Origin: Shimia sp. Alg240-R146
GTDB lineage: Bacteria > Pseudomonadota > Alphaproteobacteria > Rhodobacterales > Rhodobacteraceae
Length of the DNA: 64,000 nt
Assembly (NCBI RefSeq): GCF_947331465.1
Contig: NZ_CAMZOK010000001.1
Coordinates: forward strand, 124,001-188,000
Reading direction: 5' to 3'
The notes under the pieces were generated by a model. The model was not told the DNA's origin. It ran no database searches and worked only from the letters and a program-made list of their open reading frames with translations. Position numbers and translations under genes: made by a program. Position 1 is the stretch's first letter. Every line of letters starts with the position of its first letter. Of the stretch, positions 1-64,000 are shown piece after piece.

Positions 1-165
1 CGCATAGTTCTCACCGGTGGACCCACCTGTGATCAGCCCGTGCACGCCTCGGTCGATCAAATGCGCGACCACATTGGCCAGCGTATCGAAATTCACGCTT
101 CCGTCCGCATAATGCGGCGTCACCACAGGCGTATAGATACCTTCGAATTGGAATAATGGCGTCAT
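1..165 (-). CDS. DapA-family lyase/aldolase, N-terminal fragment (cut by window edge)
   Basis: Only the first 55 codons lie in the window; the gene runs off the left edge. The start is an ATG read on the minus strand at 165. The translated N terminus begins MTPLFQFEGIYTPVVTP and continues to an ITGGSTGEN motif, the N-terminal signature of the dihydrodipicolinate synthase / N-acetylneuraminate lyase family, which are TIM-barrel enzymes using a Schiff-base lysine. The lysine lies outside the window, so the substrate cannot be assigned. It follows a GntR-type regulator by 9 bases on the same strand, so the two probably form an operon for uptake or breakdown of one compound. Confidence 0.8.
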   Translation of the reverse strand, partial: MTPLFQFEGIYTPVVTPHYADGSVNFDTLANVVAHLIDRGVHGLITGGSTGENYA

Positions 166-174
166 CTTGGTCCT

Positions 175-885
175 CTAAGCTGTGCGCGCGCCAGGCAAGG
201 CACCCAGCGGCATGTCGAGCCCGGCGGGCATCACAAAAAGTTCGATCTGGCCTCGCGACAGGTTCCAGTGGTCGATTGCTAACTGGCTGCAGGCGGCCTC
301 ATCCCGCGCCTGGATAGCGGCAATCACGTCGTCATGCTGTGCGGCGGCTTCGGTGACATTGCGTGCCATGTCATCGTCTTGCGGGCGGTAAAATGTCATC
401 GAGATCCGCGCGTGGTCAATCAACAGGCGTTGAAAACTTGGCAGCAAATAGATGTTGTCTGCCATCTCGCCTGTGACTTCATGAAACCGGTTGTTCGCCA
501 AAGCGCGATCCGTGCCGGAACCGCTGCGTAGCGCGGCGCGGAAATCGTCCTGCGCGGACTGCAGCGCTTCAATCTGGGCTGCGGTCCGATTGACTGCGGC
601 CAACCGCATCACGGCACCATAGATCATCGGCGCAGCAAGGAAAAAGTCGCGTAGTGTTTTATGGCTCATCTCGCTTACACGCGCGCCGCGGTTTTCGCGC
701 AGATCAAGGTACCCCTCGCCCGCCAAATTGCGAAACACCTCACGCAAGGGCGTGCGAGACAACGAAAACTCCTCGCTCAGCGCAGTTTCATCAAGGTCAG
801 AACCTGGCGGCAACTCCAACGTAAGAACCGCGGCTTTCACCGACTCATAGAGCGCCTCTTTGCGGGTTTTCGGGTCGGCCGACAT
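175..885 (-). CDS. GntR family transcriptional regulator, FadR/FCD type
   Basis: A 236-residue cytoplasmic DNA-binding regulator. The N-terminal winged helix (about residues 10-75) contains the family pattern ALSEEFSLSRTPLREVFRNL, followed by a helical FCD effector domain with the expected histidines (for example FHEVTG and the final AAIDHW-like helix). The frame is open back to 975, but the ATG at 885 is preferred: it has a GGAGAG ribosome site and gives the family's usual length, whereas the extra 30 residues are rich in aromatic residues and unlike the family. It is transcribed away from the GlxA-type regulator at 998 and directly precedes the DapA-family gene, so it probably controls that gene in response to a small organic acid. 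Effector unknown. Confidence 0.88.
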   Translation of the reverse strand: MSADPKTRKEALYESVKAAVLTLELPPGSDLDETALSEEFSLSRTPLREVFRNLAGEGYLDLRENRGARVSEMSHKTLRDFFLAAPMIYGAVMRLAAVNRTAAQIEALQSAQDDFRAALRSGSGTDRALANNRFHEVTGEMADNIYLLPSFQRLLIDHARISMTFYRPQDDDMARNVTEAAAQHDDVIAAIQARDEAACSQLAIDHWNLSRGQIELFVMPAGLDMPLGALPGARTA

Positions 886-997
886 TGGCTCTCTCCATTC
901 AGGAATCACATACTGTGACCACACGCTATCCATAAAAATACAATATGTATACAGAAAGAATTTCTTCTTACCCACAACCCTGTGCTAGCCTCATCAC

Positions 998-1948
998 ATG
1001 ACCAAAACCGAACGATTTGCCATTCTTCTGGTGCCAGAATTCACGCACATCGCGTTTTCCTGCGCGATTGAGCCCTTGCGCATTGCCAATCTGATCTCCA
1101 ACGAAACCCTTTATGAATGGGTGTTGGCGAGCCATGATGGCAACCGCGAGACCTGTTCCAACGGCACCGTGTCTCTGGTCGACTACAGCTTCAAAGATCT
1201 GCCAAAATGCGACCGCGTTTTTGCGCTGTCCGGAATCAATGTACACAAACACTTGGACCCCGATTTGCTTAACGCGCTGCGTCGCGAGCGTGCCACAGGG
1301 GCCAAAGTCGGCGCGCTTTGCTCCGCTGCGTTCATCCTTGCCAAGGCTGGAATGCTAGACGGCATGCGCGCGGCGATCCATTGGGATTTCCACGACGGTT
1401 TCCTTGAGGATTTCCCTGATGTGAACCTCGTCAGCAGCGTTTTTGTGGCGGATGAACCTATCATCACAGCCTCCGGCGGAACCGCCACCGCTGACTTGAT
1501 GCTGCACCTGATCGAAGACACTCACGGGCCGGACCTCGCCATCGCTGTTGCCGATCAGATGGTCTATAACGCCGTGCGCGAAGGAACCGCCGAACAACGA
1601 GTGTCGCTGCAAAGCCGCCACGGCATGCGCAATCCGCATCTTGTGCGCGCCATCCAGATCATGAACGACTGTATCGAGCGCCCGCGTTCGCCGTCATTAA
1701 TTGCCGAGGAAATCGGCATCTCTACCCGACAGTTGGAACGCATCTTTGGCCGCTACCTGAACTGTTCTCCGAAAAAGTACCTGATGGACCTGCGCCTCAA
1801 CCGCGCCCGCAATCTGTTGGTGCAAACCGATCAATCCGTGACCGAAATAGCGCTCGCCTGCGGCTTTGAAAGCCCTGGTCACTTTGCCCGCGTCTATCGC
1901 GGGAAATTTGGCATCACGCCAACTGCACAGCAATCAAAGATCAGGTGA
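998..1948 (+). CDS. GlxA family transcriptional regulator (DJ-1/PfpI domain plus AraC HTH)
   Basis: A 316-residue protein with an N-terminal DJ-1/PfpI-like class I amidotransferase fold (about residues 5-190) and a C-terminal AraC double helix-turn-helix (about 210-310, with ISTRQLERIF and the second motif CGFESPGHFARVYRGKFGITP). The nucleophile-elbow region reads GALCSAAFILAKAG, so the cysteine is kept, unlike the two other members in this window. Relatives with the same layout control breakdown of carnitine, arginine or betaines; the effector here is not known. It is divergent from the GntR gene and convergent with the histidine kinase gene, with only 12 bases between stop codons. It could control the partial DapA cluster. 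Confidence 0.88.
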   Translation: MTKTERFAILLVPEFTHIAFSCAIEPLRIANLISNETLYEWVLASHDGNRETCSNGTVSLVDYSFKDLPKCDRVFALSGINVHKHLDPDLLNALRRERATGAKVGALCSAAFILAKAGMLDGMRAAIHWDFHDGFLEDFPDVNLVSSVFVADEPIITASGGTATADLMLHLIEDTHGPDLAIAVADQMVYNAVREGTAEQRVSLQSRHGMRNPHLVRAIQIMNDCIERPRSPSLIAEEIGISTRQLERIFGRYLNCSPKKYLMDLRLNRARNLLVQTDQSVTEIALACGFESPGHFARVYRGKFGITPTAQQSKIR

Positions 1949-1960
1949 CCAAACACCCCG

Positions 1961-3943
1961 CTATCTATCCTCAACCGCCGGAAACCAAACACGGAACGTT
2001 GTACCAACACCAACCTCGCTCACCACGTCAATGCTGCCGTCATAAAGCTCAACCAGCTTGCGGGTAATTGACAGCCCCAACCCCGTGCCTTCGCCGCGCT
2101 TGGTGGTGTAAAACGGGTCAAATATGCGCGCCAAAACCTCGCGCGACATACCCACACCGGTGTCCGCCACCGTGACCCTAACGCCATCCGCCTCATCAGC
2201 CACCGCAAGTGTCAGCTCGCCGCCCTCCGGCATCGCGTGGATCGCGTTCACAATGAAATTGATAAGCACTTGCTGCAATTCGGTGCGGTTGATCGCCACC
2301 GCACGAAGGCTTGGCGTATCCAGCTGCAAGGTGATCGCGGCGGTGTTCAAGAGATGCTGCACCAAGGGAATCGTGTCGCGCATTACATCCGCTGGACGGT
2401 GATGCTCCATGCCTTCGGCAAATTCATCTGGGCGAGTGAACTGCAACAGCTTGTTTACGATCAGAAAAATTGAATGCACCTGCTCATCGATCAGCTGCAG
2501 CTCGGTCCCGATACGATCCGCTTCGTCGCCAAGCTCAAGCTTCATCACATCCAGATTGCCTTGAATCACTTGAATCGGGTTGTTGATCTCATGGGCAATG
2601 CCCGCCGCGATTTCCCCCACCGCAGCAAGCTTCTCGCTTACCACCAGTTGGCGTGACGTGGCCTCCAGCTGCTGGTTCGCGGTCTCCAGATCTTTGGTGC
2701 GCGCCGCAACCCGTCGTGTCAGTTCGCGGTCACGCTCTTGGATTTGCTCCAAAAGCTCGTCCATCTGCGCTGCCACCCTTCCAATTTCATCGCCGGTATT
2801 GTCCACGCCGGTTCTGGCGCCAAGGTCTCCGCCCTCAACCCGCGTGATGGTGCGCAACATCCGTTCAAGGGGTTCAAAAATCTGCCGCGCCCAGCGCAGA
2901 AAAATCGGGACCGACATCAAAACAATGACAGCAAAAGCGACAGCAAACGTTAGGATCGTTGAAAACTTTGCATCTCGAAAGGGCTGGTCCAGAAAGCCGA
3001 CGTAAAGCATTCCAACCCGATTTCCGAAACTGTCCGTCAACGGTTCATACGCCGAGATATACCAGTCGTTCACCACAAACGCGCGATCAAGCCAGACCTC
3101 GCCTTTCTCCAGCACGGTTTCGCGCACAATCGCGGACACCCGCGTGCCCAATGCGCGCTCGTTCTCAAACAGGCGCACATTGGTCGACACCCGCACATCG
3201 TCCAAAAACAGCGTCGCAGTTCCAACGCTGCCTTCGGTCAGGCTGGCACTGGGGTAAACCAGATCGTTGATGGTATCGATGAATTCCAGATTGCGGTTGA
3301 GCAGAACCCCCCCGACCAGCGCGCCGCCACGTCCCACGTTCACCGGTGTGGCCGTGTGCACCACCATGCCGCGGGTTTCCTCACTGCGATCTGTGGGCAC
3401 CGCGGCCTCGGTCGGCACCAATTTGATGCGCGCCCGTTCCGCCAAATCCTGCGACACCGCCGCGAGATCCTCCCGGGCAAAAACATCGATCCGACTGGCG
3501 CCCACCCCTGCCAAGGCCTGACTGACCACCGGCCATTGCGCGAGCGTGTCGGTCTGCGCAAACCTCGGCGAGGATAAAACTGTGCCCTCGCCATTCATGT
3601 AGTACAGAAAATCCAAGCCCAAGGCGCGGCGCTCCGCCTCCAAAAGCCCTTCCAACGCCCGCACCTGTCCGCTGTCGGCCCACAGAACAAACTCGGCTGA
3701 CTCCGCAACAGCGCGCATTTGCAGGTCGCTTTTGTCCAGAAGCTGCGTCAGGAACTGGTCTGCAATCGTCAGCTCACCATTGACCTTGGCGATCAACAGG
3801 TTGTCAAAACGACCACCCCAATTGGCCGCCGTGACCATGAAGAACACCGGCATAATCACCAGAGTCGGCAACAGCGCAATAGCGAGCAGACGAATGCGCA
3901 CAGACCGCGCCCGCGCCACCCCGTTGTTGGGTTTGTCAGTCAT
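1961..3943 (-). CDS. Membrane sensor histidine kinase (Cache-like sensor, HAMP, HisKA, HATPase)
   Basis: A 660-residue inner-membrane kinase. A first membrane helix (about residues 19-38) is followed by a periplasmic Cache-like region of roughly 270 residues, a second helix (FAVAFAVIVLMSVPIF), a HAMP domain, a coiled coil, and a HisKA domain with the phosphoacceptor motif GIAHEINNP. The ATPase domain has an N box (NFIVNAIHAMPEGG) and G boxes (DTGVGM, GEGTGLGLS). The ATG at 3943 overlaps the end of the upstream regulator gene by eight bases, showing translational coupling; the longer open frame back to 4018 would run deep into that gene. It is the cognate sensor of the NtrC-family regulator and lies at the end of the FDH array, so it probably senses a signal tied to C1 or formate metabolism. 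Confidence 0.9.
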   Translation of the reverse strand: MTDKPNNGVARARSVRIRLLAIALLPTLVIMPVFFMVTAANWGGRFDNLLIAKVNGELTIADQFLTQLLDKSDLQMRAVAESAEFVLWADSGQVRALEGLLEAERRALGLDFLYYMNGEGTVLSSPRFAQTDTLAQWPVVSQALAGVGASRIDVFAREDLAAVSQDLAERARIKLVPTEAAVPTDRSEETRGMVVHTATPVNVGRGGALVGGVLLNRNLEFIDTINDLVYPSASLTEGSVGTATLFLDDVRVSTNVRLFENERALGTRVSAIVRETVLEKGEVWLDRAFVVNDWYISAYEPLTDSFGNRVGMLYVGFLDQPFRDAKFSTILTFAVAFAVIVLMSVPIFLRWARQIFEPLERMLRTITRVEGGDLGARTGVDNTGDEIGRVAAQMDELLEQIQERDRELTRRVAARTKDLETANQQLEATSRQLVVSEKLAAVGEIAAGIAHEINNPIQVIQGNLDVMKLELGDEADRIGTELQLIDEQVHSIFLIVNKLLQFTRPDEFAEGMEHHRPADVMRDTIPLVQHLLNTAAITLQLDTPSLRAVAINRTELQQVLINFIVNAIHAMPEGGELTLAVADEADGVRVTVADTGVGMSREVLARIFDPFYTTKRGEGTGLGLSITRKLVELYDGSIDVVSEVGVGTTFRVWFPAVEDR

Positions 3944-5318
3944 TCCACATGGCGCACTTGCGGTCGATCGTCTTGCGTGACACGCCCAACCTGCGCGCCG
4001 CTTCCGCCCGGTTGCCATCGCAAGCGTCCAGCACCGTCAGGATGTGCCGGCGTTCCACCGCCGCGAGGCTGTCCACGGCCGCTACCTCGGCGTCGCTGCC
4101 GGTGGCGGCAAATTCTGCGGGCCATTCACCCACAATCAGCGAGCGTTCGACTAAGTTGCGCAGCTCACGCACATTGCCCGGCCAGTCATATCGCGACATA
4201 TGCAGCAGCACACCTTCGGACAAGGCCAGCGGCGACACCCCAAGACTTTGGGAAATCTGCTGAATGAACATCAACGCCAACTCTTTCAGATCGCCAATGC
4301 GATCCTTGAGCTTGGGCATTTGCACGTTCAGAACATTGATCCGGTGAAACAAATCCGCCCGAAAACGCCCATCGGACACCGCGGCCAGCAGATCACCGTT
4401 GGTGGCAAAAATAAACCGCAGGTCCAACGGCACCTCGCGGGATGATCCCACCGGACGTACCCGTTGATGTTCAATCACCCGCAACAATGACGCCTGCACT
4501 GGGTGGGGCAATTCGATGATTTCATCCATGAAAAGCGTGCCGCCGTTGGCATTCATAAACAGCCCGTCTTGGCGCACCGTGCGACCTGCCGGATCTTGCA
4601 GAATGCGGCCAAAAAGATCCGCCTCGATAGACTCGCCTGATATGGTCGCGCAATTGATCGGCACAAACGGCTTCTCGGCTCGATCAGACATCAGGTGCAG
4701 CGCCCGCGCGCCAACCTCTTTGCCCGTACCGGTGTCCCCGGTTAGCAGCACCGGTGTCGGCAAAGGCGCGGCCCGTTCCAGCGTTGCGCGGATTTGCGCA
4801 ATCTCAGGTGAGCTGCCCAGAAGGCGGGCGCGGACCTGTGTGTTGCCGCTCGCCAGTTCGTGTTTCAGCAAATAGTTCTCGCGCCGCAGGTTCACCCGAT
4901 CCACACAGCGTGCCACAGCGTTCAAAATCTGGTTTGACCGGAACGGTTTGAGCACAAAATCCACAGCGCCCGCGCGCATCGCCTCGATTGCGGTGTCCAT
5001 GTCAGCAAACGCGGTGATCAGGATCGTGTCGGCAAAAAATCCAAGCTTTCGTTGCTCGCCCAGCCATTCCAGCCCCGTTGTTCCGGGCATAACATTGTCG
5101 AGAATAACGATGTCATAGTGGTTGGCATCAAGCAGCCGCGAGGCCGCTTCAGCATTCGCCGCCTGTTCAATACGGCCCACGACGGGCCGCAATATTTTCA
5201 TGATGAAATTCCGAATGCCCGGCTCGTCGTCCACCACAAGGACCGAGGCCGTCGCAAGGCCAATTCCAAATTCCGACGCCGCCGTGTCTCGCGGGCGGGC
5301 GCGTGTTGTTTGCGTCAT
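3936..5318 (-). CDS. NtrC-family response regulator lacking the GAFTGA loop
   Basis: A 460-residue regulator. The receiver domain (about 25-140) has acidic residues 30-32, phosphoacceptor Asp74 and Lys124. The AAA+ domain (about 165-390) keeps Walker A GDTGTGKE (194-201) and Walker B GGTLFMDE (259-266). The C terminus is a Fis-type helix-turn-helix (RAEAARRLGVSRKTID). The sigma-54 contact loop, normally GAFTGA, is replaced by QDPAGR at residues 241-246 with no change in spacing. Rhodobacter capsulatus NtrC also lacks this loop and works with sigma-70 polymerase, so the same is inferred here. It is cotranscribed with the histidine kinase and starts four bases after the 41-residue peptide gene, which places it in the FDH operon as a likely regulator of that locus. 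Confidence 0.92.
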   Translation of the reverse strand: MTQTTRARPRDTAASEFGIGLATASVLVVDDEPGIRNFIMKILRPVVGRIEQAANAEAASRLLDANHYDIVILDNVMPGTTGLEWLGEQRKLGFFADTILITAFADMDTAIEAMRAGAVDFVLKPFRSNQILNAVARCVDRVNLRRENYLLKHELASGNTQVRARLLGSSPEIAQIRATLERAAPLPTPVLLTGDTGTGKEVGARALHLMSDRAEKPFVPINCATISGESIEADLFGRILQDPAGRTVRQDGLFMNANGGTLFMDEIIELPHPVQASLLRVIEHQRVRPVGSSREVPLDLRFIFATNGDLLAAVSDGRFRADLFHRINVLNVQMPKLKDRIGDLKELALMFIQQISQSLGVSPLALSEGVLLHMSRYDWPGNVRELRNLVERSLIVGEWPAEFAATGSDAEVAAVDSLAAVERRHILTVLDACDGNRAEAARRLGVSRKTIDRKCAMWND

Positions 5319-5322
5319 CTAA

Positions 5323-5448
5323 TCAATCCAGCCGAACGGCCTCGCCGCTTCCTTGGTCGCTGGCGGAAAAGCCGACAGCATGTAGGCCATAATAGGCGGC
5401 GATGGCGGTGCCGACGACGGCGACGCAGGCCAAGAGGAATGTCTTCAT
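5323..5448 (-). CDS. 41-residue single-span membrane peptide in the FDH operon
   Basis: A very short gene that fills the space between the WD40/cytochrome c gene and the regulator gene. The product begins MKTFLLACVAVVGTAIAAYYG, a single hydrophobic helix, and ends in a short polar tail (about 14 residues). The start ATG lies one base after the stop of the WD40/cytochrome c gene and its stop is four bases before the next start, so it is tightly packed in the operon. It has third-position GC preference like its neighbours. No family is recognised. It could be a small subunit or assembly peptide of the membrane FDH complex, or an uncleaved signal anchor. That it is translated is inferred from packing only. 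Confidence 0.6.
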   Translation of the reverse strand: MKTFLLACVAVVGTAIAAYYGLHAVGFSASDQGSGEAVRLD

Positions 5449-5449
5449 T

Positions 5450-6748
5450 TTAGTTTTCCCTGGTTTCGCTGTAGTGACGCAGAAATTCGATCAGGTCGGC
5501 GCGGTCTTGTGGGGCCTTGATGCGCTGAACCGGCATCTTTGTTCCCCGAATATACACATCCGGCCCCAAATCAAAAAGCGTATCAATGGTTTGCGCTGTC
5601 CAAACGATCTCGCTTTGTAAAAGTGTTGGTGAATACCTGTAATCCGAGACAGTCCCGGCGCGGCGCCCAAAAACATCCTTTAGCGTTGGGCCGGCCCGTC
5701 GCGCGCTGTCACCCGTCAGCGTATGACAAATCGAACATTTCCGCTGGAATTGCCGTTCGCCATTGCTGGCGCTGTCATTGCCATTCAAAAAACTGCGGTC
5801 GCCCTGAACCATCTTCGGCGCATCCGCCGGATCACTCAATGGCCAGCTGAACATAGCGTCATCCAATCCGCCCGCGTGAAGGTTCTTACCATCCGCCGAA
5901 AACGCCAGCGCCCAGATCGGGCCGCGATGCGTTGCCCGAAAATCCGCATGGATCGACCAATCTGACGTGTCCAGTATCATGATATACCCTTCGCCATCCC
6001 CAATCGCGAGGTACTGTCCGTCGCGGTTCTGGCTCATCGCCAGAATGGGCCGCCGGTCCAGCGTCACATCTTTGATCGTCTCCGCTGTGTGCATGTCCAC
6101 CACCCGTGTGACACCATCCACCGCGCCAAAGGCCAACCAACCTCTTTCCGCATTCAAAATCAGCGTGTTCACGCCAAACCCGTTGCTTAAAAACAGCGCG
6201 TTCTGCGCGCCGCTAGCGACGTCCCATTCACGGATATCGCCATCCGATCCCGCCGAGAGGATCGCAGCGCCATCCGCTTTATATGCGATGTCATTGACGT
6301 TGCTGCCCACCTGCACCAACCGTGCCGCGCCACCATCCAAAGGCCAAATCCCGATGCTGCCGTCCCAACTGGCCGAAGCGACGCTTTGTCCATCCGGCGC
6401 CAATTTCAGCGACACCACCTTACCTTTGTGATGCCCCAGAACTGCACTGGTACCCGCGCGCAAATCCCAAAGCCGCACCGCAAAATCATCACCCGCTGAA
6501 ACCGCCCGCGCGTCATCAACAAAGATCACCGCATTCACCGCCGCGTCATGGCCTTCCAGCCAGCGCGGCGCGCCGTCTTGCCAATGTCCAAGGGCGTAGT
6601 CGAAACTCGCGGTCAGGATGCTTTGACCATCCGGTGACACGGCGATCCCCTTAATGGGTCCGCCATGCCCTTCCAACGTGAAGAACGTGCCGGCAACCGC
6701 CTGCGTGGCCCAGATCATGGCCCCGAGAATCAACGCCGAGCGTCGCAT
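5450..6748 (-). CDS. Periplasmic WD40-repeat protein fused to a c-type cytochrome
   Basis: A 432-residue exported protein. A signal peptide (residues 1-19, ending AVAG) leads into WD40 repeats (about 22-320), visible as repeated GH...I/V...SPDG...ASFD/ASWD...W/LW units. The C terminus is a class I cytochrome c domain with haem motif CSICH (338-342) and a likely axial methionine in GTKMP (Met405). The start codon directly follows the stop of the FDH gamma gene with no gap. Position and architecture suggest a periplasmic haem protein docked through its beta-propeller to the FDH complex, either as an alternative electron outlet or as an assembly platform. This function is inferred; the domain calls are firm. 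Confidence 0.85.
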   Translation of the reverse strand: MRRSALILGAMIWATQAVAGTFFTLEGHGGPIKGIAVSPDGQSILTASFDYALGHWQDGAPRWLEGHDAAVNAVIFVDDARAVSAGDDFAVRLWDLRAGTSAVLGHHKGKVVSLKLAPDGQSVASASWDGSIGIWPLDGGAARLVQVGSNVNDIAYKADGAAILSAGSDGDIREWDVASGAQNALFLSNGFGVNTLILNAERGWLAFGAVDGVTRVVDMHTAETIKDVTLDRRPILAMSQNRDGQYLAIGDGEGYIMILDTSDWSIHADFRATHRGPIWALAFSADGKNLHAGGLDDAMFSWPLSDPADAPKMVQGDRSFLNGNDSASNGERQFQRKCSICHTLTGDSARRAGPTLKDVFGRRAGTVSDYRYSPTLLQSEIVWTAQTIDTLFDLGPDVYIRGTKMPVQRIKAPQDRADLIEFLRHYSETREN

Positions 6749-7963
6749 TTATTCCGCCGGAGTCGCCTGATCCGCAGCGCTTGTCGCCGGATCTTTGGCC
6801 TTGGCCATCTCTTCATCGTACCAAAGCGAGTGGTGTTCCTTCGCCCATTGCTCATCGACTTCGCCGGTGCCCATCGTTTCGATCGCGCCTTCCATGCCGA
6901 CGCTGCCAAGGTAAATATGCGCGATGATGATGCCCATAAACACAAAGGCGATGATGCCGTGCCACAGCTGTGCGAGTTGCATTTCACCATATGGTGTCAA
7001 CATTTCCGGCAGCGCCGCCCCGCTAAAGAGTTGCGGCAGGCCCGTCATGTTCACGATCTTGAAGGTCTTGGCGAACATCGAAATTTCAAACGGGAACAGC
7101 AACGCTAATCCCGAAACCGAAATCGACACACCCAGCACAATCACGGACCAGAAAATGATCTTTTGACCCGCGTTGAATTTCTTGGCGGGCGGGTGCACCC
7201 CTTTGGAAAACAATCCCCCGGCCTTGGCCATCCACTGAATGTCGCCACGGTCCGGAATGTTGTGTTTGACCCAAAGGATGAACACAAAAATCAGGCTCAG
7301 CATAAACGCCCAGCTCATGTTGTTGTGCGCCCATTTCCCCGCCTGTGCGATCGATGAATATGTGTCATGCCCCATCCATGGGATCATGAATTTGCGCCCC
7401 GCAATAAGCACAAGACCACTGATGCCAAGCAGGATGAAACTCACCCCCATAACCCAATGGCAAAACCGCTCAAACGCATCAAAACGAATGATCATGCGGC
7501 CGGTTTTGGGGCCATCAATCATGATCTTGCCTCTAAAGGCATAAAACAGGGCAATGATCAGTACCATTCCCCCCAGAAAATACAGGCCGTACCTCAGAAG
7601 GGGACCTTCGCGGAACGTCAGCCAGCGCATACCGCCATCCTGAATGAGCAGGCCGGTCGTTGGGCCACGGGCGGTCGTGGTGGTGTCTGCACTGCCATAA
7701 CGCAGCGCGCGGAACACATCCGCATCCGACGCCGCACCGCGAGTGCCAAGCTGGCCAATCAGCGCTTCGACATTGCCTTGACCGGTATTGGCTCGCCGGT
7801 CCGCATCATCGACCTTTTCACCACGTTGGCGTGCCATGATGTCTTCCAGTGTCTGCGCACCTCCGGTGGTGGCTCGCGGTTCGGTCGCATCCACAGGCGC
7901 GTCCTCCGCCGAGGCGGGAAATGCCAGCATCACACTCAAAACAATCCACAAAAGCGCGCGCAT
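6749..7963 (-). CDS. Formate dehydrogenase gamma subunit (membrane cytochrome b)
   Basis: A 404-residue subunit that anchors FDH to the inner membrane and passes electrons from the iron-sulfur subunit to quinone through b haems. A cleavable signal peptide (MRALLWIVLSVMLAFPASA) precedes a periplasmic segment of about 110 residues, then a helix before the four-helix cytochrome b core. Candidate haem ligands are in RFCHWVMG, and in the last helices LWHGIIAF and IIIAHIYLG. The ATG at 7963 is chosen because GATGAGG lies just upstream and it begins the signal peptide; the frame is open back to 8083. It is separated from the beta-subunit gene by 131 bases that hold a perfect hairpin. The N-terminal extension makes it longer than E. 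coli FdnI or FdoI. Confidence 0.93.
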   Translation of the reverse strand: MRALLWIVLSVMLAFPASAEDAPVDATEPRATTGGAQTLEDIMARQRGEKVDDADRRANTGQGNVEALIGQLGTRGAASDADVFRALRYGSADTTTTARGPTTGLLIQDGGMRWLTFREGPLLRYGLYFLGGMVLIIALFYAFRGKIMIDGPKTGRMIIRFDAFERFCHWVMGVSFILLGISGLVLIAGRKFMIPWMGHDTYSSIAQAGKWAHNNMSWAFMLSLIFVFILWVKHNIPDRGDIQWMAKAGGLFSKGVHPPAKKFNAGQKIIFWSVIVLGVSISVSGLALLFPFEISMFAKTFKIVNMTGLPQLFSGAALPEMLTPYGEMQLAQLWHGIIAFVFMGIIIAHIYLGSVGMEGAIETMGTGEVDEQWAKEHHSLWYDEEMAKAKDPATSAADQATPAE

Positions 7964-8054
7964 TAGGAACCTCATCCGATCAATCACCAAATGCGGGGTT
8001 CGTTTCCCAATATGGAAGACGCCCCTAAATTCAGTTTGAATTTCGTTTGTGAAT

Positions 8055-8081
8055 GTGGCGGCCGGTGTGTCCGGCCGCCAC
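8055..8081 (-). terminator. Perfect 11-bp hairpin between FDH beta and gamma genes
   Basis: GTGGCGGCCGG at 8055-8065 is the exact reverse complement of CCGGCCGCCAC at 8071-8081, with a five-base loop. In the transcribed (minus) strand it follows the beta-subunit stop by 13 bases and is not followed by a clean U-run. It is therefore better read as a partial terminator or mRNA 3'-end stabiliser that would lower gamma-subunit and downstream expression relative to alpha and beta. Confidence 0.6.
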
Positions 8082-8094
8082 AAATCAAGCGGCT

Positions 8095-8688
8095 TTAGCC
8101 ACCTTTCTGTTCATAGGCTGTGCCCCAGCCCCAGGCGCCGGTGCCAAAGCCCCGTGCCACAACGCGTTCGCGATAGATGCCGGACACAACGTCCCCGTCA
8201 CCCGCCAACAGCGCCTTGGTCGAACACATCTCTGCACACAGTGGCAACTTGCCTTCGGCAATCCGGTTGCGGCCGTATTTGGAGAATTCCGCATTGGAAT
8301 GGTTCTCCTCCGGACCACCGGCGCAGAAGGTACACTTGTCCATCTTGCCTCGGCTGCCAAAATTGCCGGCCTGCGGATACTGCGGCGCGCCAAACGGACA
8401 CGCGTAGAAACAGTAACCGCACCCGATGCACAGGTCCTTGGAGTGCAGCACCACACCTTCTTCGGTCTGATAGAAACAATCCACGGGACAAACGGCCATA
8501 CACGGCGCGTCCGAGCAGTGCATACATGCCACCGAAATAGAACGCTCACCCGGGTTGCCGTCGTTGATTGTCACAACACGACGCCGGTTGATGCCCCAAG
8601 GCACCTCGTGCTCGTTCTTACAGGCGGTGACGCAGGCGTTGCATTCAATACAACGCTCGCTGTCGCAGAGAAACTTACTTCGTGCCAT
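8095..8688 (-). CDS. Formate dehydrogenase beta (iron-sulfur) subunit
   Basis: A 197-residue ferredoxin-like electron-transfer subunit with cysteine groups for four [4Fe-4S] clusters: CIECNACVTAC near the N terminus, CMHCSDAPCMAVC, CIGCGYCFYAC, and the split pair CTFC plus CAEMC. It passes electrons from the alpha-subunit active site to the membrane cytochrome b. It lacks the C-terminal membrane helix of E. coli FdnH and is much shorter (197 against about 290 residues), so attachment must rely on alpha and gamma. It starts 12 bases after the alpha stop, with a GAGAGAG ribosome site, and is clearly cotranscribed with it. The absence of its own signal peptide fits export by hitchhiking on the Tat signal of alpha. 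Confidence 0.93.
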   Translation of the reverse strand: MARSKFLCDSERCIECNACVTACKNEHEVPWGINRRRVVTINDGNPGERSISVACMHCSDAPCMAVCPVDCFYQTEEGVVLHSKDLCIGCGYCFYACPFGAPQYPQAGNFGSRGKMDKCTFCAGGPEENHSNAEFSKYGRNRIAEGKLPLCAEMCSTKALLAGDGDVVSGIYRERVVARGFGTGAWGWGTAYEQKGG

Positions 8689-8700
8689 TTCTCTCTCTCC

Positions 8701-11595
8701 TTATGCTGCCCAGATTTTGCAGAGAGTACACTTGGTCTCCTGCATCTGGGTCACGCTGTCATAGCCATAGGTCTGCGCCGTGTTGGTGCTTTCACCCAAC
8801 ACATATGGATCGGCACCGGCGGGGTATTTGCTCCGCAGATCCTCTCCTTCGAAGTGACCGCCAAAGTGGAACGGCATAAAGGCAACGCCTTCGCCGACGC
8901 GGTTGGTGACCATGGCCATAACTTTGACCTTGGCGCCCTCCGCCCCTTCGACCCAGACCTGCGCCCGGTCACGCACGCCAAGATTATTCGCATCACGCGG
9001 ATTGATCTCGACAAACATGTCCTGTTGCAGTTCCGCCAGCCACGGGTTGGATCGGGTTTCATCCCCGCCCCCTTCGTATTCCACCAGACGCCCGGAGGTC
9101 AGCACGATTGGATAATCCTTGCTGAAGTCCTGCTTCTGGATCGAGGCATACATGGTCGGCAGACGATAGAACTTCCGGTCCTCATAGGTTGGATAGTCCT
9201 CCACCAGATCGCGACGCGGCGTATACAGCGGCTCACGATGCAGCGGAATCGGATCCGGGAAGGTCCACACGACCGCGCGGGCCTTGGCGTTGCCAAAGGG
9301 CGCGCACTCATGCTTGATCGCAACCCGCTGGATCCCGCCCGAAAGGTCGGTTTTCCAGTTGGTCTTGGGACCAGCCACGGCGTCAATCGATGCACGTTCC
9401 TCATCCGTCAGATCGCCATCCCAACCAAGGTCCATCAGCATCTGCATGGTGAACTCTGGATAGCCATCCTGGATCTCGGAATCGAGGCTTGCGACACCTT
9501 CGGCCAACAGGTTGTCACCATCCCGCTCCACGCCAAAGCGCGCACGGAATGTCAGTCCGCCCTCAGAGACACGTTTGGACATGTCATAAAGGTTCGGCGT
9601 GCCCGGATGGTTCATCTCTGCGGTGCCCCAACACGGCCACGGCAGACCATAGTAGTCGCCATCCGCAGGCCCACCATTGGCGCGCAACGTCGTGCGGTCA
9701 AAGGTGTGCTGGTTCGCCATATGCAGCTTGATGCGCTCCGGCGATTGTCCGGTATAACCGATTGTCCACAGACCTTTGTTGAACTCGCGCGTGACGCTTT
9801 CAACGTTGGGTGTGTTTTCGTCTTCCATCTCGATATTGCGGAAGAACCGGTCGGCCCAGCCAAACTTGTTCGCAAACATGCCCATGATTTCATGGTCCGG
9901 CTTGCTCTCAAACAGCGGCGCCACAACGGCGTCGCGCCATTGGAAGCTACGGTTAGAGGCGGTAACAGAACCACGGGTCTCAAACTGGGTACACGCTGGC
10001 AACAGATACACACCATCGGTGCGGTCCTGCATAACGGCGGAGACCGTGGGATACGGGTCAACCACGACCAGCATGTCCAAGTTCTCCATCGCGGTTTTCA
10101 TTTCTTTACCGCGTGTCTGGCTGTTGGGCGCATGCCCCCAAAGCACCATGGCCCGCACTTTGTCGGGGTTGTCCATGTTCTCGGGATCTTCAAGAACGCC
10201 ATCGATCCAGCGCGACACCGGAATACCAGTGAGGTTCTGAAGCGACTTTTCCTTGCCGTCAGCACCTGTGGTCTTGGCAAACTGGTTGCCCAGCCACTCG
10301 CCATCTTCTTCCCAAACACGGGCCCAATGCGCCCACGCCCCTTTGGACAGGCCATAATAGCCCGGCAAAGTGTGGCTCAGAACGCCAAGGTCGGTCGCAC
10401 CTTGTACGTTGTCGTGTCCACGGAAAATGTTGGTGCCGCCGCCTTCGGTGCCCATGTTGCCAAGGGCCAATTGCAGAATGCAATACGCACGGGTGTTGTT
10501 GTTGCCATTGGTGTGTTGCGTACCACCCATGCACCAAATCACGGTGCCGGGACGGTTGTTCACCAAGGTGCGCGCCACACGGCGCAGCTGCGTGCCGGGT
10601 GTGCCGGTCACACGTTCCACTTCCTCCGGGTTCCATTTCCGTACTTCGTCGCGGATCTGGTCCATGCCCCAAACACGGGTGCGGATGAATTCTTTGTCTT
10701 CCCAACCGTTTTCAAAGATGTGCCACAGAAGCCCCCAAACCAGCGCCACATCGGTGCCGGGACGGAACCGCACATATTCATCTGCATGCGCCGCCGTGCG
10801 GGTGAACCGCGGGTCACACACGATCAGCGGTGCGTTATTGCGCTCTTTCGCGCGCAGCACGTGCAACAGCGAGACAGGGTGCGCCTCGGCTGGGTTGCCG
10901 CCAATAATGAAGATGGCTTTGGAGTTATGAATGTCGTTGTAGCTGTTGGTCATGGCGCCGTAGCCCCATGTATTCGCCACACCGGCAACGGTGGTCGAGT
11001 GACAGATACGCGCCTGGTGATCCACGTTGTTGGTGCCCCAATATGCGGCAAACTTGCGGAACAGATACGCCTGTTCGTTGTTGTGCTTGGCAGACCCCAG
11101 CCAATATACGCTATCAGGGCCGCTTTCTTCGCGGATCTTCATCATGCCGTCGCCGATCTCGTCGATCGCTTGCTCCCAGCTGATGCGTTTCCACTCACCA
11201 CCCTCTTTTTTCATCGGGTACTTCAGGCGGCGCTCGCCATGGGCGTGCTCGCGGACCGATGCGCCTTTGGCACAGTGGGCGCCAAGGTTGAAAGGACTGT
11301 CCCAACCGGGCTCTTGCCCGATCCAAACGCCGCTTTGCACTTCGGCAACTACCGTACAGCCCACAGAACAGTGGGTGCAGACGGATTTTACGGTTTGTAC
11401 GGCGGTGTTGGCGGCGTCTTGCGCCTGCGCCTGTGTAACGGTGCCACCTGTGGCACCAATCGCTGCCAGCCCGCCAATGGCGAGACCGGAGCCGCGCAAA
11501 AACGTGCGGCGATCCACTGATTTTTCAGCAGCGGCAGACAGGATACTTGTCCGCTGGGGGCGTCGCGCAACCCCGTTGGTCTTTTTCCTAAGCAT
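8701..11595 (-). CDS. Formate dehydrogenase alpha subunit (Mo/W-bis-PGD, cysteine form), Tat exported
   Basis: A 964-residue catalytic subunit of the DMSO-reductase superfamily oxidising formate to CO2. A twin-arginine signal (DRRTFLRGSG, about residues 28-37) sends it to the periplasm. An N-terminal [4Fe-4S] site uses Cys73, Cys76, Cys80 and Cys108. The metal ligand region ARICHSTTVAG has cysteine at residue 198 where E. coli FdnG has selenocysteine, so no Sec recoding is needed. The ATG at 11595 has a GGAGG site; the frame is open to 11667 but the longer form has no ribosome site and would displace the Tat signal. The C terminus ends with CTLC, an unusual extra cysteine pair. Nearby tungstate uptake genes leave open whether the metal is Mo or W. 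Confidence 0.94.
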   Translation of the reverse strand: MLRKKTNGVARRPQRTSILSAAAEKSVDRRTFLRGSGLAIGGLAAIGATGGTVTQAQAQDAANTAVQTVKSVCTHCSVGCTVVAEVQSGVWIGQEPGWDSPFNLGAHCAKGASVREHAHGERRLKYPMKKEGGEWKRISWEQAIDEIGDGMMKIREESGPDSVYWLGSAKHNNEQAYLFRKFAAYWGTNNVDHQARICHSTTVAGVANTWGYGAMTNSYNDIHNSKAIFIIGGNPAEAHPVSLLHVLRAKERNNAPLIVCDPRFTRTAAHADEYVRFRPGTDVALVWGLLWHIFENGWEDKEFIRTRVWGMDQIRDEVRKWNPEEVERVTGTPGTQLRRVARTLVNNRPGTVIWCMGGTQHTNGNNNTRAYCILQLALGNMGTEGGGTNIFRGHDNVQGATDLGVLSHTLPGYYGLSKGAWAHWARVWEEDGEWLGNQFAKTTGADGKEKSLQNLTGIPVSRWIDGVLEDPENMDNPDKVRAMVLWGHAPNSQTRGKEMKTAMENLDMLVVVDPYPTVSAVMQDRTDGVYLLPACTQFETRGSVTASNRSFQWRDAVVAPLFESKPDHEIMGMFANKFGWADRFFRNIEMEDENTPNVESVTREFNKGLWTIGYTGQSPERIKLHMANQHTFDRTTLRANGGPADGDYYGLPWPCWGTAEMNHPGTPNLYDMSKRVSEGGLTFRARFGVERDGDNLLAEGVASLDSEIQDGYPEFTMQMLMDLGWDGDLTDEERASIDAVAGPKTNWKTDLSGGIQRVAIKHECAPFGNAKARAVVWTFPDPIPLHREPLYTPRRDLVEDYPTYEDRKFYRLPTMYASIQKQDFSKDYPIVLTSGRLVEYEGGGDETRSNPWLAELQQDMFVEINPRDANNLGVRDRAQVWVEGAEGAKVKVMAMVTNRVGEGVAFMPFHFGGHFEGEDLRSKYPAGADPYVLGESTNTAQTYGYDSVTQMQETKCTLCKIWAA

Positions 11596-11703
11596 TGTGT
11601 TCCTCCCTTGCTGTCCCGCTTTGGGGACTGGCTCGGTATTCACGAAATCCCGACCGGTGGGCGTCACGCAACCGGTGGTCGGGGGCGGGGTGATGTCGTC
11701 CGG

Positions 11704-11898
11704 CTAGAACCGAGCGCTATCGAGATAGGCGCGGGTATGCGCCGTGTCCTGCATCTTGGTGCTGGACAGATCAGCAGGCTGTGCTTCGGCGCTGTCAGGC
11801 GCCATAACGGCCACGGCTGCCGCAGCAGGCGCTGCCGCGGTTGCGATTTTCAGAAAATCGCGGCGCGAAGTGCCAGTGTCATCTGCAGTCTTGCTCAT
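11704..11898 (-). CDS. Formate dehydrogenase region Tat-target small protein
   Basis: A 64-residue protein with a twin-arginine motif SRRDFLK at about residues 11-17, an alanine-rich hydrophobic stretch, and a cleavage-like AEA site, leaving a mature part of about 25 residues. Short Tat-signal proteins of this type recur in FDH operons just upstream of the alpha subunit. The gene has a GGAGG-type ribosome site and lies 108 bases upstream of alpha and 53 downstream of the chaperone gene. The mature tail is too short for an enzyme. It may act as a Tat recruitment or quality-control peptide for the FDH complex. Family call is good; role unknown. Confidence 0.85.
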   Translation of the reverse strand: MSKTADDTGTSRRDFLKIATAAAPAAAAVAVMAPDSAEAQPADLSSTKMQDTAHTRAYLDSARF

Positions 11899-11951
11899 TG
11901 CTTCCTCCTTGGTCGGCCGGTTGGGGTCCGGCGGTTTCGGGGTCTTTCAGA

Positions 11952-12560
11952 TCACTCCGCCCCCATGCGGAATGCCTGCGTTTCAATCGCCATGAAGGCT
12001 TTGCCAACCGTGCCGACCGGCGCATACAGCACCGAATTTTGCGCGGCTTCGAGATCGGAAAAGAAGTGTTCGGCCCAAGGCGCGATGTGGCGAAAAAAGA
12101 AATCCTTCTGTCGGGCCACAGGCACCGCCGCGCCAAACCGGCCACGGATCATGCCCGACATCATCTCCATCAGGCTGGCGATATTGTCTTCGGGTTCGTA
12201 AACGTTGGGCGCCCGCGTGATGCGCAGCCCGGCCATATCCGCGCGCAAACTCGCCAGCGGCTTCTCATTCAAAAATCCGGTCAAATAATAGCTCGCAAAA
12301 GGCATCAACTCGCCCCGTCCAAGCCCGATGAACAGCGCGTTGAACTCGCTTTCCACCGCTTTGACGTTGGTCGCCCTCGCCACGCGGGCCAAGGTGCTCA
12401 CCGCCTGTCCCAAATCGCTGTCATCGCCCGCGAGTCCGGCTGTGCGCTCCAACAAACCTTTGTCGGCTGGCCCCGCCAAAAGCGCGGACAGGAAATCATA
12501 AAGATCTGCCCGCAGCAGATCCTCTTCGGCAATAGTGGGTTGCACAGCAGTATCAGTCAT
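11952..12560 (-). CDS. TorD/DmsD-family chaperone for formate dehydrogenase
   Basis: A 202-residue all-helical cytoplasmic protein with the TorD-like pattern RADLYDFLSALLAGPAD near the N terminus and the conserved EFNALFIGLGRGELMPFASYYL segment in the middle, equivalent to the family E-x(3)-L-F-x-G motif. Such chaperones hold the Tat signal and apo-enzyme of molybdo- or tungsto-enzymes until the cofactor is inserted. It overlaps the DUF3306 gene by four bases (ATGA), so translation is coupled. Its dedicated client is inferred to be the FDH alpha subunit two genes downstream. Confidence 0.9.
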   Translation of the reverse strand: MTDTAVQPTIAEEDLLRADLYDFLSALLAGPADKGLLERTAGLAGDDSDLGQAVSTLARVARATNVKAVESEFNALFIGLGRGELMPFASYYLTGFLNEKPLASLRADMAGLRITRAPNVYEPEDNIASLMEMMSGMIRGRFGAAVPVARQKDFFFRHIAPWAEHFFSDLEAAQNSVLYAPVGTVGKAFMAIETQAFRMGAE

Positions 12561-13177
12561 TGGCTCTCCATCGCGGGGGCGGCATCTGCAAATTCAAATC
12601 TCATCCGGCGGCGCAACGTTGGCGCCATCTCCTCCGGCTCAGTCTCTTCGTCCTGGTCAACAAAAGCCGGCTCAATCGGAACAATCTCCGGCTCGGCGTC
12701 CGCCAATTCCAGACTCTCTTCCTCCGGCTCACCCTCACCCGAGGTGTCCTGAAGGTCACCATCAGCCTCCGCTGCTTTTCGGGCCATTTCCTCAACGTGT
12801 TTGAGCATGCCCTTGCCGACTTGATACGCGGTCTGAAGCCCTTCAACGACCATGGCGCTGTCGGTGAAATCTTCTCCGTAGTCCACCAGCCCGTCGACAT
12901 TCGCCAACGTCGGATTGGTCAGCCAAAGCTTGCGCAACGCCCGCCGCCGCAAACGCTCCGGCACAGCTTTGGTCAAAAAGGCCGAGAAATCATCGCCCGC
13001 CTGCATATCGTCAGGGTCGCGCAACTCCAGCTCCGCCAGAATCTCTGCGTCAGGCTTTTCTTCCAGCGCCGCTTGCGCCTCCGCCTCGACCGCTTGCACC
13101 TCAGCACGGCTTTCGGCCTCTGCCTCGGCAGCAACCGCAGCCTTACGGCGCGCCCAGAAATCACCGCCGCCGTTCAA
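12557..13177 (-). CDS. DUF3306 domain protein of the FDH accessory set
   Basis: A 206-residue soluble protein. The N terminus reads GGDFWARRKAAV, typical of DUF3306, followed by an Ala/Glu-rich helical stretch and a conserved core RDPDDMQAGDDFSAFL with LRRRALRKLW. The C-terminal half is very acidic. It overlaps both neighbours by four bases, so three accessory genes are translated as one unit. DUF3305 and DUF3306 proteins accompany TorD-type chaperones in FDH operons; a role in FDH maturation is inferred and no catalytic residues are evident. Confidence 0.85.
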   Translation of the reverse strand: MNGGGDFWARRKAAVAAEAEAESRAEVQAVEAEAQAALEEKPDAEILAELELRDPDDMQAGDDFSAFLTKAVPERLRRRALRKLWLTNPTLANVDGLVDYGEDFTDSAMVVEGLQTAYQVGKGMLKHVEEMARKAAEADGDLQDTSGEGEPEEESLELADAEPEIVPIEPAFVDQDEETEPEEMAPTLRRRMRFEFADAAPAMESQ

Positions 13178-13731
13178 TTTGGCCTCCCGGTGCGCGGCGC
13201 GCGGAAAACATCCGACAGCTGCGAAATCCGTGGATCGCCGCGCCCGTCTTCAACTCCGTCCACCCGCGACTTGTCACGCCGCCGCTTCACGAACACCTCT
13301 TCTTCGTGGTGCTCTTGAACAAAATCACGGATCAGCGCCACCAAACCTTCGGGCATTGGCACCAATTCCAACAGCTCTTCGCCGCTGTCTGCATAGTCCT
13401 GACATTCGTAAGGCGACGCCGTCGCCAACAACACGTCATAAGGATGATCTGTGTCGCCTTCCGCACCATCGCGCATCACAACACCAATGCTCGGAACGCG
13501 TGCCGACAGGCCAGTCAAATATGCTTCGGTATCGGTATGCCACAACTCTAGCGGGACTGTTGCAGCGTGGTATTCGACAACATCGCCGTCTTCGCGCAGC
13601 ACCTGCCACTCAGCAGCCCCCGCGCCGGGAATAACGCTCACGGCTTTATACGCCCAAGGCGCCCACCGGCTGACCGAAGGCGTCCTGCGCACCACGATGC
13701 CCAAAGGCAAAGAGACTGGCGCTTGCCGCAT
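13174..13731 (-). CDS. DUF3305 domain protein of the FDH accessory set
   Basis: A 185-residue soluble protein beginning MRQAPVSLPLGIVVRRTPSV with the conserved RWAPWAYKAVSV segment of DUF3305, which continues into a small beta-rich domain. The ATG at 13731 is chosen because it opens directly onto the conserved domain; the frame is open to 13824 but the added residues are hydrophobic and unlike the family. It is the first gene of the long minus-strand FDH array, so the promoter lies between it and the divergent ferredoxin gene at 14068. The stop overlaps the DUF3306 start by four bases. Molecular role unknown. Confidence 0.85.
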   Translation of the reverse strand: MRQAPVSLPLGIVVRRTPSVSRWAPWAYKAVSVIPGAGAAEWQVLREDGDVVEYHAATVPLELWHTDTEAYLTGLSARVPSIGVVMRDGAEGDTDHPYDVLLATASPYECQDYADSGEELLELVPMPEGLVALIRDFVQEHHEEEVFVKRRRDKSRVDGVEDGRGDPRISQLSDVFRAPRTGRPN

Positions 13732-14067
13732 AATTATCGTCTTCCTCCCAATCCGGCCAAATCGCCGGACGTCAAAAAATATTTTGATCCAGAATATGAT
13801 CCCAGCGTAGACCGAGTTTGCCAAAGGATTTCAGAAAAAATGTACGGCAGAGGCAAATAACTGGACATTTTGTGCTTCTGACCTCTGCCCCTAGGGAAGG
13901 CAGGGACAGTTTGTCCCCGCAAGACAATAACCCATAGAATCACTCGGCTTTATCTCCACCCCTCAGACGCCCACCTGCGCGGGATGCAGGGGTTTACGTG
14001 GCTCAGGAAACATGCCTTTCTGACCCCCGCAAACGGGAGATTGCAGCCGGAGGAGCCAGACGACCCC
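13732..14067. promoter_or_regulatory. Divergent control region of the FDH array with inverted repeats
   Basis: A 336-base non-coding region between the two divergent FDH-linked transcription units. It holds GGCAGAGG at 13846-13853 matched by CCTCTGCC at 13882-13889 (28-base loop), and a short palindrome GGGACA-GTT-TGTCCC at 13903-13917. A strong ribosome site GGAGGAG sits at 14049-14055 for the plus-strand gene. The central AT-richer part (about 13770-13870) is the likely promoter area. The repeats could be a binding site for the FDH response regulator; this is not shown by the sequence. Confidence 0.5.
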
Positions 14068-16029
14068 ATGCCCAAATCATTGATTCTATGTGATTGTTCA
14101 AACACGTCTAACGTGCATTCCGATGCGCTTTCGACCGTTGACGGCATCACCTGCTCCAAGCTCTACACCGGGCTCTGCACCCATCAGACTGACGCAGCCG
14201 CAGCCGCGCTTTCGGGTGGCGACGCAATCATCGCCTGCCAGCAAGAACGCGCCCTCTTCACCGAAATGGCAGCTGATCTGGATCTGCCTGAACCGCATTT
14301 TGTCGACCTGCGTGACCGCGCCGGATGGTCTGATGAGGCCGCAAAATCCGGCCCAAAACAGGCCGCCCTTCTGGCAGACGCCCTGCGTCCGTCCCCGCCG
14401 GTCAAGACCTTTGATATCGTCTCCGAAGGGTTGTGCCTGATCCTCGGCGCACCCGAGGCCGCGCTACAGGCCGCCGCCGACCTCAAAGACCATCTCAATG
14501 TCACCGTTTTGCTGGAAAACCCTGACGATGCCCCGCTTGATCGCAGCTTTGACGTGGTCGCGGGTCGCCTGAAGTCCGCCAAAGGCGCGCTCGGCGGGTT
14601 CACTGTTCAGATCGACGCATTACAACAACTTGAACCCTCCGGCCGCGGAGCGCTTTCCTTTGGACCTGCGCGTGATGGCGGCCGCACCGAATGCGACGTT
14701 ATCCTTGACTTGCGCCGAGACCCACCGCTTTTCCCCGCACATGAAAAACGCGAAGGCTACTTGCACGCCGATCCGGGCAGCGCCCCTGCGCTGCGTGCCG
14801 CCATTCTCGAAGCATCCCACCTTGTCGGCACCTTCGAAAAACCCTTCTTTCTGGCGCTGGACCCGACCATCTGCGCCCACTCGCGGGCCGAACAAACCGG
14901 CTGCACCAAATGCTTGGATGCCTGCCCCACATCTGCGATCCGCCCTGATGGCGATCACATCGACATTGATCCCAACATCTGTGCCGGTTGCGGATCCTGC
15001 GCAGCGCTCTGTCCCTCTGGCGCCATCACCTACGACGATCCGCCCACCAGTTTTTTGTTCACCCGCATTGCTGGTCTGGCCGACGCCTTTCGGGCTGCGG
15101 GCGGCACGGAACCGCGCCTGTTGGTACATGACCGCGATTTCGGCGCTGAAATCATTTCGATGGCCGCGCGGTTTGATCGCGGCCTGCCCGCCGACGTGAT
15201 CCCGATGGATCTGGAACGGGTCTCGGGCTTTGGCCACGCCGAAATGCTTGCGGCAATGGCCTGCGGCTTTGCAGGTGTTGATATCCTCGCGGCGCCAACC
15301 ACAGACCGCAGCGCATTCGACACGGAACTGGGGTTGGCACAGGCGCTGTCTGGAACCCCGGAAGCTCTGCGCCTTCTGGAACCCTCAGAGCCGGCCCAAC
15401 TTTGCGACGCACTCTATGGCGTCACAACCAAAGCCCCTCTGATCGAGCCTATCCTGCCGCTTGGCACGCGTCGTCAGGTCACGCGCCTCGCTGTGAAAAC
15501 CCTGCAACCGGACCTCGCTGCACCGCTGCCTTTGCCAGAAAACGCCCCTTACGGCGCCGTGTTGGTCGACAAAGACGCCTGCACGCTCTGCCTGTCTTGC
15601 GCGTCCCTCTGTCCGGCTGGCGCGCTTGGCGACAACCCCGACATGCCGCAATTGCGCTTTCAAGAAGACGCCTGCCTGCAATGTGGTCTGTGCACCCACG
15701 TCTGCCCTGAAAACGCGATCACGTTGCAACCTCAGCTCAACACCGCCGACGACGCTCTGTCACAAAAGGTTGTGCACGAAGAAGCCCCCTGTGAATGCGT
15801 CGAATGTGGTAAGCCGTTTGGTGTGAAGTCCACCGTTGAGCGCATCATCGAAAAGCTCGAAGGCAAACACGCGATGTTCGCCACCTCAGACGCCGCCCGC
15901 ATGATCCGCATGTGCGAAGACTGCCGTGTGAATGCGCAGTTCCATCAACAGGACAACCCATTTGCGTCCGGCGAACGCCCCCGCGTGCGCACAACGGACG
16001 ATTACCTGTCCAAGCGTCGGGATCACTGA
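14068..16029 (+). CDS. Large multi-cluster 4Fe-4S ferredoxin protein linked to FDH
   Basis: A 653-residue cytoplasmic protein with at least four classical [4Fe-4S] motifs in two pairs: CTKCLDACP and CAGCGSCAALCP around residues 280-320, and CTLCLSCASLCP and CLQCGLCTHVCP around residues 505-555. There are extra cysteines near the N terminus (LCDCSNTSN) and a C-terminal CECVECGKPF / CEDC pair. Non-cluster regions resemble no enzyme I recognise. The ATG at 14068 has GGAGGAG upstream; a longer frame starts at 13984. It is divergent from the FDH array and convergent with the TupA/cytochrome chimera (7-base overlap). A role moving electrons between formate oxidation and a soluble acceptor or maturation factor is inferred. 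Confidence 0.85.
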   Translation: MPKSLILCDCSNTSNVHSDALSTVDGITCSKLYTGLCTHQTDAAAAALSGGDAIIACQQERALFTEMAADLDLPEPHFVDLRDRAGWSDEAAKSGPKQAALLADALRPSPPVKTFDIVSEGLCLILGAPEAALQAAADLKDHLNVTVLLENPDDAPLDRSFDVVAGRLKSAKGALGGFTVQIDALQQLEPSGRGALSFGPARDGGRTECDVILDLRRDPPLFPAHEKREGYLHADPGSAPALRAAILEASHLVGTFEKPFFLALDPTICAHSRAEQTGCTKCLDACPTSAIRPDGDHIDIDPNICAGCGSCAALCPSGAITYDDPPTSFLFTRIAGLADAFRAAGGTEPRLLVHDRDFGAEIISMAARFDRGLPADVIPMDLERVSGFGHAEMLAAMACGFAGVDILAAPTTDRSAFDTELGLAQALSGTPEALRLLEPSEPAQLCDALYGVTTKAPLIEPILPLGTRRQVTRLAVKTLQPDLAAPLPLPENAPYGAVLVDKDACTLCLSCASLCPAGALGDNPDMPQLRFQEDACLQCGLCTHVCPENAITLQPQLNTADDALSQKVVHEEAPCECVECGKPFGVKSTVERIIEKLEGKHAMFATSDAARMIRMCEDCRVNAQFHQQDNPFASGERPRVRTTDDYLSKRRDH

Positions 16030-16766
16030 TGCGCGATGGGCGCCCCAAGGTCGGCAGGGTCAATCCCCGCGACATAGGCCACGATGTCCTCGATCTCCTC
16101 CAAGGTGACCGTCACGGGCGCGATGGGCGATGGCCGCGTTTCGTCAAATTCCTCGATCACTTCGGGGATGATGGTGAACGATGGGTGCGGGTTCAGCACA
16201 TAGAAGATTTCAAACCGTTCCTGCCAGTCACCCATCGTGCGCAAAACGGCAAAGGACGGCGTCGATCCGATCCCCGCCATCCGGTTGATCTCGCCAATCA
16301 CGTGGCACCGTCCGCAGGCCCGCAAACTGGCGTCCTGCCCACGGCGCGCATCCCCGCTCAGCGCAACTTCCGCGACCTCTTCCTGAACCACAACCGGTTC
16401 GGAGAACACCGAGTCCCCATCAACTTTGAAGCTCAGCACCGTGCGCAATCCGATATCGCTGGTCAGCCATGCCGCGAAGGTTTCGCCGTGCGGGCTGTCC
16501 GTGGTCAGAACCAGCCCGACACCGACACCTTCCTTGGCAAAGACCGGCACGCCGGCCTCCCCCAATACCGCCTCCGCGTCACTCTCGACGACCGTGACAC
16601 GCACACCATGCTTCAGCGCAAACCGAGGCAACATGAACGCCAACAATCCGCTGTCGCTGACCTCAGGGGGCGCGGACAACGTCAGTGTCTTGCCCTGTGC
16701 CGAAAGTGGCCCGGAACCCAAACCCAAACAGACACACACGCAGCAAAGAAACCGAACAAATCCCAT
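16023..16766 (-). CDS. Chimeric protein: shortened TupA-like binding fold plus c-type cytochrome
   Basis: A 247-residue exported protein. After a signal peptide (about residues 1-24), residues 27-60 (LTLSAPPEVSDSGLLAFMLP...) match the start of tungstate-binding TupA proteins, and residues 97-124 (FAAWLTSDIGLRTVLSFKVDG...F) match the TupA C terminus; compare LEAWLVGERAKELIDGYQLNG in the TupA of this window. The middle of a normal TupA is missing. A haem motif CGRCH follows at 151-155 with a cytochrome c-like C-terminal domain. Its stop overlaps the ferredoxin gene on the other strand by seven bases. It may be a haem protein that lost or reshaped the anion site. Function unknown; the fusion reading is mine. 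Confidence 0.7.
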   Translation of the reverse strand: MGFVRFLCCVCVCLGLGSGPLSAQGKTLTLSAPPEVSDSGLLAFMLPRFALKHGVRVTVVESDAEAVLGEAGVPVFAKEGVGVGLVLTTDSPHGETFAAWLTSDIGLRTVLSFKVDGDSVFSEPVVVQEEVAEVALSGDARRGQDASLRACGRCHVIGEINRMAGIGSTPSFAVLRTMGDWQERFEIFYVLNPHPSFTIIPEVIEEFDETRPSPIAPVTVTLEEIEDIVAYVAGIDPADLGAPIAHQ

Positions 16767-16834
16767 GCACCAAGCCTAGATGCGACACTCTCCTTGCGTC
16801 AACATGGGGCAATCGCCACAAAAGGACCGAGACG

Positions 16835-17035
16835 ATGAGCGAAGATTTCAACATGACGATGCGCAAGTTTCTCAAGCAGGTTGGCGTGACCAGCCAACAG
16901 GCCATCGAAGACGCCATGCGCTCCGCCGGATCGGACACCACGGCGGGCAAAGAGTTCTCCGCCAAAATGGTGCTCACAATCGATGGGCTGGACATGGAAC
17001 ATGTCGTCACCGGCAAAATCAAAGGACGCGACTGA
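16835..17035 (+). CDS. Small DUF6494-type protein
   Basis: A 66-residue soluble protein (MSEDFNMTMRKFLKQVGVTS...) with a short N-terminal helix-rich half and a C-terminal strand pair (AKMVLTIDGLDMEHVVTGKI). The pattern matches the small DUF6494 family seen next to Mrp in Rhodobacterales. A GACCGAGACG segment rather than a strong ribosome site precedes the ATG at 16835. The stop TGA is immediately followed by the ATG of the Mrp gene, so the two are translationally coupled. The C-terminal half could be a partner for an Fe-S carrier; that is inference. Confidence 0.75.
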   Translation: MSEDFNMTMRKFLKQVGVTSQQAIEDAMRSAGSDTTAGKEFSAKMVLTIDGLDMEHVVTGKIKGRD

Positions 17036-18100
17036 ATGGCAACTCGTGACGAAGTTCTCAATGTTCTGAAAAGCTTGAAAGACCCGGTCAGCGGCGCTGA
17101 TCTGGCGTCCTCCGGCATGGTCCGCGCCCTCAATGTGGACGGCGGCGAGGTGCGGTTCGTGATGGAAATCGACCCCGCTCACGCTGCGGCGCTGACCCCG
17201 ATCAAGGCTGAGGCCGAAGACAAGATCATGGCTCTGGACGGGGTGGAGAAAGTCTCCGTTGTGATGACTGCCCACGCCGCGCCCTCGGCACCGCCCGATT
17301 TAAAAGCGAACCGTCCGGCCCAGCCGCAAGGACCTCAGAAAATACCGGGAATCGACCGTATTCTGGCCGTGGCGTCCGGCAAAGGCGGCGTTGGAAAATC
17401 CACCGTCTCCGCCAATCTTGCCGCCGCGCTCGCCGCCGAAGGCCGCCGCGTGGGTTTGTTGGATGCTGATGTCTACGGCCCCTCGCAGCCGCGGATGCTC
17501 GGCGTCTCCGGCCGACCTTCCAGCCCCGATGGCAAGACAATACTGCCCATGCGCAACCACGGCGTGACGATGATGTCGATCGGCCTGATGACCCGCGAAG
17601 AGGAGGCCGTGGTCTGGCGCGGCCCGATGCTGATGGGGGCGCTGCAACAGATGCTCAATCAGGTGCAATGGGGCGCGCTGGATGTGCTGATCGTCGACCT
17701 GCCGCCCGGCACCGGCGACGTGCAGATGACGCTTGCTCAAAAAGCTGAACTGACCGGCGCCGTGATCGTTTCCACGCCGCAGGACATCGCCCTTTTGGAC
17801 GCCCGCAAAGGGATCAACATGTTCGAAAAACTCGGCACGCCCATCGTTGGCATGATCGAGAACATGAGCACGCATATATGTTCCAACTGCGGCCACGAGG
17901 AACACGTCTTTGGTCATGGCGGCGTCGCGGCCGAGGCCGAAAAACTCGACGTGCCGTTGCTGGCGGAAATCCCGCTTTCCATGGACATTCGCATTGCCGC
18001 CGACGGCGGCGCGCCCATAGTGGTCAGCAAACCAAACGCACCGCAGGCACAGGCGTTCCGCACGTTGGCCCGCACTCTGATCGAAAGCGGTCACGCATGA
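17036..18100 (+). CDS. Mrp/ApbC-family Fe-S carrier ATPase
   Basis: A 354-residue cytoplasmic ATPase. An N-terminal MIP18/DUF59-like domain (about residues 3-80) is followed by a proline-rich linker and a deviant P-loop GKGGVGKST (about 117-125), a DVLIVDLPPGTGD Walker B-like segment, and the family CxxC motif in ICSNCGHEEH that binds a shared [4Fe-4S] cluster. Mrp proteins carry Fe-S clusters to target enzymes. The gene is the second of four tightly packed genes and shares an ATGA overlap with the next. Being next to an FDH locus rich in clusters, it is a candidate for delivering clusters to the ferredoxin protein or FDH subunits, though Mrp also has general roles. Confidence 0.93.
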   Translation: MATRDEVLNVLKSLKDPVSGADLASSGMVRALNVDGGEVRFVMEIDPAHAAALTPIKAEAEDKIMALDGVEKVSVVMTAHAAPSAPPDLKANRPAQPQGPQKIPGIDRILAVASGKGGVGKSTVSANLAAALAAEGRRVGLLDADVYGPSQPRMLGVSGRPSSPDGKTILPMRNHGVTMMSIGLMTREEEAVVWRGPMLMGALQQMLNQVQWGALDVLIVDLPPGTGDVQMTLAQKAELTGAVIVSTPQDIALLDARKGINMFEKLGTPIVGMIENMSTHICSNCGHEEHVFGHGGVAAEAEKLDVPLLAEIPLSMDIRIAADGGAPIVVSKPNAPQAQAFRTLARTLIESGHA

Positions 18101-18822
18101 CCTCTACGCCGCAATTCCCGCCGCTCTTTGAGGGGCTTGGCCTGACCGGCGCAGCTGATCCTTTTGCCAAGGCTCAGCTACAAGCGACGATGGGCTGCGA
18201 CGCGGGGCTTGTGGTCTACAACATCGCCGCCGATCAACTGCGCGCCGCGATTGTTTTCGCCCCCGAGGTCCCGCTTGAACAGGCCATGTCGGTCATGATC
18301 TGCTGCGGCATCGGCTTTCAGAACGCCCTTGGCGCATTGGCCCCGCCCGAAGTCGGCGTGCATCTGGACTGGACCGGTGGCGTCTATGTGAATGGTGCCA
18401 GCTGCGGACATATGCAGGTGGCCGCGTCCTCCTCCGATCCCGTTCAGATACCGGACTGGCTGGTCGTCGGGCTGCAGCTGCCACTGTTGCCAATCGACCC
18501 TAACACACCGGGAAACGCGCCAAATCAAACCTGCCTCTTCGAAGAAGGCTGCGTTGACATCCCGCCCGAGGATCTTCTGTCCGCCTGGGTGCGCCACACG
18601 CTGGTCTGGATCAACCGCATGGAAGATGCCGGCACAAAACCTTTGAACGATGAATGGCGCGGCCTTGTCCGCCAACTAGGCGAAGACGTGTCTTTTTCAC
18701 TGGGCAACACCGCCTATGACGGCCTGTTTGTTGGCGTTGACGAATGGTTTGGCATGCTGCTGCGCAATGACGACACCACTGGCCTGATTCCGCTTTCGAC
18801 CCTCTTGCAAGGAGACACCTGA
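18097..18822 (+). CDS. Biotin/lipoate-protein ligase-like protein lacking the catalytic lysine
   Basis: A 241-residue protein with a biotin/lipoate-ligase-like fold in the first ~150 residues and a DUF4444-type C-terminal domain (about 165-240). The strand that carries the catalytic lysine in BirA (consensus WPND-VNGKKVGGIL) reads VYVNGASCGHMQVA, so the lysine is missing, and the RGR-type nucleotide loop is not evident. The start codon overlaps the Mrp stop (ATGA) and its stop overlaps the next start by one base. A non-catalytic or altered acyl-ligase role in this conserved unit is inferred. Confidence 0.8.
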   Translation: MTSTPQFPPLFEGLGLTGAADPFAKAQLQATMGCDAGLVVYNIAADQLRAAIVFAPEVPLEQAMSVMICCGIGFQNALGALAPPEVGVHLDWTGGVYVNGASCGHMQVAASSSDPVQIPDWLVVGLQLPLLPIDPNTPGNAPNQTCLFEEGCVDIPPEDLLSAWVRHTLVWINRMEDAGTKPLNDEWRGLVRQLGEDVSFSLGNTAYDGLFVGVDEWFGMLLRNDDTTGLIPLSTLLQGDT

Positions 18823-19301
18823 TGCACCTCGCCCGCGCGATCCACTTTGACGAAAGCGACCAACGCATCTTCTTTAACCCAGCCCGCACCGGCGAATGGG
18901 CCATCAGCGGTGGCTTCGAATTCTCCAACTGGGGGGACGGCGACCTGACCGGCAAAGCCCGCCAAGCTTTTGCCAACGGTTGGCTCGGTGTTGAAACCTT
19001 TGGCCGCGTGACTTTTGTGGCCGTGACCGCCATCGAAGAAGCCGAATTGGCCACTTTGGAACAAGCGCTGGCGAAACATTTCGTCGACCTCTACGGCGCG
19101 CCGTCGCTTGAGGCTGCTTTGCCCGTCGCTCGGGACGAGCTGCGCCACATGATTGAATTGTGTGATGAACATGACCCAAACACGCTTCTGACTGTCATCC
19201 GAGAGCTGTCAGACACTGGTGTGCGGGAGCAATTCAGCGCGATCAAACCGGCGGAGGCCGAGCTTGATCAATTCGCGGTGCATGCCGTGCCGGATGAATA
19301 A
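18822..19301 (+). CDS. DUF6505-type protein, last gene of the Mrp unit
   Basis: A 159-residue soluble protein (MHLARAIHFDESDQRIFFNPARTGEW...). The N-terminal part is rich in strands with a conserved-looking GEWAISGGFEFSNW segment, and the C-terminal half is helical and acidic. It matches the DUF6505 family that accompanies the DUF6494-Mrp-ligase-like genes. The start ATG shares one base with the stop of the ligase-like gene. It converges on tupA with 38 bases between stop codons. No catalytic motif is visible and the role is unknown. Confidence 0.75.
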   Translation: MHLARAIHFDESDQRIFFNPARTGEWAISGGFEFSNWGDGDLTGKARQAFANGWLGVETFGRVTFVAVTAIEEAELATLEQALAKHFVDLYGAPSLEAALPVARDELRHMIELCDEHDPNTLLTVIRELSDTGVREQFSAIKPAEAELDQFAVHAVPDE

Positions 19302-19339
19302 GCCACAATAAAAACAGTCTCTAATACGGCACAAGATGC

Positions 19340-20140
19340 CTATTTTGCGTTGAATGTGAACAACTGCTCTCCGTTCAGTTGATACCCGTCAATCAACTCT
19401 TTTGCGCGTTCACCGACCAACCACGCCTCCAGCTTCGCCGCCAAACCCGCCCTTACATGACTGTTCCTTTCTGCATTCACTGGCAGATAGGAGTATTGAT
19501 TGAACAACACTGGATCACCCGCAAACAAGAGCGCGAGATCGCCCTTGTTGCCGAACTTAAGCCAACTGGCCCGATCCGACATGATGTAGGCGTTCATGCC
19601 CGACGCCGTATTCAACGCCGCACCCATGCCCGCGCCGACCTCGCGATACCACGACACGTCCCGCTCTACTTCGCCCGAGACCGCCCAAAGCGACAGCTCT
19701 TTCTTGTGAGTTCCACTGTCATCGCCGCGGCTGACAAATGGCGCTTCAGTCGCTGCAATGGCACCAAGAGCCTCCGCCGCCGATCCTGCATCGGAGATGT
19801 TTGCCGGATCGCTCGCGGGTCCGATCAACACAAAATCATTGTACATGATCTCTGTACGGTGCGTGCCGTAACCTGCACCAACAAACGCCTCTTCCGCAGC
19901 CTTGGAATGCACCAAAATTGCGTCCACATCGGCAGCCTCGCCCAGCCGGATCGCCTGCCCTGTGCCAACCACCAGCAACTGAACCTCAAGCCCCAGGTCG
20001 GCCTCAATTTCCGGCAACAGAACGTCGGCCAGTCCCGAGTTGTGAAACGAGGTCGTGACCGCCATCTTCATGGTGTCCGCTGCGGCCATGCCACCGGTCG
20101 CAACCAACGCGGCTGCGGCCAAAACTGCTCTGATTGTCAT
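19340..20140 (-). CDS. tupA: Tungstate ABC transporter substrate-binding protein TupA
   Basis: A 266-residue periplasmic binding protein with signal peptide (residues 1-21, ending AAAD). The anion-site motif TTSFHNSGL near residue 30 corresponds to the TTTS-x2-SGL signature of TupA, and SRGDDSGTHKKE matches the family's second anion-contact region. TupA binds tungstate with much greater affinity than molybdate, whereas ModA binds both. It is the last gene of a three-gene operon, overlapping tupC by four bases. Its position beside the FDH locus suggests it supplies metal for the FDH cofactor. Confidence 0.9.
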   Translation of the reverse strand: MTIRAVLAAAALVATGGMAAADTMKMAVTTSFHNSGLADVLLPEIEADLGLEVQLLVVGTGQAIRLGEAADVDAILVHSKAAEEAFVGAGYGTHRTEIMYNDFVLIGPASDPANISDAGSAAEALGAIAATEAPFVSRGDDSGTHKKELSLWAVSGEVERDVSWYREVGAGMGAALNTASGMNAYIMSDRASWLKFGNKGDLALLFAGDPVLFNQYSYLPVNAERNSHVRAGLAAKLEAWLVGERAKELIDGYQLNGEQLFTFNAK

Positions 20141-20856
20141 TCGACAATGTCTCCTTGGATAAATGCGCGCGCTTCCGGGGATTTTGGGGTCGCGAAAAAG
20201 GCCTCCGCTGGGGCGGCTTCGTGAATGAGGCCATGGTGGATAAACCAGACATCCTCTGCCAAGCGCCGTGCCTGTCCAATGTCATGGGTGGCCATCACGA
20301 TACGGGTGCCTTCGGCCCGGGTCTCGGCCAACAAATCTTCGAATTCTCGGGTCGCTCGCCCGTCCAAATTGGCGCAAGGTTCATCCAGAAACACAATCTG
20401 CGGCTCGCGGATCAACGCCCGCGCCAATGCCATTTTCTGACGCTCGCCACCGGACAACACATGCGCCGGTTTGCTACCGCTGTCAGCCAATCCGACCCGC
20501 TCCAACCAGTCTGCCGAGCGCGCCCGCGCATCTGTTTGTGCAACCCCGTGCACCAATAACGGATAGGCCACGTTGTCCAAGGTCGACCGCCGCATCAGGA
20601 TTGGCGTCTGAAACACAAACGCCTGCGCCGCCCGCGCCATTGGCTCGGGCACTTGCCACGTCAACTGGCCTTTGCTGACCCGCTCCATGCCGTGCAAAAG
20701 ACGCAACAACGTGGTCTTTCCCGCCCCGTTCGGCCCCATCACAATTGTGAGCCCATCAGTCTCTAATTCAGCGGAAATTGGCCCAACAAGCACCTTGCCC
20801 CGCCGCCGGACAACGGCTTTGGTGACTGTCAGCGGAAGGATCGCAGCATCTACCAT
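20137..20856 (-). CDS. tupC: Tungstate ABC transporter ATP-binding protein TupC
   Basis: A 239-residue ATPase with Walker A GPNGAGKTT, signature LSGGERQK, Walker B IVFLDEP and a switch histidine in MATHDIG. It couples ATP hydrolysis to tungstate import. It overlaps the permease gene by seven bases and tupA by four, so all three are translated together. No C-terminal regulatory TOBE domain is present, which differs from molybdate ModC. Confidence 0.9.
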   Translation of the reverse strand: MVDAAILPLTVTKAVVRRRGKVLVGPISAELETDGLTIVMGPNGAGKTTLLRLLHGMERVSKGQLTWQVPEPMARAAQAFVFQTPILMRRSTLDNVAYPLLVHGVAQTDARARSADWLERVGLADSGSKPAHVLSGGERQKMALARALIREPQIVFLDEPCANLDGRATREFEDLLAETRAEGTRIVMATHDIGQARRLAEDVWFIHHGLIHEAAPAEAFFATPKSPEARAFIQGDIVE

Positions 20857-21554
20857 CTTCCGCTCCTTTCTGTGCGCGACAGGCTATGGATGATCAGGTT
20901 CACGGCGACCGCCAACCCGATCAAGACAAACCCAAGCGCCAATGCCAGCGCAAAGTTGCCTTTGCCGGTCTCCAGCGAAATCGCCGTCGTCAAAACCCGT
21001 GTTGCGTGGTCGATGTTGCCACCCACAATCATGATCGCGCCGACCTCTCCAATCCCGCGCCCGAACCCCGCCAGCGCCGCCGTCAGCAACGCCCGCCGCC
21101 CGTCCCACAACAAGGTCGCGATACGCTGTCTACGCGTGGTGTTCAGCGAAATCAGCAGGTCGTGATACTCCGCCCACAGATCCCGAATTGCCTGATGCGA
21201 AATGCTCGCGATCAGTGGCGTCAGAATGATCACTTGCGCAATAATCATCGCCGTGGGTGTAAACAGCAGCCCAAACACGCCAAACGGCCCGGACCGGCTT
21301 AGCAGAATGTAGACGATCAGCCCGACCACAACAGGAGGCAGGCCCATCAAAGCATTCAACGTGGCAATTACAAAGCGTCGAAACCGGAACCTGCGCACCG
21401 CCAACCAACAGCCCAACGGCAGACCTATGATTGACGAAATCAGCACAGCCGTCAGCGTCACCCGCAACGAGCGCAGCGAGATCTCGATCAGATCGGCATC
21501 CAGTGAGAGGATAAGTTGGCCCGCCTTCAGCAGCCCTTCGACAATCTCGTTCAT
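20850..21554 (-). CDS. tupB: Tungstate ABC transporter permease TupB
   Basis: A 234-residue integral membrane permease with five to six hydrophobic helices and the EAA-like loop LLWDGRRALLTAALAGFGRGIGEVGA that docks the ATPase. The IGEVGAIMIVGGNI segment is typical of TupB-type permeases. It is the first gene of the tupBCA operon; no strong ribosome site precedes the ATG at 21554, which may limit translation. It lies divergent from the TRAP binding-protein gene across a 388-base intergenic region. Confidence 0.88.
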   Translation of the reverse strand: MNEIVEGLLKAGQLILSLDADLIEISLRSLRVTLTAVLISSIIGLPLGCWLAVRRFRFRRFVIATLNALMGLPPVVVGLIVYILLSRSGPFGVFGLLFTPTAMIIAQVIILTPLIASISHQAIRDLWAEYHDLLISLNTTRRQRIATLLWDGRRALLTAALAGFGRGIGEVGAIMIVGGNIDHATRVLTTAISLETGKGNFALALALGFVLIGLAVAVNLIIHSLSRTERSGRW

Positions 21555-21942
21555 TGTGGTGTTGTAATTTCCCCATCCCTTGGCCTTGTCGCCTTTTTCG
21601 CGCCCTCCTCGGCACTTTTGGCGTTTTAACCTTGATTGTTACATTTTGCTGGTTTGACAAGGGAGGGAAGCACGAATTCGAAATCTTGCCAATCAGGAGG
21701 CGCAAACAGGTGCAAAATGTCCAACCCATTGGGGCACAAAGTGACAATCTGACCCTGGCGTCTTGCGCGTGGTCCAAACCGCGTTTTCTGAATAGGTGCG
21801 ACAAACGGTTGCCAGACAAAGGCAATTCGGCGTTTCATACTGGCATATGCCTGTCACGACTCAATCAATGACTAGCAATTTGAGAGCCCGGTAGCGCTGC
21901 ATGCGCGCCGTCTCTCACCCGTCTGTGTAAAGGGAGGATCAC
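21555..21942. promoter_or_regulatory. Intergenic region between tupB and the TRAP binding-protein gene
   Basis: A 388-base region with no convincing gene. It must hold two divergent promoters. A strong ribosome site GGGAGGA at 21932-21938 serves the plus-strand gene at 21943. A T-rich tract lies around 21590-21660. I see no clear palindrome or riboswitch that would explain tungstate control of tupBCA. Confidence 0.5.
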
Positions 21943-22986
21943 ATGACAACACGTAGAAACATTTTGAACTTCATCGGGGGCGCCGCCGCGCTTGCGATGA
22001 CCGCAAGCACAGGGATGGCCCAAGAGGTCACTCTGCGCCTGCACCAGTTCCTGCCGCCGCAGGCCAACGTGCCAAAGCATATTCTGGACCCTTGGGCGAA
22101 CAACGTCGAAGAAGCCAGCGAAGGCCGCATCAAGATCGAACGCTTCGGCGCCATGTCTCTTGGCGGTGCCCCTCCCGGACTGATGGATCAGGCCAAAGAC
22201 GGCGTTGTCGATCTGGTCTGGACTGTGGTTGGCTATACTCCCGGCCGCTTCCCCTCGACCGAAGTCTTCGAACTGCCCTTCATGGTCGAAGACGCCAGCG
22301 CAGGCAGCTACGCCTACTGGAAAATGTTCGAAAGCCACATGCAGGACAGCGAATTCAAAGATATGAAAATCTTTGGCGCATGGGTCCACGGCCCTGGCAT
22401 GTTCCACACCAACAAACCGGTTGCGAAACCTTCTGATCTGGAAGGCATGAAGATCCGCGGAGGCTCTCGCTTGGTGAACGAACTGCTCAAGGCCACCGGC
22501 GCTTCGCCGGTTGGTATGCCAGTTCCAGCTGTTCCCGAGGCGCTGTCCAAAGGCGTGATCGATGGCACCACGATCCCGTGGGAAGTCACCGCCGCTCTGA
22601 AAGTGCCCGAGCTTGTTGAGAATCACACAGAATTTGAAGGCACAGCCCTCTATACGCTGACCTTCGTTCTGGCGATGAACAAAGCCAAATACGACAGCTT
22701 GCCTGCCGATCTACAAGCCGTAATGGACAGCCAGTCCGGGCTTGAGTTCTCGGTCTTCGCCGGCAAAACCATGCAAGACTATGATGCCCCCGCCCGCAAA
22801 GCAGCTGCGGATCGTGGCAACAACATCTTCACCGTGTCCGAGGCCGACGCCGCGGAATGGGCTGCCGTGGTTGACCCGATCTACGCCACTTGGATTGCTG
22901 ACATGAAAAAGCGCGGCATCGATGGTCAGGCGATGATCGACGAAGCCAAAATGCTCATGGAAGAGTATAAGAAAAACAACATGTAA
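21943..22986 (+). CDS. TRAP transporter substrate-binding protein (DctP type), orphan
   Basis: A 347-residue periplasmic protein. The signal peptide (about residues 1-25, with TRRN at the start, so Tat export is possible) precedes a DctP-type fold: RLHQFLPPQANVPKHI, GRIKIERFGAMSLGGAPPGLMD, the conserved helix region DLEGMKIRGGSRLVNELLKATGASPVGMP. It would bind an organic acid and hand it to a DctQM membrane pair, but no such genes flank it. A strong ribosome site lies upstream and a rho-independent terminator directly follows, so it is transcribed alone. It may share a membrane partner encoded elsewhere. Substrate not predictable. Confidence 0.9.
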   Translation: MTTRRNILNFIGGAAALAMTASTGMAQEVTLRLHQFLPPQANVPKHILDPWANNVEEASEGRIKIERFGAMSLGGAPPGLMDQAKDGVVDLVWTVVGYTPGRFPSTEVFELPFMVEDASAGSYAYWKMFESHMQDSEFKDMKIFGAWVHGPGMFHTNKPVAKPSDLEGMKIRGGSRLVNELLKATGASPVGMPVPAVPEALSKGVIDGTTIPWEVTAALKVPELVENHTEFEGTALYTLTFVLAMNKAKYDSLPADLQAVMDSQSGLEFSVFAGKTMQDYDAPARKAAADRGNNIFTVSEADAAEWAAVVDPIYATWIADMKKRGIDGQAMIDEAKMLMEEYKKNNM

Positions 22987-23007
22987 GCGGGTCTTCCGCT
23001 TGCTTTG

Positions 23008-23043
23008 ACCGGCCGTCTCACCTGGGGCGGCCGGTTTTCTTTT
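23008..23043 (+). terminator. Rho-independent terminator after the TRAP binding-protein gene
   Basis: ACCGGCCG at 23008-23015 pairs perfectly with CGGCCGGT at 23028-23035 (12-base loop), followed by the T-rich run TTTCTTTT. It lies 22 bases after the stop at 22986 and separates the gene from the convergent DMT transporter. Confidence 0.85.
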
Positions 23044-23050
23044 GCGCAGC

Positions 23051-23974
23051 CTATCCTTGCGGCGTCACATTGGGCCGCGCCTTGCCACGCTTCAATCCCA
23101 GCTGCCGTTCCCGCCAGATAATCAGGATGCCCGCAAAGATCACAATGCTTGCCCCTACCAACATCGCCGCCGTCGGCACTTCGTCAAACCAGACATAGCC
23201 GATCACCAAGGCAAACAGCATCGCCGCATAGTCAAATGGCGCCACCACGCTGGCAGGCGCAAACCGGTAGCAGGACGTCAGCAAAATCTGCGCCACCCCG
23301 CCAATCAGCCCCGCAACGATCAACATCAATGCCACGTCCCATGTCGGCACAACCCAGCCAAACGGCAGCGTCAGCAACGACAAACAGGTCGCCGTAAGTG
23401 AAAAGTAGAACACGATGGCCGATGTCTGATCCGTCTGTACCAGTTGCCGGATATGGATCTGCGCCAAGGCCCTGAACACCGCAGATCCCAACACCAACAT
23501 CACGCCCAACGTGGCAACTGTCGCTTCGGGCGACTCCTGAAAAATCGTCAAACGCGGCCACAAGACGATCATCACGCCGACCATCCCAATCCCAACCGCC
23601 GACAGGCGAAAGGCGCGCACTGTTTCTCCCAAAAACATCGCCGCAAAGATGACCGTCAACAAAGGCGCCGTGAACCCGATCGCCGTGACTTCGGGCAACG
23701 GCAACATGCCCAGCGCCGCAAAATTCATCGCCATGGCGGTGGTGCCGATCACCCCGCGCCAGACGTGACCCATCTTGTTATGGGCTTTCAAACCCGACTG
23801 CAGATCACCGCGGTGCATCAGCCAAACAACGATCACAATCATCGCGAACAGCGACCGGAAAAACACTGCTTCACCGGGTGGCACGCTGTCAGCGCTGGCC
23901 TTGATCAAGGCCGCCATCACCGAAAAGAGCGCAATCGCCGTAACTTTGAGAGCTATGCCGCGAACCGGATTCAT
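23051..23974 (-). CDS. DMT superfamily transporter (EamA, RhaT/YdcZ-like drug/metabolite exporter)
   Basis: A 307-residue inner-membrane protein with about ten hydrophobic helices arranged as two EamA repeats; the first repeat includes the FFRSLFAM segment at the end of helix 2 and the second includes the PVFxAL-type region with GGVAQILLTSCYRFAP. The ATG at 23974 begins shortly before helix 1; the frame is open to 24031. It is divergent from the P450 gene. Substrate unknown; such proteins export amino acids, nucleobases or other small metabolites. Confidence 0.85.
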   Translation of the reverse strand: MNPVRGIALKVTAIALFSVMAALIKASADSVPPGEAVFFRSLFAMIVIVVWLMHRGDLQSGLKAHNKMGHVWRGVIGTTAMAMNFAALGMLPLPEVTAIGFTAPLLTVIFAAMFLGETVRAFRLSAVGIGMVGVMIVLWPRLTIFQESPEATVATLGVMLVLGSAVFRALAQIHIRQLVQTDQTSAIVFYFSLTATCLSLLTLPFGWVVPTWDVALMLIVAGLIGGVAQILLTSCYRFAPASVVAPFDYAAMLFALVIGYVWFDEVPTAAMLVGASIVIFAGILIIWRERQLGLKRGKARPNVTPQG

Positions 23975-24107
23975 AATCTGCCTTGCCGCTTGGGAATTGC
24001 GGCGACTGTGCCGTGCCGTGGGTGCGAACACAAGGCCGCGCGGGGACTATGCAAACCCGCTCTAAAGCGTAAGCTGAGACATCACGCCAGCAACCCGCAA
24101 GGCCACC

Positions 24108-25271
24108 ATGTCCAATGCCCCGCGCTATGAGATCGACCCCAAAGCCTTTTGGGCCGACCCTTATCCCGATCTTGCACGCATGCGCGAGACAACCCCGATT
24201 GCCTATGTGCCGCAACTGGACGCCACGCTGATCACCCGCCGCGACGATATTTTTGAGAATGAGAAGAAGACCGACATCTTTTCCTCCGACCAACCCGACG
24301 GGTTGATGACCGTGCTGATGGGGCAGAACATGATGCGCAAAGACGGCGCCGCGCATCAGGCCGAACGCCGCGCAATCTTTCCAACTGTCTCGCCCAAGAC
24401 CGTGCAACGGGTCTGGAAAAAACACTTTGAGACCGCCACAGCTGACATTCTCGACCGCGTTCAACCTAATGGCCAAGCCGACATGGTCGCCGACATCGCC
24501 CGTCCGATATCCGGCGAAGCGCTCAAGGCGATGACCGGCCTCACCAACATGACGTGGCAGGAAATGGACCGCGTGTCCCAAGGCATGATCGACGGCTGCG
24601 CCAACTATGCCGGTGACCCCGAAATCACGGCCACCTGCCACGATTGCACTGCCTCCATCGACGCCCATATCGCGCAACGCAAACCCGCGCTGCACAAGGC
24701 GCCCGATTCGTCGCTGCTGTCGGTGATGATGCAGGCCGAGCTCAGCGATGCGCAGATCAGCGCCAATATCAAACTCGCAATTTCCGGCGGACAAAACGAG
24801 CCCCGCGACGCCATTGCCGGTGCCGCATGGGCGCTGCTCACCCATCCCGATCAACTGGCGAAAATCACCAACGGCAACGCTTCATGGCTCATCGCGTTCG
24901 AAGAATACGCCCGCTGGATGTCCCCCATCGGCATGTCTCCGCGCCGAATCGTTAAACCCTACGAGACCAAGGGCGTCACATTCGATCTCGAAGACCGCGT
25001 ATTTTTGATGTTCAGCAGCGGCAACCGCGACGCCGCCTCCTTCACCAATCCCGACGCCTTTGACCTAAGCCAGGACGCCAGTAAGGCCATCAGCTTTGGC
25101 GCTGGTCCGCATTTCTGTGCAGGGGCTTGGGCGTCCAAATGCCTGATCGCCGAGGTTGCTCTACCTATGATCTTCGACCAGCTCGCAGGGATAGAGCTGA
25201 CAGGCGACACCCCGTTTGGCGGCTGGGCCTTCCGCGGCCCTCTTAGCATGCCGGTGCGCTGGCAGGTCTAA
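24108..25271 (+). CDS. Cytochrome P450
   Basis: A 387-residue soluble bacterial P450. The haem-binding loop FGAGPHFCAG carries the cysteine thiolate, and the K-helix ExxR is present as EYAR in FEEYARWMSP. The I-helix oxygen-activation region reads SGGQNEPRDAIAG, so the usual acid-threonine pair is replaced by Glu-Pro, which suggests altered proton delivery or a non-standard reaction. No ferredoxin or reductase gene lies beside it, so electrons must come from partners elsewhere. It converges on the HD gene, overlapping it by four bases. Substrate unknown. Confidence 0.92.
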   Translation: MSNAPRYEIDPKAFWADPYPDLARMRETTPIAYVPQLDATLITRRDDIFENEKKTDIFSSDQPDGLMTVLMGQNMMRKDGAAHQAERRAIFPTVSPKTVQRVWKKHFETATADILDRVQPNGQADMVADIARPISGEALKAMTGLTNMTWQEMDRVSQGMIDGCANYAGDPEITATCHDCTASIDAHIAQRKPALHKAPDSSLLSVMMQAELSDAQISANIKLAISGGQNEPRDAIAGAAWALLTHPDQLAKITNGNASWLIAFEEYARWMSPIGMSPRRIVKPYETKGVTFDLEDRVFLMFSSGNRDAASFTNPDAFDLSQDASKAISFGAGPHFCAGAWASKCLIAEVALPMIFDQLAGIELTGDTPFGGWAFRGPLSMPVRWQV

Positions 25272-25921
25272 CCCCAGCTCTTGGGAACCACGGTCCCGAT
25301 CTCCGCCGCCAGACCTTTGGCAAAAGCCCGCATCTGCGAAACACGTTTCTCCGCAATGACACGCCCTGTGGCGGTCGTCATCCCCTCCGACAATCGGAAC
25401 AGTTTCACCGGCCAGTGATCCAACGCCCAAGCGCGATCATCCAGCGCCCGACGCTCTGCAAACGGATCAACCGGATCGTAAAGCGCCAGCTTCAAATCCC
25501 CCGCCACGGCAAATGTGCGGGCAATGCCAATCGCGCCCAACGCGTCAAGCCGGTCCGCATCCCGCAGAATGTACGCTTCCGCTGAATCAGGCTCTAAACC
25601 AGCGGAAAAGCTGTGTGTGGCAATGGCATGTTGTATTGCTTTGATCTCGGCATCCGCAAAACCCAATCCCGCCAAAATCGGCGCGGCCTGCTCGGCAGCC
25701 ATGCGCGACGCTTGATCCCGTTGCGGGTTATCTTTCGGAAGATTCACAAGATCATGCAGATACGCCGCCGCCAAAAGCACGCGCATGTCCGGCGCGTCTT
25801 CACCCGCCGCTATCTCCTGACAATTTGCCCAAACCCGATCCAGATGCGCCAGATCATGTGCCGCATCCGCCGCCATATGCGCCAACACCACGTCACGCAG
25901 CGCTGCCCGCAAGGCTTCCAT
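25268..25921 (-). CDS. HD-domain phosphohydrolase
   Basis: A 217-residue protein with the HD metal-binding pattern: H in DLAHLDRVW, the HD doublet in AAYLHDLVNLPKD (about residues 53-58), and a later histidine helix AIQHAIATHSF plus a terminal Asp in DADRLDALGAIG. This layout is that of YedJ-like HD hydrolases acting on nucleotides or phosphoesters. The start shares one base with the chorismate synthase stop, so the two genes form a coupled pair. No effector domain is present. Substrate unknown. Confidence 0.85.
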   Translation of the reverse strand: MEALRAALRDVVLAHMAADAAHDLAHLDRVWANCQEIAAGEDAPDMRVLLAAAYLHDLVNLPKDNPQRDQASRMAAEQAAPILAGLGFADAEIKAIQHAIATHSFSAGLEPDSAEAYILRDADRLDALGAIGIARTFAVAGDLKLALYDPVDPFAERRALDDRAWALDHWPVKLFRLSEGMTTATGRVIAEKRVSQMRAFAKGLAAEIGTVVPKSWG

Positions 25922-27027
25922 CAGCCGATCGTGCCTTGGTTTTCACCAACTTGGCCGCGATGCAGTAGCAGGTGATCCAGGATCACGCAGGCCATCATCG
26001 CCTCTCCGACAGGCACAGCACGAATACCAACACAAGGATCATGCCGCCCCTTGGTGATCACCTCGGTCGGGCTGCCGTCAATGCGGATCGATTGGCGCGG
26101 CGTAAGGATCGAACTTGTTGGTTTCACGGCAAATCGCACGACCACATCTTGTCCGGTGGAAATGCCGCCCAAAATGCCACCTGCGTGGTTTGAAGAAAAT
26201 TCAGGCGTGCCATCGGCACCCATGTAAATTTCGTCCGCGTTCTGCGAGCCTTTCAAGGCCGCCGCCGCCATGCCTTCACCGATCTCAACGCCTTTGACCG
26301 CGTTAATAGACATCATTGCCGCCGCCAAATCAGTGTCTAACTTGGCATAAACCGGCGCGCCGATGCCGGCTGGCACGCCCCGCGCTACAACTTCGATTAC
26401 GCCACCGACGCTGTCATGTTCTTTGCGCAGCGCCTGCAAGTAATTTTCCCATGCCTGCGCCACATCGGCGCCCTGCGGGATCCAGAAATCATTCTGATCA
26501 ATCGCGTCCCAATCAAAAGCCGCGCGGTCAATCTCCAGCGCGCCCATCTGGGTCATATAACCCTTGATCTCAAGCTCCGGCGCCAACGCATTGATCGCCG
26601 CGCGTGCAATGCCGCCTGCGGCAACACGAGCCGCCGTTTCCCGCGCCGAACTGCGCCCGCCCCCGCGATAATCGCGGTTGCCGTATTTCAGGTGATAGGT
26701 GATGTCGGCATGACCGGGCCGGAACGTCTGACTGATCTCGCCATAGTCGCGGCTGCGCTGGTCGGTGTTCTCGATCATCAACTGGATCGACGTGCCCGTG
26801 GTCTTGCCATCAAACACACCCGACAGGATCTTCACCGCGTCCGGTTCATTGCGCTGCGTGGTGTTCTTGTTCTGGCCGGGACGGCGCTTGTCCAGCCAGT
26901 GTTGCAACATCGCCTCGTCCACCGGCACACCCGGCGGGCACCCGTCAACCGTCGCGCCCAGCGCCGGCCCATGGCTTTCACCCCATGTGGTCACACGAAA
27001 AAGATGTCCAAAGCTGTTCATCGACAT
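25921..27027 (-). CDS. aroC: Chorismate synthase
   Basis: A 368-residue enzyme that converts 5-enolpyruvylshikimate 3-phosphate to chorismate, the last common step to aromatic amino acids and folate, using reduced FMN. Signature motifs are clear: [10 protein letters not shown] near residue 16, the [15 protein letters not shown] stretch around residues 125-140, and [27 protein letters not shown] near 275. Length is typical. The ATG at 27027 has an alternative two codons later. It is followed by the HD hydrolase gene with a one-base overlap. Confidence 0.97.
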
Positions 27028-27179
27028 AAGCCTGCCTCCAAGTCTTGGCCGACAGCCTTAGCGTCATTGACAGAAAATCAAAAGCCATTGCGCCGCATTA
27101 ACGCTCACCAAAATCCAATCGTTGCGGGGCCGACACCAAGATCGCTTGCCAATTGCCAACTTGCGCCCTAGACATCGGC

Positions 27180-27280
27180 TTACCTCGGGGTGCCTGCGTC
27201 AAAACGCGCAGGCTGAGATGCACACTGCGAACCCGTTGAACCTGAACCGGTTAAGACCGGCGGAGGGAAGGTCGAGGGAA
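27180..27280 (+). promoter_or_regulatory. TPP riboswitch (THI element) upstream of thiBPQ
   Basis: The region has the ordered THI-box motifs: CTCGGGGTGCC at the 5' side, GGCTGAGATG at 27211-27220 (HMP-binding core), and ACCCGTTGAACCTGAACCGG leading to GGCGGAGGGAAGG (pyrophosphate-binding helix). Closing stem P1 is CCTCG (27183-27187) with CGAGG (27273-27277). Downstream CTCCGCC at 27295-27301 can pair either with GGCGGAG inside the aptamer or with the GGAGG ribosome site at 27313-27317. No terminator-like U-run is seen, so control of translation start is the likely mechanism: TPP would free CTCCGCC to mask the ribosome site. Confidence 0.92.
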
Positions 27281-27322
27281 TGAGTCCTGACTATCTCCGC
27301 CCGTCGCAATTTGGAGGATACC

Positions 27323-28321
27323 ATGAAGTATCTGAGCTTTGCCGCGGGACTGTTTGCTGCCACCACCGCTGTGGCCGAGACACCCGTTCTCACAGTCTAC
27401 ACCTATGACAGCTTTGTTTCCGACTGGGGCCCTGGCCCTGCCGTCAAAGCCGCATTTGAAGAAACCTGTAACTGCGAGCTGAACCTCGTTGGCGCAGGCG
27501 ATGGCGCCGCCCTTCTGGCGCGCGTGAAACTCGAAGGCGCACGGTCGGACGCCGACGTTGTGCTGGGTCTGGACACCAACCTGACCGCCGCCGCCGCAGA
27601 CAGCGGCCTGTTTGCAGAACACGGTCAAACCGTGACTGTAGATGTACCAAATCCGTTTGGCGCGCCCGGCACCTGGACGGACGCAAACTTCCTGCCGTTT
27701 GACTGGGGCTACTTCGCCTTTGTTTACGACAACACCAAACTGGACACCGCGCCCACGTCATTTGACGAACTGGCCGCATCCGATCTGAAAATCGTCATCC
27801 AGGATCCACGCAGCTCCACCCCCGGTCTGGGCCTGCTGCTTTGGGTCAAAGAGCAATACGGCGACGATGCCCCCAAGATGTGGGAAGCGCTGTCTGACAA
27901 CATCGTCACCGTGACCAAGGGCTGGTCCGAAGCATACGGCCTCTTCCTTGAAGGCGAAGCCGACATGGTACTCAGCTACACCACGTCGCCCGCGTATCAC
28001 ATCGTCGCCGAAGAAGATCAGAGCAAATCTGCCGCCGCCTTTGACAGCCACTACATGCAGATCGAAGTTGCCGGCAAATTGGCCAACACCGACCAAAACG
28101 AACTGGCCGACCAATTCCTGGCCTTCATGGTCAGCGATGCGTTCCAAACGATCATCCCGACCACCAACTGGATGTATCCAGCGGTCACGCCTGCGGCTGG
28201 TGTTCCAGACGCCTTCGCGGCACCGGTTGGCCCCGAACAGGCCCGCCTGATTGCACCGGCTGACGTGCCCGCAATCCGTGACGAGGCGCTGGCGGAATGG
28301 TCCGCAGCTCTGTCGCAATAA
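27323..28321 (+). CDS. thiB: Thiamine ABC transporter substrate-binding protein
   Basis: A 332-residue periplasmic protein with signal peptide (MKYLSFAAGLFAATTAVAE) and the ThiB pattern LTVYTYDSFVSDWGPG at the mature N terminus, then the FLPFDWGYFAFVYDN and QDPRSSTPGLGLLLW regions that line the thiamin site. The ATG at 27323 is chosen because GGAGG lies six bases upstream. It is the first gene of thiBPQ under the TPP riboswitch and its 3' end overlaps thiP by 25 bases. It captures thiamin, TMP or TPP for import. Confidence 0.95.
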   Translation: MKYLSFAAGLFAATTAVAETPVLTVYTYDSFVSDWGPGPAVKAAFEETCNCELNLVGAGDGAALLARVKLEGARSDADVVLGLDTNLTAAAADSGLFAEHGQTVTVDVPNPFGAPGTWTDANFLPFDWGYFAFVYDNTKLDTAPTSFDELAASDLKIVIQDPRSSTPGLGLLLWVKEQYGDDAPKMWEALSDNIVTVTKGWSEAYGLFLEGEADMVLSYTTSPAYHIVAEEDQSKSAAAFDSHYMQIEVAGKLANTDQNELADQFLAFMVSDAFQTIIPTTNWMYPAVTPAAGVPDAFAAPVGPEQARLIAPADVPAIRDEALAEWSAALSQ

Positions 28322-29853
28322 ATCGCGCCCTTCCGGGCAAAATCGCGGCGGCGCTGGTCGCCGCGATTGTTCTCGGCACGCTTGTCGCCGTCGCCTTGCG
28401 CGCCGAAGCCGGACGCGGCCTTGGTCCCGCCGAATGGTCCGCTATCCGCTTCACCGTTTTTCAGGCCGTGCTTTCTGCCGCCTTTTCCGTTCTCCTCGCT
28501 ATCCCCGTTGCCCGCGCTCTGGCACGCCGCCGCTTCTACGGCCGCCGCTTGCTGATTTCCCTCTTGGGCGCACCTTTCATCCTTCCGGTAATCGTCGCCG
28601 TGATGGGCCTACTGGCTGTTTTCGGGCGCAGCGGAATTCTCAACGAAACCCTACGCGCCCTCGGCCTGCCCGAAGTTTCCATCTACGGCCTGCACGGCGT
28701 GGTGTTGGCCCATGTGTTCTTCAACCTGCCACTGGCCACCCGACTCGTCTTGCAAGGCTGGCAAGACATCCCGTCCGAACGCTTCCGCCTTGCCGCGCAG
28801 CTTGGCTTTGGCCCCCGCGACATTTTCCGCACGCTCGAGGCGCCTATGCTGGCGCGCACCCTGCCAGGCGCTGCCGCAATCATCTTCGCCATCTGCCTCA
28901 GCAGTTTCGCAGTGGCGCTCACCCTTGGCGGCGGTCCCCGTGCCACAACAGTCGAACTCGCCATCTACCAAGCCTTTCGGTTTGATTTTGATCTCGGCCG
29001 CGCGGCCCTGCTGTCTTGCGTCCAAATCGCGCTAGTGGGTGCGGCCGCGCTCGTCGCCCTCAAACTTTCAAACCGCGACGGATTTGGCACCGGCCTTGAC
29101 CGTACGGTGCAACGCTGGGACGCACAAAACACGCTCCTGCGCGCACTCGACACCACCACGATCACCTTCGCCGCTCTCTTCTTGATCCTACCAATCGCTC
29201 TGGTCATCCTACGCGGCGCACCGGCTCTCACAGACCTCCCCACCTCGGTCTGGTCCGCCGCTCTTGCCTCACTCCTAATCGCGTTGGCCTCAACGATCCT
29301 CATGCTTGCCCTCGCGCTGCCGATCGCCATTGCCGCAGGCACGGGCCGCGCCCGACTCGAAGCCATCGGACTGCTTGGCATCGCCGCCAGCCCGCTGGTA
29401 ATCGGCACCGGCCTCTTCATCGTGATCAACCCGATCGCCAATCCCTTTGCACTCGCTTTGCCCGTTACGGCCACCGTGAACGCGATCATGGCGTTGCCAT
29501 TCGCGCTGCGCATAATGGTGCCCGCTGTGCGTGACACTCACGCCAACTATGATCGCCTCAGCACGTCTCTGAACCTCACAGGTCTGTCTTGGCTGCGACT
29601 GTTGTTGATCCCTCGTCTGCGCCCAAATCTTGGTTTCGCGTGCGGTTTGACGGCTGCGATGTCGATGGGTGATCTCGGCGTCATCGCGCTCTTTGCTGAC
29701 CCGCAAACCGCCACGCTACCATTGCAAATGTACCGGCTGATGGGCGCCTATCGGATGGAACTCGCCTCCGGCGCCGCCGTCCTTCTTCTGGCGCTGTCGT
29801 TCGGCATCTTCTGGATTTTCGACAAAGGAGGCCGCGCCCATGCTGACGCTTGA
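28297..29853 (+). CDS. thiP: Thiamine ABC transporter permease
   Basis: A 518-residue integral membrane protein with about twelve helices, formed by two fused permease halves. EAA-type docking loops are seen in each half (ERFRLAAQLGFGPRDIFRTLEAPM in the first; NYDRLSTSLNLTGLSWLRLLLIPRLR in the second). The start lies 25 bases inside thiB and the end overlaps thiQ by 14 bases, which indicates strict translational coupling. It forms the channel for thiamin import with ThiQ. Confidence 0.94.
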   Translation: MVRSSVAINRALPGKIAAALVAAIVLGTLVAVALRAEAGRGLGPAEWSAIRFTVFQAVLSAAFSVLLAIPVARALARRRFYGRRLLISLLGAPFILPVIVAVMGLLAVFGRSGILNETLRALGLPEVSIYGLHGVVLAHVFFNLPLATRLVLQGWQDIPSERFRLAAQLGFGPRDIFRTLEAPMLARTLPGAAAIIFAICLSSFAVALTLGGGPRATTVELAIYQAFRFDFDLGRAALLSCVQIALVGAAALVALKLSNRDGFGTGLDRTVQRWDAQNTLLRALDTTTITFAALFLILPIALVILRGAPALTDLPTSVWSAALASLLIALASTILMLALALPIAIAAGTGRARLEAIGLLGIAASPLVIGTGLFIVINPIANPFALALPVTATVNAIMALPFALRIMVPAVRDTHANYDRLSTSLNLTGLSWLRLLLIPRLRPNLGFACGLTAAMSMGDLGVIALFADPQTATLPLQMYRLMGAYRMELASGAAVLLLALSFGIFWIFDKGGRAHADA

Positions 29854-30532
29854 CGCCCTCACACTGACCCAAGACGACTTCCAATTGACAGCTGACCTCA
29901 CTGTCGCCACCGGCAGCCGCACCGCCATAATAGGCCCCTCAGGCGCCGGAAAATCCACGCTGCTCGCCGCCATCTCCGGCTTTCTCCCACCCAAGCACGG
30001 CCACATCCGCTGGCAAGACACGGATCTCACACAATTGCCGCCCGGCAGCCGCCCAATCGCGATGTTGTTTCAAGACAACAATCTGTTCCCGCATCTGACC
30101 GTGGCCCAAAACGTCGGCCTCGGCCTGCGCCCCAACCTGCGCCTGACCCAAAACGAACAAGCCAAAGTTGCGGCGGCCCTCGCCCGCGTCGGCCTCGCCG
30201 ACATGCCGGACCGCAAACCCGCGCAACTCTCCGGCGGCCAACAAAGCCGCGTCGCGCTTGCCCGCGTGCTGGTGCAATCCCGCCCGCTGATCTTACTGGA
30301 TGAACCTTTCGCCGCTCTGGGTCCGGCGCTCAAGACAGACATGCTCGATCTCGTCGCTGCGCTTCTGGATGAAACAAACGCCACGCTCTTGATGGTAAGC
30401 CACGATCCCACCGACGCGCGCCGGATCGCCAACCAAACTATCCTCGTGGCCGACGGCAAGGCGCACCCTCCTCAGGACACGCAAACCCTGCTCGACTCCC
30501 CACCGGATGCTCTCAAAGCTTATCTCGGCTAA
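29840..30532 (+). CDS. thiQ: Thiamine ABC transporter ATP-binding protein
   Basis: A 230-residue ATPase with Walker A GPSGAGKST, Q-loop FQDNNLFPHLT, signature LSGGQQSRVALARVL, Walker B LILLDEPFAALG and switch histidine in VSHDPTD. It ends the thiBPQ operon. The spacing and overlap with thiP, and the lack of a C-terminal regulatory domain, are typical of ThiQ. GC-rich hairpins follow the stop. Confidence 0.94.
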   Translation: MLTLDALTLTQDDFQLTADLTVATGSRTAIIGPSGAGKSTLLAAISGFLPPKHGHIRWQDTDLTQLPPGSRPIAMLFQDNNLFPHLTVAQNVGLGLRPNLRLTQNEQAKVAAALARVGLADMPDRKPAQLSGGQQSRVALARVLVQSRPLILLDEPFAALGPALKTDMLDLVAALLDETNATLLMVSHDPTDARRIANQTILVADGKAHPPQDTQTLLDSPPDALKAYLG

Positions 30533-30534
30533 GC

Positions 30535-30594
30535 CTTCTTCTTGCTTGAAATATCCTGAGGGGCGACAGCTCGCTGTCGCAGGGGCAAAGCCCC
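30535..30594 (+). terminator. Hairpins and dispersed repeat after thiQ
   Basis: The stretch starts with a repeat unit CTTCTTCTTGCTTGAAATATC (30535-30556 area) that resembles the arms at 42121 and 42258. It is followed by hairpin GCGACAG/CTGTCGC (30563-30569 and 30574-30580) and by GGGG-CAAAG-CCCC (30582-30594) before an A-rich stretch. These probably end thiQ transcription, although no strong U-run follows. Confidence 0.5.
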
Positions 30595-30602
30595 AAAACA
30601 AA

Positions 30603-30622
30603 CGGGGGCCCAAAGGCCCCCG
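30603..30622 (-). terminator. Rho-independent-type terminator of ilvE
   Basis: CGGGGGCC at 30603-30610 pairs with GGCCCCCG at 30615-30622 across a four-base loop. On the minus strand the stem is followed by a T-rich stretch (GTTTGTTTTG), which fits termination of ilvE, whose stop codon is about 37 bases upstream. Confidence 0.7.
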
Positions 30623-30658
30623 ATAAATTCGCGCGCGTCATAGACGCGCCCCATACAC

Positions 30659-31528
30659 TTACTGACGCACCAAAGCCTCATAAGCTTCGGCGATCTCGCG
30701 TGTGATGTCGCCCACCTCAAAGGTATAGTCGCCAATCTGCCCGACCGGCGTCACTTCCGCCGCTGTGCCGGTCAACCAACACTGCTCAAAATCGGTCATC
30801 TCTTCGGGCATGATATGACGCTCATGCACGGTGATGCCGCGATCCTTGAGCATGCCTATCACGGTCTGTCGCGTGATGCCGTTCAGGAAACTGTCCGGCA
30901 GCGGCGTATGCACTTCGCCATCTTTCACGAAGAAAATATTCGCGCCCGTCGCCTCGGCCACATAACCGCGATAATCCATGAACAAAGCGTCCGAACACCC
31001 TTTGGCCTCGGCCTTATGCTTGGAGATCGTGCAGATCATATACAGACCCGCCGCTTTGGCATGCACCGGAATGGTCTCGGGGCTCGGGCGCTTCCACTCA
31101 GCAATGTCCAGCTTCGCGCCCTGCATTTTGGCGTCGCCGTAATAGGCACCCCACTCCCAAACCGCGATCGCAACACGCACTGGGTTCTTCGCAGACGCGA
31201 CACCCATGTCGTCCCCCGACCCGCGCCAGACAACAACGCGCACATAGGCGTCTTTCAGGCCAGATTTCTCTAGCGTCGCCACTTTCGCCGCTTCCAGCTC
31301 TTCAATGGTGATAGGCATCGGCATGTCCAGCGACTCAGCGCTCTTGAACAGACGCACATTGTGCTCATGGCTTTTAAAAATCTTGCCATTATAGGCCCGC
31401 TCGCCTTCAAAGACGGAACTTGCATAGTGCAGCGCGTGGCTCAGCACATGCACCTTGGCCTCACGCCAATCTACAAACTCGCCATCCATCCAGATGACAC
31501 CGTCACGATCATCATATGCACCAGCCAT
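30659..31528 (-). CDS. ilvE: Branched-chain amino acid aminotransferase
   Basis: A 289-residue PLP enzyme (fold type IV) that interconverts branched-chain amino acids and their 2-keto acids. The N terminus DGVIWMDGEFVDWREAKVHVLSHALHYASSVFEGERAY is the IlvE signature, the PLP lysine is in the middle in ISKHKAEAKG, and GITRQTVIGMLKDRG is the conserved C-terminal helix. The ATG at 31528 is preferred over 31546 since AAGGA precedes it. It is transcribed alone, divergent from the MarR gene. Confidence 0.95.
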   Translation of the reverse strand: MAGAYDDRDGVIWMDGEFVDWREAKVHVLSHALHYASSVFEGERAYNGKIFKSHEHNVRLFKSAESLDMPMPITIEELEAAKVATLEKSGLKDAYVRVVVWRGSGDDMGVASAKNPVRVAIAVWEWGAYYGDAKMQGAKLDIAEWKRPSPETIPVHAKAAGLYMICTISKHKAEAKGCSDALFMDYRGYVAEATGANIFFVKDGEVHTPLPDSFLNGITRQTVIGMLKDRGITVHERHIMPEEMTDFEQCWLTGTAAEVTPVGQIGDYTFEVGDITREIAEAYEALVRQ

Positions 31529-31696
31529 GGTCGTTCCTTTCGCCAAGCGTCTTTTCCATTTATTGCGCCAATTACGGCCACTTCGGTCATAATGTTGCGC
31601 AAAACCTGCGATTCGCTACCAGTTTGCCCTTGGAGTGTCAACAAACCTGACGTATTGTGACACTCAAAGAGGCATAATGTGAATTCCGGAGGCCAC

Positions 31697-32194
31697 ATGG
31701 GCGAAGGCATCAGGAGCGACAGCCTGCTCTATCTGACAGATGAGCAACTACGTCAGGGCATCGAGGCAATGTATTTCGCCTATCGCGGCTTCACCGCCGA
31801 TCCCGACAGAATTCTTGAATCGATGGCGTATGGCCGCGCCCATCACCGCGCGATCCACTTCATTAACCGCGCGCCGGGCACCACCGTAACCAACCTGCTG
31901 GCGATCCTCGGCGTGACCAAACAGTCCCTGAACCGGGTGTTGCGCACCTTGATCGAAGACGGGCTTGTCGAAAGCCGCGTCGGCAAATCTGACCGCCGCG
32001 AACGTAACCTTTATCTGACCGAAGCCGGCACCGCGCTTGAACACCGGCTGTCCGATGCACAACGCGCCCGCATGCGGTCCGCTTTTCGTGACGCAGGCCC
32101 TGAAGCCGTCTCTGGCTTTCGTCAGGTTCTGGAATCAATGATGGACGGTGAGCTGCGCCGCCAGTACAAATCGCTGCGTGACAGTGGTCGATAA
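31697..32194 (+). CDS. MarR family regulator, PetP-like
   Basis: A 165-residue winged-helix regulator: MAYGRAHHRAIHFINRAPGTTVTNLLAILGVTKQSLNRVLRTLIEDGLVESRVGKSDRRER carries the MarR recognition helix and wing. The ATG at 31697 follows a CGGAGG site. Twelve bases separate it from the response-regulator gene. A MarR gene directly before an OmpR-type response regulator is the arrangement of petP-petR in Rhodobacter, which affect cytochrome bc1 expression; I infer orthology from the arrangement and sequence style, not from a comparison. The bc1 genes are not in the window. Confidence 0.85.
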   Translation: MGEGIRSDSLLYLTDEQLRQGIEAMYFAYRGFTADPDRILESMAYGRAHHRAIHFINRAPGTTVTNLLAILGVTKQSLNRVLRTLIEDGLVESRVGKSDRRERNLYLTEAGTALEHRLSDAQRARMRSAFRDAGPEAVSGFRQVLESMMDGELRRQYKSLRDSGR

Positions 32195-32206
32195 GGGAAC
32201 ACCCAC

Positions 32207-32908
32207 ATGAACGAGGTCGACCCCCACCTACTGATTGTTGACGACGACGAACGCATCCGGAGCCTCCTGCGCAAATTTCTCATGCGCAACGGCTTCCTCG
32301 TGACCGCCGCCCGCGATGCCGCCCACGCGCGACGCATCCTGACGGGGCTCGACTTCGACCTGATCGTTCTCGACGTTATGATGCCGGGCGAAGATGGCAC
32401 CTCGCTGACACGCTTCATCCGCGAAACGTCTGACACGCCTGTCATGCTGCTGACTGCCAAAGGCGAAACCGAAGACCGCATTCTTGGGCTTGAGGCTGGC
32501 GCAGATGACTATCTCGCCAAACCGTTTGAACCCAAAGAACTGCTGTTGCGCATCAATGCCATCCTGCGGCGCATGCCGGAACCCGAAGGCAACCAATCCG
32601 TGCCCAAGGTGCTGCACCTCGGCTCGATCCGTTATGACATCGACCGTGGCGAGATGTGGCAGGGCGACGAACCGCTGCGCCTGACCGCCACCGAAAGTCA
32701 GCTGATGCGGATTTTTTCCAAAACACCGGGCGAGGCCGTCAGCCGCACGCAACTGGTCGAGGAACTGGGCCGCGACAAGGGCCAGGCCCAAGAACGCGCG
32801 GTGGATGTGCAAATCACCCGCCTGCGCCGCAAGATCGAAGAAGACCCGAAACAACCGCGCTATCTGCAGACTGTGCGCGGTGCAGGCTATATGCTGGCAC
32901 CGGACTAA
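32207..32908 (+). CDS. OmpR/PhoB-family response regulator, PetR-like
   Basis: A 233-residue regulator. The receiver domain (about 7-120) has DDD near residue 13-15, phosphoacceptor Asp in LIVLDVMMPGEDG, the switch Thr in LLTAKGE, and Lys in YLAKPFEP. The C-terminal winged helix (about 140-230) includes LTATESQLMRIF and VDVQITRLRRKIEEDP. It follows the MarR-type gene by 12 bases and no histidine kinase gene is next to it. This fits PetR of Rhodobacter, which is paired with PetP rather than with a kinase. The call to the family is firm; the PetR identity is inferred. Confidence 0.9.
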   Translation: MNEVDPHLLIVDDDERIRSLLRKFLMRNGFLVTAARDAAHARRILTGLDFDLIVLDVMMPGEDGTSLTRFIRETSDTPVMLLTAKGETEDRILGLEAGADDYLAKPFEPKELLLRINAILRRMPEPEGNQSVPKVLHLGSIRYDIDRGEMWQGDEPLRLTATESQLMRIFSKTPGEAVSRTQLVEELGRDKGQAQERAVDVQITRLRRKIEEDPKQPRYLQTVRGAGYMLAPD

Positions 32909-32968
32909 AACTCAACAGGCGGTCAGCCCGCCTTGAGCAACGGTTTTGGCGAGGCAGAGAGGCAGCCC

Positions 32969-33904
32969 ATGACAACAGCACTGTTCACCCACGACAGCTC
33001 TCTGAAACATCAGACGCCCGCCGGTCATCCGGAACAAATCGCGCGGATCGAGCACATCGCTGCCGCGCTCAACGCACCGCAATTTCAGACCCTAATCCGC
33101 CGTGATGCGCCTGATTGCACTGATGCGGACATTCTGCTGTGTCATCCGCAAAGCCATCTCGACGCTATAGCAGCCGCAGAACCATCGTCCGGCACTGTGG
33201 CGCTTGATGGCGACACCCATATGTCGCCCGGTTCCCTCAAAGCCGCCCGTCGCGCGGTTGGAGGTTGCGTCGCCGCAGTCGACGCAGTTCTGACAGGTGA
33301 CACAAACAACGCCTTCGTCGCGTGCCGTCCGCCCGGCCACCACGCCGAACACTCCACACCGATGGGATTTTGCCTGTTTGGCAATGCCGCCATCGCCGCC
33401 AAACACGCTTTGGACCGACACGGCCTGTCGCGCGTCGCGGTTGTGGATTTCGACGTGCACCACGGCAATGGAACGCAGGCCCTGCTGTGGGACGAGCCGC
33501 GCACGCTTTTCATCACGTCACACCAGAACCCGCTTTGGCCCGGAACCGGCCTGCCCGGCGAAACTGGTGCCACCAACAACGTTCAGAACTGGCCGCTGCC
33601 GCCGCATTCTGACGGCCGCCTGATGCGGGCCACTTATCAGGCCGAAATCTTTCCAGCGCTGAACCGCTTCAAACCCGAGTTGTTGATCATATCCGCTGGC
33701 TTTGACGCCCACGCAGACGACCCGCTGGCGCAACTCAACTGGTCCACCGAAGATTTCGCGTGGCTCACGCGCGAACTTTGCGCGATTGCGGCAGAACATT
33801 GCCAAGGGCGGGTGGTCTCGACTTTGGAAGGCGGATATGATCTGAACGCCTTGGCGGCGTCGACCGCCGCCCACGTCCGCGTTTTGATGGAGACAGCCGC
33901 ATGA
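32969..33904 (+). CDS. Histone deacetylase-family (acetylpolyamine amidohydrolase-like) hydrolase
   Basis: A 311-residue zinc deacetylase with the class II HDAC pattern: RPPGHHAE active-site histidines (about 119-126), FGNAAIAA, VDFDVHHGNGTQ with the metal-binding Asp and His, and SAGFDAHADDPL. Bacterial members deacetylate polyamines or small amides; the substrate here is not known. The ATG at 32969 opens on TTALFTHDSSLKHQTPAGHPEQ. It overlaps xseB by four bases (ATGA), so it is the first gene of an hda-xseB-ispA-dxs run. Confidence 0.92.
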   Translation: MTTALFTHDSSLKHQTPAGHPEQIARIEHIAAALNAPQFQTLIRRDAPDCTDADILLCHPQSHLDAIAAAEPSSGTVALDGDTHMSPGSLKAARRAVGGCVAAVDAVLTGDTNNAFVACRPPGHHAEHSTPMGFCLFGNAAIAAKHALDRHGLSRVAVVDFDVHHGNGTQALLWDEPRTLFITSHQNPLWPGTGLPGETGATNNVQNWPLPPHSDGRLMRATYQAEIFPALNRFKPELLIISAGFDAHADDPLAQLNWSTEDFAWLTRELCAIAAEHCQGRVVSTLEGGYDLNALAASTAAHVRVLMETAA

Positions 33905-34143
33905 GTGACACACCAATCAGCGAGATGAGCTTTGAAGCCGCAATGCGCGAGCTGGAACAGGTTGTCGGCCAATTGGAACGCGGCGACGTCGAACTCGAAA
34001 AATCCATCGCGCTCTATGAACGCGGGGCCGAGTTGAAAAAGCGTTGCGAAGACAAACTCAAAGAAGCCGAGGAAAAAGTCGCCGCTATCACGCTGGACGG
34101 CGACGGCAACCCCAAAGGGCTGACCCCCGTCGAAGGCATGTAA
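33901..34143 (+). CDS. xseB: Exodeoxyribonuclease VII small subunit
   Basis: An 80-residue helical protein with the XseB core FEAAMRELEQVVGQLERGDVELEKSIALYERGAEL. It binds XseA to form exonuclease VII, which digests single-stranded DNA. The start overlaps the deacetylase stop by four bases. In many bacteria xseB sits directly before ispA and dxs, as here. Confidence 0.95.
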   Translation: MSDTPISEMSFEAAMRELEQVVGQLERGDVELEKSIALYERGAELKKRCEDKLKEAEEKVAAITLDGDGNPKGLTPVEGM

Positions 34144-34227
34144 TCCCCGCAGCCCAACCGCGCGACACACAATCCGCCGGATTGGGCGCTGCCCGCCCGA
34201 ACAACGGGCATCAGGATCAAGACGCAG

Positions 34228-35097
34228 ATGTTCCAAACCCGTCTCACAGAAACCGCCACTTTGATCGAAGCCCACCTGCAAATGGTGATGGCCCCGCTTG
34301 GCGACCTGCCGGTTGTCGAGGCCATGCGCTACGCCAGCGCTGGTGGCAAACGCCTGCGCGCCTTACTGGTGCTCGAAAGCGCCCGTCTACATGGCATTGC
34401 CCCCGAAAATGCGATCTGGCCGGCTGGCGCAATCGAGATGATTCACGCCTACTCCCTCGTGCATGACGATCTGCCCTGCATGGACGACGACGATCTGCGT
34501 CGTGGCCTGCCCACCGTGCACGTGAAATGGGACGAAACCACCGCCGTTCTTGCTGGGGACGCGCTGCAAACCCTCGGGTTTGAAAGCGTATCGCGCCCCG
34601 ACTGTCACCCCGACCCGCTGGTGCGGGCCGATCTGACCGTGACCCTCGCCCGCGCGGCTGGCGCGCAGGGCATGGTGCTGGGTCAAGCCCTCGACATCGC
34701 CGCCGAAACCGCGCCTTTGCCGTTGACGCTCGACGAAATCACCCACCTTCAGGCGGGCAAAACCGGCGCGCTGATCGCTTGGTCTGCCACCGCCGGCGCC
34801 ATGATGGCCCGCGCTGACACCGCACCACTTATGCGCTACGCCACAGATCTCGGCCTCGCGTTCCAGATTGCCGATGACATCCTCGATGTCGAAGGCGACG
34901 TTGAAACCGTTGGTAAGGCCGTTGGCAAAGACGCTGACGCCGGCAAGGCGACCTTTGTGTCCCTGCTGGGATTGGACGGTGCAAAATCCCGCGCCCGCGA
35001 CCTTGTGCAGGATGCCTGCGACGCTCTATCCTCCTATGGTACGAAGGCTGATACCTTGCGGGACGCCGCCCGTTTCGTTATCTCGCGAGACAGCTAG
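34228..35097 (+). CDS. ispA: Polyprenyl synthetase (farnesyl/geranylgeranyl diphosphate synthase, IspA type)
   Basis: A 289-residue prenyltransferase that condenses isopentenyl diphosphate with allylic diphosphates. The first aspartate-rich motif is HDDLPCMDDDDLRRG and the second is IADDILDVEGD; GGKRLRALLVLES holds the conserved GKR. The two residues CM inside the first motif make the longer bacterial type II FPP synthase form. It lies 84 bases after xseB and 15 before dxs, so precursor synthesis and chain elongation genes are together. Confidence 0.93.
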   Translation: MFQTRLTETATLIEAHLQMVMAPLGDLPVVEAMRYASAGGKRLRALLVLESARLHGIAPENAIWPAGAIEMIHAYSLVHDDLPCMDDDDLRRGLPTVHVKWDETTAVLAGDALQTLGFESVSRPDCHPDPLVRADLTVTLARAAGAQGMVLGQALDIAAETAPLPLTLDEITHLQAGKTGALIAWSATAGAMMARADTAPLMRYATDLGLAFQIADDILDVEGDVETVGKAVGKDADAGKATFVSLLGLDGAKSRARDLVQDACDALSSYGTKADTLRDAARFVISRDS

Positions 35098-35112
35098 CAA
35101 AAGGCACGCGCA

Positions 35113-37041
35113 ATGTCCGCCAGACCTGATACCCCCCTGCTCGATCGGGTTTCTTCTCCGGAAGACCTGAAACAGTTTTCCGACGCCGAGTTAACCCAGA
35201 TCGCACATGAATTGCGTTCTGAAACAATCTCAACGGTTTCCGAAACCGGCGGACACCTTGGCGCCGGGCTTGGCGTGGTCGAACTGACCGTGGCATTGCA
35301 CGCGATCTTTGACACGCCACGCGACAAGATCGTCTGGGACGTTGGCCATCAGTGTTACCCGCACAAAATTCTCACCGGACGGCGCGACCGCATCCGCACC
35401 CTGCGCCAGGAAGACGGCCTGTCCGGTTTCACCAAACGCTCAGAATCTGTCTACGACCCCTTTGGCGCGGCGCACAGCTCCACATCTATTTCTGCCGCGC
35501 TTGGCTTTGCCACCGCCCGTGATCTTGGTGGTCAATGTGACGGCGGCCTTGGCGACGCGATTGCCGTGATCGGCGACGGATCGATCACCGCAGGCATGGC
35601 CTATGAGGCGATGAACAACGCCGGCCACTTGAAAAAGCGCCTGTTCGTGGTGCTCAACGACAACGACATGTCGATTGCCCCGCCCGTGGGCGCGATGTCG
35701 GAATACCTAAGCCGCCTTTACGCCGGCGAACCGTTTCAGGAACTGAAGGCCGCAGCCAAAGGCGCAGTGTCCTTGCTGCCCGAACCCTTCCGCGAAGGCG
35801 CCAAGCGTGCCAAGGAAATGATCAAAGGCATGGCCGTTGGCGGCACCCTTTTCGAAGAGCTCGGCTTTTCCTATGTCGGCCCGATTGATGGCCATGACAT
35901 GGACCAGTTGCTGCCAATCCTGCGCACCCTGCGCCAACGCGCGACGGGACCGGTGATGCTGCACATCATCACCAAAAAGGGCAAAGGCTACGCCCCCGCC
36001 GAAGGTGCGGCCGACAAGGGCCACGCCACCGCAAAATTTGATGTCATCACCGGCAAACAGCACAAAGCGCCCTCTAACGCGCCCTCTTACACGTCTGTCT
36101 TTGGCAAGACGCTGGTCGATCTCGCCGCCGAAGACAGCCGCATTTGTGCCGTGACCGCCGCCATGCCCGACGGCACCGGCCTGAACCTCTTTGCCGAACG
36201 CTACCCAAGCCGTTGCTTTGACGTCGCGATTGCCGAACAACACGGCGTGACTTTCTCTGCCGCGCTGGCAGCTGGTGGCATGAAACCTTTCTGCGCGATT
36301 TATTCGACGTTCTTGCAACGCGGCTACGATCAGGTGGTGCACGACGTGGCGATCCAACGCCTGCCAGTGCGTTTCGCTATCGACCGCGCCGGACTGGTTG
36401 GGGCCGACGGTGCAACCCACGCCGGCAGCTTTGACATCGCCTTTATGGCCAACCTGCCCGGCATGGTGGTCATGGCCGCTGCCGATGAAGCTGAACTGAA
36501 ACACATGGTCGCGACCGCCGCCGCCTATGACGATGGCCCCATCGCGTTCCGCTATCCACGTGGCGAAGGTGTGGGCGTCGAATTGCCGGAAAAAGGTGAG
36601 GTCTTGGAGATCGGCAAAGGCCGGATCATCTCCGAAGGCAAACGCGTGGCGCTGTTGTCCTTTGGCACGCGGCTCGAAGAGGTGCGCAAAGCCGCAGAGG
36701 CACTCGCGGCCAAAGGCATCACGCCCACCATTGCCGACGCCCGCTTTGCCAAACCTCTGGACGCGGCAATGATCCTTGATCTTGCGGCCAACCACGAGGC
36801 GTTGATCACCATTGAGGAAGGCGCCATTGGCGGATTTGGCAGCCATGTTGCCCAACTACTGGCCGAAAACGCCGTATTTGACGCGGGTCTGAAATACCGC
36901 TCGATGGTGTTGCCCGACACATTCATCGATCAGGCCTCGCCAAAGACGATGTATGACGTTGCTGCCATGAACGCCGAGCAGATCGAAACCAAAGTGCTCG
37001 ACACATTGGGCATCGCCCAAATCGGAGAGCGTACGGCCTAA
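35113..37041 (+). CDS. dxs: 1-deoxy-D-xylulose-5-phosphate synthase
   Basis: A 642-residue thiamin-diphosphate enzyme joining pyruvate and glyceraldehyde 3-phosphate, the first step of the MEP isoprenoid pathway. Motifs: [17 protein letters not shown], the TPP motif [18 protein letters not shown] with NDNDMSI, the pyrimidine-binding region [11 protein letters not shown] / [20 protein letters not shown], and [15 protein letters not shown]. Length is typical. It is downstream of ispA. The thiamin transport operon lies nearby but is separately controlled. Confidence 0.97.
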
Positions 37042-37104
37042 GGCCGTGCCCAACTTGGGCGCGACGGGGTACAAAGCGCCGGGCCGCTAAATGTTTGGGA
37101 AAAA

Positions 37105-37956
37105 CTAGGCTTTTTCTTTGGAAAGCATCGCCTTCAACGCATCGCGATAGTTCGGATATTTCAGAACCACACCAAGTTCATGTTTGATGCGATCGTTTCT
37201 GACGCGCTTGCTGTCGGAATAGAAACTGCGCGCCATCGGGCTCATCTCTGCGTCCTCAAACGCAACTTCAGGTGGCGGCTCCATACCCAAAAGCTCGGCG
37301 GCATAGGTCAGGATATCTTGCGGTGGCGCCGGACTGTCGTCACAGACGTTGTAAATCCGCCCTGAATTGGGTTGCGTCATCGACGCCTCAAGCACCTGCG
37401 CAATGTCGTCAACATGGGCGCGTGAAAATACTTGATTCTTTTTGATGATCCGCCGCGCCGTACCACGCCGCAATTTCGCAAACGGCCCCCGACCTGGCCC
37501 GTAAATGCCAGCCAAACGGAAAATATGCAGCGGCAAGCCTTCGACAGCCTGCCATTCCGCCTCTGCTTTCACCCGCATTTGTCCACGAATGCCACCGGGA
37601 TCAAGCGGGGTGTCTTCGTCGACCCAACCGCCGTCCATATCGCCATAAACACCCGTCGTTGACAGATATCCGACCCATTTCAGTCCCTTAGCCCCCGCCA
37701 AAGCCGTTCGTCCCACGCGCAGCACCGGATCGCCGTTATCATCAGGCCGAATCGAGCTCAGCACGTGGCTGACGCCACTCAGCGCCTCTTCAAAATCAAC
37801 CGGCCAAAGCAGCGGCGTCACGCCATCGGCCCGCGCTGCGTCAAATTGGGTGTCATCACGCAACGTGCCGATGACCGTCCATCCCTGCGGCACCAAGCGT
37901 CGCGCCAGCGCGCGTGCTGTGTATCCATGTCCAAGCGAAAGCAGTGTCTGTGTCAT
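37105..37956 (-). CDS. NAD(P)-dependent epimerase/SDR-like protein (YeeZ type)
   Basis: A 283-residue Rossmann protein with a dinucleotide motif SLGHGYTARALARRL and the downstream YLSTTGVYGDMDGGWVDE and FRLAGIYGPGRGPF segments typical of extended SDR epimerase-like proteins. The Tyr-x3-Lys active site is not clear (STTGVYGD followed by no Lys), as in several YeeZ-like proteins, so it may be a binding protein rather than a true epimerase. The ATG at 37956 is chosen at the start of the Rossmann strand. It is divergent from the methyltransferase gene with 80 bases between starts. Confidence 0.85.
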   Translation of the reverse strand: MTQTLLSLGHGYTARALARRLVPQGWTVIGTLRDDTQFDAARADGVTPLLWPVDFEEALSGVSHVLSSIRPDDNGDPVLRVGRTALAGAKGLKWVGYLSTTGVYGDMDGGWVDEDTPLDPGGIRGQMRVKAEAEWQAVEGLPLHIFRLAGIYGPGRGPFAKLRRGTARRIIKKNQVFSRAHVDDIAQVLEASMTQPNSGRIYNVCDDSPAPPQDILTYAAELLGMEPPPEVAFEDAEMSPMARSFYSDSKRVRNDRIKHELGVVLKYPNYRDALKAMLSKEKA

Positions 37957-38036
37957 GGCCGCACCCTGCCGCCCCGCGCCCAAAGCTGCAAGACCACGGC
38001 CTTGCTTTCTGCCCGTTACCGGCCTTCACTGCGTCT

Positions 38037-38669
38037 ATGTGCCCAGAAAACGATCCCTCACTCGACGCCGCCTATGCCCTGAGTACGCCAGAGGACTCCC
38101 GACGGCTTTATGCGGATTGGGCAGGCACCTACGACAGCGATTTTGCCGCATCCTCGGATTACATACTGCACACCCAAGTTGCCCGCCATTTTGCCGCCGC
38201 CGGTGGCACCGGCCCTGTCCTTGATGTTGGCGCTGGCACCGGCCTATGCGCCAAGGCACTCGCTTTGCTTTTGGACACTGAGATCGACGGCACTGATATC
38301 TCGCCCGAAATGCTCGCCGTTGCCCGTGAGAAACACCTCTACCGGCATCTTTTCACCGGTGACCTGACCCGTACATTGCCCGTGGCAGACAACGCATATC
38401 ACGGCATCATTAGCTCCGGCACATTCACAAACGGCCACGTCGGACCCGACGCCATTGATGACCTTTTGCGCATCACGGCACCGGGCGGGTTGATTGCTTT
38501 GTCTATCAACTGTCAGCACTTTGAACGCACTGGGTTTTCGAAAAAACTAGAGTCTATTACGGCCAAAACCACCGAAATTCGCTTGCCGCAGGTACGCATA
38601 TACGGCGACGCCGCCACCGGCGATCACAGCGATGACACTGCCTTTGTCGCTCTCATCCGCGTCGCTTGA
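38037..38669 (+). CDS. Class I SAM-dependent methyltransferase
   Basis: A 210-residue methyltransferase. Motif I is VLDVGAGTGLCAKAL (SAM glycine loop), with DGTDISPEMLAVA as the acidic motif II and a later GLIALSINCQHFE strand. The N terminus (DSRRLYADWAGTYDSDF) is that of UbiE/COQ5-like or tellurite-type methyltransferases. The ATG at 38037 (MCPENDPS) begins just before this. It ends one base before the stop of the convergent hydratase gene. Substrate unknown. Confidence 0.88.
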   Translation: MCPENDPSLDAAYALSTPEDSRRLYADWAGTYDSDFAASSDYILHTQVARHFAAAGGTGPVLDVGAGTGLCAKALALLLDTEIDGTDISPEMLAVAREKHLYRHLFTGDLTRTLPVADNAYHGIISSGTFTNGHVGPDAIDDLLRITAPGGLIALSINCQHFERTGFSKKLESITAKTTEIRLPQVRIYGDAATGDHSDDTAFVALIRVA

Positions 38670-39455
38670 TTACTTGCCTGTCCACACCGGATCGCGCTTC
38701 TCGGCAAAGGCCCGCGCGCCTTCGAGCTGATCTTCGCTGTCATAGAGCACGTCAACAGACCGCAACTGACGTTTGGTGATCCGGTTCATTGCATCCTGAA
38801 ACTTGGCGTCTTCCGCATCGCGCACGATCTCTTTGATCGCCGCATAGACCAGCGGCGGCCCCGACGCCAACACCTCAGCCTGCTCCCAAGCCCGTGCCAT
38901 CAATGTATCAGCTGCAACGATCTCGTTCACCAGCCCCCACCGATGCGCCTCTTCGGCATCAAACCATCGACCGGTCAGCAACAACTCCATCGCGATATGA
39001 TACGGAATGCGCTTGGGCAACTTGACGCTTGCTGCATCCGCGACCGTACCGGATCGAATCTCCGGAAGCGCAAAGCTTGCATGATCCGCTGCAATAATGA
39101 TGTCCGCCGACAACGCCAATTCCAGCCCACCACCGCAAGCGATCCCGTTTACAGCCGCAATCACTGGCTTGTTCATGTCGCGCAGTTCCTGCAGGCCGCC
39201 AAACCCGCCAACACCATAATCCCCGTCCACGGCATCACCATCCGCCGCCGCTTTCAGATCCCAACCGGGGCAAAAGAATTTCTCGCCCCCGCCGGTCAGG
39301 ATCGCCACGCGTAACTCCGGATCATCGCGAAAGTCGCGGAACACCTCGCCCATCACACGGCTGGTCACCAGATCAATCGCGTTCGCCTTTGGTCGGTCCA
39401 GCGTGACTTCCAAAATGGCGCCCACGCGCCGGGTTTTTACTGGGCTCTCGTTCAT
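38670..39455 (-). CDS. Enoyl-CoA hydratase/isomerase family protein, CaiD-like
   Basis: A 261-residue crotonase-fold enzyme. The oxyanion-hole segments are FFCPGWDLKAA and the NGIACGGGLELALSADIIIA core; the acidic catalytic site corresponds to LPEIRSGTVADAASVKLP. The general sequence style resembles carnitinyl-CoA dehydratase (CaiD), which hydrates crotonobetainyl-CoA. The ATG at 39455 follows GAGGAG. It lies four bases after the DJ-1 gene and is part of a coupled set with the CoA ligase, so it likely acts on a CoA ester made by that ligase. The carnitine link is inferred. Confidence 0.85.
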   Translation of the reverse strand: MNESPVKTRRVGAILEVTLDRPKANAIDLVTSRVMGEVFRDFRDDPELRVAILTGGGEKFFCPGWDLKAAADGDAVDGDYGVGGFGGLQELRDMNKPVIAAVNGIACGGGLELALSADIIIAADHASFALPEIRSGTVADAASVKLPKRIPYHIAMELLLTGRWFDAEEAHRWGLVNEIVAADTLMARAWEQAEVLASGPPLVYAAIKEIVRDAEDAKFQDAMNRITKRQLRSVDVLYDSEDQLEGARAFAEKRDPVWTGK

Positions 39456-39459
39456 TTCA

Positions 39460-40065
39460 TCACTCCTCAAGCGCGAACGGATCGTTGTCCGCGTCTCTGT
39501 TTGCCTCATATTCTGCCCAAAACGCCGCCGCCTGCGCCGCCTCTTCGCCTAGCAAATCCGCAATCACCTGCAGGCTCATATCCGTGCCCGCCGACACGCC
39601 GGAACTTGTGTAGAATTTCCCGTCTTTGACCCACCGCGCGCTGCGACGCCAATCCACCGCGTCGGTTTGGCTAACCTCACGCACCCAATCAAAGGCCAGT
39701 TTGTTGGTCGTCGCCCCGCGTCCGTCCAACAGCCCCGCCCGCGCCAGCAACGCCGATCCGGTGCAGACGCTGGTCACAACCTCCGCCCCCGCACTGGCGG
39801 CACGCAACCACTCAAGCATGGCGGTGTTCTCAACCTCCGCCCGCACACCTTTGCCGCCCGGAACCAGCAAAACGTCATAGCGGACACCATCGGCAAACGT
39901 CGCATCAGGCATCACCGCAGGTCCGCCCGAAGACGTGACTGGTTTGGCAGCCTCGCCGACCGCTACAATCTTGAACTGATCCCGATGCATGGCAAACATC
40001 TCAAGCGGCCCGAAATAGTCGAGCATTTCAAATCCTTCAAAAATCACCGCGCCAATGGTCCGCAT
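39460..40065 (-). CDS. DJ-1/PfpI family protein
   Basis: A 201-residue single-domain DJ-1/PfpI protein beginning MRTIGAVIFEGFEMLDYFGPLEMF. The nucleophile elbow VTSVCTGSALLARAGLLDGRGATTNK keeps the cysteine, typical of isonitrile-hydratase-like or amidase-like members. The start ATG shares one base with the stop of the CoA ligase gene and it is followed after four bases by the hydratase gene, so it belongs to the catabolic operon. Substrate unknown; a role in removing an amide, aldehyde or isonitrile by-product is possible. Confidence 0.87.
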   Translation of the reverse strand: MRTIGAVIFEGFEMLDYFGPLEMFAMHRDQFKIVAVGEAAKPVTSSGGPAVMPDATFADGVRYDVLLVPGGKGVRAEVENTAMLEWLRAASAGAEVVTSVCTGSALLARAGLLDGRGATTNKLAFDWVREVSQTDAVDWRRSARWVKDGKFYTSSGVSAGTDMSLQVIADLLGEEAAQAAAFWAEYEANRDADNDPFALEE

Positions 40066-42086
40066 TACAAAGCCTTTCTGATCAATGCATCCGCCGCCAC
40101 GGCACGCGTTGGCGTGCAAATCAACGGGTTCACCTCAGCCTCTTCAATGCAGTCAACGTTGGCAAGTACATAGGTTTGCAACGCCGCGATCGCATCAAGA
40201 ACAGCGTCCATATCGGCCGCCGCAGCCCCGCGATAGCCACTCAGCAATTTCGCCACTTTCAGCTTGTTCAGAGACTGATTTACCTGCTCACGACTGGCCG
40301 GGATCAACAACGACGTGCTGTCGGCCAACACTTCCGTCAAAACACCGCCTGCCGCCATTGTCAGCACAAACCCATGCGCGGGATCACGCGTCACGCCAAT
40401 CAGCAACTCCGCCACGCCACCAGCAATCATTTCTTCAACAAGAAAATCCTGAGTCGGCATTTCAGCCGCCGCTGCATCCACCTCTTGATGGGACAACCCC
40501 AATTTCACGGCACCCGCTTCTGTCTTGTGCGCAATGCCGCGCCCCTTCAGAACCAGCGGTGCCCGAAGGTGAGACGCGGCTTCACTAAGGCAATTTTCCC
40601 CTGAAACAGAGACTGTTTTCGGGACATCAAGACCACAAGCCGCCAGCGCGGTTTTGGCATCGCCTTCATCCAACACCTTCGCGTCACGTGCCGCACCCGG
40701 CAACGCTATTGGCTGCGCATCTGGGGCATGCAATCGGGTTGTGGCCGCAGCTGCCTCGACAGCTTCCCGCAGCCCATACATTGGCACGACGCCTCCCGCT
40801 GCCAGCTCTCGCGCTGTGTCTGCGGGCATCAGCTCTGGCAAACTCGCGACAACCGCCATCGGCCGGGCGGTCGCGGCCCGCGCCTTGATCGCGGCAGCAG
40901 TTGCACAGTCCCAGTCATGTCGGTTTTCCGGCGGATAATCGACGACCGAGACTGTCATCCCGATGTGATCCGCCATCATGGCTCCCCAGGCCCGCGCCAT
41001 CGCATCTTCGTCGCGCCAGATATAGGTGTGGTAATCCAGCGGATTGGCCAACGCCACCATCGGCCCTAAAACCTTGCCCAAGGTCTGGCGTTGCGCATCT
41101 GTCAAAGCTGGAAAACTCAAGCCTGTGCCCAGCGCGGTATCCGCCATCAGGCTCGCTTCACCGCCCGAACAGCTGATCGACGACAGCGTTGGTGTTTCAA
41201 GCGGCCCGACCATGTGCAAAAGCTTCAACGTTTCCAGAAAAACAGTCAAATCCCGCACCCGGGCAAATCCCAAGCGGGATATCAGCGCCTCGGCACCGGC
41301 ATCACTTCCGGCCAACGAAGCAGTGTGGCTCACGGTCGCGGCCTGCGCCTCATCGCTTGCGCCCACTTTCAGGGCAACAATTGGCACCCCTTTGGCAGAA
41401 GCCTTCGCGGCCAAAGCCTCCCAAGTCCGCAGATCGGAAAATCCTTCGATATGCAGACCGATCGCCGTGACCCGTGGATCGTCCAGAAACGCGCTGGCGA
41501 TCTCCGCCTGGCTCAGCTGCGCCATGTTCCCGCACGTCGCCACATACGCAATAGGCACGCCACGCAATTGGTTTGTCAGATTGATCGCTATGTTGGAGCT
41601 TTGCGTCAGGATCGCAACACCGCGTTCAACCCGTTTGCAGCCATGTTGGTCGGGCCACAGAACGGCGCCGTCAACAGCATTGATCACACCATAGCAATTC
41701 GGCCCCAGAATCGGCATCGCCCCGGCCGCGGCCACCAAGTCTGTCTGCAAATCACTGCCGCTTGAATCCTCCGCTACTGCCTCCGAAAAACCGGAAGCAA
41801 AACACACCGCGCCTCCGGCTCCCGCCGCTGACAGGGATGCAACTGCCTCAACGGTGGCGTGCCTGTTGATACCCACAAAAGCCGCATCCGGCACGCGCGG
41901 CAAGTCTTCGATCCGCGCAAAAGCGGCGTAGCCGCCGACTTCGTCAGCCTTCGGATGTACGGGCCAGATGTCGCCCGAAAACCCGAGCTTTTCCATCTGA
42001 CGAACAACTTCGCCACACCAGGCGCCGCCACCGATAACCGCAACGGACTTCGGTTGAATCAATCTCGAAAGGTCACGCTTGATCAC
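40065..42086 (-). CDS. Acetate-CoA ligase-family (NDP-forming type) acyl-CoA synthetase
   Basis: A 673-residue fusion of a CoA-binding Rossmann domain (about 5-130, SVAVIGGGAWCGEVVRQ), a succinyl-CoA-ligase-like middle (about 140-430; ILTQSSNIAINL) and a C-terminal ATP-grasp domain (about 460-670; LVLKGRGIAHKTEAGAVKLGL). Such enzymes activate organic acids to CoA thioesters. It is the first gene of the minus-strand operon with the DJ-1 and hydratase genes and lies close to an acyl-CoA dehydrogenase, pointing to a beta-oxidation-like pathway. The acid is unknown. Confidence 0.9.
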   Translation of the reverse strand: MIKRDLSRLIQPKSVAVIGGGAWCGEVVRQMEKLGFSGDIWPVHPKADEVGGYAAFARIEDLPRVPDAAFVGINRHATVEAVASLSAAGAGGAVCFASGFSEAVAEDSSGSDLQTDLVAAAGAMPILGPNCYGVINAVDGAVLWPDQHGCKRVERGVAILTQSSNIAINLTNQLRGVPIAYVATCGNMAQLSQAEIASAFLDDPRVTAIGLHIEGFSDLRTWEALAAKASAKGVPIVALKVGASDEAQAATVSHTASLAGSDAGAEALISRLGFARVRDLTVFLETLKLLHMVGPLETPTLSSISCSGGEASLMADTALGTGLSFPALTDAQRQTLGKVLGPMVALANPLDYHTYIWRDEDAMARAWGAMMADHIGMTVSVVDYPPENRHDWDCATAAAIKARAATARPMAVVASLPELMPADTARELAAGGVVPMYGLREAVEAAAATTRLHAPDAQPIALPGAARDAKVLDEGDAKTALAACGLDVPKTVSVSGENCLSEAASHLRAPLVLKGRGIAHKTEAGAVKLGLSHQEVDAAAAEMPTQDFLVEEMIAGGVAELLIGVTRDPAHGFVLTMAAGGVLTEVLADSTSLLIPASREQVNQSLNKLKVAKLLSGYRGAAAADMDAVLDAIAALQTYVLANVDCIEEAEVNPLICTPTRAVAADALIRKAL

Positions 42087-42120
42087 AACGACACTCCAAA
42101 GATTCTATGCCTTCGGCGAG

Positions 42121-42278
42121 GATATTTTGGGCAAGAGGAAGTAAGGTTTCATTAACCATCTTCGGCCACCCTTGAGAGGCGGAACAGGCTGGGAAGCCGA
42201 TGGCCGCGCAAGGGGAAGACATCATGTCTTTCACGGGAAGGGCCGCTTCGCGCAGCTCTTCCTCTTGCCCTAAATATC
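42121..42278. repeat. Inverted repeat, 21-bp arms with one mismatch
   Basis: GATATTTTGGGCAAGAGGAA... at 42121-42141 is the reverse complement of the sequence at 42258-42278 except for one base. The 116-base interior holds no gene I can support. The arms resemble the CTTCTTCTTGCTTGAAATATC unit after thiQ (30535), so this looks like a dispersed intergenic repeat family. Confidence 0.75.
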
Positions 42279-42324
42279 CCGGGGGTGTGGGGGCTGGTCC
42301 CCATCCGGCAGAAATCACAAACCA

Positions 42325-43485
42325 TCATGCCCCCAAAGGGCGCAACAAATCGCGACTAATGATGTGGCGCTGAATCTCGCTGGTTCCGTCCCAGATCCGC
42401 TCAACCCGCGCATCCCGCCAGAAGCGTTCCAACGGGTAGTCATCCATCAACCCCATACCGCCGTGGATCTGGATGGCGGCATCTGTCACCCGCGCCAACA
42501 TCTCACTGGTATAAAGCTTGGCCGACGCGATCTCGCGGTTGCACGGCAACCCGCGATCCAACCTTGCTGCCGCCGACATCGTCAACAAATCCGCCGCATC
42601 GATCTCGGTGATCATATCGGCAATCTGAAAACCAACGCCCTGGAATTTGCCGATTGGCTGACCGAATTGTTCACGCTGCGCGGCATAATCCAACGCGTAA
42701 TCAAACGCGCGCCGCGCACGGCCCACGCAAAACGCCGCCACAGTCAGGCGCGTTGCATAAAGCCACTCGTTCATCACGGCAAACCCGCCATCGACCTCGC
42801 CCAAAACCTGCGCATCCGGCAGACGGCAATCGTCAAACTCCAGCACCATGTTTTTATAGCCTCGGTGGCTGACAGACTTGTACCCATCGCGCACCGTGAA
42901 ACCGGGCGTATCGCGGTCCACAAGGAACGTTGTGATCCGTTTTTTCGGCCCCTTTGGTGTGTCGTCCTCACCAGTGGCCACAAACACGATGAAGAAATCG
43001 GCATGCTCTGCGCCGGAAATGAAATGCTTGTTGCCGTTCACCACCCAATCACCACCGTCGCGCACCGCACTGCATTTCATTCCGCGCACGTCTGACCCTG
43101 CCCCGGGTTCAGTCATCGCCAGCGCGTCCATGCGCTCGCCACGCACTGCGGGCAAAAGATATTTCTCACGCTGCTCTGCGTCGCACGCCATCAAAATATT
43201 TTGTGGGCGACCAAAGAAATGCGTCAACGCCATCGATCCACGCCCCAACTCGCGCTCCACCAGCGTGAATTCCAGATGGTTCAGACCAGCGCCCCCCACT
43301 TCCTCAGGGAAGTTACACGCGTAAAACCCCAGATCGAGGGTCTTTTGCTTGATCTTTTCGCCCAATTCATGCGGCACAACACCGGTACGCTCAACCTCAT
43401 CCTCAAAGGGGTAAATCTCATTCTCCACAAAGCTGCGGACGGTGGAGACGATCATCTCCTGTTCTTCGGTCAGGTCAAACTGCAT
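42325..43485 (-). CDS. Acyl-CoA dehydrogenase, CaiA-like
   Basis: A 386-residue flavoprotein that removes two hydrogens from an acyl-CoA. FAD-site motifs are ALAMTEPGAGSDVRGMK and REQFGQPIGKFQGVGFQIADM, and the C-terminal AIQIHGGMGLMDDYPLERFWRDARVERI region is typical. The position of the usual catalytic glutamate (YEGTSEIQR in short-chain enzymes) reads WDGTSEIQR, so Asp replaces Glu. The ATG at 43485 has GGGAG upstream. With the ligase, hydratase and GlxA regulator around it, it may take a betaine-type CoA ester. Confidence 0.92.
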   Translation of the reverse strand: MQFDLTEEQEMIVSTVRSFVENEIYPFEDEVERTGVVPHELGEKIKQKTLDLGFYACNFPEEVGGAGLNHLEFTLVERELGRGSMALTHFFGRPQNILMACDAEQREKYLLPAVRGERMDALAMTEPGAGSDVRGMKCSAVRDGGDWVVNGNKHFISGAEHADFFIVFVATGEDDTPKGPKKRITTFLVDRDTPGFTVRDGYKSVSHRGYKNMVLEFDDCRLPDAQVLGEVDGGFAVMNEWLYATRLTVAAFCVGRARRAFDYALDYAAQREQFGQPIGKFQGVGFQIADMITEIDAADLLTMSAAARLDRGLPCNREIASAKLYTSEMLARVTDAAIQIHGGMGLMDDYPLERFWRDARVERIWDGTSEIQRHIISRDLLRPLGA

Positions 43486-43539
43486 GGCGCGCTCCCAAAT
43501 TCTGTTGCGCATAGCTCAACTGACTTGACCCGCACCATC

Positions 43540-44505
43540 ATGCAGGATTACCCCCATGGCATGCAGTTTTGGGAAAAAACCTCCGCCGCACCGCAGCACA
43601 TTGGCGTCCTTCTGTTCGAAGGTTTCTCCAATCATTGCCTTGCCAACACGGTGGAACCCATGCGCGCGGCCAACATGATCTCGGGCAAGCCGCTTTATGA
43701 TTGGACTTTCCTTTCACTGGACGCCCTTCCCGTAACCAGCTCCTCTGGCCTTTCTGTTGCTCCGCACGACAAACTTGGTGCTGCGCGCGGTGATATGTTG
43801 GTGGTCATGCCCTCCTACGGCTTTCGCGACCATGGCGGCTGGAAAACCCAAGCAGCGCTTCGCTCGGCTGCCACCCGCTTTCCGACGCTTTGCGCGATGG
43901 ACACCGGAAGCTGGCTGCTGGCCGAGGCGGGCCTTCTGGACCAGCACAAGGCCACCATCCATTGGGAGGAGCTCACAAATTTCGAAGAACGCTTTCCCGA
44001 CATCGAAGCACTGCGCGAACGCTTCGTCATCGACGACAGGCGCCTGACCTGTTCCGGCGCGATGGCGGCTTTTGATCTGGTACTGCATCTGATCGGTCAA
44101 CAACACGGCCAAGCCCTCGCACTTGAGGTCGCCCAGCTTTTCATGACCCGCGACAGCGCCCGCAGTCACACCGGCGGCGCGACACCGGCCGGTCGCGTTG
44201 TGAACCGCGCGCTCGCAGTCATGCAGGAGCACCTCGAACACCCGTTGCCGATCCCGCAAATTGCCCGCCGCGCCGGTGTCACACAAAAAACCCTCGAAGC
44301 GCGGATGAAAGCCGAACTCGGCGCCGCGCCAACAACGATCTACCGCCGCCAACGTCTTAATCTCGCGCGCAAACTGGCGATGGACACTGACCTGACTGTG
44401 GCGGAAATCGCGGTGCGCGCGGGTTACAAAAACCCGGCTGCCATGACCCGCGCGTTCAAGGCAGGGTTTGATGAGACGCCCACATCACTCAGGCACCAAC
44501 GTTAG
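43540..44505 (+). CDS. GlxA family transcriptional regulator (CdhR-like), no nucleophile cysteine
   Basis: A 321-residue regulator with a DJ-1/PfpI domain (about 15-200) and AraC-type helix-turn-helix (about 220-315; VTQKTLEARMKAEL and AGYKNPAAMTRAFKAGF). The elbow region CAMDTGSWLLAEAGLLD has Asp in place of the nucleophile, so it is a ligand sensor. Relatives include CdhR, which controls carnitine breakdown. An ATG at 43561 is an alternative start. It is divergent from the acyl-CoA dehydrogenase gene with 54 bases between starts, placing it as the likely regulator of that cluster. Confidence 0.88.
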   Translation: MQDYPHGMQFWEKTSAAPQHIGVLLFEGFSNHCLANTVEPMRAANMISGKPLYDWTFLSLDALPVTSSSGLSVAPHDKLGAARGDMLVVMPSYGFRDHGGWKTQAALRSAATRFPTLCAMDTGSWLLAEAGLLDQHKATIHWEELTNFEERFPDIEALRERFVIDDRRLTCSGAMAAFDLVLHLIGQQHGQALALEVAQLFMTRDSARSHTGGATPAGRVVNRALAVMQEHLEHPLPIPQIARRAGVTQKTLEARMKAELGAAPTTIYRRQRLNLARKLAMDTDLTVAEIAVRAGYKNPAAMTRAFKAGFDETPTSLRHQR

Positions 44506-45497
44506 CGCGTGTACATCTGTTTCTTATGAGCCCGCGTGCGCGTTGTTCCCTCGGCCGATCCGTCATGAAACGTGCCAAACCAGCGATCAAACGGAATTTC
44601 CGAGGTGCCATAGTTGCACTCAAAATATCGGTGATGCAGCTGATGGAAGAAATCGCCGGACTTGGCGACTTCGGCGTCTTTGGCAACCAGCTTTTCAAAC
44701 CCACAATGGCTGAACACCGGGCTGATTTGCTGAAAACTGGCGTGAAACACCAGATGCAGCGGGTTTGACGGCACGATCAGATGCACAAAATAGGTGGTGA
44801 AATAGAGCATGTTTTCAAACCAGTGGTTTGAAATCCCTGACCACGGTCCGACGTTCACGTTGCGATGATGCACGGCATGCACATGCTTATAAAGTCGCGG
44901 GTGGTGTTCCAGCCTGTGCACCCAGTAAAAATGCAGGCTCGACCACATCGGGATCAGCGCCAGCCAGATCACGAAGAAGACCGGACGCTCAGCGAATGTG
45001 ATCACCGGCACTTTGCCAGTCGCCATAGCCCAATAAATCAGACACTGATACACCGTCGCCACCGTCATGGCGCTGCCCAGCGTCCACCAAATGTTGTCCA
45101 AAACCTGATTGTTAAAGGTGAAGCTGCCGTTCTTGCGGGTCAGATCGCGCTTGTCGAATTTCTTGCGCATGCCCTGACCCTTGCGCATATAAAGCCACCA
45201 ATGCAGCCCACCCGCCACCAACGTCTGCGGGATCACATTCATCAACCAAACAGTGCCCACCCATCGCCAATGAAACGTCTGCATCTGCTCCAGCGGTGGC
45301 AAGACAAAAGCCCAGATCAAGAGCGCTATCCCAAATGGCACAGTCAAAGCTGTGATCATCAGCCACGCGCCGCGATACCACCGCACAACTGCCGTCGGCT
45401 TGGGTGGCCATGCAAAAAGCGGGTTTAAAGTGATTGGGTGCGGCGGGCGGTAATGCCACCGCTCAGCCTCAGCATCGTCAGCAAAATCATGTGGCAT
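44502..45497 (-). CDS. Sterol desaturase/fatty acid hydroxylase family protein
   Basis: A 331-residue membrane protein with several hydrophobic helices and the histidine boxes of the di-iron membrane oxygenases: HRLEHH, HAVHH, and HQLHH near the C terminus. It would hydroxylate or desaturate a lipid using O2. The ATG at 45497 has GGGAGGG upstream. It converges on the GlxA-type gene with a four-base overlap and follows the aldolase-like gene by 36 bases. In roseobacters such enzymes modify lipids or carotenoid-like substrates; the actual substrate is unknown. Confidence 0.88.
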   Translation of the reverse strand: MPHDFADDAEAERWHYRPPHPITLNPLFAWPPKPTAVVRWYRGAWLMITALTVPFGIALLIWAFVLPPLEQMQTFHWRWVGTVWLMNVIPQTLVAGGLHWWLYMRKGQGMRKKFDKRDLTRKNGSFTFNNQVLDNIWWTLGSAMTVATVYQCLIYWAMATGKVPVITFAERPVFFVIWLALIPMWSSLHFYWVHRLEHHPRLYKHVHAVHHRNVNVGPWSGISNHWFENMLYFTTYFVHLIVPSNPLHLVFHASFQQISPVFSHCGFEKLVAKDAEVAKSGDFFHQLHHRYFECNYGTSEIPFDRWFGTFHDGSAEGTTRTRAHKKQMYTR

Positions 45498-45533
45498 CGC
45501 GCGACCCTCCCAAATGGCGCATTTCACAGTGTG

Positions 45534-46289
45534 TCAGGTGGCGTAGTTCGACCTTTCGTCGTCCAAAATGGCCTTCAATTCCGCCAAATGCCGTTCATCC
45601 TGCTCAGGATACTCTTCCAGCTCCCGTGCGGTTTTCTCGGCGATGTCGTCAGGCAGCACGCGCAACGGCTGACCGGTTTGCAGCGCACGGATATATGTCT
45701 CGGCGGCACGCTCAAAATAATAGAGCCGGTTGAACGTATCCGCGACCGAATTGCCGATCACCAACACGCCATGGTTGCCCATGATCATCACCTTCTTCTT
45801 TGGATCGGTCAGAAGCGTGGCACAGCGCTCGCCTTCGTCCTCAAACGCCAGACCGCCATACCCGTCATCAATCACATAGCGGTTGAAAAACGTGGCACAG
45901 TTCTGATCGATCGGAGGCAAGCTGCTGTCGGCGAGGCTGGCCAGAACGGTGGCAAAAATTGAATGCACATGCATCACACAGCGTGCGTGCGGGCAATGGC
46001 GGTGAATGCCGCCGTGCAATCCCCAAGCGGTGGGGTCGGGCGCGTCGGGGCCATTCAGCGTTTCGGGATCATTGGCGTCCACCAACAGCAATTCACTCGC
46101 CTTGATGCGCGAAAAATGCACCTGATTTCGGTTCATCAGAAACTGGGTGCCTTCTTCGTTGACCGCGAGGCTGAAATGGTTGGCCACGCCTTCGTGCCAA
46201 TTCAGCCGTTCAGCCCAGCGAAACGCCGCCGCCATATCCACGCGTTCCTGCCAATGCTCCATATTCGGCCGCAACTCGGTGACGCTCAT
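45534..46289 (-). CDS. Class II aldolase/adducin-family protein
   Basis: A 251-residue metal-dependent protein with the class II aldolase zinc site HxH in MHVHSIF (HARCVMHVHS) and a further histidine at MGNHGVLVIGN; the upstream FSLAVNEEGTQFLMNR segment is the conserved N-terminal part. The family includes fuculose-phosphate aldolase and ribulose-phosphate epimerase. The ATG at 46289 follows AGGAG. No matching kinase or isomerase is beside it, so its substrate cannot be assigned. Confidence 0.87.
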   Translation of the reverse strand: MSVTELRPNMEHWQERVDMAAAFRWAERLNWHEGVANHFSLAVNEEGTQFLMNRNQVHFSRIKASELLLVDANDPETLNGPDAPDPTAWGLHGGIHRHCPHARCVMHVHSIFATVLASLADSSLPPIDQNCATFFNRYVIDDGYGGLAFEDEGERCATLLTDPKKKVMIMGNHGVLVIGNSVADTFNRLYYFERAAETYIRALQTGQPLRVLPDDIAEKTARELEEYPEQDERHLAELKAILDDERSNYAT

Positions 46290-46427
46290 GTTTATGCTCC
46301 TGCTTGGATTGGTCAAAGATCAACACTTACCCTATCAGCAGGTCTATCCTCTTTGCGACGTCGCATTTGGCTCGGCGGGCGCTCATGGCACATTGTTGCC
46401 TGTGGCGCTTTCGCAGTTATGATTTGG

Positions 46428-47822
46428 TCAAGCCCCCAGCCAAAGAGCCGTCCCGGGATGGAACTGCGACCACGCAAACCAGAAGGCTTCATGAGAGCCA
46501 AGGTCCTCACCATCCTTGCCCACGGCCTTGATCCCTCCAGCCTCCAGCACAAGCCTCACATTCTGAAACGCAACGACCTGCCCCGCTCGCAGAGCAAGCA
46601 ATGCGGCCCCCCGTTGAAACGCAACTGCGCCTCCAGACCCTGTCACAACGCCAATGATATCTTCATGCACGGGCAGACGCGGGTCCACATCCCCAACCGG
46701 AAAAATAGGCCCGTCCGCATCCCGACCATTGCGAAAATCAGGATCGCGCCCCAACGCCAGATATTCCGCCAGCACAGTCGTGTTGGGATGCGCCGTCTTC
46801 CAGCTCGCCCAATCCGTGGTCACAACCGTGGCCTGCTCCAACTGCACCCCAATCTCCGCCAACGGACCCGTCACCGCATGACCCAGAAACGTATCGAACA
46901 CCGAGTAGGTGTTGAGGTCATACATCACCTTGTTGGACCGACTCAAAAGACCGGATGTTCTCAAAACAGGCCGATCAACGCCCTCCGGCATCTGATCGGT
47001 GAAATAGGCCTGCGCGGCCCCGCATAATGTGCAGTAGGGAATACCGAGGTCGCGACCACCAAGCGTGTCGTTCACCATCTCGCGCACTTCCATAATCTGG
47101 CGCGGATAAGCTCGATACGCCCCGTTTACCTCGACGCCGAATACGATGTCATCGTCGTCCAGCCATGTTGCCTCCTCGGCCAACGTGACTTCAGGATTGT
47201 CTGCCGCAGGGATGCAATTGCAGGGCTCATCGGTTGTGTCAAAAGCCCGGTCGTCAATCAAAACTCCGCCCCAAGACACCAAGCGCCAGTCAATGTCGCC
47301 CTCAACAAAAATCTGCTCCCAGCCGGGTATGAGGCCAGTGAAAATAGCGCGCTTGATACGCAAATAGTCGGGCGGCGCCGGAATATCCCACGCAATAAGG
47401 TGATCAGTCACACCGCCCCAATGGTCCTGCTGGCCCAGATCCGCCTGCAAAAGCTCCTGCGCTGCGACAACCAGTTGCGCATTGAGCTGCGCATTGGTGA
47501 TGAACCGCATCAGATCGCTGACAAGCCACGCCAACCGCGGGTCGCCTGATACTGCAACGACCTGCAACGCAGCCTGTTCCTCCGGACCCCATTGCCCTTG
47601 TTCAATACTCTGAATAAAGGCCGCTTCAATGGCCGCCGCGACCTCTTCAGAAACAGCGCCGACTGGAATTTCCGGCGGCGAGCCGAATTCTTCCACCACA
47701 TAGTCCGGCAATTGCTCCGCTTGCACCGAACTTGGAACCAACAAGCTGCCCGCCGCGACAATCGCGGTCAAAACTGCGAACGCCCGCAGGTAAACTCGCT
47801 CTAAGTTGCTCATCCATTTCAT
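46428..47822 (-). CDS. DUF3179 domain-containing exported protein
   Basis: A 464-residue protein with an N-terminal hydrophobic signal (FAVLTAIVAAGSLLVPSSVQA). The C-terminal two thirds match DUF3179: AYPRQIMEVREMVNDTLGGRDLGIPYCTLCGAAQAYF, followed by RTSGLLSRSNKVMYDLNTYSVFDTF. The CTLCG pair is typical of this family and may hold a metal. ATG choices at 47822 and 47813 are both possible. Function of the family is unknown. It is transcribed alone, between the aldolase-like gene and the divergent ade gene. Confidence 0.85.
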   Translation of the reverse strand: MKWMSNLERVYLRAFAVLTAIVAAGSLLVPSSVQAEQLPDYVVEEFGSPPEIPVGAVSEEVAAAIEAAFIQSIEQGQWGPEEQAALQVVAVSGDPRLAWLVSDLMRFITNAQLNAQLVVAAQELLQADLGQQDHWGGVTDHLIAWDIPAPPDYLRIKRAIFTGLIPGWEQIFVEGDIDWRLVSWGGVLIDDRAFDTTDEPCNCIPAADNPEVTLAEEATWLDDDDIVFGVEVNGAYRAYPRQIMEVREMVNDTLGGRDLGIPYCTLCGAAQAYFTDQMPEGVDRPVLRTSGLLSRSNKVMYDLNTYSVFDTFLGHAVTGPLAEIGVQLEQATVVTTDWASWKTAHPNTTVLAEYLALGRDPDFRNGRDADGPIFPVGDVDPRLPVHEDIIGVVTGSGGAVAFQRGAALLALRAGQVVAFQNVRLVLEAGGIKAVGKDGEDLGSHEAFWFAWSQFHPGTALWLGA

Positions 47823-48004
47823 TTTCAGCAGCCCTTCTTTCTTTCGGTCCGACCTCACCTGAAACGCTCTTCACATACCAATCACAGTTGCTTCAGGCCG
47901 CGTTGCCTTTCACCTGTAATTTCAAAGCGCGCTTGAAACTGTTTTCGCGAAACCTTCATCTTTGGGCCGGTTGAACATCCCCATAACAAGTGTCACCTTG
48001 GGCC

Positions 48005-49813
48005 ATGGAACATATGCATTTTCAAAGCTGGGCCGACGTGGCCCCCCGCTTGGTCGCCGTCGCCGCAGGGCGCGAACCCGCCGACACCGTCATTCGCAAA
48101 GGGCGTTGGGTCAACGTCCACACTCGCGAGATTCTCGACAATCACGACATTGCCATTGCCGAAGGGCGTATCGCCTATGTCGGCCCTGACGCCAGCCACT
48201 GCACCGGACCCGATACCGAAGTGATCGAGGCCAATGGGCGGTTTATGATCCCCGGCCTGTGTGACGGTCACATGCACATTGAATCGGGCATGCTGACCCC
48301 CGCCGAATTTGCCCGCGCCGTGATTGGCCATGGCACCACCACCATGTTCACCGACCCGCATGAGATCGCCAACGTGCTTGGTCTTGAAGGTGTGCGCATG
48401 ATGCATGACGAAGCGCTGATGCAGCCCGTCAACATCTTCACGCAAATGCCGTCGTGCGCACCATCTGCGCCTGGTTTGGAAACCACCGGTTTTGAAATCG
48501 GTCCCGATGATGTGACCGAGGCGATGAACTGGCCCGGTATCATCGGTCTGGGCGAGATGATGAACTTCCCGGGTGTGATCAACGGCAGCCAACAGATGCT
48601 TGCCGAAATCGCCGCAACCCAGAACGCAGGCAAAACCGTGGGCGGCCATTACGCCAGCCCCGACCTTGGGCCCAACTTTCACGCTTACGCCGCGGGTGGT
48701 CCTGCTGATGATCACGAAGGCACCTGCGAGGCCGACGCAATTGCCCGTGTGCGCCAAGGCATGCGTTCGATGATGCGGCTTGGCTCCGCTTGGTATGACG
48801 TGGAAACCCAAATTACAGCGATCACGGAAAAAGGCCTCGATCCACGCAGCTTTATTCTCTGCACCGATGATTGCCACTCCGGCACTTTGGTCAACGATGG
48901 CCATATGAACCGCGTGGTGCGCCATGCCATCGATTGCGGCTGCGATCCGGTTGTGGCTCTGCAAATGGCGACGATCAACACCGCGACACATTTTGGTCTG
49001 GAACGTGACCTCGGCTCCATCGCACCGGGCCGTCGCGCCGATGTCATTCTGACCAGCGACCTCAAAGCCCTACCGATTGAGCATGTCATTGCACGCGGCA
49101 AAACCGTCGCCAAAGACGGCAAAGTGTTGGTGGATTGCCCGCACTATGACTGGCCGGACCACGCACGCCAGACAGTGAACCTGGGCCGCCCTCGCACCGC
49201 TGCGGATTTTGTGATCACAGCACCTGAAGGCGCCACCAAGGTCACCGCCAACGTCATCGGCGTGATCGAAAATCAGGCCCCGACTAAGGCGCTCAGCGCC
49301 GACCTTTCCGTCGAAAACGGTATCGTTTTGCCCAATATAGAGACTGATATTGCGCAAATTGCGCTGGTAGAACGTCACCGCGCCACCGGCGGTGTGTCCA
49401 ACGCGTTCGTATCTGGCTTTGGCTACAGCGGAAAAATGGCGATGGCCTCCACCGTGGCGCACGACAGCCACCATATGATCGTTGTCGGCACCGACCGCGA
49501 AATGATGGCGCTGGCCGCAAACCGCCTTGGCGAAGTTGGCGGCGGTGTGACCATATATAAGGACGGACAAGAGATCGCGCTGGTCGAATTACCCATCGCC
49601 GGCCTGATGTCTGATGCCCCTGCGACCGAGGTCGCGGCCAAGGCGCAGAATATGGTCGAGGCAATGGAGGCTTGCGGCTGCACCCTCAACAACGCTTATA
49701 TGCAGCACTCGCTTTTGGCGCTTGTCGTGATCCCGGAGTTGCGGATCTCCGACCTCGGCCTTGTAGATGTAACCAAGTTTGAAATGACTGATGTGATTAA
49801 GGCTGCCGAATGA
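48005..49813 (+). CDS. ade: Adenine deaminase
   Basis: A 602-residue amidohydrolase that deaminates adenine to hypoxanthine. Metal-site motifs: MIPGLCDGHMHIESGMLTP and FTDPHEIANVLG, then CTDDCHSGTLV near the later Asp, and the typical C-terminal domain with SHHMIVVGTDREMMALAANRL. The ATG at 48005 is chosen over a GTG at 47990; ATG at 48014 is an alternative. Its stop overlaps the start of amn by four bases, so the two enzymes of AMP salvage are translated together. Confidence 0.95.
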   Translation: MEHMHFQSWADVAPRLVAVAAGREPADTVIRKGRWVNVHTREILDNHDIAIAEGRIAYVGPDASHCTGPDTEVIEANGRFMIPGLCDGHMHIESGMLTPAEFARAVIGHGTTTMFTDPHEIANVLGLEGVRMMHDEALMQPVNIFTQMPSCAPSAPGLETTGFEIGPDDVTEAMNWPGIIGLGEMMNFPGVINGSQQMLAEIAATQNAGKTVGGHYASPDLGPNFHAYAAGGPADDHEGTCEADAIARVRQGMRSMMRLGSAWYDVETQITAITEKGLDPRSFILCTDDCHSGTLVNDGHMNRVVRHAIDCGCDPVVALQMATINTATHFGLERDLGSIAPGRRADVILTSDLKALPIEHVIARGKTVAKDGKVLVDCPHYDWPDHARQTVNLGRPRTAADFVITAPEGATKVTANVIGVIENQAPTKALSADLSVENGIVLPNIETDIAQIALVERHRATGGVSNAFVSGFGYSGKMAMASTVAHDSHHMIVVGTDREMMALAANRLGEVGGGVTIYKDGQEIALVELPIAGLMSDAPATEVAAKAQNMVEAMEACGCTLNNAYMQHSLLALVVIPELRISDLGLVDVTKFEMTDVIKAAE

Positions 49814-51288
49814 CCCCTCAACAAATCCCCGTACATTCCCCCGCAGTTCCGGCCGCGCAAGCCTTCACCGATGCAAGCGCCGCCGTGGACCGGCTCGAAG
49901 AACTCTACGGCATCGCCACCACATATTTGTGTGACCAATTTCGCCACGCCTTGCGCAGTGGACCAGATGGCCACCGCATCCGCGCTTTTTACCCCGAAAT
50001 CCGCATCACCACGACCAGCTTTGCCCAAGTCGACAGCCGCCTCAGCTTTGGCCACGTGTCCGAACCCGGCACCCATCGCGCCACGATCACGCGTCCGGAC
50101 CTTTTCCGCAATTATCTGGAACAGCAAATCTCGCTGTTGGTTGGAAACCACGGCGTGCCCGTCACCATTGGCGTCAGCGACACACCGATCCCCGTTCATT
50201 TTGCGGTTGCCGCCAAAAGTGACATGACCGTCCCGCAAGAAGGCGCCGCCGAATTCACACTTCGTGACATTTTTGATGTGCCGGATCTGTCGACCACCAA
50301 CGACGACATCGTCAACGGTATGCACAGCCACGACGAGAACGACGTCGGGCCGCTGGCCCCCTTCACCGCGCAACGCGTTGATTACTCACTGGCGCGGCTC
50401 AGCCACTATACCGCGACAGACGCCGACCATTTCCAGAACCACGTGCTGTTCACCAACTACCAGTTCTACGTCACCGAATTCGAAGCCTACGCGCGTCAAA
50501 TGCTGGCCGATCCGAAAACCGGCTACACCAGCTTTGTCAGCACAGGCAATGTCGAGATCTCGGATGCAGAGACGCCGATTGCTCCGGTGGACAAACAACC
50601 GCAGATGCCGACCTATCACCTCAAACGGGCGGATGGCTCCGGCATCACTTTGGTCAATATCGGCGTCGGTCCGTCAAACGCCAAAACCGCCACCGACCAC
50701 ATCGCCGTACTGCGCCCTCACGCCTGGATCATGGTTGGCCACTGCGCCGGTCTGCGCAATTCGCAAAGCCTTGGCGACTTCGTTCTGGCCCACGCCTATC
50801 TGCGCGAAGATCACGTTCTGGATGACGATCTGCCGGTTTGGGTACCGATCCCTGCATTGGCCGAAGTGCAGATCGCCATGGAACAGGCCGTGGCCGAGGT
50901 CACCGAGCTTAAAGGCTACGACCTCAAACGTGTGATGCGCACCGGCACCGTCGCCACCATCGACAACCGCAACTGGGAACTGCGTGAACATGCCGGCCCC
51001 GTTCAACGCCTCAGCCAGTCCCGTGCCATCGCGCTGGACATGGAAAGCGCCACAATCGCCGCCAACGGCTACCGGTTCCGCGTTCCCTATGGCACGCTTT
51101 TGTGTGTCAGCGACAAGCCGCTGCACGGCGAATTGAAGCTTCCCGGAATGGCCTCGGACTTCTATAAAACGCAAGTCGCCCGTCATTTGATGATCGGAAT
51201 TCGGGCGATGGAGACTCTTCGCGAAATGCCTCTTGAACGGCTCCATTCGCGGAAATTGCGCTCATTTGACGAGACAGCCTTCCTGTGA
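49810..51288 (+). CDS. amn: AMP nucleosidase
   Basis: A 492-residue enzyme that cleaves AMP to adenine and ribose 5-phosphate. The N-terminal AMN domain (about 1-190) is followed by a nucleoside-phosphorylase-like catalytic domain with NIGVGPSNAKTATDHIAVLRPHAWIMVGHCAGLRNSQ, DYVLA-type strand and the terminal ALDMESATIAANGYRFR and SDKPLHGELK segments. Upstream ade removes adenine to hypoxanthine, so together they turn AMP into hypoxanthine plus ribose 5-phosphate. Followed by a hairpin and T-run. Confidence 0.95.
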   Translation: MTPQQIPVHSPAVPAAQAFTDASAAVDRLEELYGIATTYLCDQFRHALRSGPDGHRIRAFYPEIRITTTSFAQVDSRLSFGHVSEPGTHRATITRPDLFRNYLEQQISLLVGNHGVPVTIGVSDTPIPVHFAVAAKSDMTVPQEGAAEFTLRDIFDVPDLSTTNDDIVNGMHSHDENDVGPLAPFTAQRVDYSLARLSHYTATDADHFQNHVLFTNYQFYVTEFEAYARQMLADPKTGYTSFVSTGNVEISDAETPIAPVDKQPQMPTYHLKRADGSGITLVNIGVGPSNAKTATDHIAVLRPHAWIMVGHCAGLRNSQSLGDFVLAHAYLREDHVLDDDLPVWVPIPALAEVQIAMEQAVAEVTELKGYDLKRVMRTGTVATIDNRNWELREHAGPVQRLSQSRAIALDMESATIAANGYRFRVPYGTLLCVSDKPLHGELKLPGMASDFYKTQVARHLMIGIRAMETLREMPLERLHSRKLRSFDETAFL

Positions 51289-51306
51289 CCCTGCGGAAAC
51301 TTGCCC

Positions 51307-51331
51307 AAAACCCTTAAAATTGGGGTTTTTT
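51307..51331 (+). terminator. Terminator after amn
   Basis: AAAACCC (51307-51313) pairs with GGGTTTT (51323-51329) over a nine-base loop, ending in a T-run. It lies 18 bases after the amn stop. Confidence 0.7.
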
Positions 51332-51334
51332 GGC

Positions 51335-51350
51335 ACACAATTTATTGTGT
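51335..51350. promoter_or_regulatory. Perfect 16-bp palindrome upstream of the HU gene
   Basis: ACACAA-TTTA-TTGTGT at 51335-51350 is an AT-rich palindrome 69 bases before the HU start codon at 51419, right after the amn terminator. It could be an operator or promoter element for the HU gene. No factor can be named from sequence. Confidence 0.45.
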
Positions 51351-51418
51351 TCATCCACCATATCCCGTTAAATGCGCGACACGAGGCCCAACATTCGGGC
51401 AAATAATGGAGACCTGAA

Positions 51419-51706
51419 ATGGCAAAACCGATGACCAAGACCCAACTCGTTGCCGCTTTGGCCGAAGAAATGGGTTCGGACAAGAAATCCGCAGGCGCGG
51501 CACTGGAAGCAGTATGCGCACTGATCACCCGCGAAGTTTCTGGCGGCGGCGCAGTGACCCTGCCCGGCGTTGGCAAAATCTACTGCCGCGAGCGCCCAGA
51601 GCGCATGGTGCGTAACCCCGCCACCGGCGAGCAGATCAAGAAAGACGCAGACAAGGTTGTGAAAATGACCATCGCCAAAGCGCTGAAAGACAGCGTGAAC
51701 GGCTGA
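51419..51706 (+). CDS. HU family DNA-binding protein
   Basis: A 95-residue nucleoid protein. It begins MAKPMTKTQLVAALAEEMGSDKKSAGAALEAV and has the HU core GGGAVTLPGVGKIYCRERPERMVRNPATGEQIKKDADKVVKMTIAK. The proline at the tip of the beta arm (RNPATGE) is the DNA-intercalating residue. It is longer in spacing from amn than a true operon (130 bases with terminator) and so has its own promoter. A strong terminator follows. HU homologue count elsewhere is not visible. Confidence 0.93.
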   Translation: MAKPMTKTQLVAALAEEMGSDKKSAGAALEAVCALITREVSGGGAVTLPGVGKIYCRERPERMVRNPATGEQIKKDADKVVKMTIAKALKDSVNG

Positions 51707-51728
51707 TCGCGTTGATCACCTGACACTG

Positions 51729-51760
51729 AAAGGGTCGCCTTCGGGCGGCCCTTTTTCTTT
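51729..51760 (+). terminator. Rho-independent terminator after the HU gene
   Basis: GGGTCGCC (51732-51739) and GGCGGCCC (51744-51751) form an eight-base stem (one G-T pair) closed by a TTCG tetraloop and followed by TTTTTCTTT. It lies 23 bases after the HU stop. Confidence 0.9.
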
Positions 51761-51829
51761 GGCGGTCTCGCGCGATGCCTACGCGCCAACAGGGTGTGCT
51801 GCGCCTGCTCAAACAGACGCAGCCAAATT

Positions 51830-52897
51830 TCACAACTGCGCGCTGGGCGTAGACTGAGAAATCGCGATCTCATCGGCGTTCATGTCTTCGCCGATGCCCT
51901 CAAACAGGGGCGTCGACAAATACCGCTCGCCCGTATCCGGCAACATCACCAGAATATTGCTACCTTCAGGTGCCGTTTGTGCCACCTGCATCGCTGTGGC
52001 AAAGGTCGCACCGGCCGAGATTCCGGTGAATACTCCTTCTTCCGCCGCCAGGCGTCGCGACCACGCGATGCTGTCTGGACCGGAAACGGTCAACAATTCA
52101 TCATAGAACCCGTTGTCCAACGCTTCCTGCAAAACCCACGGAATGAAATCCGGGGTCCAGCCCTGAATCGGGTGCGGCTCAAAATTCGGGTGGCTCTCTG
52201 TGGCCTGATGGGCATCGTTGCGCGTGTTCACATACCCCGATCCGATCAGCGCCGAATTCGCAGGCTCTGACAGGATGATTTTTGTATCGGGACTTTCGCG
52301 CCGCAGCACACGACCAACGCCGCTCACCGTGCCACCGGTTCCGTATCCGCTCACGAAATAGTCCAGCTTTTCACCGGCAAAATCGCTAAGAATTTCACGT
52401 GCCGTTGTGGCCTCGTGAATGTCAGCATTGTCTGCGGTCTCAAACTGACCCGCCAGAAACCAGCCATTCGCCTCTGCCAATTCCTTGGCCTTGGAATACA
52501 TGCCAAAGCCCTTTTGCGCTTTGGGTGTCAGAACGACCTTGGCCCCCAGAAACCGCATCAACTGCCGCCGTTCCACGGAAAACGCTTCGGACATGGTGAT
52601 CACCAGCGGATAGCCTTTGGCGGCACAGACCATCGCCAAGCCGATGCCGGTGTTGCCTGACGTGGCCTCAACCACCGTTTGTCCAGGCTTAAGCCGCCCG
52701 TCGCGTTCTGCCGCCTCGATGATGTTCAGCGCCAGCCGGTCCTTTACGGATCCGGCCGGATTGAAGGCCTCAAATTTCACAAAGACGTTCACATGCTTCG
52801 GGGCGATCCGGTTGATACGCACAACCGGCGTATTCCCGACGGTTTCCAGAATGCTGTCGTACCGCACACCGCGGCCTTGGGTTTCACGAATGCTCAT
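51830..52897 (-). CDS. cysK: Cysteine synthase A-type PLP enzyme
   Basis: A 355-residue O-acetylserine sulfhydrylase-like enzyme. The PLP lysine lies in NPAGSVKDRLALNI, the substrate loop is EATSGNTGIGLA, and the phosphate clamp is GYGTGGTVSGVGR. It makes cysteine from O-acetylserine and sulfide. It is about 30 residues longer than classic CysK at the C terminus (an acidic tail, MNADEIAISQSTPSAQL). Transcribed alone. Closely related cystathionine beta-synthase-like enzymes are possible, but the loop sequence favours CysK. Confidence 0.9.
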   Translation of the reverse strand: MSIRETQGRGVRYDSILETVGNTPVVRINRIAPKHVNVFVKFEAFNPAGSVKDRLALNIIEAAERDGRLKPGQTVVEATSGNTGIGLAMVCAAKGYPLVITMSEAFSVERRQLMRFLGAKVVLTPKAQKGFGMYSKAKELAEANGWFLAGQFETADNADIHEATTAREILSDFAGEKLDYFVSGYGTGGTVSGVGRVLRRESPDTKIILSEPANSALIGSGYVNTRNDAHQATESHPNFEPHPIQGWTPDFIPWVLQEALDNGFYDELLTVSGPDSIAWSRRLAAEEGVFTGISAGATFATAMQVAQTAPEGSNILVMLPDTGERYLSTPLFEGIGEDMNADEIAISQSTPSAQL

Positions 52898-53087
52898 GGT
52901 CTGCCACCTTGTTAAATTGCATCAGTCATTTGCCAAAAATCTAATCCCGATTGCGCGCGGCAAAAGCCCGACAAAGCCAAATAGGACCGCTATCGCGCAT
53001 CTCGATCAGAATCAGAAACCAAGTCCGCAGCAAGCGGCCCAACTCTAAACCGGTTCTGCACCTTGGGCGAAATTCAAAACCGCCGTT

Positions 53088-53456
53088 TCACAGAAAACAC
53101 TGAATTTCGATCAGATAGCCGTTCGGATCGCGAACAAAAAACGAATAGATGCCAAATCTGTCCATTTTCTCCGGGCGCCCCTGCAGATTTACACCCGCCG
53201 CCTCAAGTCGCGCGAACCAGACATCCACCGCTGCGACGCCATCGACCAACAATGTGATCATACCGCCCTCAGGGGCCACGACACGATCTTCAAAGGTTTC
53301 ACACACCCCGATCCGCGCGCCCTCAGACGTAGCAAAAATCATCGCTGCGCCTGCATCCAAAAGCACCTCAAGACCCAGCGCGTCCCGATAGAACGTCACG
53401 CAAGGCGACAAGCTTTCCGTATAGACCCAACTGATCTGACCCGTGATTGCATTCAT
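53088..53456 (-). CDS. VOC family (glyoxalase/bleomycin-resistance fold) protein
   Basis: A 122-residue protein with one vicinal-oxygen-chelate domain: a beta-strand start ISWVYTESLSPCVTFYRDALGLEV and an ending segment GIYSFFVRDPNGYLIEIQCFL with the metal glutamate (LIEIQ). The single domain probably dimerises. It may be a glyoxalase-like or dioxygenase-like metal protein. Its context, between cysK and a DMT exporter, does not reveal a substrate. Confidence 0.87.
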   Translation of the reverse strand: MNAITGQISWVYTESLSPCVTFYRDALGLEVLLDAGAAMIFATSEGARIGVCETFEDRVVAPEGGMITLLVDGVAAVDVWFARLEAAGVNLQGRPEKMDRFGIYSFFVRDPNGYLIEIQCFL

Positions 53457-53795
53457 GCCGCTCTCCTGACGCTACCCTTTGGTGCATACTGATCAGAGCC
53501 CAGCGCGACAATGGCTGACCTGGACAGACCACTTCGCCGACGCGCTCCCGCCCCTTCGGGTTGGGCCTGGCCGCACCACCGCGCGGCAGAGTGTTGTGGG
53601 CCGCAACGCGCGGTGCGGTAACCACCATCCAGCCGTGTTTCTGCACCGACGCGATACCGACGTAATACTGATGGAATACAGACCCGCAAAAACCCGACGA
53701 TTCAAAGTGTTAAAAATTGAGGCAAGGTGCCCCGTTGCGACTTGCTCCACAATCAGATTAGATCGCCGCGATACACATCTTCAGGACCTCCCAAA
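53457..53795. other. Region of 339 bases without a supportable gene
   Basis: It lies between the VOC gene and the DMT exporter at 53796. Open frames on both strands cross it, but none has a ribosome site, a recognisable domain or family-like composition. It must hold the promoters of the two divergent genes. An AT-rich stretch sits near 53700-53760. Confidence 0.5.
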
Positions 53796-54671
53796 ATGGA
53801 TCTTCGCGCTATCGGCATGGGGCTGCTCTTTGCCTTCATCTGGTCCTCGGCCTTTACGTCTGCGCGCATCATCGTGGCTGACGCGCCTCCCTTGGCGATC
53901 TCATCTATCCGCTTTGCCATCGCAGGCCTGATCGGTGTCGCCATCGCCCGCGCTTTGGGCCAAACATGGCACCTGACCCGCGCCCAATGGCGGGCGACGC
54001 TGATCTTTGGCCTTTGCCAGAATGCCTTGTATTTGGGGCTAAACTTCACCGCGATGACCACGATTGAGGCCTCACTGGCGTCCATCATCGCCTCCACCAT
54101 GCCGCTGCTGGTTGCCTTTCTCGGATGGGTCGCGCTTGGGGAAAAGCTCAGCCCAATGGCCGCCATCGGCATGGTGCTCGGATTTGGTGGCGCGGTCCTG
54201 ATTATGGGCGCACGGATGGAGCAAGGCGTTGATATGTTTGGCGTTATCCTCTGTGTTATCGGCGCGTTGGCGCTGGCTATCGCCACACTCACCGTGCGCG
54301 GCGCCTCTGCTGGCGGCAACGTCATGATGATTGTTGGCCTGCAAATGTTCGTCGGCGCGATTGTGCTGTTCGCAGCGTCGCTGGCCTTTGAAACATGGGA
54401 GTTCAACTGGACACCCCGCATGCTCACGGCGTTGACCTATACCATCTTCGCTCCGGGGCTTCTGGCCACATGGATCTGGTTCGCGCTGGTCGCCCGCATC
54501 GGCGCAGTCAAAGCCGCTACCTTCCACTTTCTGAACCCGTTTTTCGGCGTCGCCATCGCCGCCGTGATCCTTGGTGAAACGCTTGGTTTCTTTGACATTA
54601 TTGGCGTTGCCATCATCGCGACGGGCATCCTTGCCGTACAGCTTTCGAAACAATCGCACACGCCCAAGTGA
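53796..54671 (+). CDS. DMT superfamily transporter (EamA type)
   Basis: A 291-residue inner-membrane protein with ten hydrophobic helices in two EamA repeats: FAFIWSSAFTSARIIV in helix 1 and ISSIRFAIAGLIGVAIA in helix 2 of the first repeat, and YTIFAPGLLATWIWFALVARIGAVKAATFHFLNPFFGVAIAAVILGE in the second. It would export a small metabolite. The ATG at 53796 is the first residue of the first helix group. It differs from the DMT protein at 23051 in helix composition. Substrate unknown. Confidence 0.87.
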   Translation: MDLRAIGMGLLFAFIWSSAFTSARIIVADAPPLAISSIRFAIAGLIGVAIARALGQTWHLTRAQWRATLIFGLCQNALYLGLNFTAMTTIEASLASIIASTMPLLVAFLGWVALGEKLSPMAAIGMVLGFGGAVLIMGARMEQGVDMFGVILCVIGALALAIATLTVRGASAGGNVMMIVGLQMFVGAIVLFAASLAFETWEFNWTPRMLTALTYTIFAPGLLATWIWFALVARIGAVKAATFHFLNPFFGVAIAAVILGETLGFFDIIGVAIIATGILAVQLSKQSHTPK

Positions 54672-54722
54672 AGCCGCGTCAGCGCGGTTTGATATGACAA
54701 AAGCCGCATGTGTTGGCACAAC

Positions 54723-55442
54723 ATGCTTATGGAATTTGTCTTTGCATATGGCGCGGGTCTGCTGACCCTGATCAACCCCTGCGTGGTTCCGGTGCTGCCG
54801 ATCGTGCTGGCCACCGCTTTGCAAGCCAGCCGCCATGGCCCCGCCGCATTGGCCTTGGGCATGAGTATCAGCTTTGTTGTGCTTGGCATGGCCGTGACCG
54901 TCTTTGGGCACGCCATTGGTCTGACACCTGAAACCCTCGCCCGCGGTGGCGCCGTCCTTATGATGGTCTTTGGTGCCATCCTGCTTATCCCACAGTTTTC
55001 AATGGCGTTTTCCACCGCTACCGCCGGCGTTGCTGCGCAGGCTGACGGCACGCTTGACGCGGTGGACCGCTCCACATTGCAAGGCCAATTCCTTGGCGGC
55101 CTGCTGTTGGGCGCGGTGTGGTCGCCCTGCATCGGGCCCACTCTTGGCGGGGCGATTTCACTCGCCAGTCAGGGTGAAAGCCTCGGCAGCGCCGCGCTGA
55201 TCATGGTGGCTTTCGCCGCTGGCGTGTCGACCCTGATCCTTGGTCTTGGTTATGGCGCCCGGTCGGCTTTGCAAAGCCGCCAGGACCTGATGCGCCGCAT
55301 CGCGGCCAAATCCCGCCCCTTCATGGGCGCGATCTTTCTGCTCACCGGCCTCGCGCTGTTTTTCAACCTTCACCACATGATCGAATTTTGGTTGGTCGGC
55401 ATCTTGCCCACCTGGTTGCTCGATCTGTCTGTATCCCTCTGA
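54723..55442 (+). CDS. CcdA-family thiol-disulfide transporter
   Basis: A 239-residue membrane protein with six helices and the two reactive cysteines in helix 1 (TLINPCVVPVLP) and helix 4 (AVWSPCIGPTLGGA), the CcdA/ScsB pattern that passes reducing power from cytoplasm to periplasm. ATGs at 54708 and 54729 are alternatives. It is followed after 16 bases by a Tat-signal thioredoxin gene, which is its probable periplasmic client. This is a short CcdA form without fused thioredoxin domain. Confidence 0.9.
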   Translation: MLMEFVFAYGAGLLTLINPCVVPVLPIVLATALQASRHGPAALALGMSISFVVLGMAVTVFGHAIGLTPETLARGGAVLMMVFGAILLIPQFSMAFSTATAGVAAQADGTLDAVDRSTLQGQFLGGLLLGAVWSPCIGPTLGGAISLASQGESLGSAALIMVAFAAGVSTLILGLGYGARSALQSRQDLMRRIAAKSRPFMGAIFLLTGLALFFNLHHMIEFWLVGILPTWLLDLSVSL

Positions 55443-55458
55443 TCAAAAGGATTTTTCA

Positions 55459-55866
55459 ATGAACCGTCGCACTTTCCTCACAACAACCGTCGCCGCCTTG
55501 GCCCTGCCTGTCGTCGCGCAGGCCACCACAAACTACACACCTGGCCTTGTGAAAAAACGCCTCGCTGCAGGCGAAACCGTGTTTCTGGTTTTTGGCACCG
55601 AATGGTGCACCACCTGCGCCGCGCAAGACCGCGCCATCAACGCCTTGATGCAGTCCAATCCGGACTATGACGCCAAGGTCACTTTCATCCACGTCGATTA
55701 CGATCAGTACGGTCAATCCGATCTGGCGAAAGAGCTGAAAATTCCCCGCCGCTCGACCCTCGTGGTGCTCAAAGGAAGCGAAGAACTTGGCCGCATCGTG
55801 GCAGGCACCTCCAAAAAACAGATCAAAGACCTGATGGACATTGCCCTGTCCGCAACCGTGGCATGA
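55459..55866 (+). CDS. Periplasmic thioredoxin-family protein with Tat-type signal
   Basis: A 135-residue protein. The N terminus NRRTFLTTTVAALALPVVAQA is a Tat-like signal with twin arginine. The mature domain has the thioredoxin-fold active site EWCTTCAAQD (CTTC) and the cis-Pro region IPRRSTLVVLKG. It probably receives electrons from the CcdA protein encoded just upstream and reduces periplasmic disulfides, perhaps in haem-c maturation or protein repair. Confidence 0.88.
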   Translation: MNRRTFLTTTVAALALPVVAQATTNYTPGLVKKRLAAGETVFLVFGTEWCTTCAAQDRAINALMQSNPDYDAKVTFIHVDYDQYGQSDLAKELKIPRRSTLVVLKGSEELGRIVAGTSKKQIKDLMDIALSATVA

Positions 55867-56023
55867 CAGGCCGCACATCTACCGAGGCGTGTGTGCGCCT
55901 CGGATTGATCCAGACAATGCAAACATAGACACCGCCTATGTAAAACATTGGAATTTTCTAGGATCAAACCTTGGTTTCTCATTGCTAAGCTGCCCGTCAC
56001 GCCAAACCAACGGGAACCGCCTG

Positions 56024-57064
56024 ATGACCCAGACACTTGATATGTCGCGCAGCAAAGCCAGCCCCGTGGGCGAGGAAAGACCGCGCCGCTTCGTGTTTTT
56101 GCTGCTCCCGGAGTTTTCGCAAATCAGCTTCGCTTGCGCGCTCGAGGCGCTGCGCATGGCAAACGGATTTGATGGGCGCAAACATTTTGACTGGCACGTG
56201 CTCAGCAGTGATGGCACGCCTGTCGCGGCCTCAAGCGGTCTTGCCCAAATAGTCGACGGCGACCTTACAGAACTGGACCGTCAAGACACGCTGATCGTCT
56301 GTGGTGGGGACAACATCGCCACCCATTCCACACCTCAAGTGCTCAATTGGATCCGCCGCGAGGCACGGCGTGGTGTGCGCGTCGGCTCTGTTGCAAGCGC
56401 CACCTATACCCTCGCATTGGCTGGCCTGTTGACCGGCAAGCAAGCCACCGTGCATTGGGATTTTCACAACGCTATGGCCGAAAGCTTCCCCGGCATCGAC
56501 CTGTTAGAACGGGTTTTTGCAATTGACGGACAGCACTTCACCTGCGCCGGCGGTGCGGCCTCGATGGACTTGATGCTTTATCTGATCGAGCGGGACCACG
56601 GCCGCGACCTTGCCAATCACGTGGCCGAGAAAATGGTCTACTCCGCGCCGCGCAGCCCGCACCACAACCAGCGCCTGTCGCTGCAACTGCGCGCCGGCAA
56701 ACGCAGCAGCAAACTGACCGAAGCCGTGGAAATCATGAATGCCAACATCGAAGCGCCCCTGACCCCGTCCGAGGTCGCCACCGCCGTTGGTCTGTCCTCC
56801 CGCCAGCTCGAACGCCTGTTTCGCAAACACCTCGGCACCACGCCCAAAACCCACTACACCGGCCTTCGTCTGCGCAAGGCCCGCGACTTGATGTTTCAAA
56901 CCGAAATGAAGCTCAGCGAAATTTGCTTTGCCTGCGGCTTCAACAGCCAGACCCATTTCTCCAAAGCCTACCGCGCATCCTTCGGCGTATCGCCGAGCCG
57001 CGACGATGGCCGGTTCGAACCCGCTACTCTGCGCGTCAGGTCGCGGACGATCACTATGGCTTGA
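56024..57064 (+). CDS. GlxA family transcriptional regulator (DJ-1/PfpI plus AraC HTH)
   Basis: A 346-residue regulator. The DJ-1 domain starts at RRFVFLLLPEFSQISFACALEALRMAN (about residue 20) and the elbow reads VGSVASATYTLALAG, so the nucleophile cysteine is absent. The AraC domain (about 245-335) has LSSRQLERLFRKHL and CGFNSQTHFSKAYRASFGVSP. The ATG at 56024 is chosen near the conserved part; the frame extends back to 55841 inside the upstream thioredoxin gene. It precedes msrB by 92 bases but is not clearly in the same operon. Effector unknown. Confidence 0.88.
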   Translation: MTQTLDMSRSKASPVGEERPRRFVFLLLPEFSQISFACALEALRMANGFDGRKHFDWHVLSSDGTPVAASSGLAQIVDGDLTELDRQDTLIVCGGDNIATHSTPQVLNWIRREARRGVRVGSVASATYTLALAGLLTGKQATVHWDFHNAMAESFPGIDLLERVFAIDGQHFTCAGGAASMDLMLYLIERDHGRDLANHVAEKMVYSAPRSPHHNQRLSLQLRAGKRSSKLTEAVEIMNANIEAPLTPSEVATAVGLSSRQLERLFRKHLGTTPKTHYTGLRLRKARDLMFQTEMKLSEICFACGFNSQTHFSKAYRASFGVSPSRDDGRFEPATLRVRSRTITMA

Positions 57065-57156
57065 CCCTCCTGCGATAACTCTTTTCAAAGTAGTCTCACG
57101 TACCATATCCCCGTAGTGAGGTCGGGCAAACAAAGGCCCCAGACAAGGAGACGCGC

Positions 57157-57609
57157 ATGACCAAGTATTTCAAAGACCCCGACGTGGTCGCCACGCTGAC
57201 CGACGAACAGTTCTGGGTCACTCAGGAAAGCGGCACCGAACGCCCCGGTTCTGGCAAGCTTTTGTACAATCATGAACCTGGTATTTACGTCGACGTGGTC
57301 TCGGGTGAACCGCTGTTTGCCAGTTCTGACAAATACAACTCCGGCTGCGGCTGGCCCAGCTTTACCAAGCCCATCGAAACCACCAATGTCGCTGAATCCC
57401 ACGATACGACACATGGCATGGTCCGCACCGAAGTGCGCTCCGCGCACGGCGACAGCCACCTTGGCCACGTTTTTCCGGACGGCCCCGCAGATCGCGGCGG
57501 CCTGCGCTACTGTATCAACTCCGCCTCGTTGCGGTTCGTGCATCGCGACGATATGCAGGCCAAGGGCTACGGCGCCTATCTCGACCAAGTAGAGGAGATC
57601 GACCAATGA
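57157..57609 (+). CDS. msrB: Peptide-methionine (R)-S-oxide reductase
   Basis: A 150-residue repair enzyme reducing methionine-R-sulfoxide. The catalytic cysteine is in [11 protein letters not shown] near residue 120, and the resolving-type cysteine in [10 protein letters not shown]. It lacks the two CxxC zinc motifs found in many MsrB proteins, since the segment before YNSGCG reads EPLFASSDK. The start follows an AGGAGA-type site. It overlaps the msrA start by four bases, giving a two-gene methionine repair unit. Confidence 0.95.
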
Positions 57610-58112
57610 GCGAACGCGCAGTTCTGGCCGGCGGCTGTTTCTGGGGCATGCAGGATTTGATCCGAAAAATGGACGGCGTGCTGTCCACACGGGTGGGATA
57701 TACCGGCGGCGATGTGCCCAATGCGACCTACAGGGACCACGGAACCCATGCCGAAGGCATCGAGATCACCTTTGATCCGGCGCGCATCAGCTATCGCAAA
57801 TTGCTGGAATTCTTCTTTCAAATTCACGACCCGACCACGCCGAACCGTCAGGGCAATGATCTTGGCATGTCGTATCGCTCTGCGATCTATTTCACGGACG
57901 ACGCGCAAAAAGCCTGCGCCATCGACACCATCGCTGATGTCGAGGCGTCTGGTCTTTGGCCCGGCAAAGTGGTGACCGAAGTTGAACCGGTTGGTGACTT
58001 CTGGGTCGCAGAAGAGTTTCACCAGGACTATCTGGAAAAGAACGCAAATGGCTATACCTGCCACTTTGCGCGTCCGGACTGGGTGCTGCCAAAACGTGAC
58101 GTTTCCGCCTAA
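57606..58112 (+). CDS. msrA: Peptide-methionine (S)-S-oxide reductase
   Basis: A 168-residue enzyme with the MsrA catalytic motif [11 protein letters not shown] near the N terminus and the conserved [26 protein letters not shown] and [23 protein letters not shown] segments. It reduces the S-epimer of methionine sulfoxide. It starts in an ATGA overlap with msrB. The C-terminal resolving cysteines may be limited to YTCHFARP. Confidence 0.95.
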
Positions 58113-58143
58113 TCAGAGACTGTTTTAGGTCGGCCGCCTTGCG

Positions 58144-60153
58144 CTATCCCTCTGCGACGCGGGGCCGACCGGACGCTTCGACTGTGATCGTCGCCTCTAT
58201 AAAGACCTCGCGCGCTTCTGCCATCGCGCGGGTCACGTCCCGCTCTGCACGCACCCGAATGCTCTGAGCACCCGCAGCCTCTGCGTCTGCACGCGCAAGC
58301 TCGGACAAATGCGTTTCCAGCCGCGTCAAAGCCTCTTCTTCGCTCAAAAAGTCTTCGAGCCCCACCTCCAGATGCACCCGAAATTTGCCTTCGCTGAGCG
58401 CGGTCACTGTACCCGCCCGTCGAATGGTTACACGGCCCACAACCGCGCCAATCGCGTTTGCCACGCCGCCGTGTTCTGGCAACTTCATCGCACAGCCCAA
58501 CTGTTCCGCCACCGCCGGATAATAACTCCCCGCAGATGCCCCCAATCCGATCACCGCGCTTGCTAACCCGGTCTCAAGCCGGATCAAACCACGATGCCCG
58601 CCGTTTAGCCCCCGCTGCATCAAAACATGTCGCGCCAACCGTTCTGGCGGCAGATCAAACCCCAAGTCCTCTTCGGCAAAACCAGTCTCTAATAGGGCCA
58701 AACCTGTCTGATGTGTCAGTTGGTCTACAATGATCTTCGCCAAATCCTCAGGCTCCGGTGCCAACATCTGTCCTGCACCAGTGCGCCGTCGTCCAAACAA
58801 CCGCAACGCCTTTTCCGCCGCCACCTGATCCCAAGCATTCACCTTGCCCAAAACGTGGGATGCGTCCGACGGCGTCACGCCAGCAACTTGCACAAGCCCA
58901 CGTGTCACCAAGCGCCGCAATGCCTTGATCTCAATCCGGTTGCGCAGCACATCTCCCAAAGGAGTGACACCGGACCCAATCCGGCCAAACAACGCAGCCT
59001 CCCGGTCAGACAACCCAACAGGCTGCGCACCTTTCAGGGCGCGCACAAATCGCCCGTCATGTTCTCCCGGCACGGCCCGCACCAACTGCGCATCAAGCGC
59101 GGCGTGCACGCCGTCATGGTCATCCAGCGCCATCAGCGACACCGGCACCAACCGCCTTGGTCCAAGCGTCACACCGCCTTGCAGCCCTTCGGACACAAAA
59201 TGCACCTCGCTGTCGCCGCCAAGACCAAAAGTGCGCATCGCTACGGCTTCTACCATGGTGCGAAACGGTCCGACCTGCGCACCGTCAGGATCAATCGCTG
59301 GCCGCCCTCCGCGCAACACAGCCACATCCGTAGTGGTGCCGCCAATGTCGCTGACCAATGCGTCGTCCGCCTTGGTCAACCACCGCGCCCCCACGATCGA
59401 CGCCGCCGGTCCACTCAGGATGGTCTCAATCGGCCGTTCCCGCGCGAAAGCAGCGGAAATCAGCGCGCCGTCTCCGCGCACCACCATCAGCGGCGCGGTC
59501 ACGCCTAGCGCGTTCAACTGCGCCTCGGCGCGTGAGATCAACCGATCAATCATGCCAATCAACCGCGCATTCAAAAGCGCGGTCAAAGCCCGCTTTGGCC
59601 CGTTCAATTTGGCCGACAAATGATGTGACGCACTCACGGGCCGCCCGGTCAACGCTGCCACCAACGCCGCCGCCTGTTGTTCGTGCGCCGGATTGCGCGT
59701 CGCAAATTGCGAGGCCACAGCAAACCCGCTGACCGCCGCGCCGTGTACGCCCACCCAATCGCGCAAGGCCGGCTGATCCAAAGGCGCGACTTCACCGCCC
59801 GCATGATCGTGTCCACCCGCCAGAACCACCACGGGATCACCGGCCAACGCCTCATCCAGCCCGTGTTTCTTCAAATCTGCGGCGTCAAAGCCAATCAAAA
59901 TCAAGCCGACGCGCTCGCCTTGCCCCTCGACCAACGCATTGGTCGCCAATGTCGTGGACAGCGACGCCAACGTCACATCGCTCGGATTGACCGCAGCCTC
60001 GGTCAGAACTGCCGACACCGCCGCGCCGATACCCTCGGCAAGGTCGTGCCGCGTCGTCAACGCCTTGGCGCTCGCAATCACATCGCTTTCGTCGCGGATC
60101 AAAACCGCATCTGTATAGGTGCCGCCGGTATCGACGCCCAAAGACAAGCTCAT
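58144..60153 (-). CDS. Hydantoinase/oxoprolinase family protein (HyuA-like)
   Basis: A 669-residue protein of the ASKHA fold. The first phosphate loop GVDTGGTYTDAVLIRDESDVIASAKA and the second in VSDIGGTTTDVAVLRGG are the family markers. It corresponds to the HyuA (ATP-binding) subunit of hydantoinase or 5-oxoprolinase. The usual HyuB partner is not next to it, so it may act alone or with a distant partner. The ATG at 60153 starts on the first strand (MSLSLGVDTGG); the frame is open to 60228. Substrate unknown. Confidence 0.88.
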   Translation of the reverse strand: MSLSLGVDTGGTYTDAVLIRDESDVIASAKALTTRHDLAEGIGAAVSAVLTEAAVNPSDVTLASLSTTLATNALVEGQGERVGLILIGFDAADLKKHGLDEALAGDPVVVLAGGHDHAGGEVAPLDQPALRDWVGVHGAAVSGFAVASQFATRNPAHEQQAAALVAALTGRPVSASHHLSAKLNGPKRALTALLNARLIGMIDRLISRAEAQLNALGVTAPLMVVRGDGALISAAFARERPIETILSGPAASIVGARWLTKADDALVSDIGGTTTDVAVLRGGRPAIDPDGAQVGPFRTMVEAVAMRTFGLGGDSEVHFVSEGLQGGVTLGPRRLVPVSLMALDDHDGVHAALDAQLVRAVPGEHDGRFVRALKGAQPVGLSDREAALFGRIGSGVTPLGDVLRNRIEIKALRRLVTRGLVQVAGVTPSDASHVLGKVNAWDQVAAEKALRLFGRRRTGAGQMLAPEPEDLAKIIVDQLTHQTGLALLETGFAEEDLGFDLPPERLARHVLMQRGLNGGHRGLIRLETGLASAVIGLGASAGSYYPAVAEQLGCAMKLPEHGGVANAIGAVVGRVTIRRAGTVTALSEGKFRVHLEVGLEDFLSEEEALTRLETHLSELARADAEAAGAQSIRVRAERDVTRAMAEAREVFIEATITVEASGRPRVAEG

Positions 60154-60368
60154 CTTGCCATTATCCTTCTTGTTCGCTGTGAAACGGATAGCGAGGCAAC
60201 GCCCGCTCGACCAGCCTGTTTGCGACACCAGAAAGAGATGTGCCCGTCACACGAGTCCGATGTCCTCGCCCAAAGCACCAGTCAAGTCGGACCAACCCTT
60301 TCGACCCATGCTTTTGTAGTGAAATGGGGCGCAACACCGCACCCGATGCAAAAAAATCCGTTTTAGTG

Positions 60369-60397
60369 TGAACCATCTGTGTTCTTCGACGTAGACT
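60369..60397 (+). promoter_or_regulatory. Candidate RpoE-type promoter upstream of the sigma factor gene
   Basis: TGAACC at 60369-60374 and TAGACT at 60392-60397 are 17 bases apart, close to the TGATCC-type -35 known for Rhodobacter sphaeroides RpoE promoters. It would allow the sigma factor to activate its own operon. Being next to the ATG at 60402, it would favour a downstream start such as the GTG at 60477. Confidence 0.45.
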
Positions 60398-60401
60398 ATG
60401 T

Positions 60402-61037
60402 ATGCTGACCTTAAACATAGATCCCAAATGTGCAGTGTCCCACCCACCGGACGCGCCGAGACGCGAAAGAAAATTGGTGCCGCAAAAGACTCCAGAGCTT
60501 TCAGAGAACACGGTCTTGATGATCGCGGTTCGTGACCAGAGAGACCGGGACGCTTTTGCATCGCTTTTTGATTTCTTCGCTCCTCGGCTGAAGGGTTTCA
60601 TCATGCGCTCTGGCACCTCCAATCACCAAGCCGAAGAGCTTGTGCAGGAGGTCATGCTGACTGTCTGGCGTAAGGCGGAACAATTTGACCCACATCGGGC
60701 GCAAGTGTCTGCATGGATCTATCAAATCGCCAGAAACCGGCAAATCGATTTGTTCCGCAAGGAAAGCCGCCCCGTGCCGGAAGAGTTGAAAGAAGACCCC
60801 GCAAGCGAACCCGATGCCAGTCAGCTTCTGGCCGTTGAGCAAGAAGCCGGTCATCTGCGCAAAGCGCTTGCAGAGCTTAAGCCGGATCAGCGGCACATCA
60901 TTGAAAAGGCCTACCTCGGAGAGCTGACGCATCAGCAGATCAGCGAAGAGACCGGCCTGCCCCTTGGAACAATAAAATCTCGCATCCGGCTTGGACTGGA
61001 GAGATTGAGACATGAGTTAAAGGATCTCAAGACATGA
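60402..61037 (+). CDS. rpoE: ECF sigma factor RpoE (ChrR-linked, ECF11-like)
   Basis: A 211-residue sigma-70-family factor. Region 2 includes DAFASLFDFFAPRLKGFIMRSG and AEELVQEVMLTVWRKA with the TWRKAEQFD promoter-melting part; region 4 includes LPLGTIKSRIRLGLERLRHEL. It resembles the RpoE of Rhodobacter sphaeroides that responds to singlet oxygen. The true start is unsure: an in-frame GTG at 60477 would give 186 residues, closer to the usual length, and would fit the promoter candidate. It overlaps the anti-sigma gene by four bases. Confidence 0.92.
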   Translation: MLTLNIDPKCAVSHPPDAPRRERKLVPQKTPELSENTVLMIAVRDQRDRDAFASLFDFFAPRLKGFIMRSGTSNHQAEELVQEVMLTVWRKAEQFDPHRAQVSAWIYQIARNRQIDLFRKESRPVPEELKEDPASEPDASQLLAVEQEAGHLRKALAELKPDQRHIIEKAYLGELTHQQISEETGLPLGTIKSRIRLGLERLRHELKDLKT

Positions 61038-61669
61038 GCGCCATTTCACATCACATACCCGATGCGATGCTGACGGCTTATGCAGCGGGCACACTGCCTC
61101 ACGCCTTTTCGGTTGTTGTGGCAAGTCATGTATCCCTGTGTCTCCAGTGCCGCGCAGCGCTAGAGGCGCATCAATCCGTGGGCGGTGCGATTCTGGAAAG
61201 CAGGGAAAAAGTTTCCGTGTCCAGCAGTCTGAAATCGGACTTGTTGGCGCAACTTGATGCGCCTTTCCGCCCTGAACCTGTCTATGATCGGTCTGGCGTG
61301 TATCCCGGCCCCGTCATGGAAGCTCTGAAAGGACGTGCACCGAAATGGAAGAGTCTCGGTATGGGCGTGCGTCAGGACATTATCTCCGCTGGCGATGAGG
61401 GGTCGGTGCGCCTGCTCTATATCCCACCTGGGCAGGCCGTTCCGGATCACAGCCACAATGGGCTGGAGCTGACCCTCGTGCTGCAGGGGAGCTTTAGTGA
61501 TGAAACCGGCAAGTTCGGTGTTGGTGACCTTGAGATCGCAAACGAAGATCTGGAGCATACCCCAACTGCTGATGAGGGCGAGCCATGTATTTGTTTGGCG
61601 GCAACCGATGCACCGCTGAAGTTTGCTGCCTTCATGCCCCGATTGCTTCAACCGTTGTTTCGGATTTAG
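61034..61669 (+). CDS. chrR: ChrR-type zinc anti-sigma factor
   Basis: A 211-residue anti-sigma factor. The N-terminal zinc-binding anti-sigma domain has the His-x3-Cys-x2-Cys pattern in ASHVSLCLQCRAAL (about 35-48), and the C-terminal cupin domain (about 110-200) has HSHNGLELTLVLQGSFSDE with metal-type histidines. In R. sphaeroides ChrR releases RpoE on singlet oxygen. The start overlaps rpoE by four bases. Both zinc-domain and cupin features are intact, so control of the downstream lipid genes is likely. Confidence 0.93.
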   Translation: MSAISHHIPDAMLTAYAAGTLPHAFSVVVASHVSLCLQCRAALEAHQSVGGAILESREKVSVSSSLKSDLLAQLDAPFRPEPVYDRSGVYPGPVMEALKGRAPKWKSLGMGVRQDIISAGDEGSVRLLYIPPGQAVPDHSHNGLELTLVLQGSFSDETGKFGVGDLEIANEDLEHTPTADEGEPCICLAATDAPLKFAAFMPRLLQPLFRI

Positions 61670-61696
61670 GCATCTGTCCCACACCAAAGGTTCCAC

Positions 61697-61711
61697 CAGA
61701 TTGCAAATCTG
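61697..61711. promoter_or_regulatory. Interrupted palindrome between chrR and the hypothetical gene
   Basis: CAGATT-GCA-AATCTG at 61697-61711, in the 92-base gap after chrR. No T-run follows on either strand, so an operator is as likely as a terminator. Confidence 0.4.
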
Positions 61712-61761
61712 AACACCCGATATCCCTCTCTACACTGTGATGACAGCCGGAGATTTCTTAC

Positions 61762-62268
61762 GTGTTTCAAGCCACAGAAGTCGCGGTGAATGACCGGATG
61801 CAATCCGGCTATACCTACATGCGAACCGCGCCGGTCGGCGAGGCTTTTGCAGACACATTCAAGCCGCACTTTTCTCCGCAAGAGATGTTGGAAATGGGTG
61901 TGTTTGAGGGGCGCTATATGGGCGACTGCACCAAAGAGTTCCCACCTGAGTGGTTTGCAAATGCCAAGCTAAGTACCAAGGCCGATGTGTCGCTGAACTA
62001 CTTTGGCGTCAAAAGCCGGCAACCCCTAAGCACGTGGCGCGAAAAGGGATGGATATATGGCCCAGATCCGCGCGGCTGGTTCCAATGGTATTGTCGGTAT
62101 TACATGGGGCGGCGTCTGGATGATGTCGACCTCATCCAGATCAAACGCTGGCGCGCCTTTTCCCGCCACGCAGGTCAGATACGCGCAAACTGCTACCCCG
62201 GAGACATCTTTTGCCGTCCCCGCCAACGGCAGGGGCTGCTTCAGTGGGCTTACGACCCGTTTATCTGA
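61762..62268 (+). CDS. Hypothetical protein downstream of chrR
   Basis: A 168-residue soluble protein of unknown function. It is rich in aromatic residues, with a conserved-looking pattern PVGEAFADTFKPHFSPQEMLEMGVFEGRYMGDC and WREKGWIYGPDPRGWFQWYCRYYMGRR. The C terminus is rich in Tyr, Trp and Arg. The GTG at 61762 follows GGAGA with nine bases; ATG at 61798 is an alternative. It converges with the SDR gene by 11 bases. Its position after rpoE-chrR is suggestive but it may have its own promoter. Confidence 0.7.
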   Translation: MFQATEVAVNDRMQSGYTYMRTAPVGEAFADTFKPHFSPQEMLEMGVFEGRYMGDCTKEFPPEWFANAKLSTKADVSLNYFGVKSRQPLSTWREKGWIYGPDPRGWFQWYCRYYMGRRLDDVDLIQIKRWRAFSRHAGQIRANCYPGDIFCRPRQRQGLLQWAYDPFI

Positions 62269-62279
62269 GGCCGAACCGC

Positions 62280-63005
62280 CTATTTGAAGCCAAGAGCCAA
62301 GAAATCGGGCAAAAGGGAATACAGGCGAAGAATCCATGAAAATGGCGCAGGGAAATCCGTGCGAAAGCGCCGCTTCCGCATGGCGCGCGCAACCTTTGCC
62401 GCGGCCTTTTCGGGCGACATAAGCATCGGCATTTTGAAGGTGTTTTTCCGGGTCAGCCGTGTGTCAATAAAGCCGGGATTCACCAGCCGAACCACAATCC
62501 CACTGCCCGCCAAATCATGACGCATGGTTTCGGCCAAGCTGCGCAAAGCTGCTTTGCTGGCGCCATAGCCGATCGAATTAGGTAGCCCACGATAGGCCGC
62601 CAACGATCCAATCAAAGTCACGTCACCTTTACCGGCATTCAAGAAAGTCGGAATGATCTGTCCCAAAATGCGCATCGCACCCATAAAGTTCACGTCACAC
62701 ATCGTGAGAGCAGCGTCGGCGTCCCAATCCGAGGCGTTCATAGGGTCATAAGCGCCTGCATTGTAAATCACGCCGTCGATGTCACCGACCTCGGCAATGG
62801 CACCACGTACAGATTCGGCATCGGTCACATCCATCGCCAACACACGTGAGCCAGGTATATCTGCGCTCAGACTTTCCAGCCGGTCAGCACTGCGCGCAGA
62901 CAACACCAGATGCGCGCCCTCGGCAGCCAACGTTCGCGCCAAGGCGCGCCCAAGCCCCTCACTCGCGCCGATAAGCCAGTAGGTTTTTCCGGAAATTGGG
63001 ATCAT
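62280..63005 (-). CDS. Short-chain dehydrogenase/reductase
   Basis: A 241-residue NAD(P)-dependent SDR. Motifs: GASEGLGRALARTL at the dinucleotide loop, YNAGAYDP, catalytic YGASKAALRS (Tyr-x3-Lys) preceded by a serine in IGSLAAY, and NPGFIDTRLT. It overlaps the DUF1365 gene by four bases, so the two are cotranscribed. In Rhodobacter sphaeroides an SDR and a DUF1365 protein lie together in an RpoE-dependent operon; the reaction is unknown. Confidence 0.9.
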   Translation of the reverse strand: MIPISGKTYWLIGASEGLGRALARTLAAEGAHLVLSARSADRLESLSADIPGSRVLAMDVTDAESVRGAIAEVGDIDGVIYNAGAYDPMNASDWDADAALTMCDVNFMGAMRILGQIIPTFLNAGKGDVTLIGSLAAYRGLPNSIGYGASKAALRSLAETMRHDLAGSGIVVRLVNPGFIDTRLTRKNTFKMPMLMSPEKAAAKVARAMRKRRFRTDFPAPFSWILRLYSLLPDFLALGFK

Positions 63006-63775
63006 TTTGATGTGGCTTCAACCGATGTATTGTTTGAAATCAGTACATCCGGTGCGGGTGGCTTCTTCAGGAAGGGCGCCTTTTTCACATACAGCTTCAA
63101 GGCTTGCCAATGGATTAGGGTTAGCACACGCAATGCTCCGAACGGACGGCGTATTGCGGCCCAAAGCAGCGATGCCGACGTCGCCGGACGTCTTGGTCCG
63201 GAAAGCGTGGCCAAGACCCCTTCGCTGCCGTTTTCATACGAAATTCGAATATCGATTTTGCTATCCGTGAATTCGAAATTGAAAAAGTAGCGGCCCGAAA
63301 TTTTCTGAAACGGCGAGACATGCATAAGCTTGTCCGCGCTGATACGATCCGATTTTCGTATCGGCCGAAAGTCGTCATGCGCACAAAAGTAGCAGTGCCG
63401 ATCCCCGAAGGTGTTGTTAACCTCAGCGACGAAAGCCACAAGTTGTCCGCCCTTCAAAGCGATCCAGAAGCTCACCGGATTGAAATGCGTCCAAAGAAAG
63501 CTGGGCTGGGTCAGCAACAACAGCCGCAAGTCAGACACAGGCGCACCGCGCTCTTCCAGAATGTCACGAAACCACGCCACTCCACGCCCCTGATTGATCG
63601 CACCACCATGTTTGTGATCCCACACCGAAAACAAGTTGAACTGGTTGCGCGACAGAAGGCTTGGATTGCTCCCGGAGTCCGGATCGCACAGCACATAATC
63701 TACGCCGTAACTGAAGGCGTTTTTGATCGGCCCGCGTCTGGCGTGAAAGCTTTGGCTCTGAATATGTTCCATCAT
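63002..63775 (-). CDS. DUF1365 family protein
   Basis: A 257-residue protein. The start matches the family pattern of a short strand, SFHARRGPIKNAFSYGVDYVLCDP, then FNLFSVWDHKHGG and the conserved LTQPSFLWTHFNPVSFWIAL and FPFQKISGRYFFNFEF-like segment (HVSPFQKISGRYFF). The frame is open to 63862 but the ATG at 63775 opens onto the conserved start; 63841 is an alternative. It belongs to a coupled pair with the SDR. Function in membrane lipid or unusual fatty-acid metabolism is inferred from neighbours in other species. Confidence 0.88.
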   Translation of the reverse strand: MMEHIQSQSFHARRGPIKNAFSYGVDYVLCDPDSGSNPSLLSRNQFNLFSVWDHKHGGAINQGRGVAWFRDILEERGAPVSDLRLLLLTQPSFLWTHFNPVSFWIALKGGQLVAFVAEVNNTFGDRHCYFCAHDDFRPIRKSDRISADKLMHVSPFQKISGRYFFNFEFTDSKIDIRISYENGSEGVLATLSGPRRPATSASLLWAAIRRPFGALRVLTLIHWQALKLYVKKAPFLKKPPAPDVLISNNTSVEATSK

Positions 63776-63884
63776 ATCAAGGTTACGCACGTCGGTGTCA
63801 GCTGGATCAAATTTCAACAAGACAATTTTAGTCAAATACATGATCCTGCACAAACCCTCCAAAACTCTGAAAACAGGCGTTTTT

Positions 63885-63914
63885 TGATCCAGTGCGAGAG
63901 TCCGCGCGTAACGG
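63885..63914 (+). promoter_or_regulatory. Candidate RpoE-type promoter for the FAD-dependent gene
   Basis: TGATCC at 63885-63890 exactly matches the -35 core known for R. sphaeroides RpoE, with TAACGG at 63909-63914 after an 18-base spacer. It faces the ATG at 63943 with a short leader. No equivalent was seen for the minus-strand SDR-DUF1365 pair. Confidence 0.6.
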
Positions 63915-63942
63915 TCTCAAATACGCATGAAATGAGGGCCAA

Positions 63943-64000
63943 ATGTTTGACCAGACCCACGGTGGACGAAAAAAGATAGCAATTGTTGGCGGAGGCATCT
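63943..64000 (+). CDS. FAD-dependent oxidoreductase, N-terminal fragment (cut by window edge)
   Basis: Only 19 codons lie in the window. The ATG at 63943 has a GAGGG ribosome site and the product begins MFDQTHGGRKKIAIVGGGI, the start of a flavin amine-oxidase-like dinucleotide fold (GxGxxG pattern beginning IAIVGGGI). It is divergent from the DUF1365 gene. In R. sphaeroides, an NAD/FAD-binding protein of this kind near SDR and DUF1365 genes is RpoE-dependent and tied to furan fatty-acid formation; orthology here rests on context and 19 residues only. Confidence 0.7.
   Translation, partial: MFDQTHGGRKKIAIVGGGI

Follow-up and report, generated by a model that had tools for sequence, protein, structure and literature searches.

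How a fragment of a tungstate-binding protein comes to be joined to a c-type cytochrome beside a formate dehydrogenase (FDH) locus, and what the joined protein might do there, are questions raised by a stretch of the Shimia sp. Alg240-R146 genome (contig NZ_CAMZOK010000001.1, positions 124,001 to 188,000; 64,000 nucleotides, hereafter the window). The gene concerned (Table 1) was found where a preliminary description had placed it, at 16023-16766 on the minus strand, encoding 247 amino acids with a hydrophobic N-terminal signal. Its product is a monohaem c-type cytochrome that carries a relic of the tungstate-binding protein TupA at approximately residues 25-128; this architecture is firm. As for function, we infer that the protein may be a soluble one that partners periplasmic formate dehydrogenases of the FDH3 type.

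Table 1. Features of the fusion gene and of the surrounding FDH3-type locus (positions in the window)
Feature	Position	Strand	Basis or remark
TupA-lobe/c-type cytochrome fusion gene	16023..16766	-	ORF; 247-aa product
Sec-type signal sequence, residues 1-23	16698..16766	-	sequence; cleavage site by eye; model helix 2-16
N-terminal TupA lobe-A piece, ~residues 26-72	16551..16691	-	profile comparison; family-specific PRFxxK (R48, K52)
C-terminal TupA lobe-A piece, ~residues 91-128	16383..16496	-	profile comparison; W100, G106, F113, G117, F121
c-type cytochrome domain, residues 138-247	16026..16355	-	Pfam Cytochrom_C match among members
CGRCH haem-binding motif, residues 151-155	16302..16316	-	C151, R153, C154, H155 invariant (69-protein alignment)
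His194 codon, proposed distal haem ligand	16185..16187	-	His in 70/70 fused copies
Polyferredoxin (Fer4)	13984..16029	+	convergent with fusion gene; 3' ends overlap by 7 bases
DUF6494 small protein	16835..17035	+	divergent neighbour of fusion gene
Mrp/NBP35-type ATPase	17036..18100	+	named after same-place gene annotated in Sagittula sp. P11
DUF3305 protein	13177..13824	-	family match
DUF3306 protein	12560..13177	-	family match
TorD-family chaperone	11952..12560	-	NCBIfam matches, under cut-offs
Formate dehydrogenase alpha subunit	8701..11667	-	TIGR01591 3.1e-141, under cut-off; start uncertain
FDH3 beta subunit	8095..8688	-	NF038355 344.7 bits, cut-off 240
FDH gamma subunit, cytochrome b	6749..8083	-	TIGR01583 over cut-off; start uncertain
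WD40 beta-propeller + c-type cytochrome fusion	5450..6748	-	adjoins fdhG; CSICH motif
tupA, full-length tungstate-binding protein	19340..20140	-	NF041772 1.6e-57, under curated cut-off
tupC	20137..20856	-	named by position
tupB	20850..21554	-	TupB NF041773 4.6e-52, under cut-off
DUF6505	18822..19301	+	family match

Gene neighbourhood

The fusion gene reads away from its divergent neighbour, and the opposite-strand Fer4 gene separates it from the FDH operon. On the far side of the locus lie genes for a biotin/lipoate-ligase-family protein and for DUF6505, followed by tupA-tupC-tupB; the full-length tupA (19340-20140) is 2.6 kb from the fusion gene, as had been remarked from the sequence. FDH3 of M. 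extorquens PA1 is described as periplasmic in the part of PMC12180729 that was covered.

The locus contains a second haem protein, a WD40/cytochrome fusion (5450-6748, minus strand), and ORFs with a similar WD40-like start, judged by eye, adjoin fdhG in two other loci (L146 and L148). Just downstream of the FDH genes (1961-5318, minus strand) are a Cache-domain histidine kinase and a sigma-54-type response regulator, a candidate regulatory pair for the FDH locus; a sigma-54-dependent regulator also follows the locus in L176. The uncharacterised families DUF6494 and DUF6505 recur in annotated loci of Sulfitobacter and Sagittula.

The haem domain

The collected loci yielded 73 distinct proteins, every one of which contains exactly one CxxCH motif (signal sequences were judged by eye). 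Of these, 69 were aligned (L044 is absent from the alignment), and conservation was counted on 70 rows, which leave out a copy cut at a contig end (L016) and two cytochromes that lack the TupA-like domain (L066 and L067). The c-type haem domain claimed in the preliminary description was recovered at residues 138-247, with its single motif, CGRCH, at residues 151-155. Of the 69 members, 56 match Pfam Cytochrom_C at E<=0.1, with 4.6e-5 as the best value; the window copy scores 15.3 bits, below the cut-off of 21.3. Residues invariant in the 69-protein alignment are G143, C151, R153, C154, H155, S171, F172, P193, H194, P217, L240 and G241.

Met163, the commonest methionine of the domain, is present in 69% of copies, and past the haem motif methionine is lacking altogether in 5 of 71 proteins. 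The histidine of a PH pair sits 38-39 residues past the haem histidine in 69 of 71 proteins (by the script's rule of taking the first PH) and at the matching place in all 13 lone cytochromes, that is, those without the TupA-like lobe (by eye). Because His194 is invariant where a methionine ligand is usual, the haem is likely to have two histidine ligands, His155 and His194.

Homology of the N-terminal domain to TupA

Comparison of single sequences is insufficient to prove a match to TupA: BLASTP of the window fusion against the window TupA gave 29% over 51 amino acids (E 0.068), phmmer against the TupA 3lr1 gave E 0.16, and the window copy matched none of 18,950 NCBIfam models. With a family profile the relationship is clear. 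The HMM built from 69 N-terminal domains matches 36 of 36 TupA proteins (13 recruited via a match to the fusion family, 23 independently) in at least two pieces, with the order kept in all 36 and whole-sequence scores of 18.1 to 54.6 bits, and zero matches were obtained with this HMM against reversed TupA sequences or with 20 column-shuffled profiles against TupA. The window TupA is among the weak matches (pieces of 5.2 and 11.7 bits, at residues 22-66 and 231-264). Residues 27-60 and 97-124 of the fusion, which the preliminary description had matched to the two ends of TupA, both lie inside the profile-matched pieces, and the missing middle that it described is evident in the spacing of the pieces, which are separated by a median of 160 residues (109-173) in TupA versus approximately 15 in the fusion.

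Among PDB chains, the best-ranked matches to the lobe HMM were 3muq, 5my5, 3cvg, 3lr1 and 3kn3, of which 5my5 is TupA, 3lr1 is tungstate-binding, and 3cvg, in third place, is a putative metal-binding protein; 3muq and 3kn3 are grouped with TupA through a TTTS motif in the covered part of PMC5517513. TupA (NF041772) is also the most-matched family in a search of the 18,950 NCBIfam models, with 24 of 69 members matching (best 1.8e-6). Placement of residues 27-125 in an unrelated domain, which had been raised as a possible refutation, was the outcome of neither search. In hhalign the lobe aligned with TupA over the N-terminal piece only (40 columns, probability 95.9). The fusion is 258-281 amino acids long in 9 of 70 copies, and seven long copies of our choice, which retain extra mid-lobe residues, again aligned over the N-terminal piece only (39 columns, 97.5); homology of the C-terminal piece is therefore drawn from HMMER only.

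Searched against the host genome, the lobe profile finds tupA (E 0.085) and the fusion itself and nothing else. Among the matches listed for the fusion profile in order and class samples are ORFs of approximately 260-500 amino acids that match through the two pieces alone; ten of ten such loci examined encode a protein matching the window TupA, and all ten have an adjoining tupC or tupB match. No full TupA joined to a cytochrome is present among the matches listed in the family, order, class and phylum searches.

A binding-protein lobe was likewise found when the proposed structure model was made. AlphaFold2 predicts the lobe alone with high confidence (pLDDT 94.8, pTM 0.87) as a single lobe consisting of a strand, helices, four strands and then two helices, and its top PDB match in Foldseek is TupA 5my5 (TM 0.69 by query length). 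Neither this model nor the full-length one has a Foldseek match at E<=0.001, and the best match has an rmsd of 11.1 over 246 gapped columns, the fold match being read from the TM of 0.69 and the rank order. The full-length model has a pTM of only 0.62, which leaves the arrangement of the two domains relative to each other uncertain. Lobe A of D. alaskensis TupA comprises residues 2-76 and 201-251, and lobe B residues 91-200, according to the covered part of PMC5517513. The lobe HMM matches 5my5 in pieces 28-70 and 238-273, which correspond to approximately 5-47 and 215-250 in D. alaskensis numbering (offset 23, derived from the TTTS motif). What survives is thus part of each end of lobe A and none of lobe B, and the identity of residues ~25-128 as a TupA relic, in which the end pieces of lobe A are joined and lobe B is missing, is confirmed.

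Loss of the anion site

The retained anion-binding fold envisaged in the preliminary description was not borne out by the family. TupA residues T29, T30 and S31 are present in 35, 35 and 34 of 36 TupA proteins, while the fusions have proline at the first of these places in 55 of 70 copies and mixed residues at the next two; TTS or TTT (TT[ST]) occurs at this place in 0 of 70. The GTG loop is found in 36 of 36 TupA proteins versus 0 of 70 fusions, and the place of the GTGQA loop falls within the N-terminal matched piece. The D. alaskensis binding-site residues R118, T124 and D170 are carried by lobe B (PMC5517513, in the part covered), which is absent from the fusion. Because the TTS- and GTG-type motifs and lobe B are gone, the fusion should not bind tungstate in the manner of TupA. 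These losses, together with the observation in the covered part of PMC10601554 that the halves of ribose-binding protein, once separated, still fold but lose binding function, make it highly improbable that the lobe remains a sensor for tungstate or some other anion, with the haem as its reporter, even though the TupA origin and the nearby tupA would suit such a sensor. The earlier suggestion of reporting on metal or formate-linked electron flow is divided accordingly: metal sensing has no sequence support, and formate-linked electron flow is the best inference.

Other residues have been kept or gained. G40, P47 and W100 are common to the fusion and TupA, while R48 (70/70) and K52 (69/70) are fixed in the fusion and variable in TupA, giving a PR[FV]xx[KR] pattern in all 70 fusions.

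Distribution and conservation of the locus

The fusion was sought in 295 Rhodobacteraceae genomes, one per genus with one exception, and counts are raw, ignoring kinship. Matches were obtained in 106 genomes, one of which (G288) matched through TupA itself and was excluded; the remaining 105 contain this cytochrome, fused in 103 and lone in 2. Among the 106 there were 60 with long flanks (window included) and 9 with short ones, and in 37 the fusion was judged by match range alone. Thus, both halves are conserved across many genomes, as the preliminary description had hoped of a real system, and the fusion is found in approximately 100 of the genera sampled. In a sample of 378 genomes of the phylum (E<=1e-12), ten matches comprised seven from Rhodobacteraceae and three lone forms of Alphaproteobacteria. 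Five of 72,556 plasmid records carry the fusion (Sagittula, Tateyamaria, Sulfitobacter), annotated as a hypothetical protein in four and as a c-type cytochrome in one; in Sagittula sp. P11 its neighbours are fdh3B and the other genes of the locus.

The association with FDH that had been noticed in the window extends to nearly all of these genomes. DUF3305, a marker of the FDH3-type locus, is encoded by 138 of the 295 genomes: 104 of the 105 with the cytochrome versus 34 of the 190 without it. In the sole cytochrome genome lacking DUF3305 (G008), less than 160 bases separate the cytochrome from a contig end. In 101 of the 104 genomes the two genes share a contig, and their match starts are 2.5-3.6 kb from each other; of the remaining three, G102 has them on separate contigs, while G004 and G054 are lone forms. 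Thus, 101 of 103 fusions lie within 3.6 kb of DUF3305. The gene order Fer4, cytochrome, DUF6494, Mrp recurs across the examined loci. The cytochrome slot is empty in 11 of 14 examined loci that have DUF3305 and lack the cytochrome, Fer4 being followed directly by DUF6494 or Mrp, and the other three have a different arrangement. Since FDH loci that are otherwise kept can be without the gene, the cytochrome is regarded as an optional module. These empty slots, in loci where the other genes are kept, make it quite unlikely that the fusion helps to assemble or protect FDH3, with its haem used to activate the exported enzyme reductively or to shield it from oxygen; the gene does sit amid the likely maturation genes TorD, DUF3305, DUF3306, Fer4 and Mrp, but nothing points specifically to maturation.

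TupA is encoded by 103 of the 105 cytochrome genomes, 33 of the 34 with DUF3305 only, and 58 of the 156 others. It tracks FDH, not the cytochrome, and its enrichment in genomes with the FDH3-locus marker or the cytochrome (136 of 139, versus 58 of 156 others) suggests that the FDH3-type enzyme uses tungsten. The same counts bear on a very improbable role for the lobe, in which it would dock on the TupB permease or pair with TupA, and the redox state of the haem, set by FDH, would gate tungstate import: TupA accompanies nearly all of the cytochromes and is equally common in cytochrome-less FDH loci. If true, such a redox-controlled plug would tie the supply of metal to the enzyme requiring it.

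Lone relatives, origin and fate of the lobe

Lone cytochromes are found in other families of Alphaproteobacteria and are rare in Rhodobacteraceae (L066, L067 and L152). The examined stretch contains fdhA in 6 of 13 lone forms and tupA in four (L141, L142, L145 and L146), and one lone cytochrome (L140) occupies the same slot as the fusion. In the two lone-form genomes among the 105, the stretch examined contains no FDH genes. Another lone-cytochrome stretch without an FDH gene (L144, 11462-14271) places the cytochrome approximately 2 kb from a gene that we take, by eye, to resemble a xanthine-dehydrogenase-type molybdenum enzyme. Two tandem tupA genes are present in L136 (about 916-2705), and a tandem arrangement of this kind may have supplied the extra copy that went into a fusion.

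The haem domains of 40 of the 71 fused proteins and of the 13 lone forms were placed in a 53-member tree, which we rooted on two long-branched lone forms. The free tree requires three label changes, and a single fused clade is not rejected (p-AU 0.54); 28 of 50 inner branches are weak, so the tree does not fix the number of fusions. Of the lone forms, nine branch outside the fused sequences, two have no resolved position, and two (L067 and L140) are nested within them, so that loss of the lobe, or transfer, is possible. The position of the nine fits, weakly, a fusion made after the cytochrome had joined FDH, a single origin being neither shown nor rejected.

The lone cytochrome of L140 in the identical slot would be expected if the lobe were a decaying passenger, a function-less relic of fusion, and the cytochrome did all the work. 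The lobe is also less conserved than the whole protein (mean column identity 31% in the lobe alignment versus 42% in the full-protein alignment), and it evolves faster than the haem domain, with dN/dS in two pairs of 0.10 and 0.16 for the lobe versus 0.02 and 0.04 for the haem domain, dS being saturated (~2.3) in one of the two. Nevertheless, these ratios are well below 1, P47, R48, W100 and G106 are invariant across 70 copies, the single-lobe model is confident, and 103 of 105 genomes retain the lobe; the two that do not are those without FDH genes in the stretch examined. A passenger lobe is therefore considered unlikely.

Proposed function

The reading preferred here, to which we assign a probability of about 0.5, is that the fusion is an optional redox partner of a periplasmic FDH3-type formate dehydrogenase, with the TupA lobe as its docking domain. 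A tupA-derived sequence would have lost the part encoding lobe B and been joined ahead of a small c-type cytochrome of the FDH locus, and the product would be exported to the periplasm. In this product the N-terminal domain would be a single TupA lobe A, its halves closed by a short beta hairpin with no anion site left, and the C-terminal domain would hold one haem, probably between His155 and His194. The partner enzyme would be periplasmic and probably tungsten-dependent; the haem would relay single electrons to or from FDH or a second acceptor, while the lobe, with its conserved R48 and K52, may serve in docking. Of this account, the sequences themselves show the homology, the absence of lobe B and of the TTS and GTG motifs, the invariance of His194 and the conserved locus; export, bis-His ligation, tungsten use, redox partnership, docking and the direction of the fusion belong to the proposal. 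In favour of a redox partner are the two-piece TupA homology, the co-location with DUF3305, the recurring gene order, the FDH3 beta subunit over its cut-off, the occurrence of TupA with FDH, the lone relatives beside fdhA, the fixed R48 and K52, and the low dN/dS. Against it are the intervening opposite-strand Fer4 gene, the empty slots (11/14), the faster evolution of the lobe, L140, and the pTM of the full model (0.62). An old metal-uptake part reused in the formate metabolism of many marine bacteria is suggested.

Comparison with known systems

No description of the fusion was found among the titles and abstract openings listed in searches of an open-access library, and the covered parts of PMC13197769 make no mention of the gene. 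The locus of the window has a gene set similar to that of the known FDH3-type periplasmic formate dehydrogenase locus (fdhGHI, TorD/DmsD, DUF3305, DUF3306, fer4); FDH operons with DUF3305/DUF3306 are shown in the covered part of PMC4464133, the main text of which has 0 occurrences of 'cytochrome c'.

Small class-I-like c-type cytochromes (Cytochrom_C), PsbV/cytochrome c549 included, share the CxxCH motif and C-terminal helix with the fusion, but the fusion differs in its PH histidine, its IGSTPSF...NPHPxFT signature and its N-terminal TupA lobe. Weak matches were also obtained to cytochrome c549 (1f1c, E 0.047) and PsbV (E 0.08). PsbV and cytochrome c549 are bis-His cytochromes.

The fusion resembles TupA (NF041772; 5my5, 3lr1) in the sequence and predicted fold of the end pieces of lobe A, where the SG, P, W, G and F positions are among those shared. 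Unlike TupA, it lacks lobe B, part of lobe A and the TTS and GTG motifs, and has fixed R48 and K52, an attached haem domain, and a single lobe in place of a two-lobe cleft. It is apparently a natural case in which a two-lobed binding protein has been reduced to a single lobe, has lost its ligand motifs and has been put to new use within a redox protein, and it invites the question of how lobes of binding proteins come to be reused.
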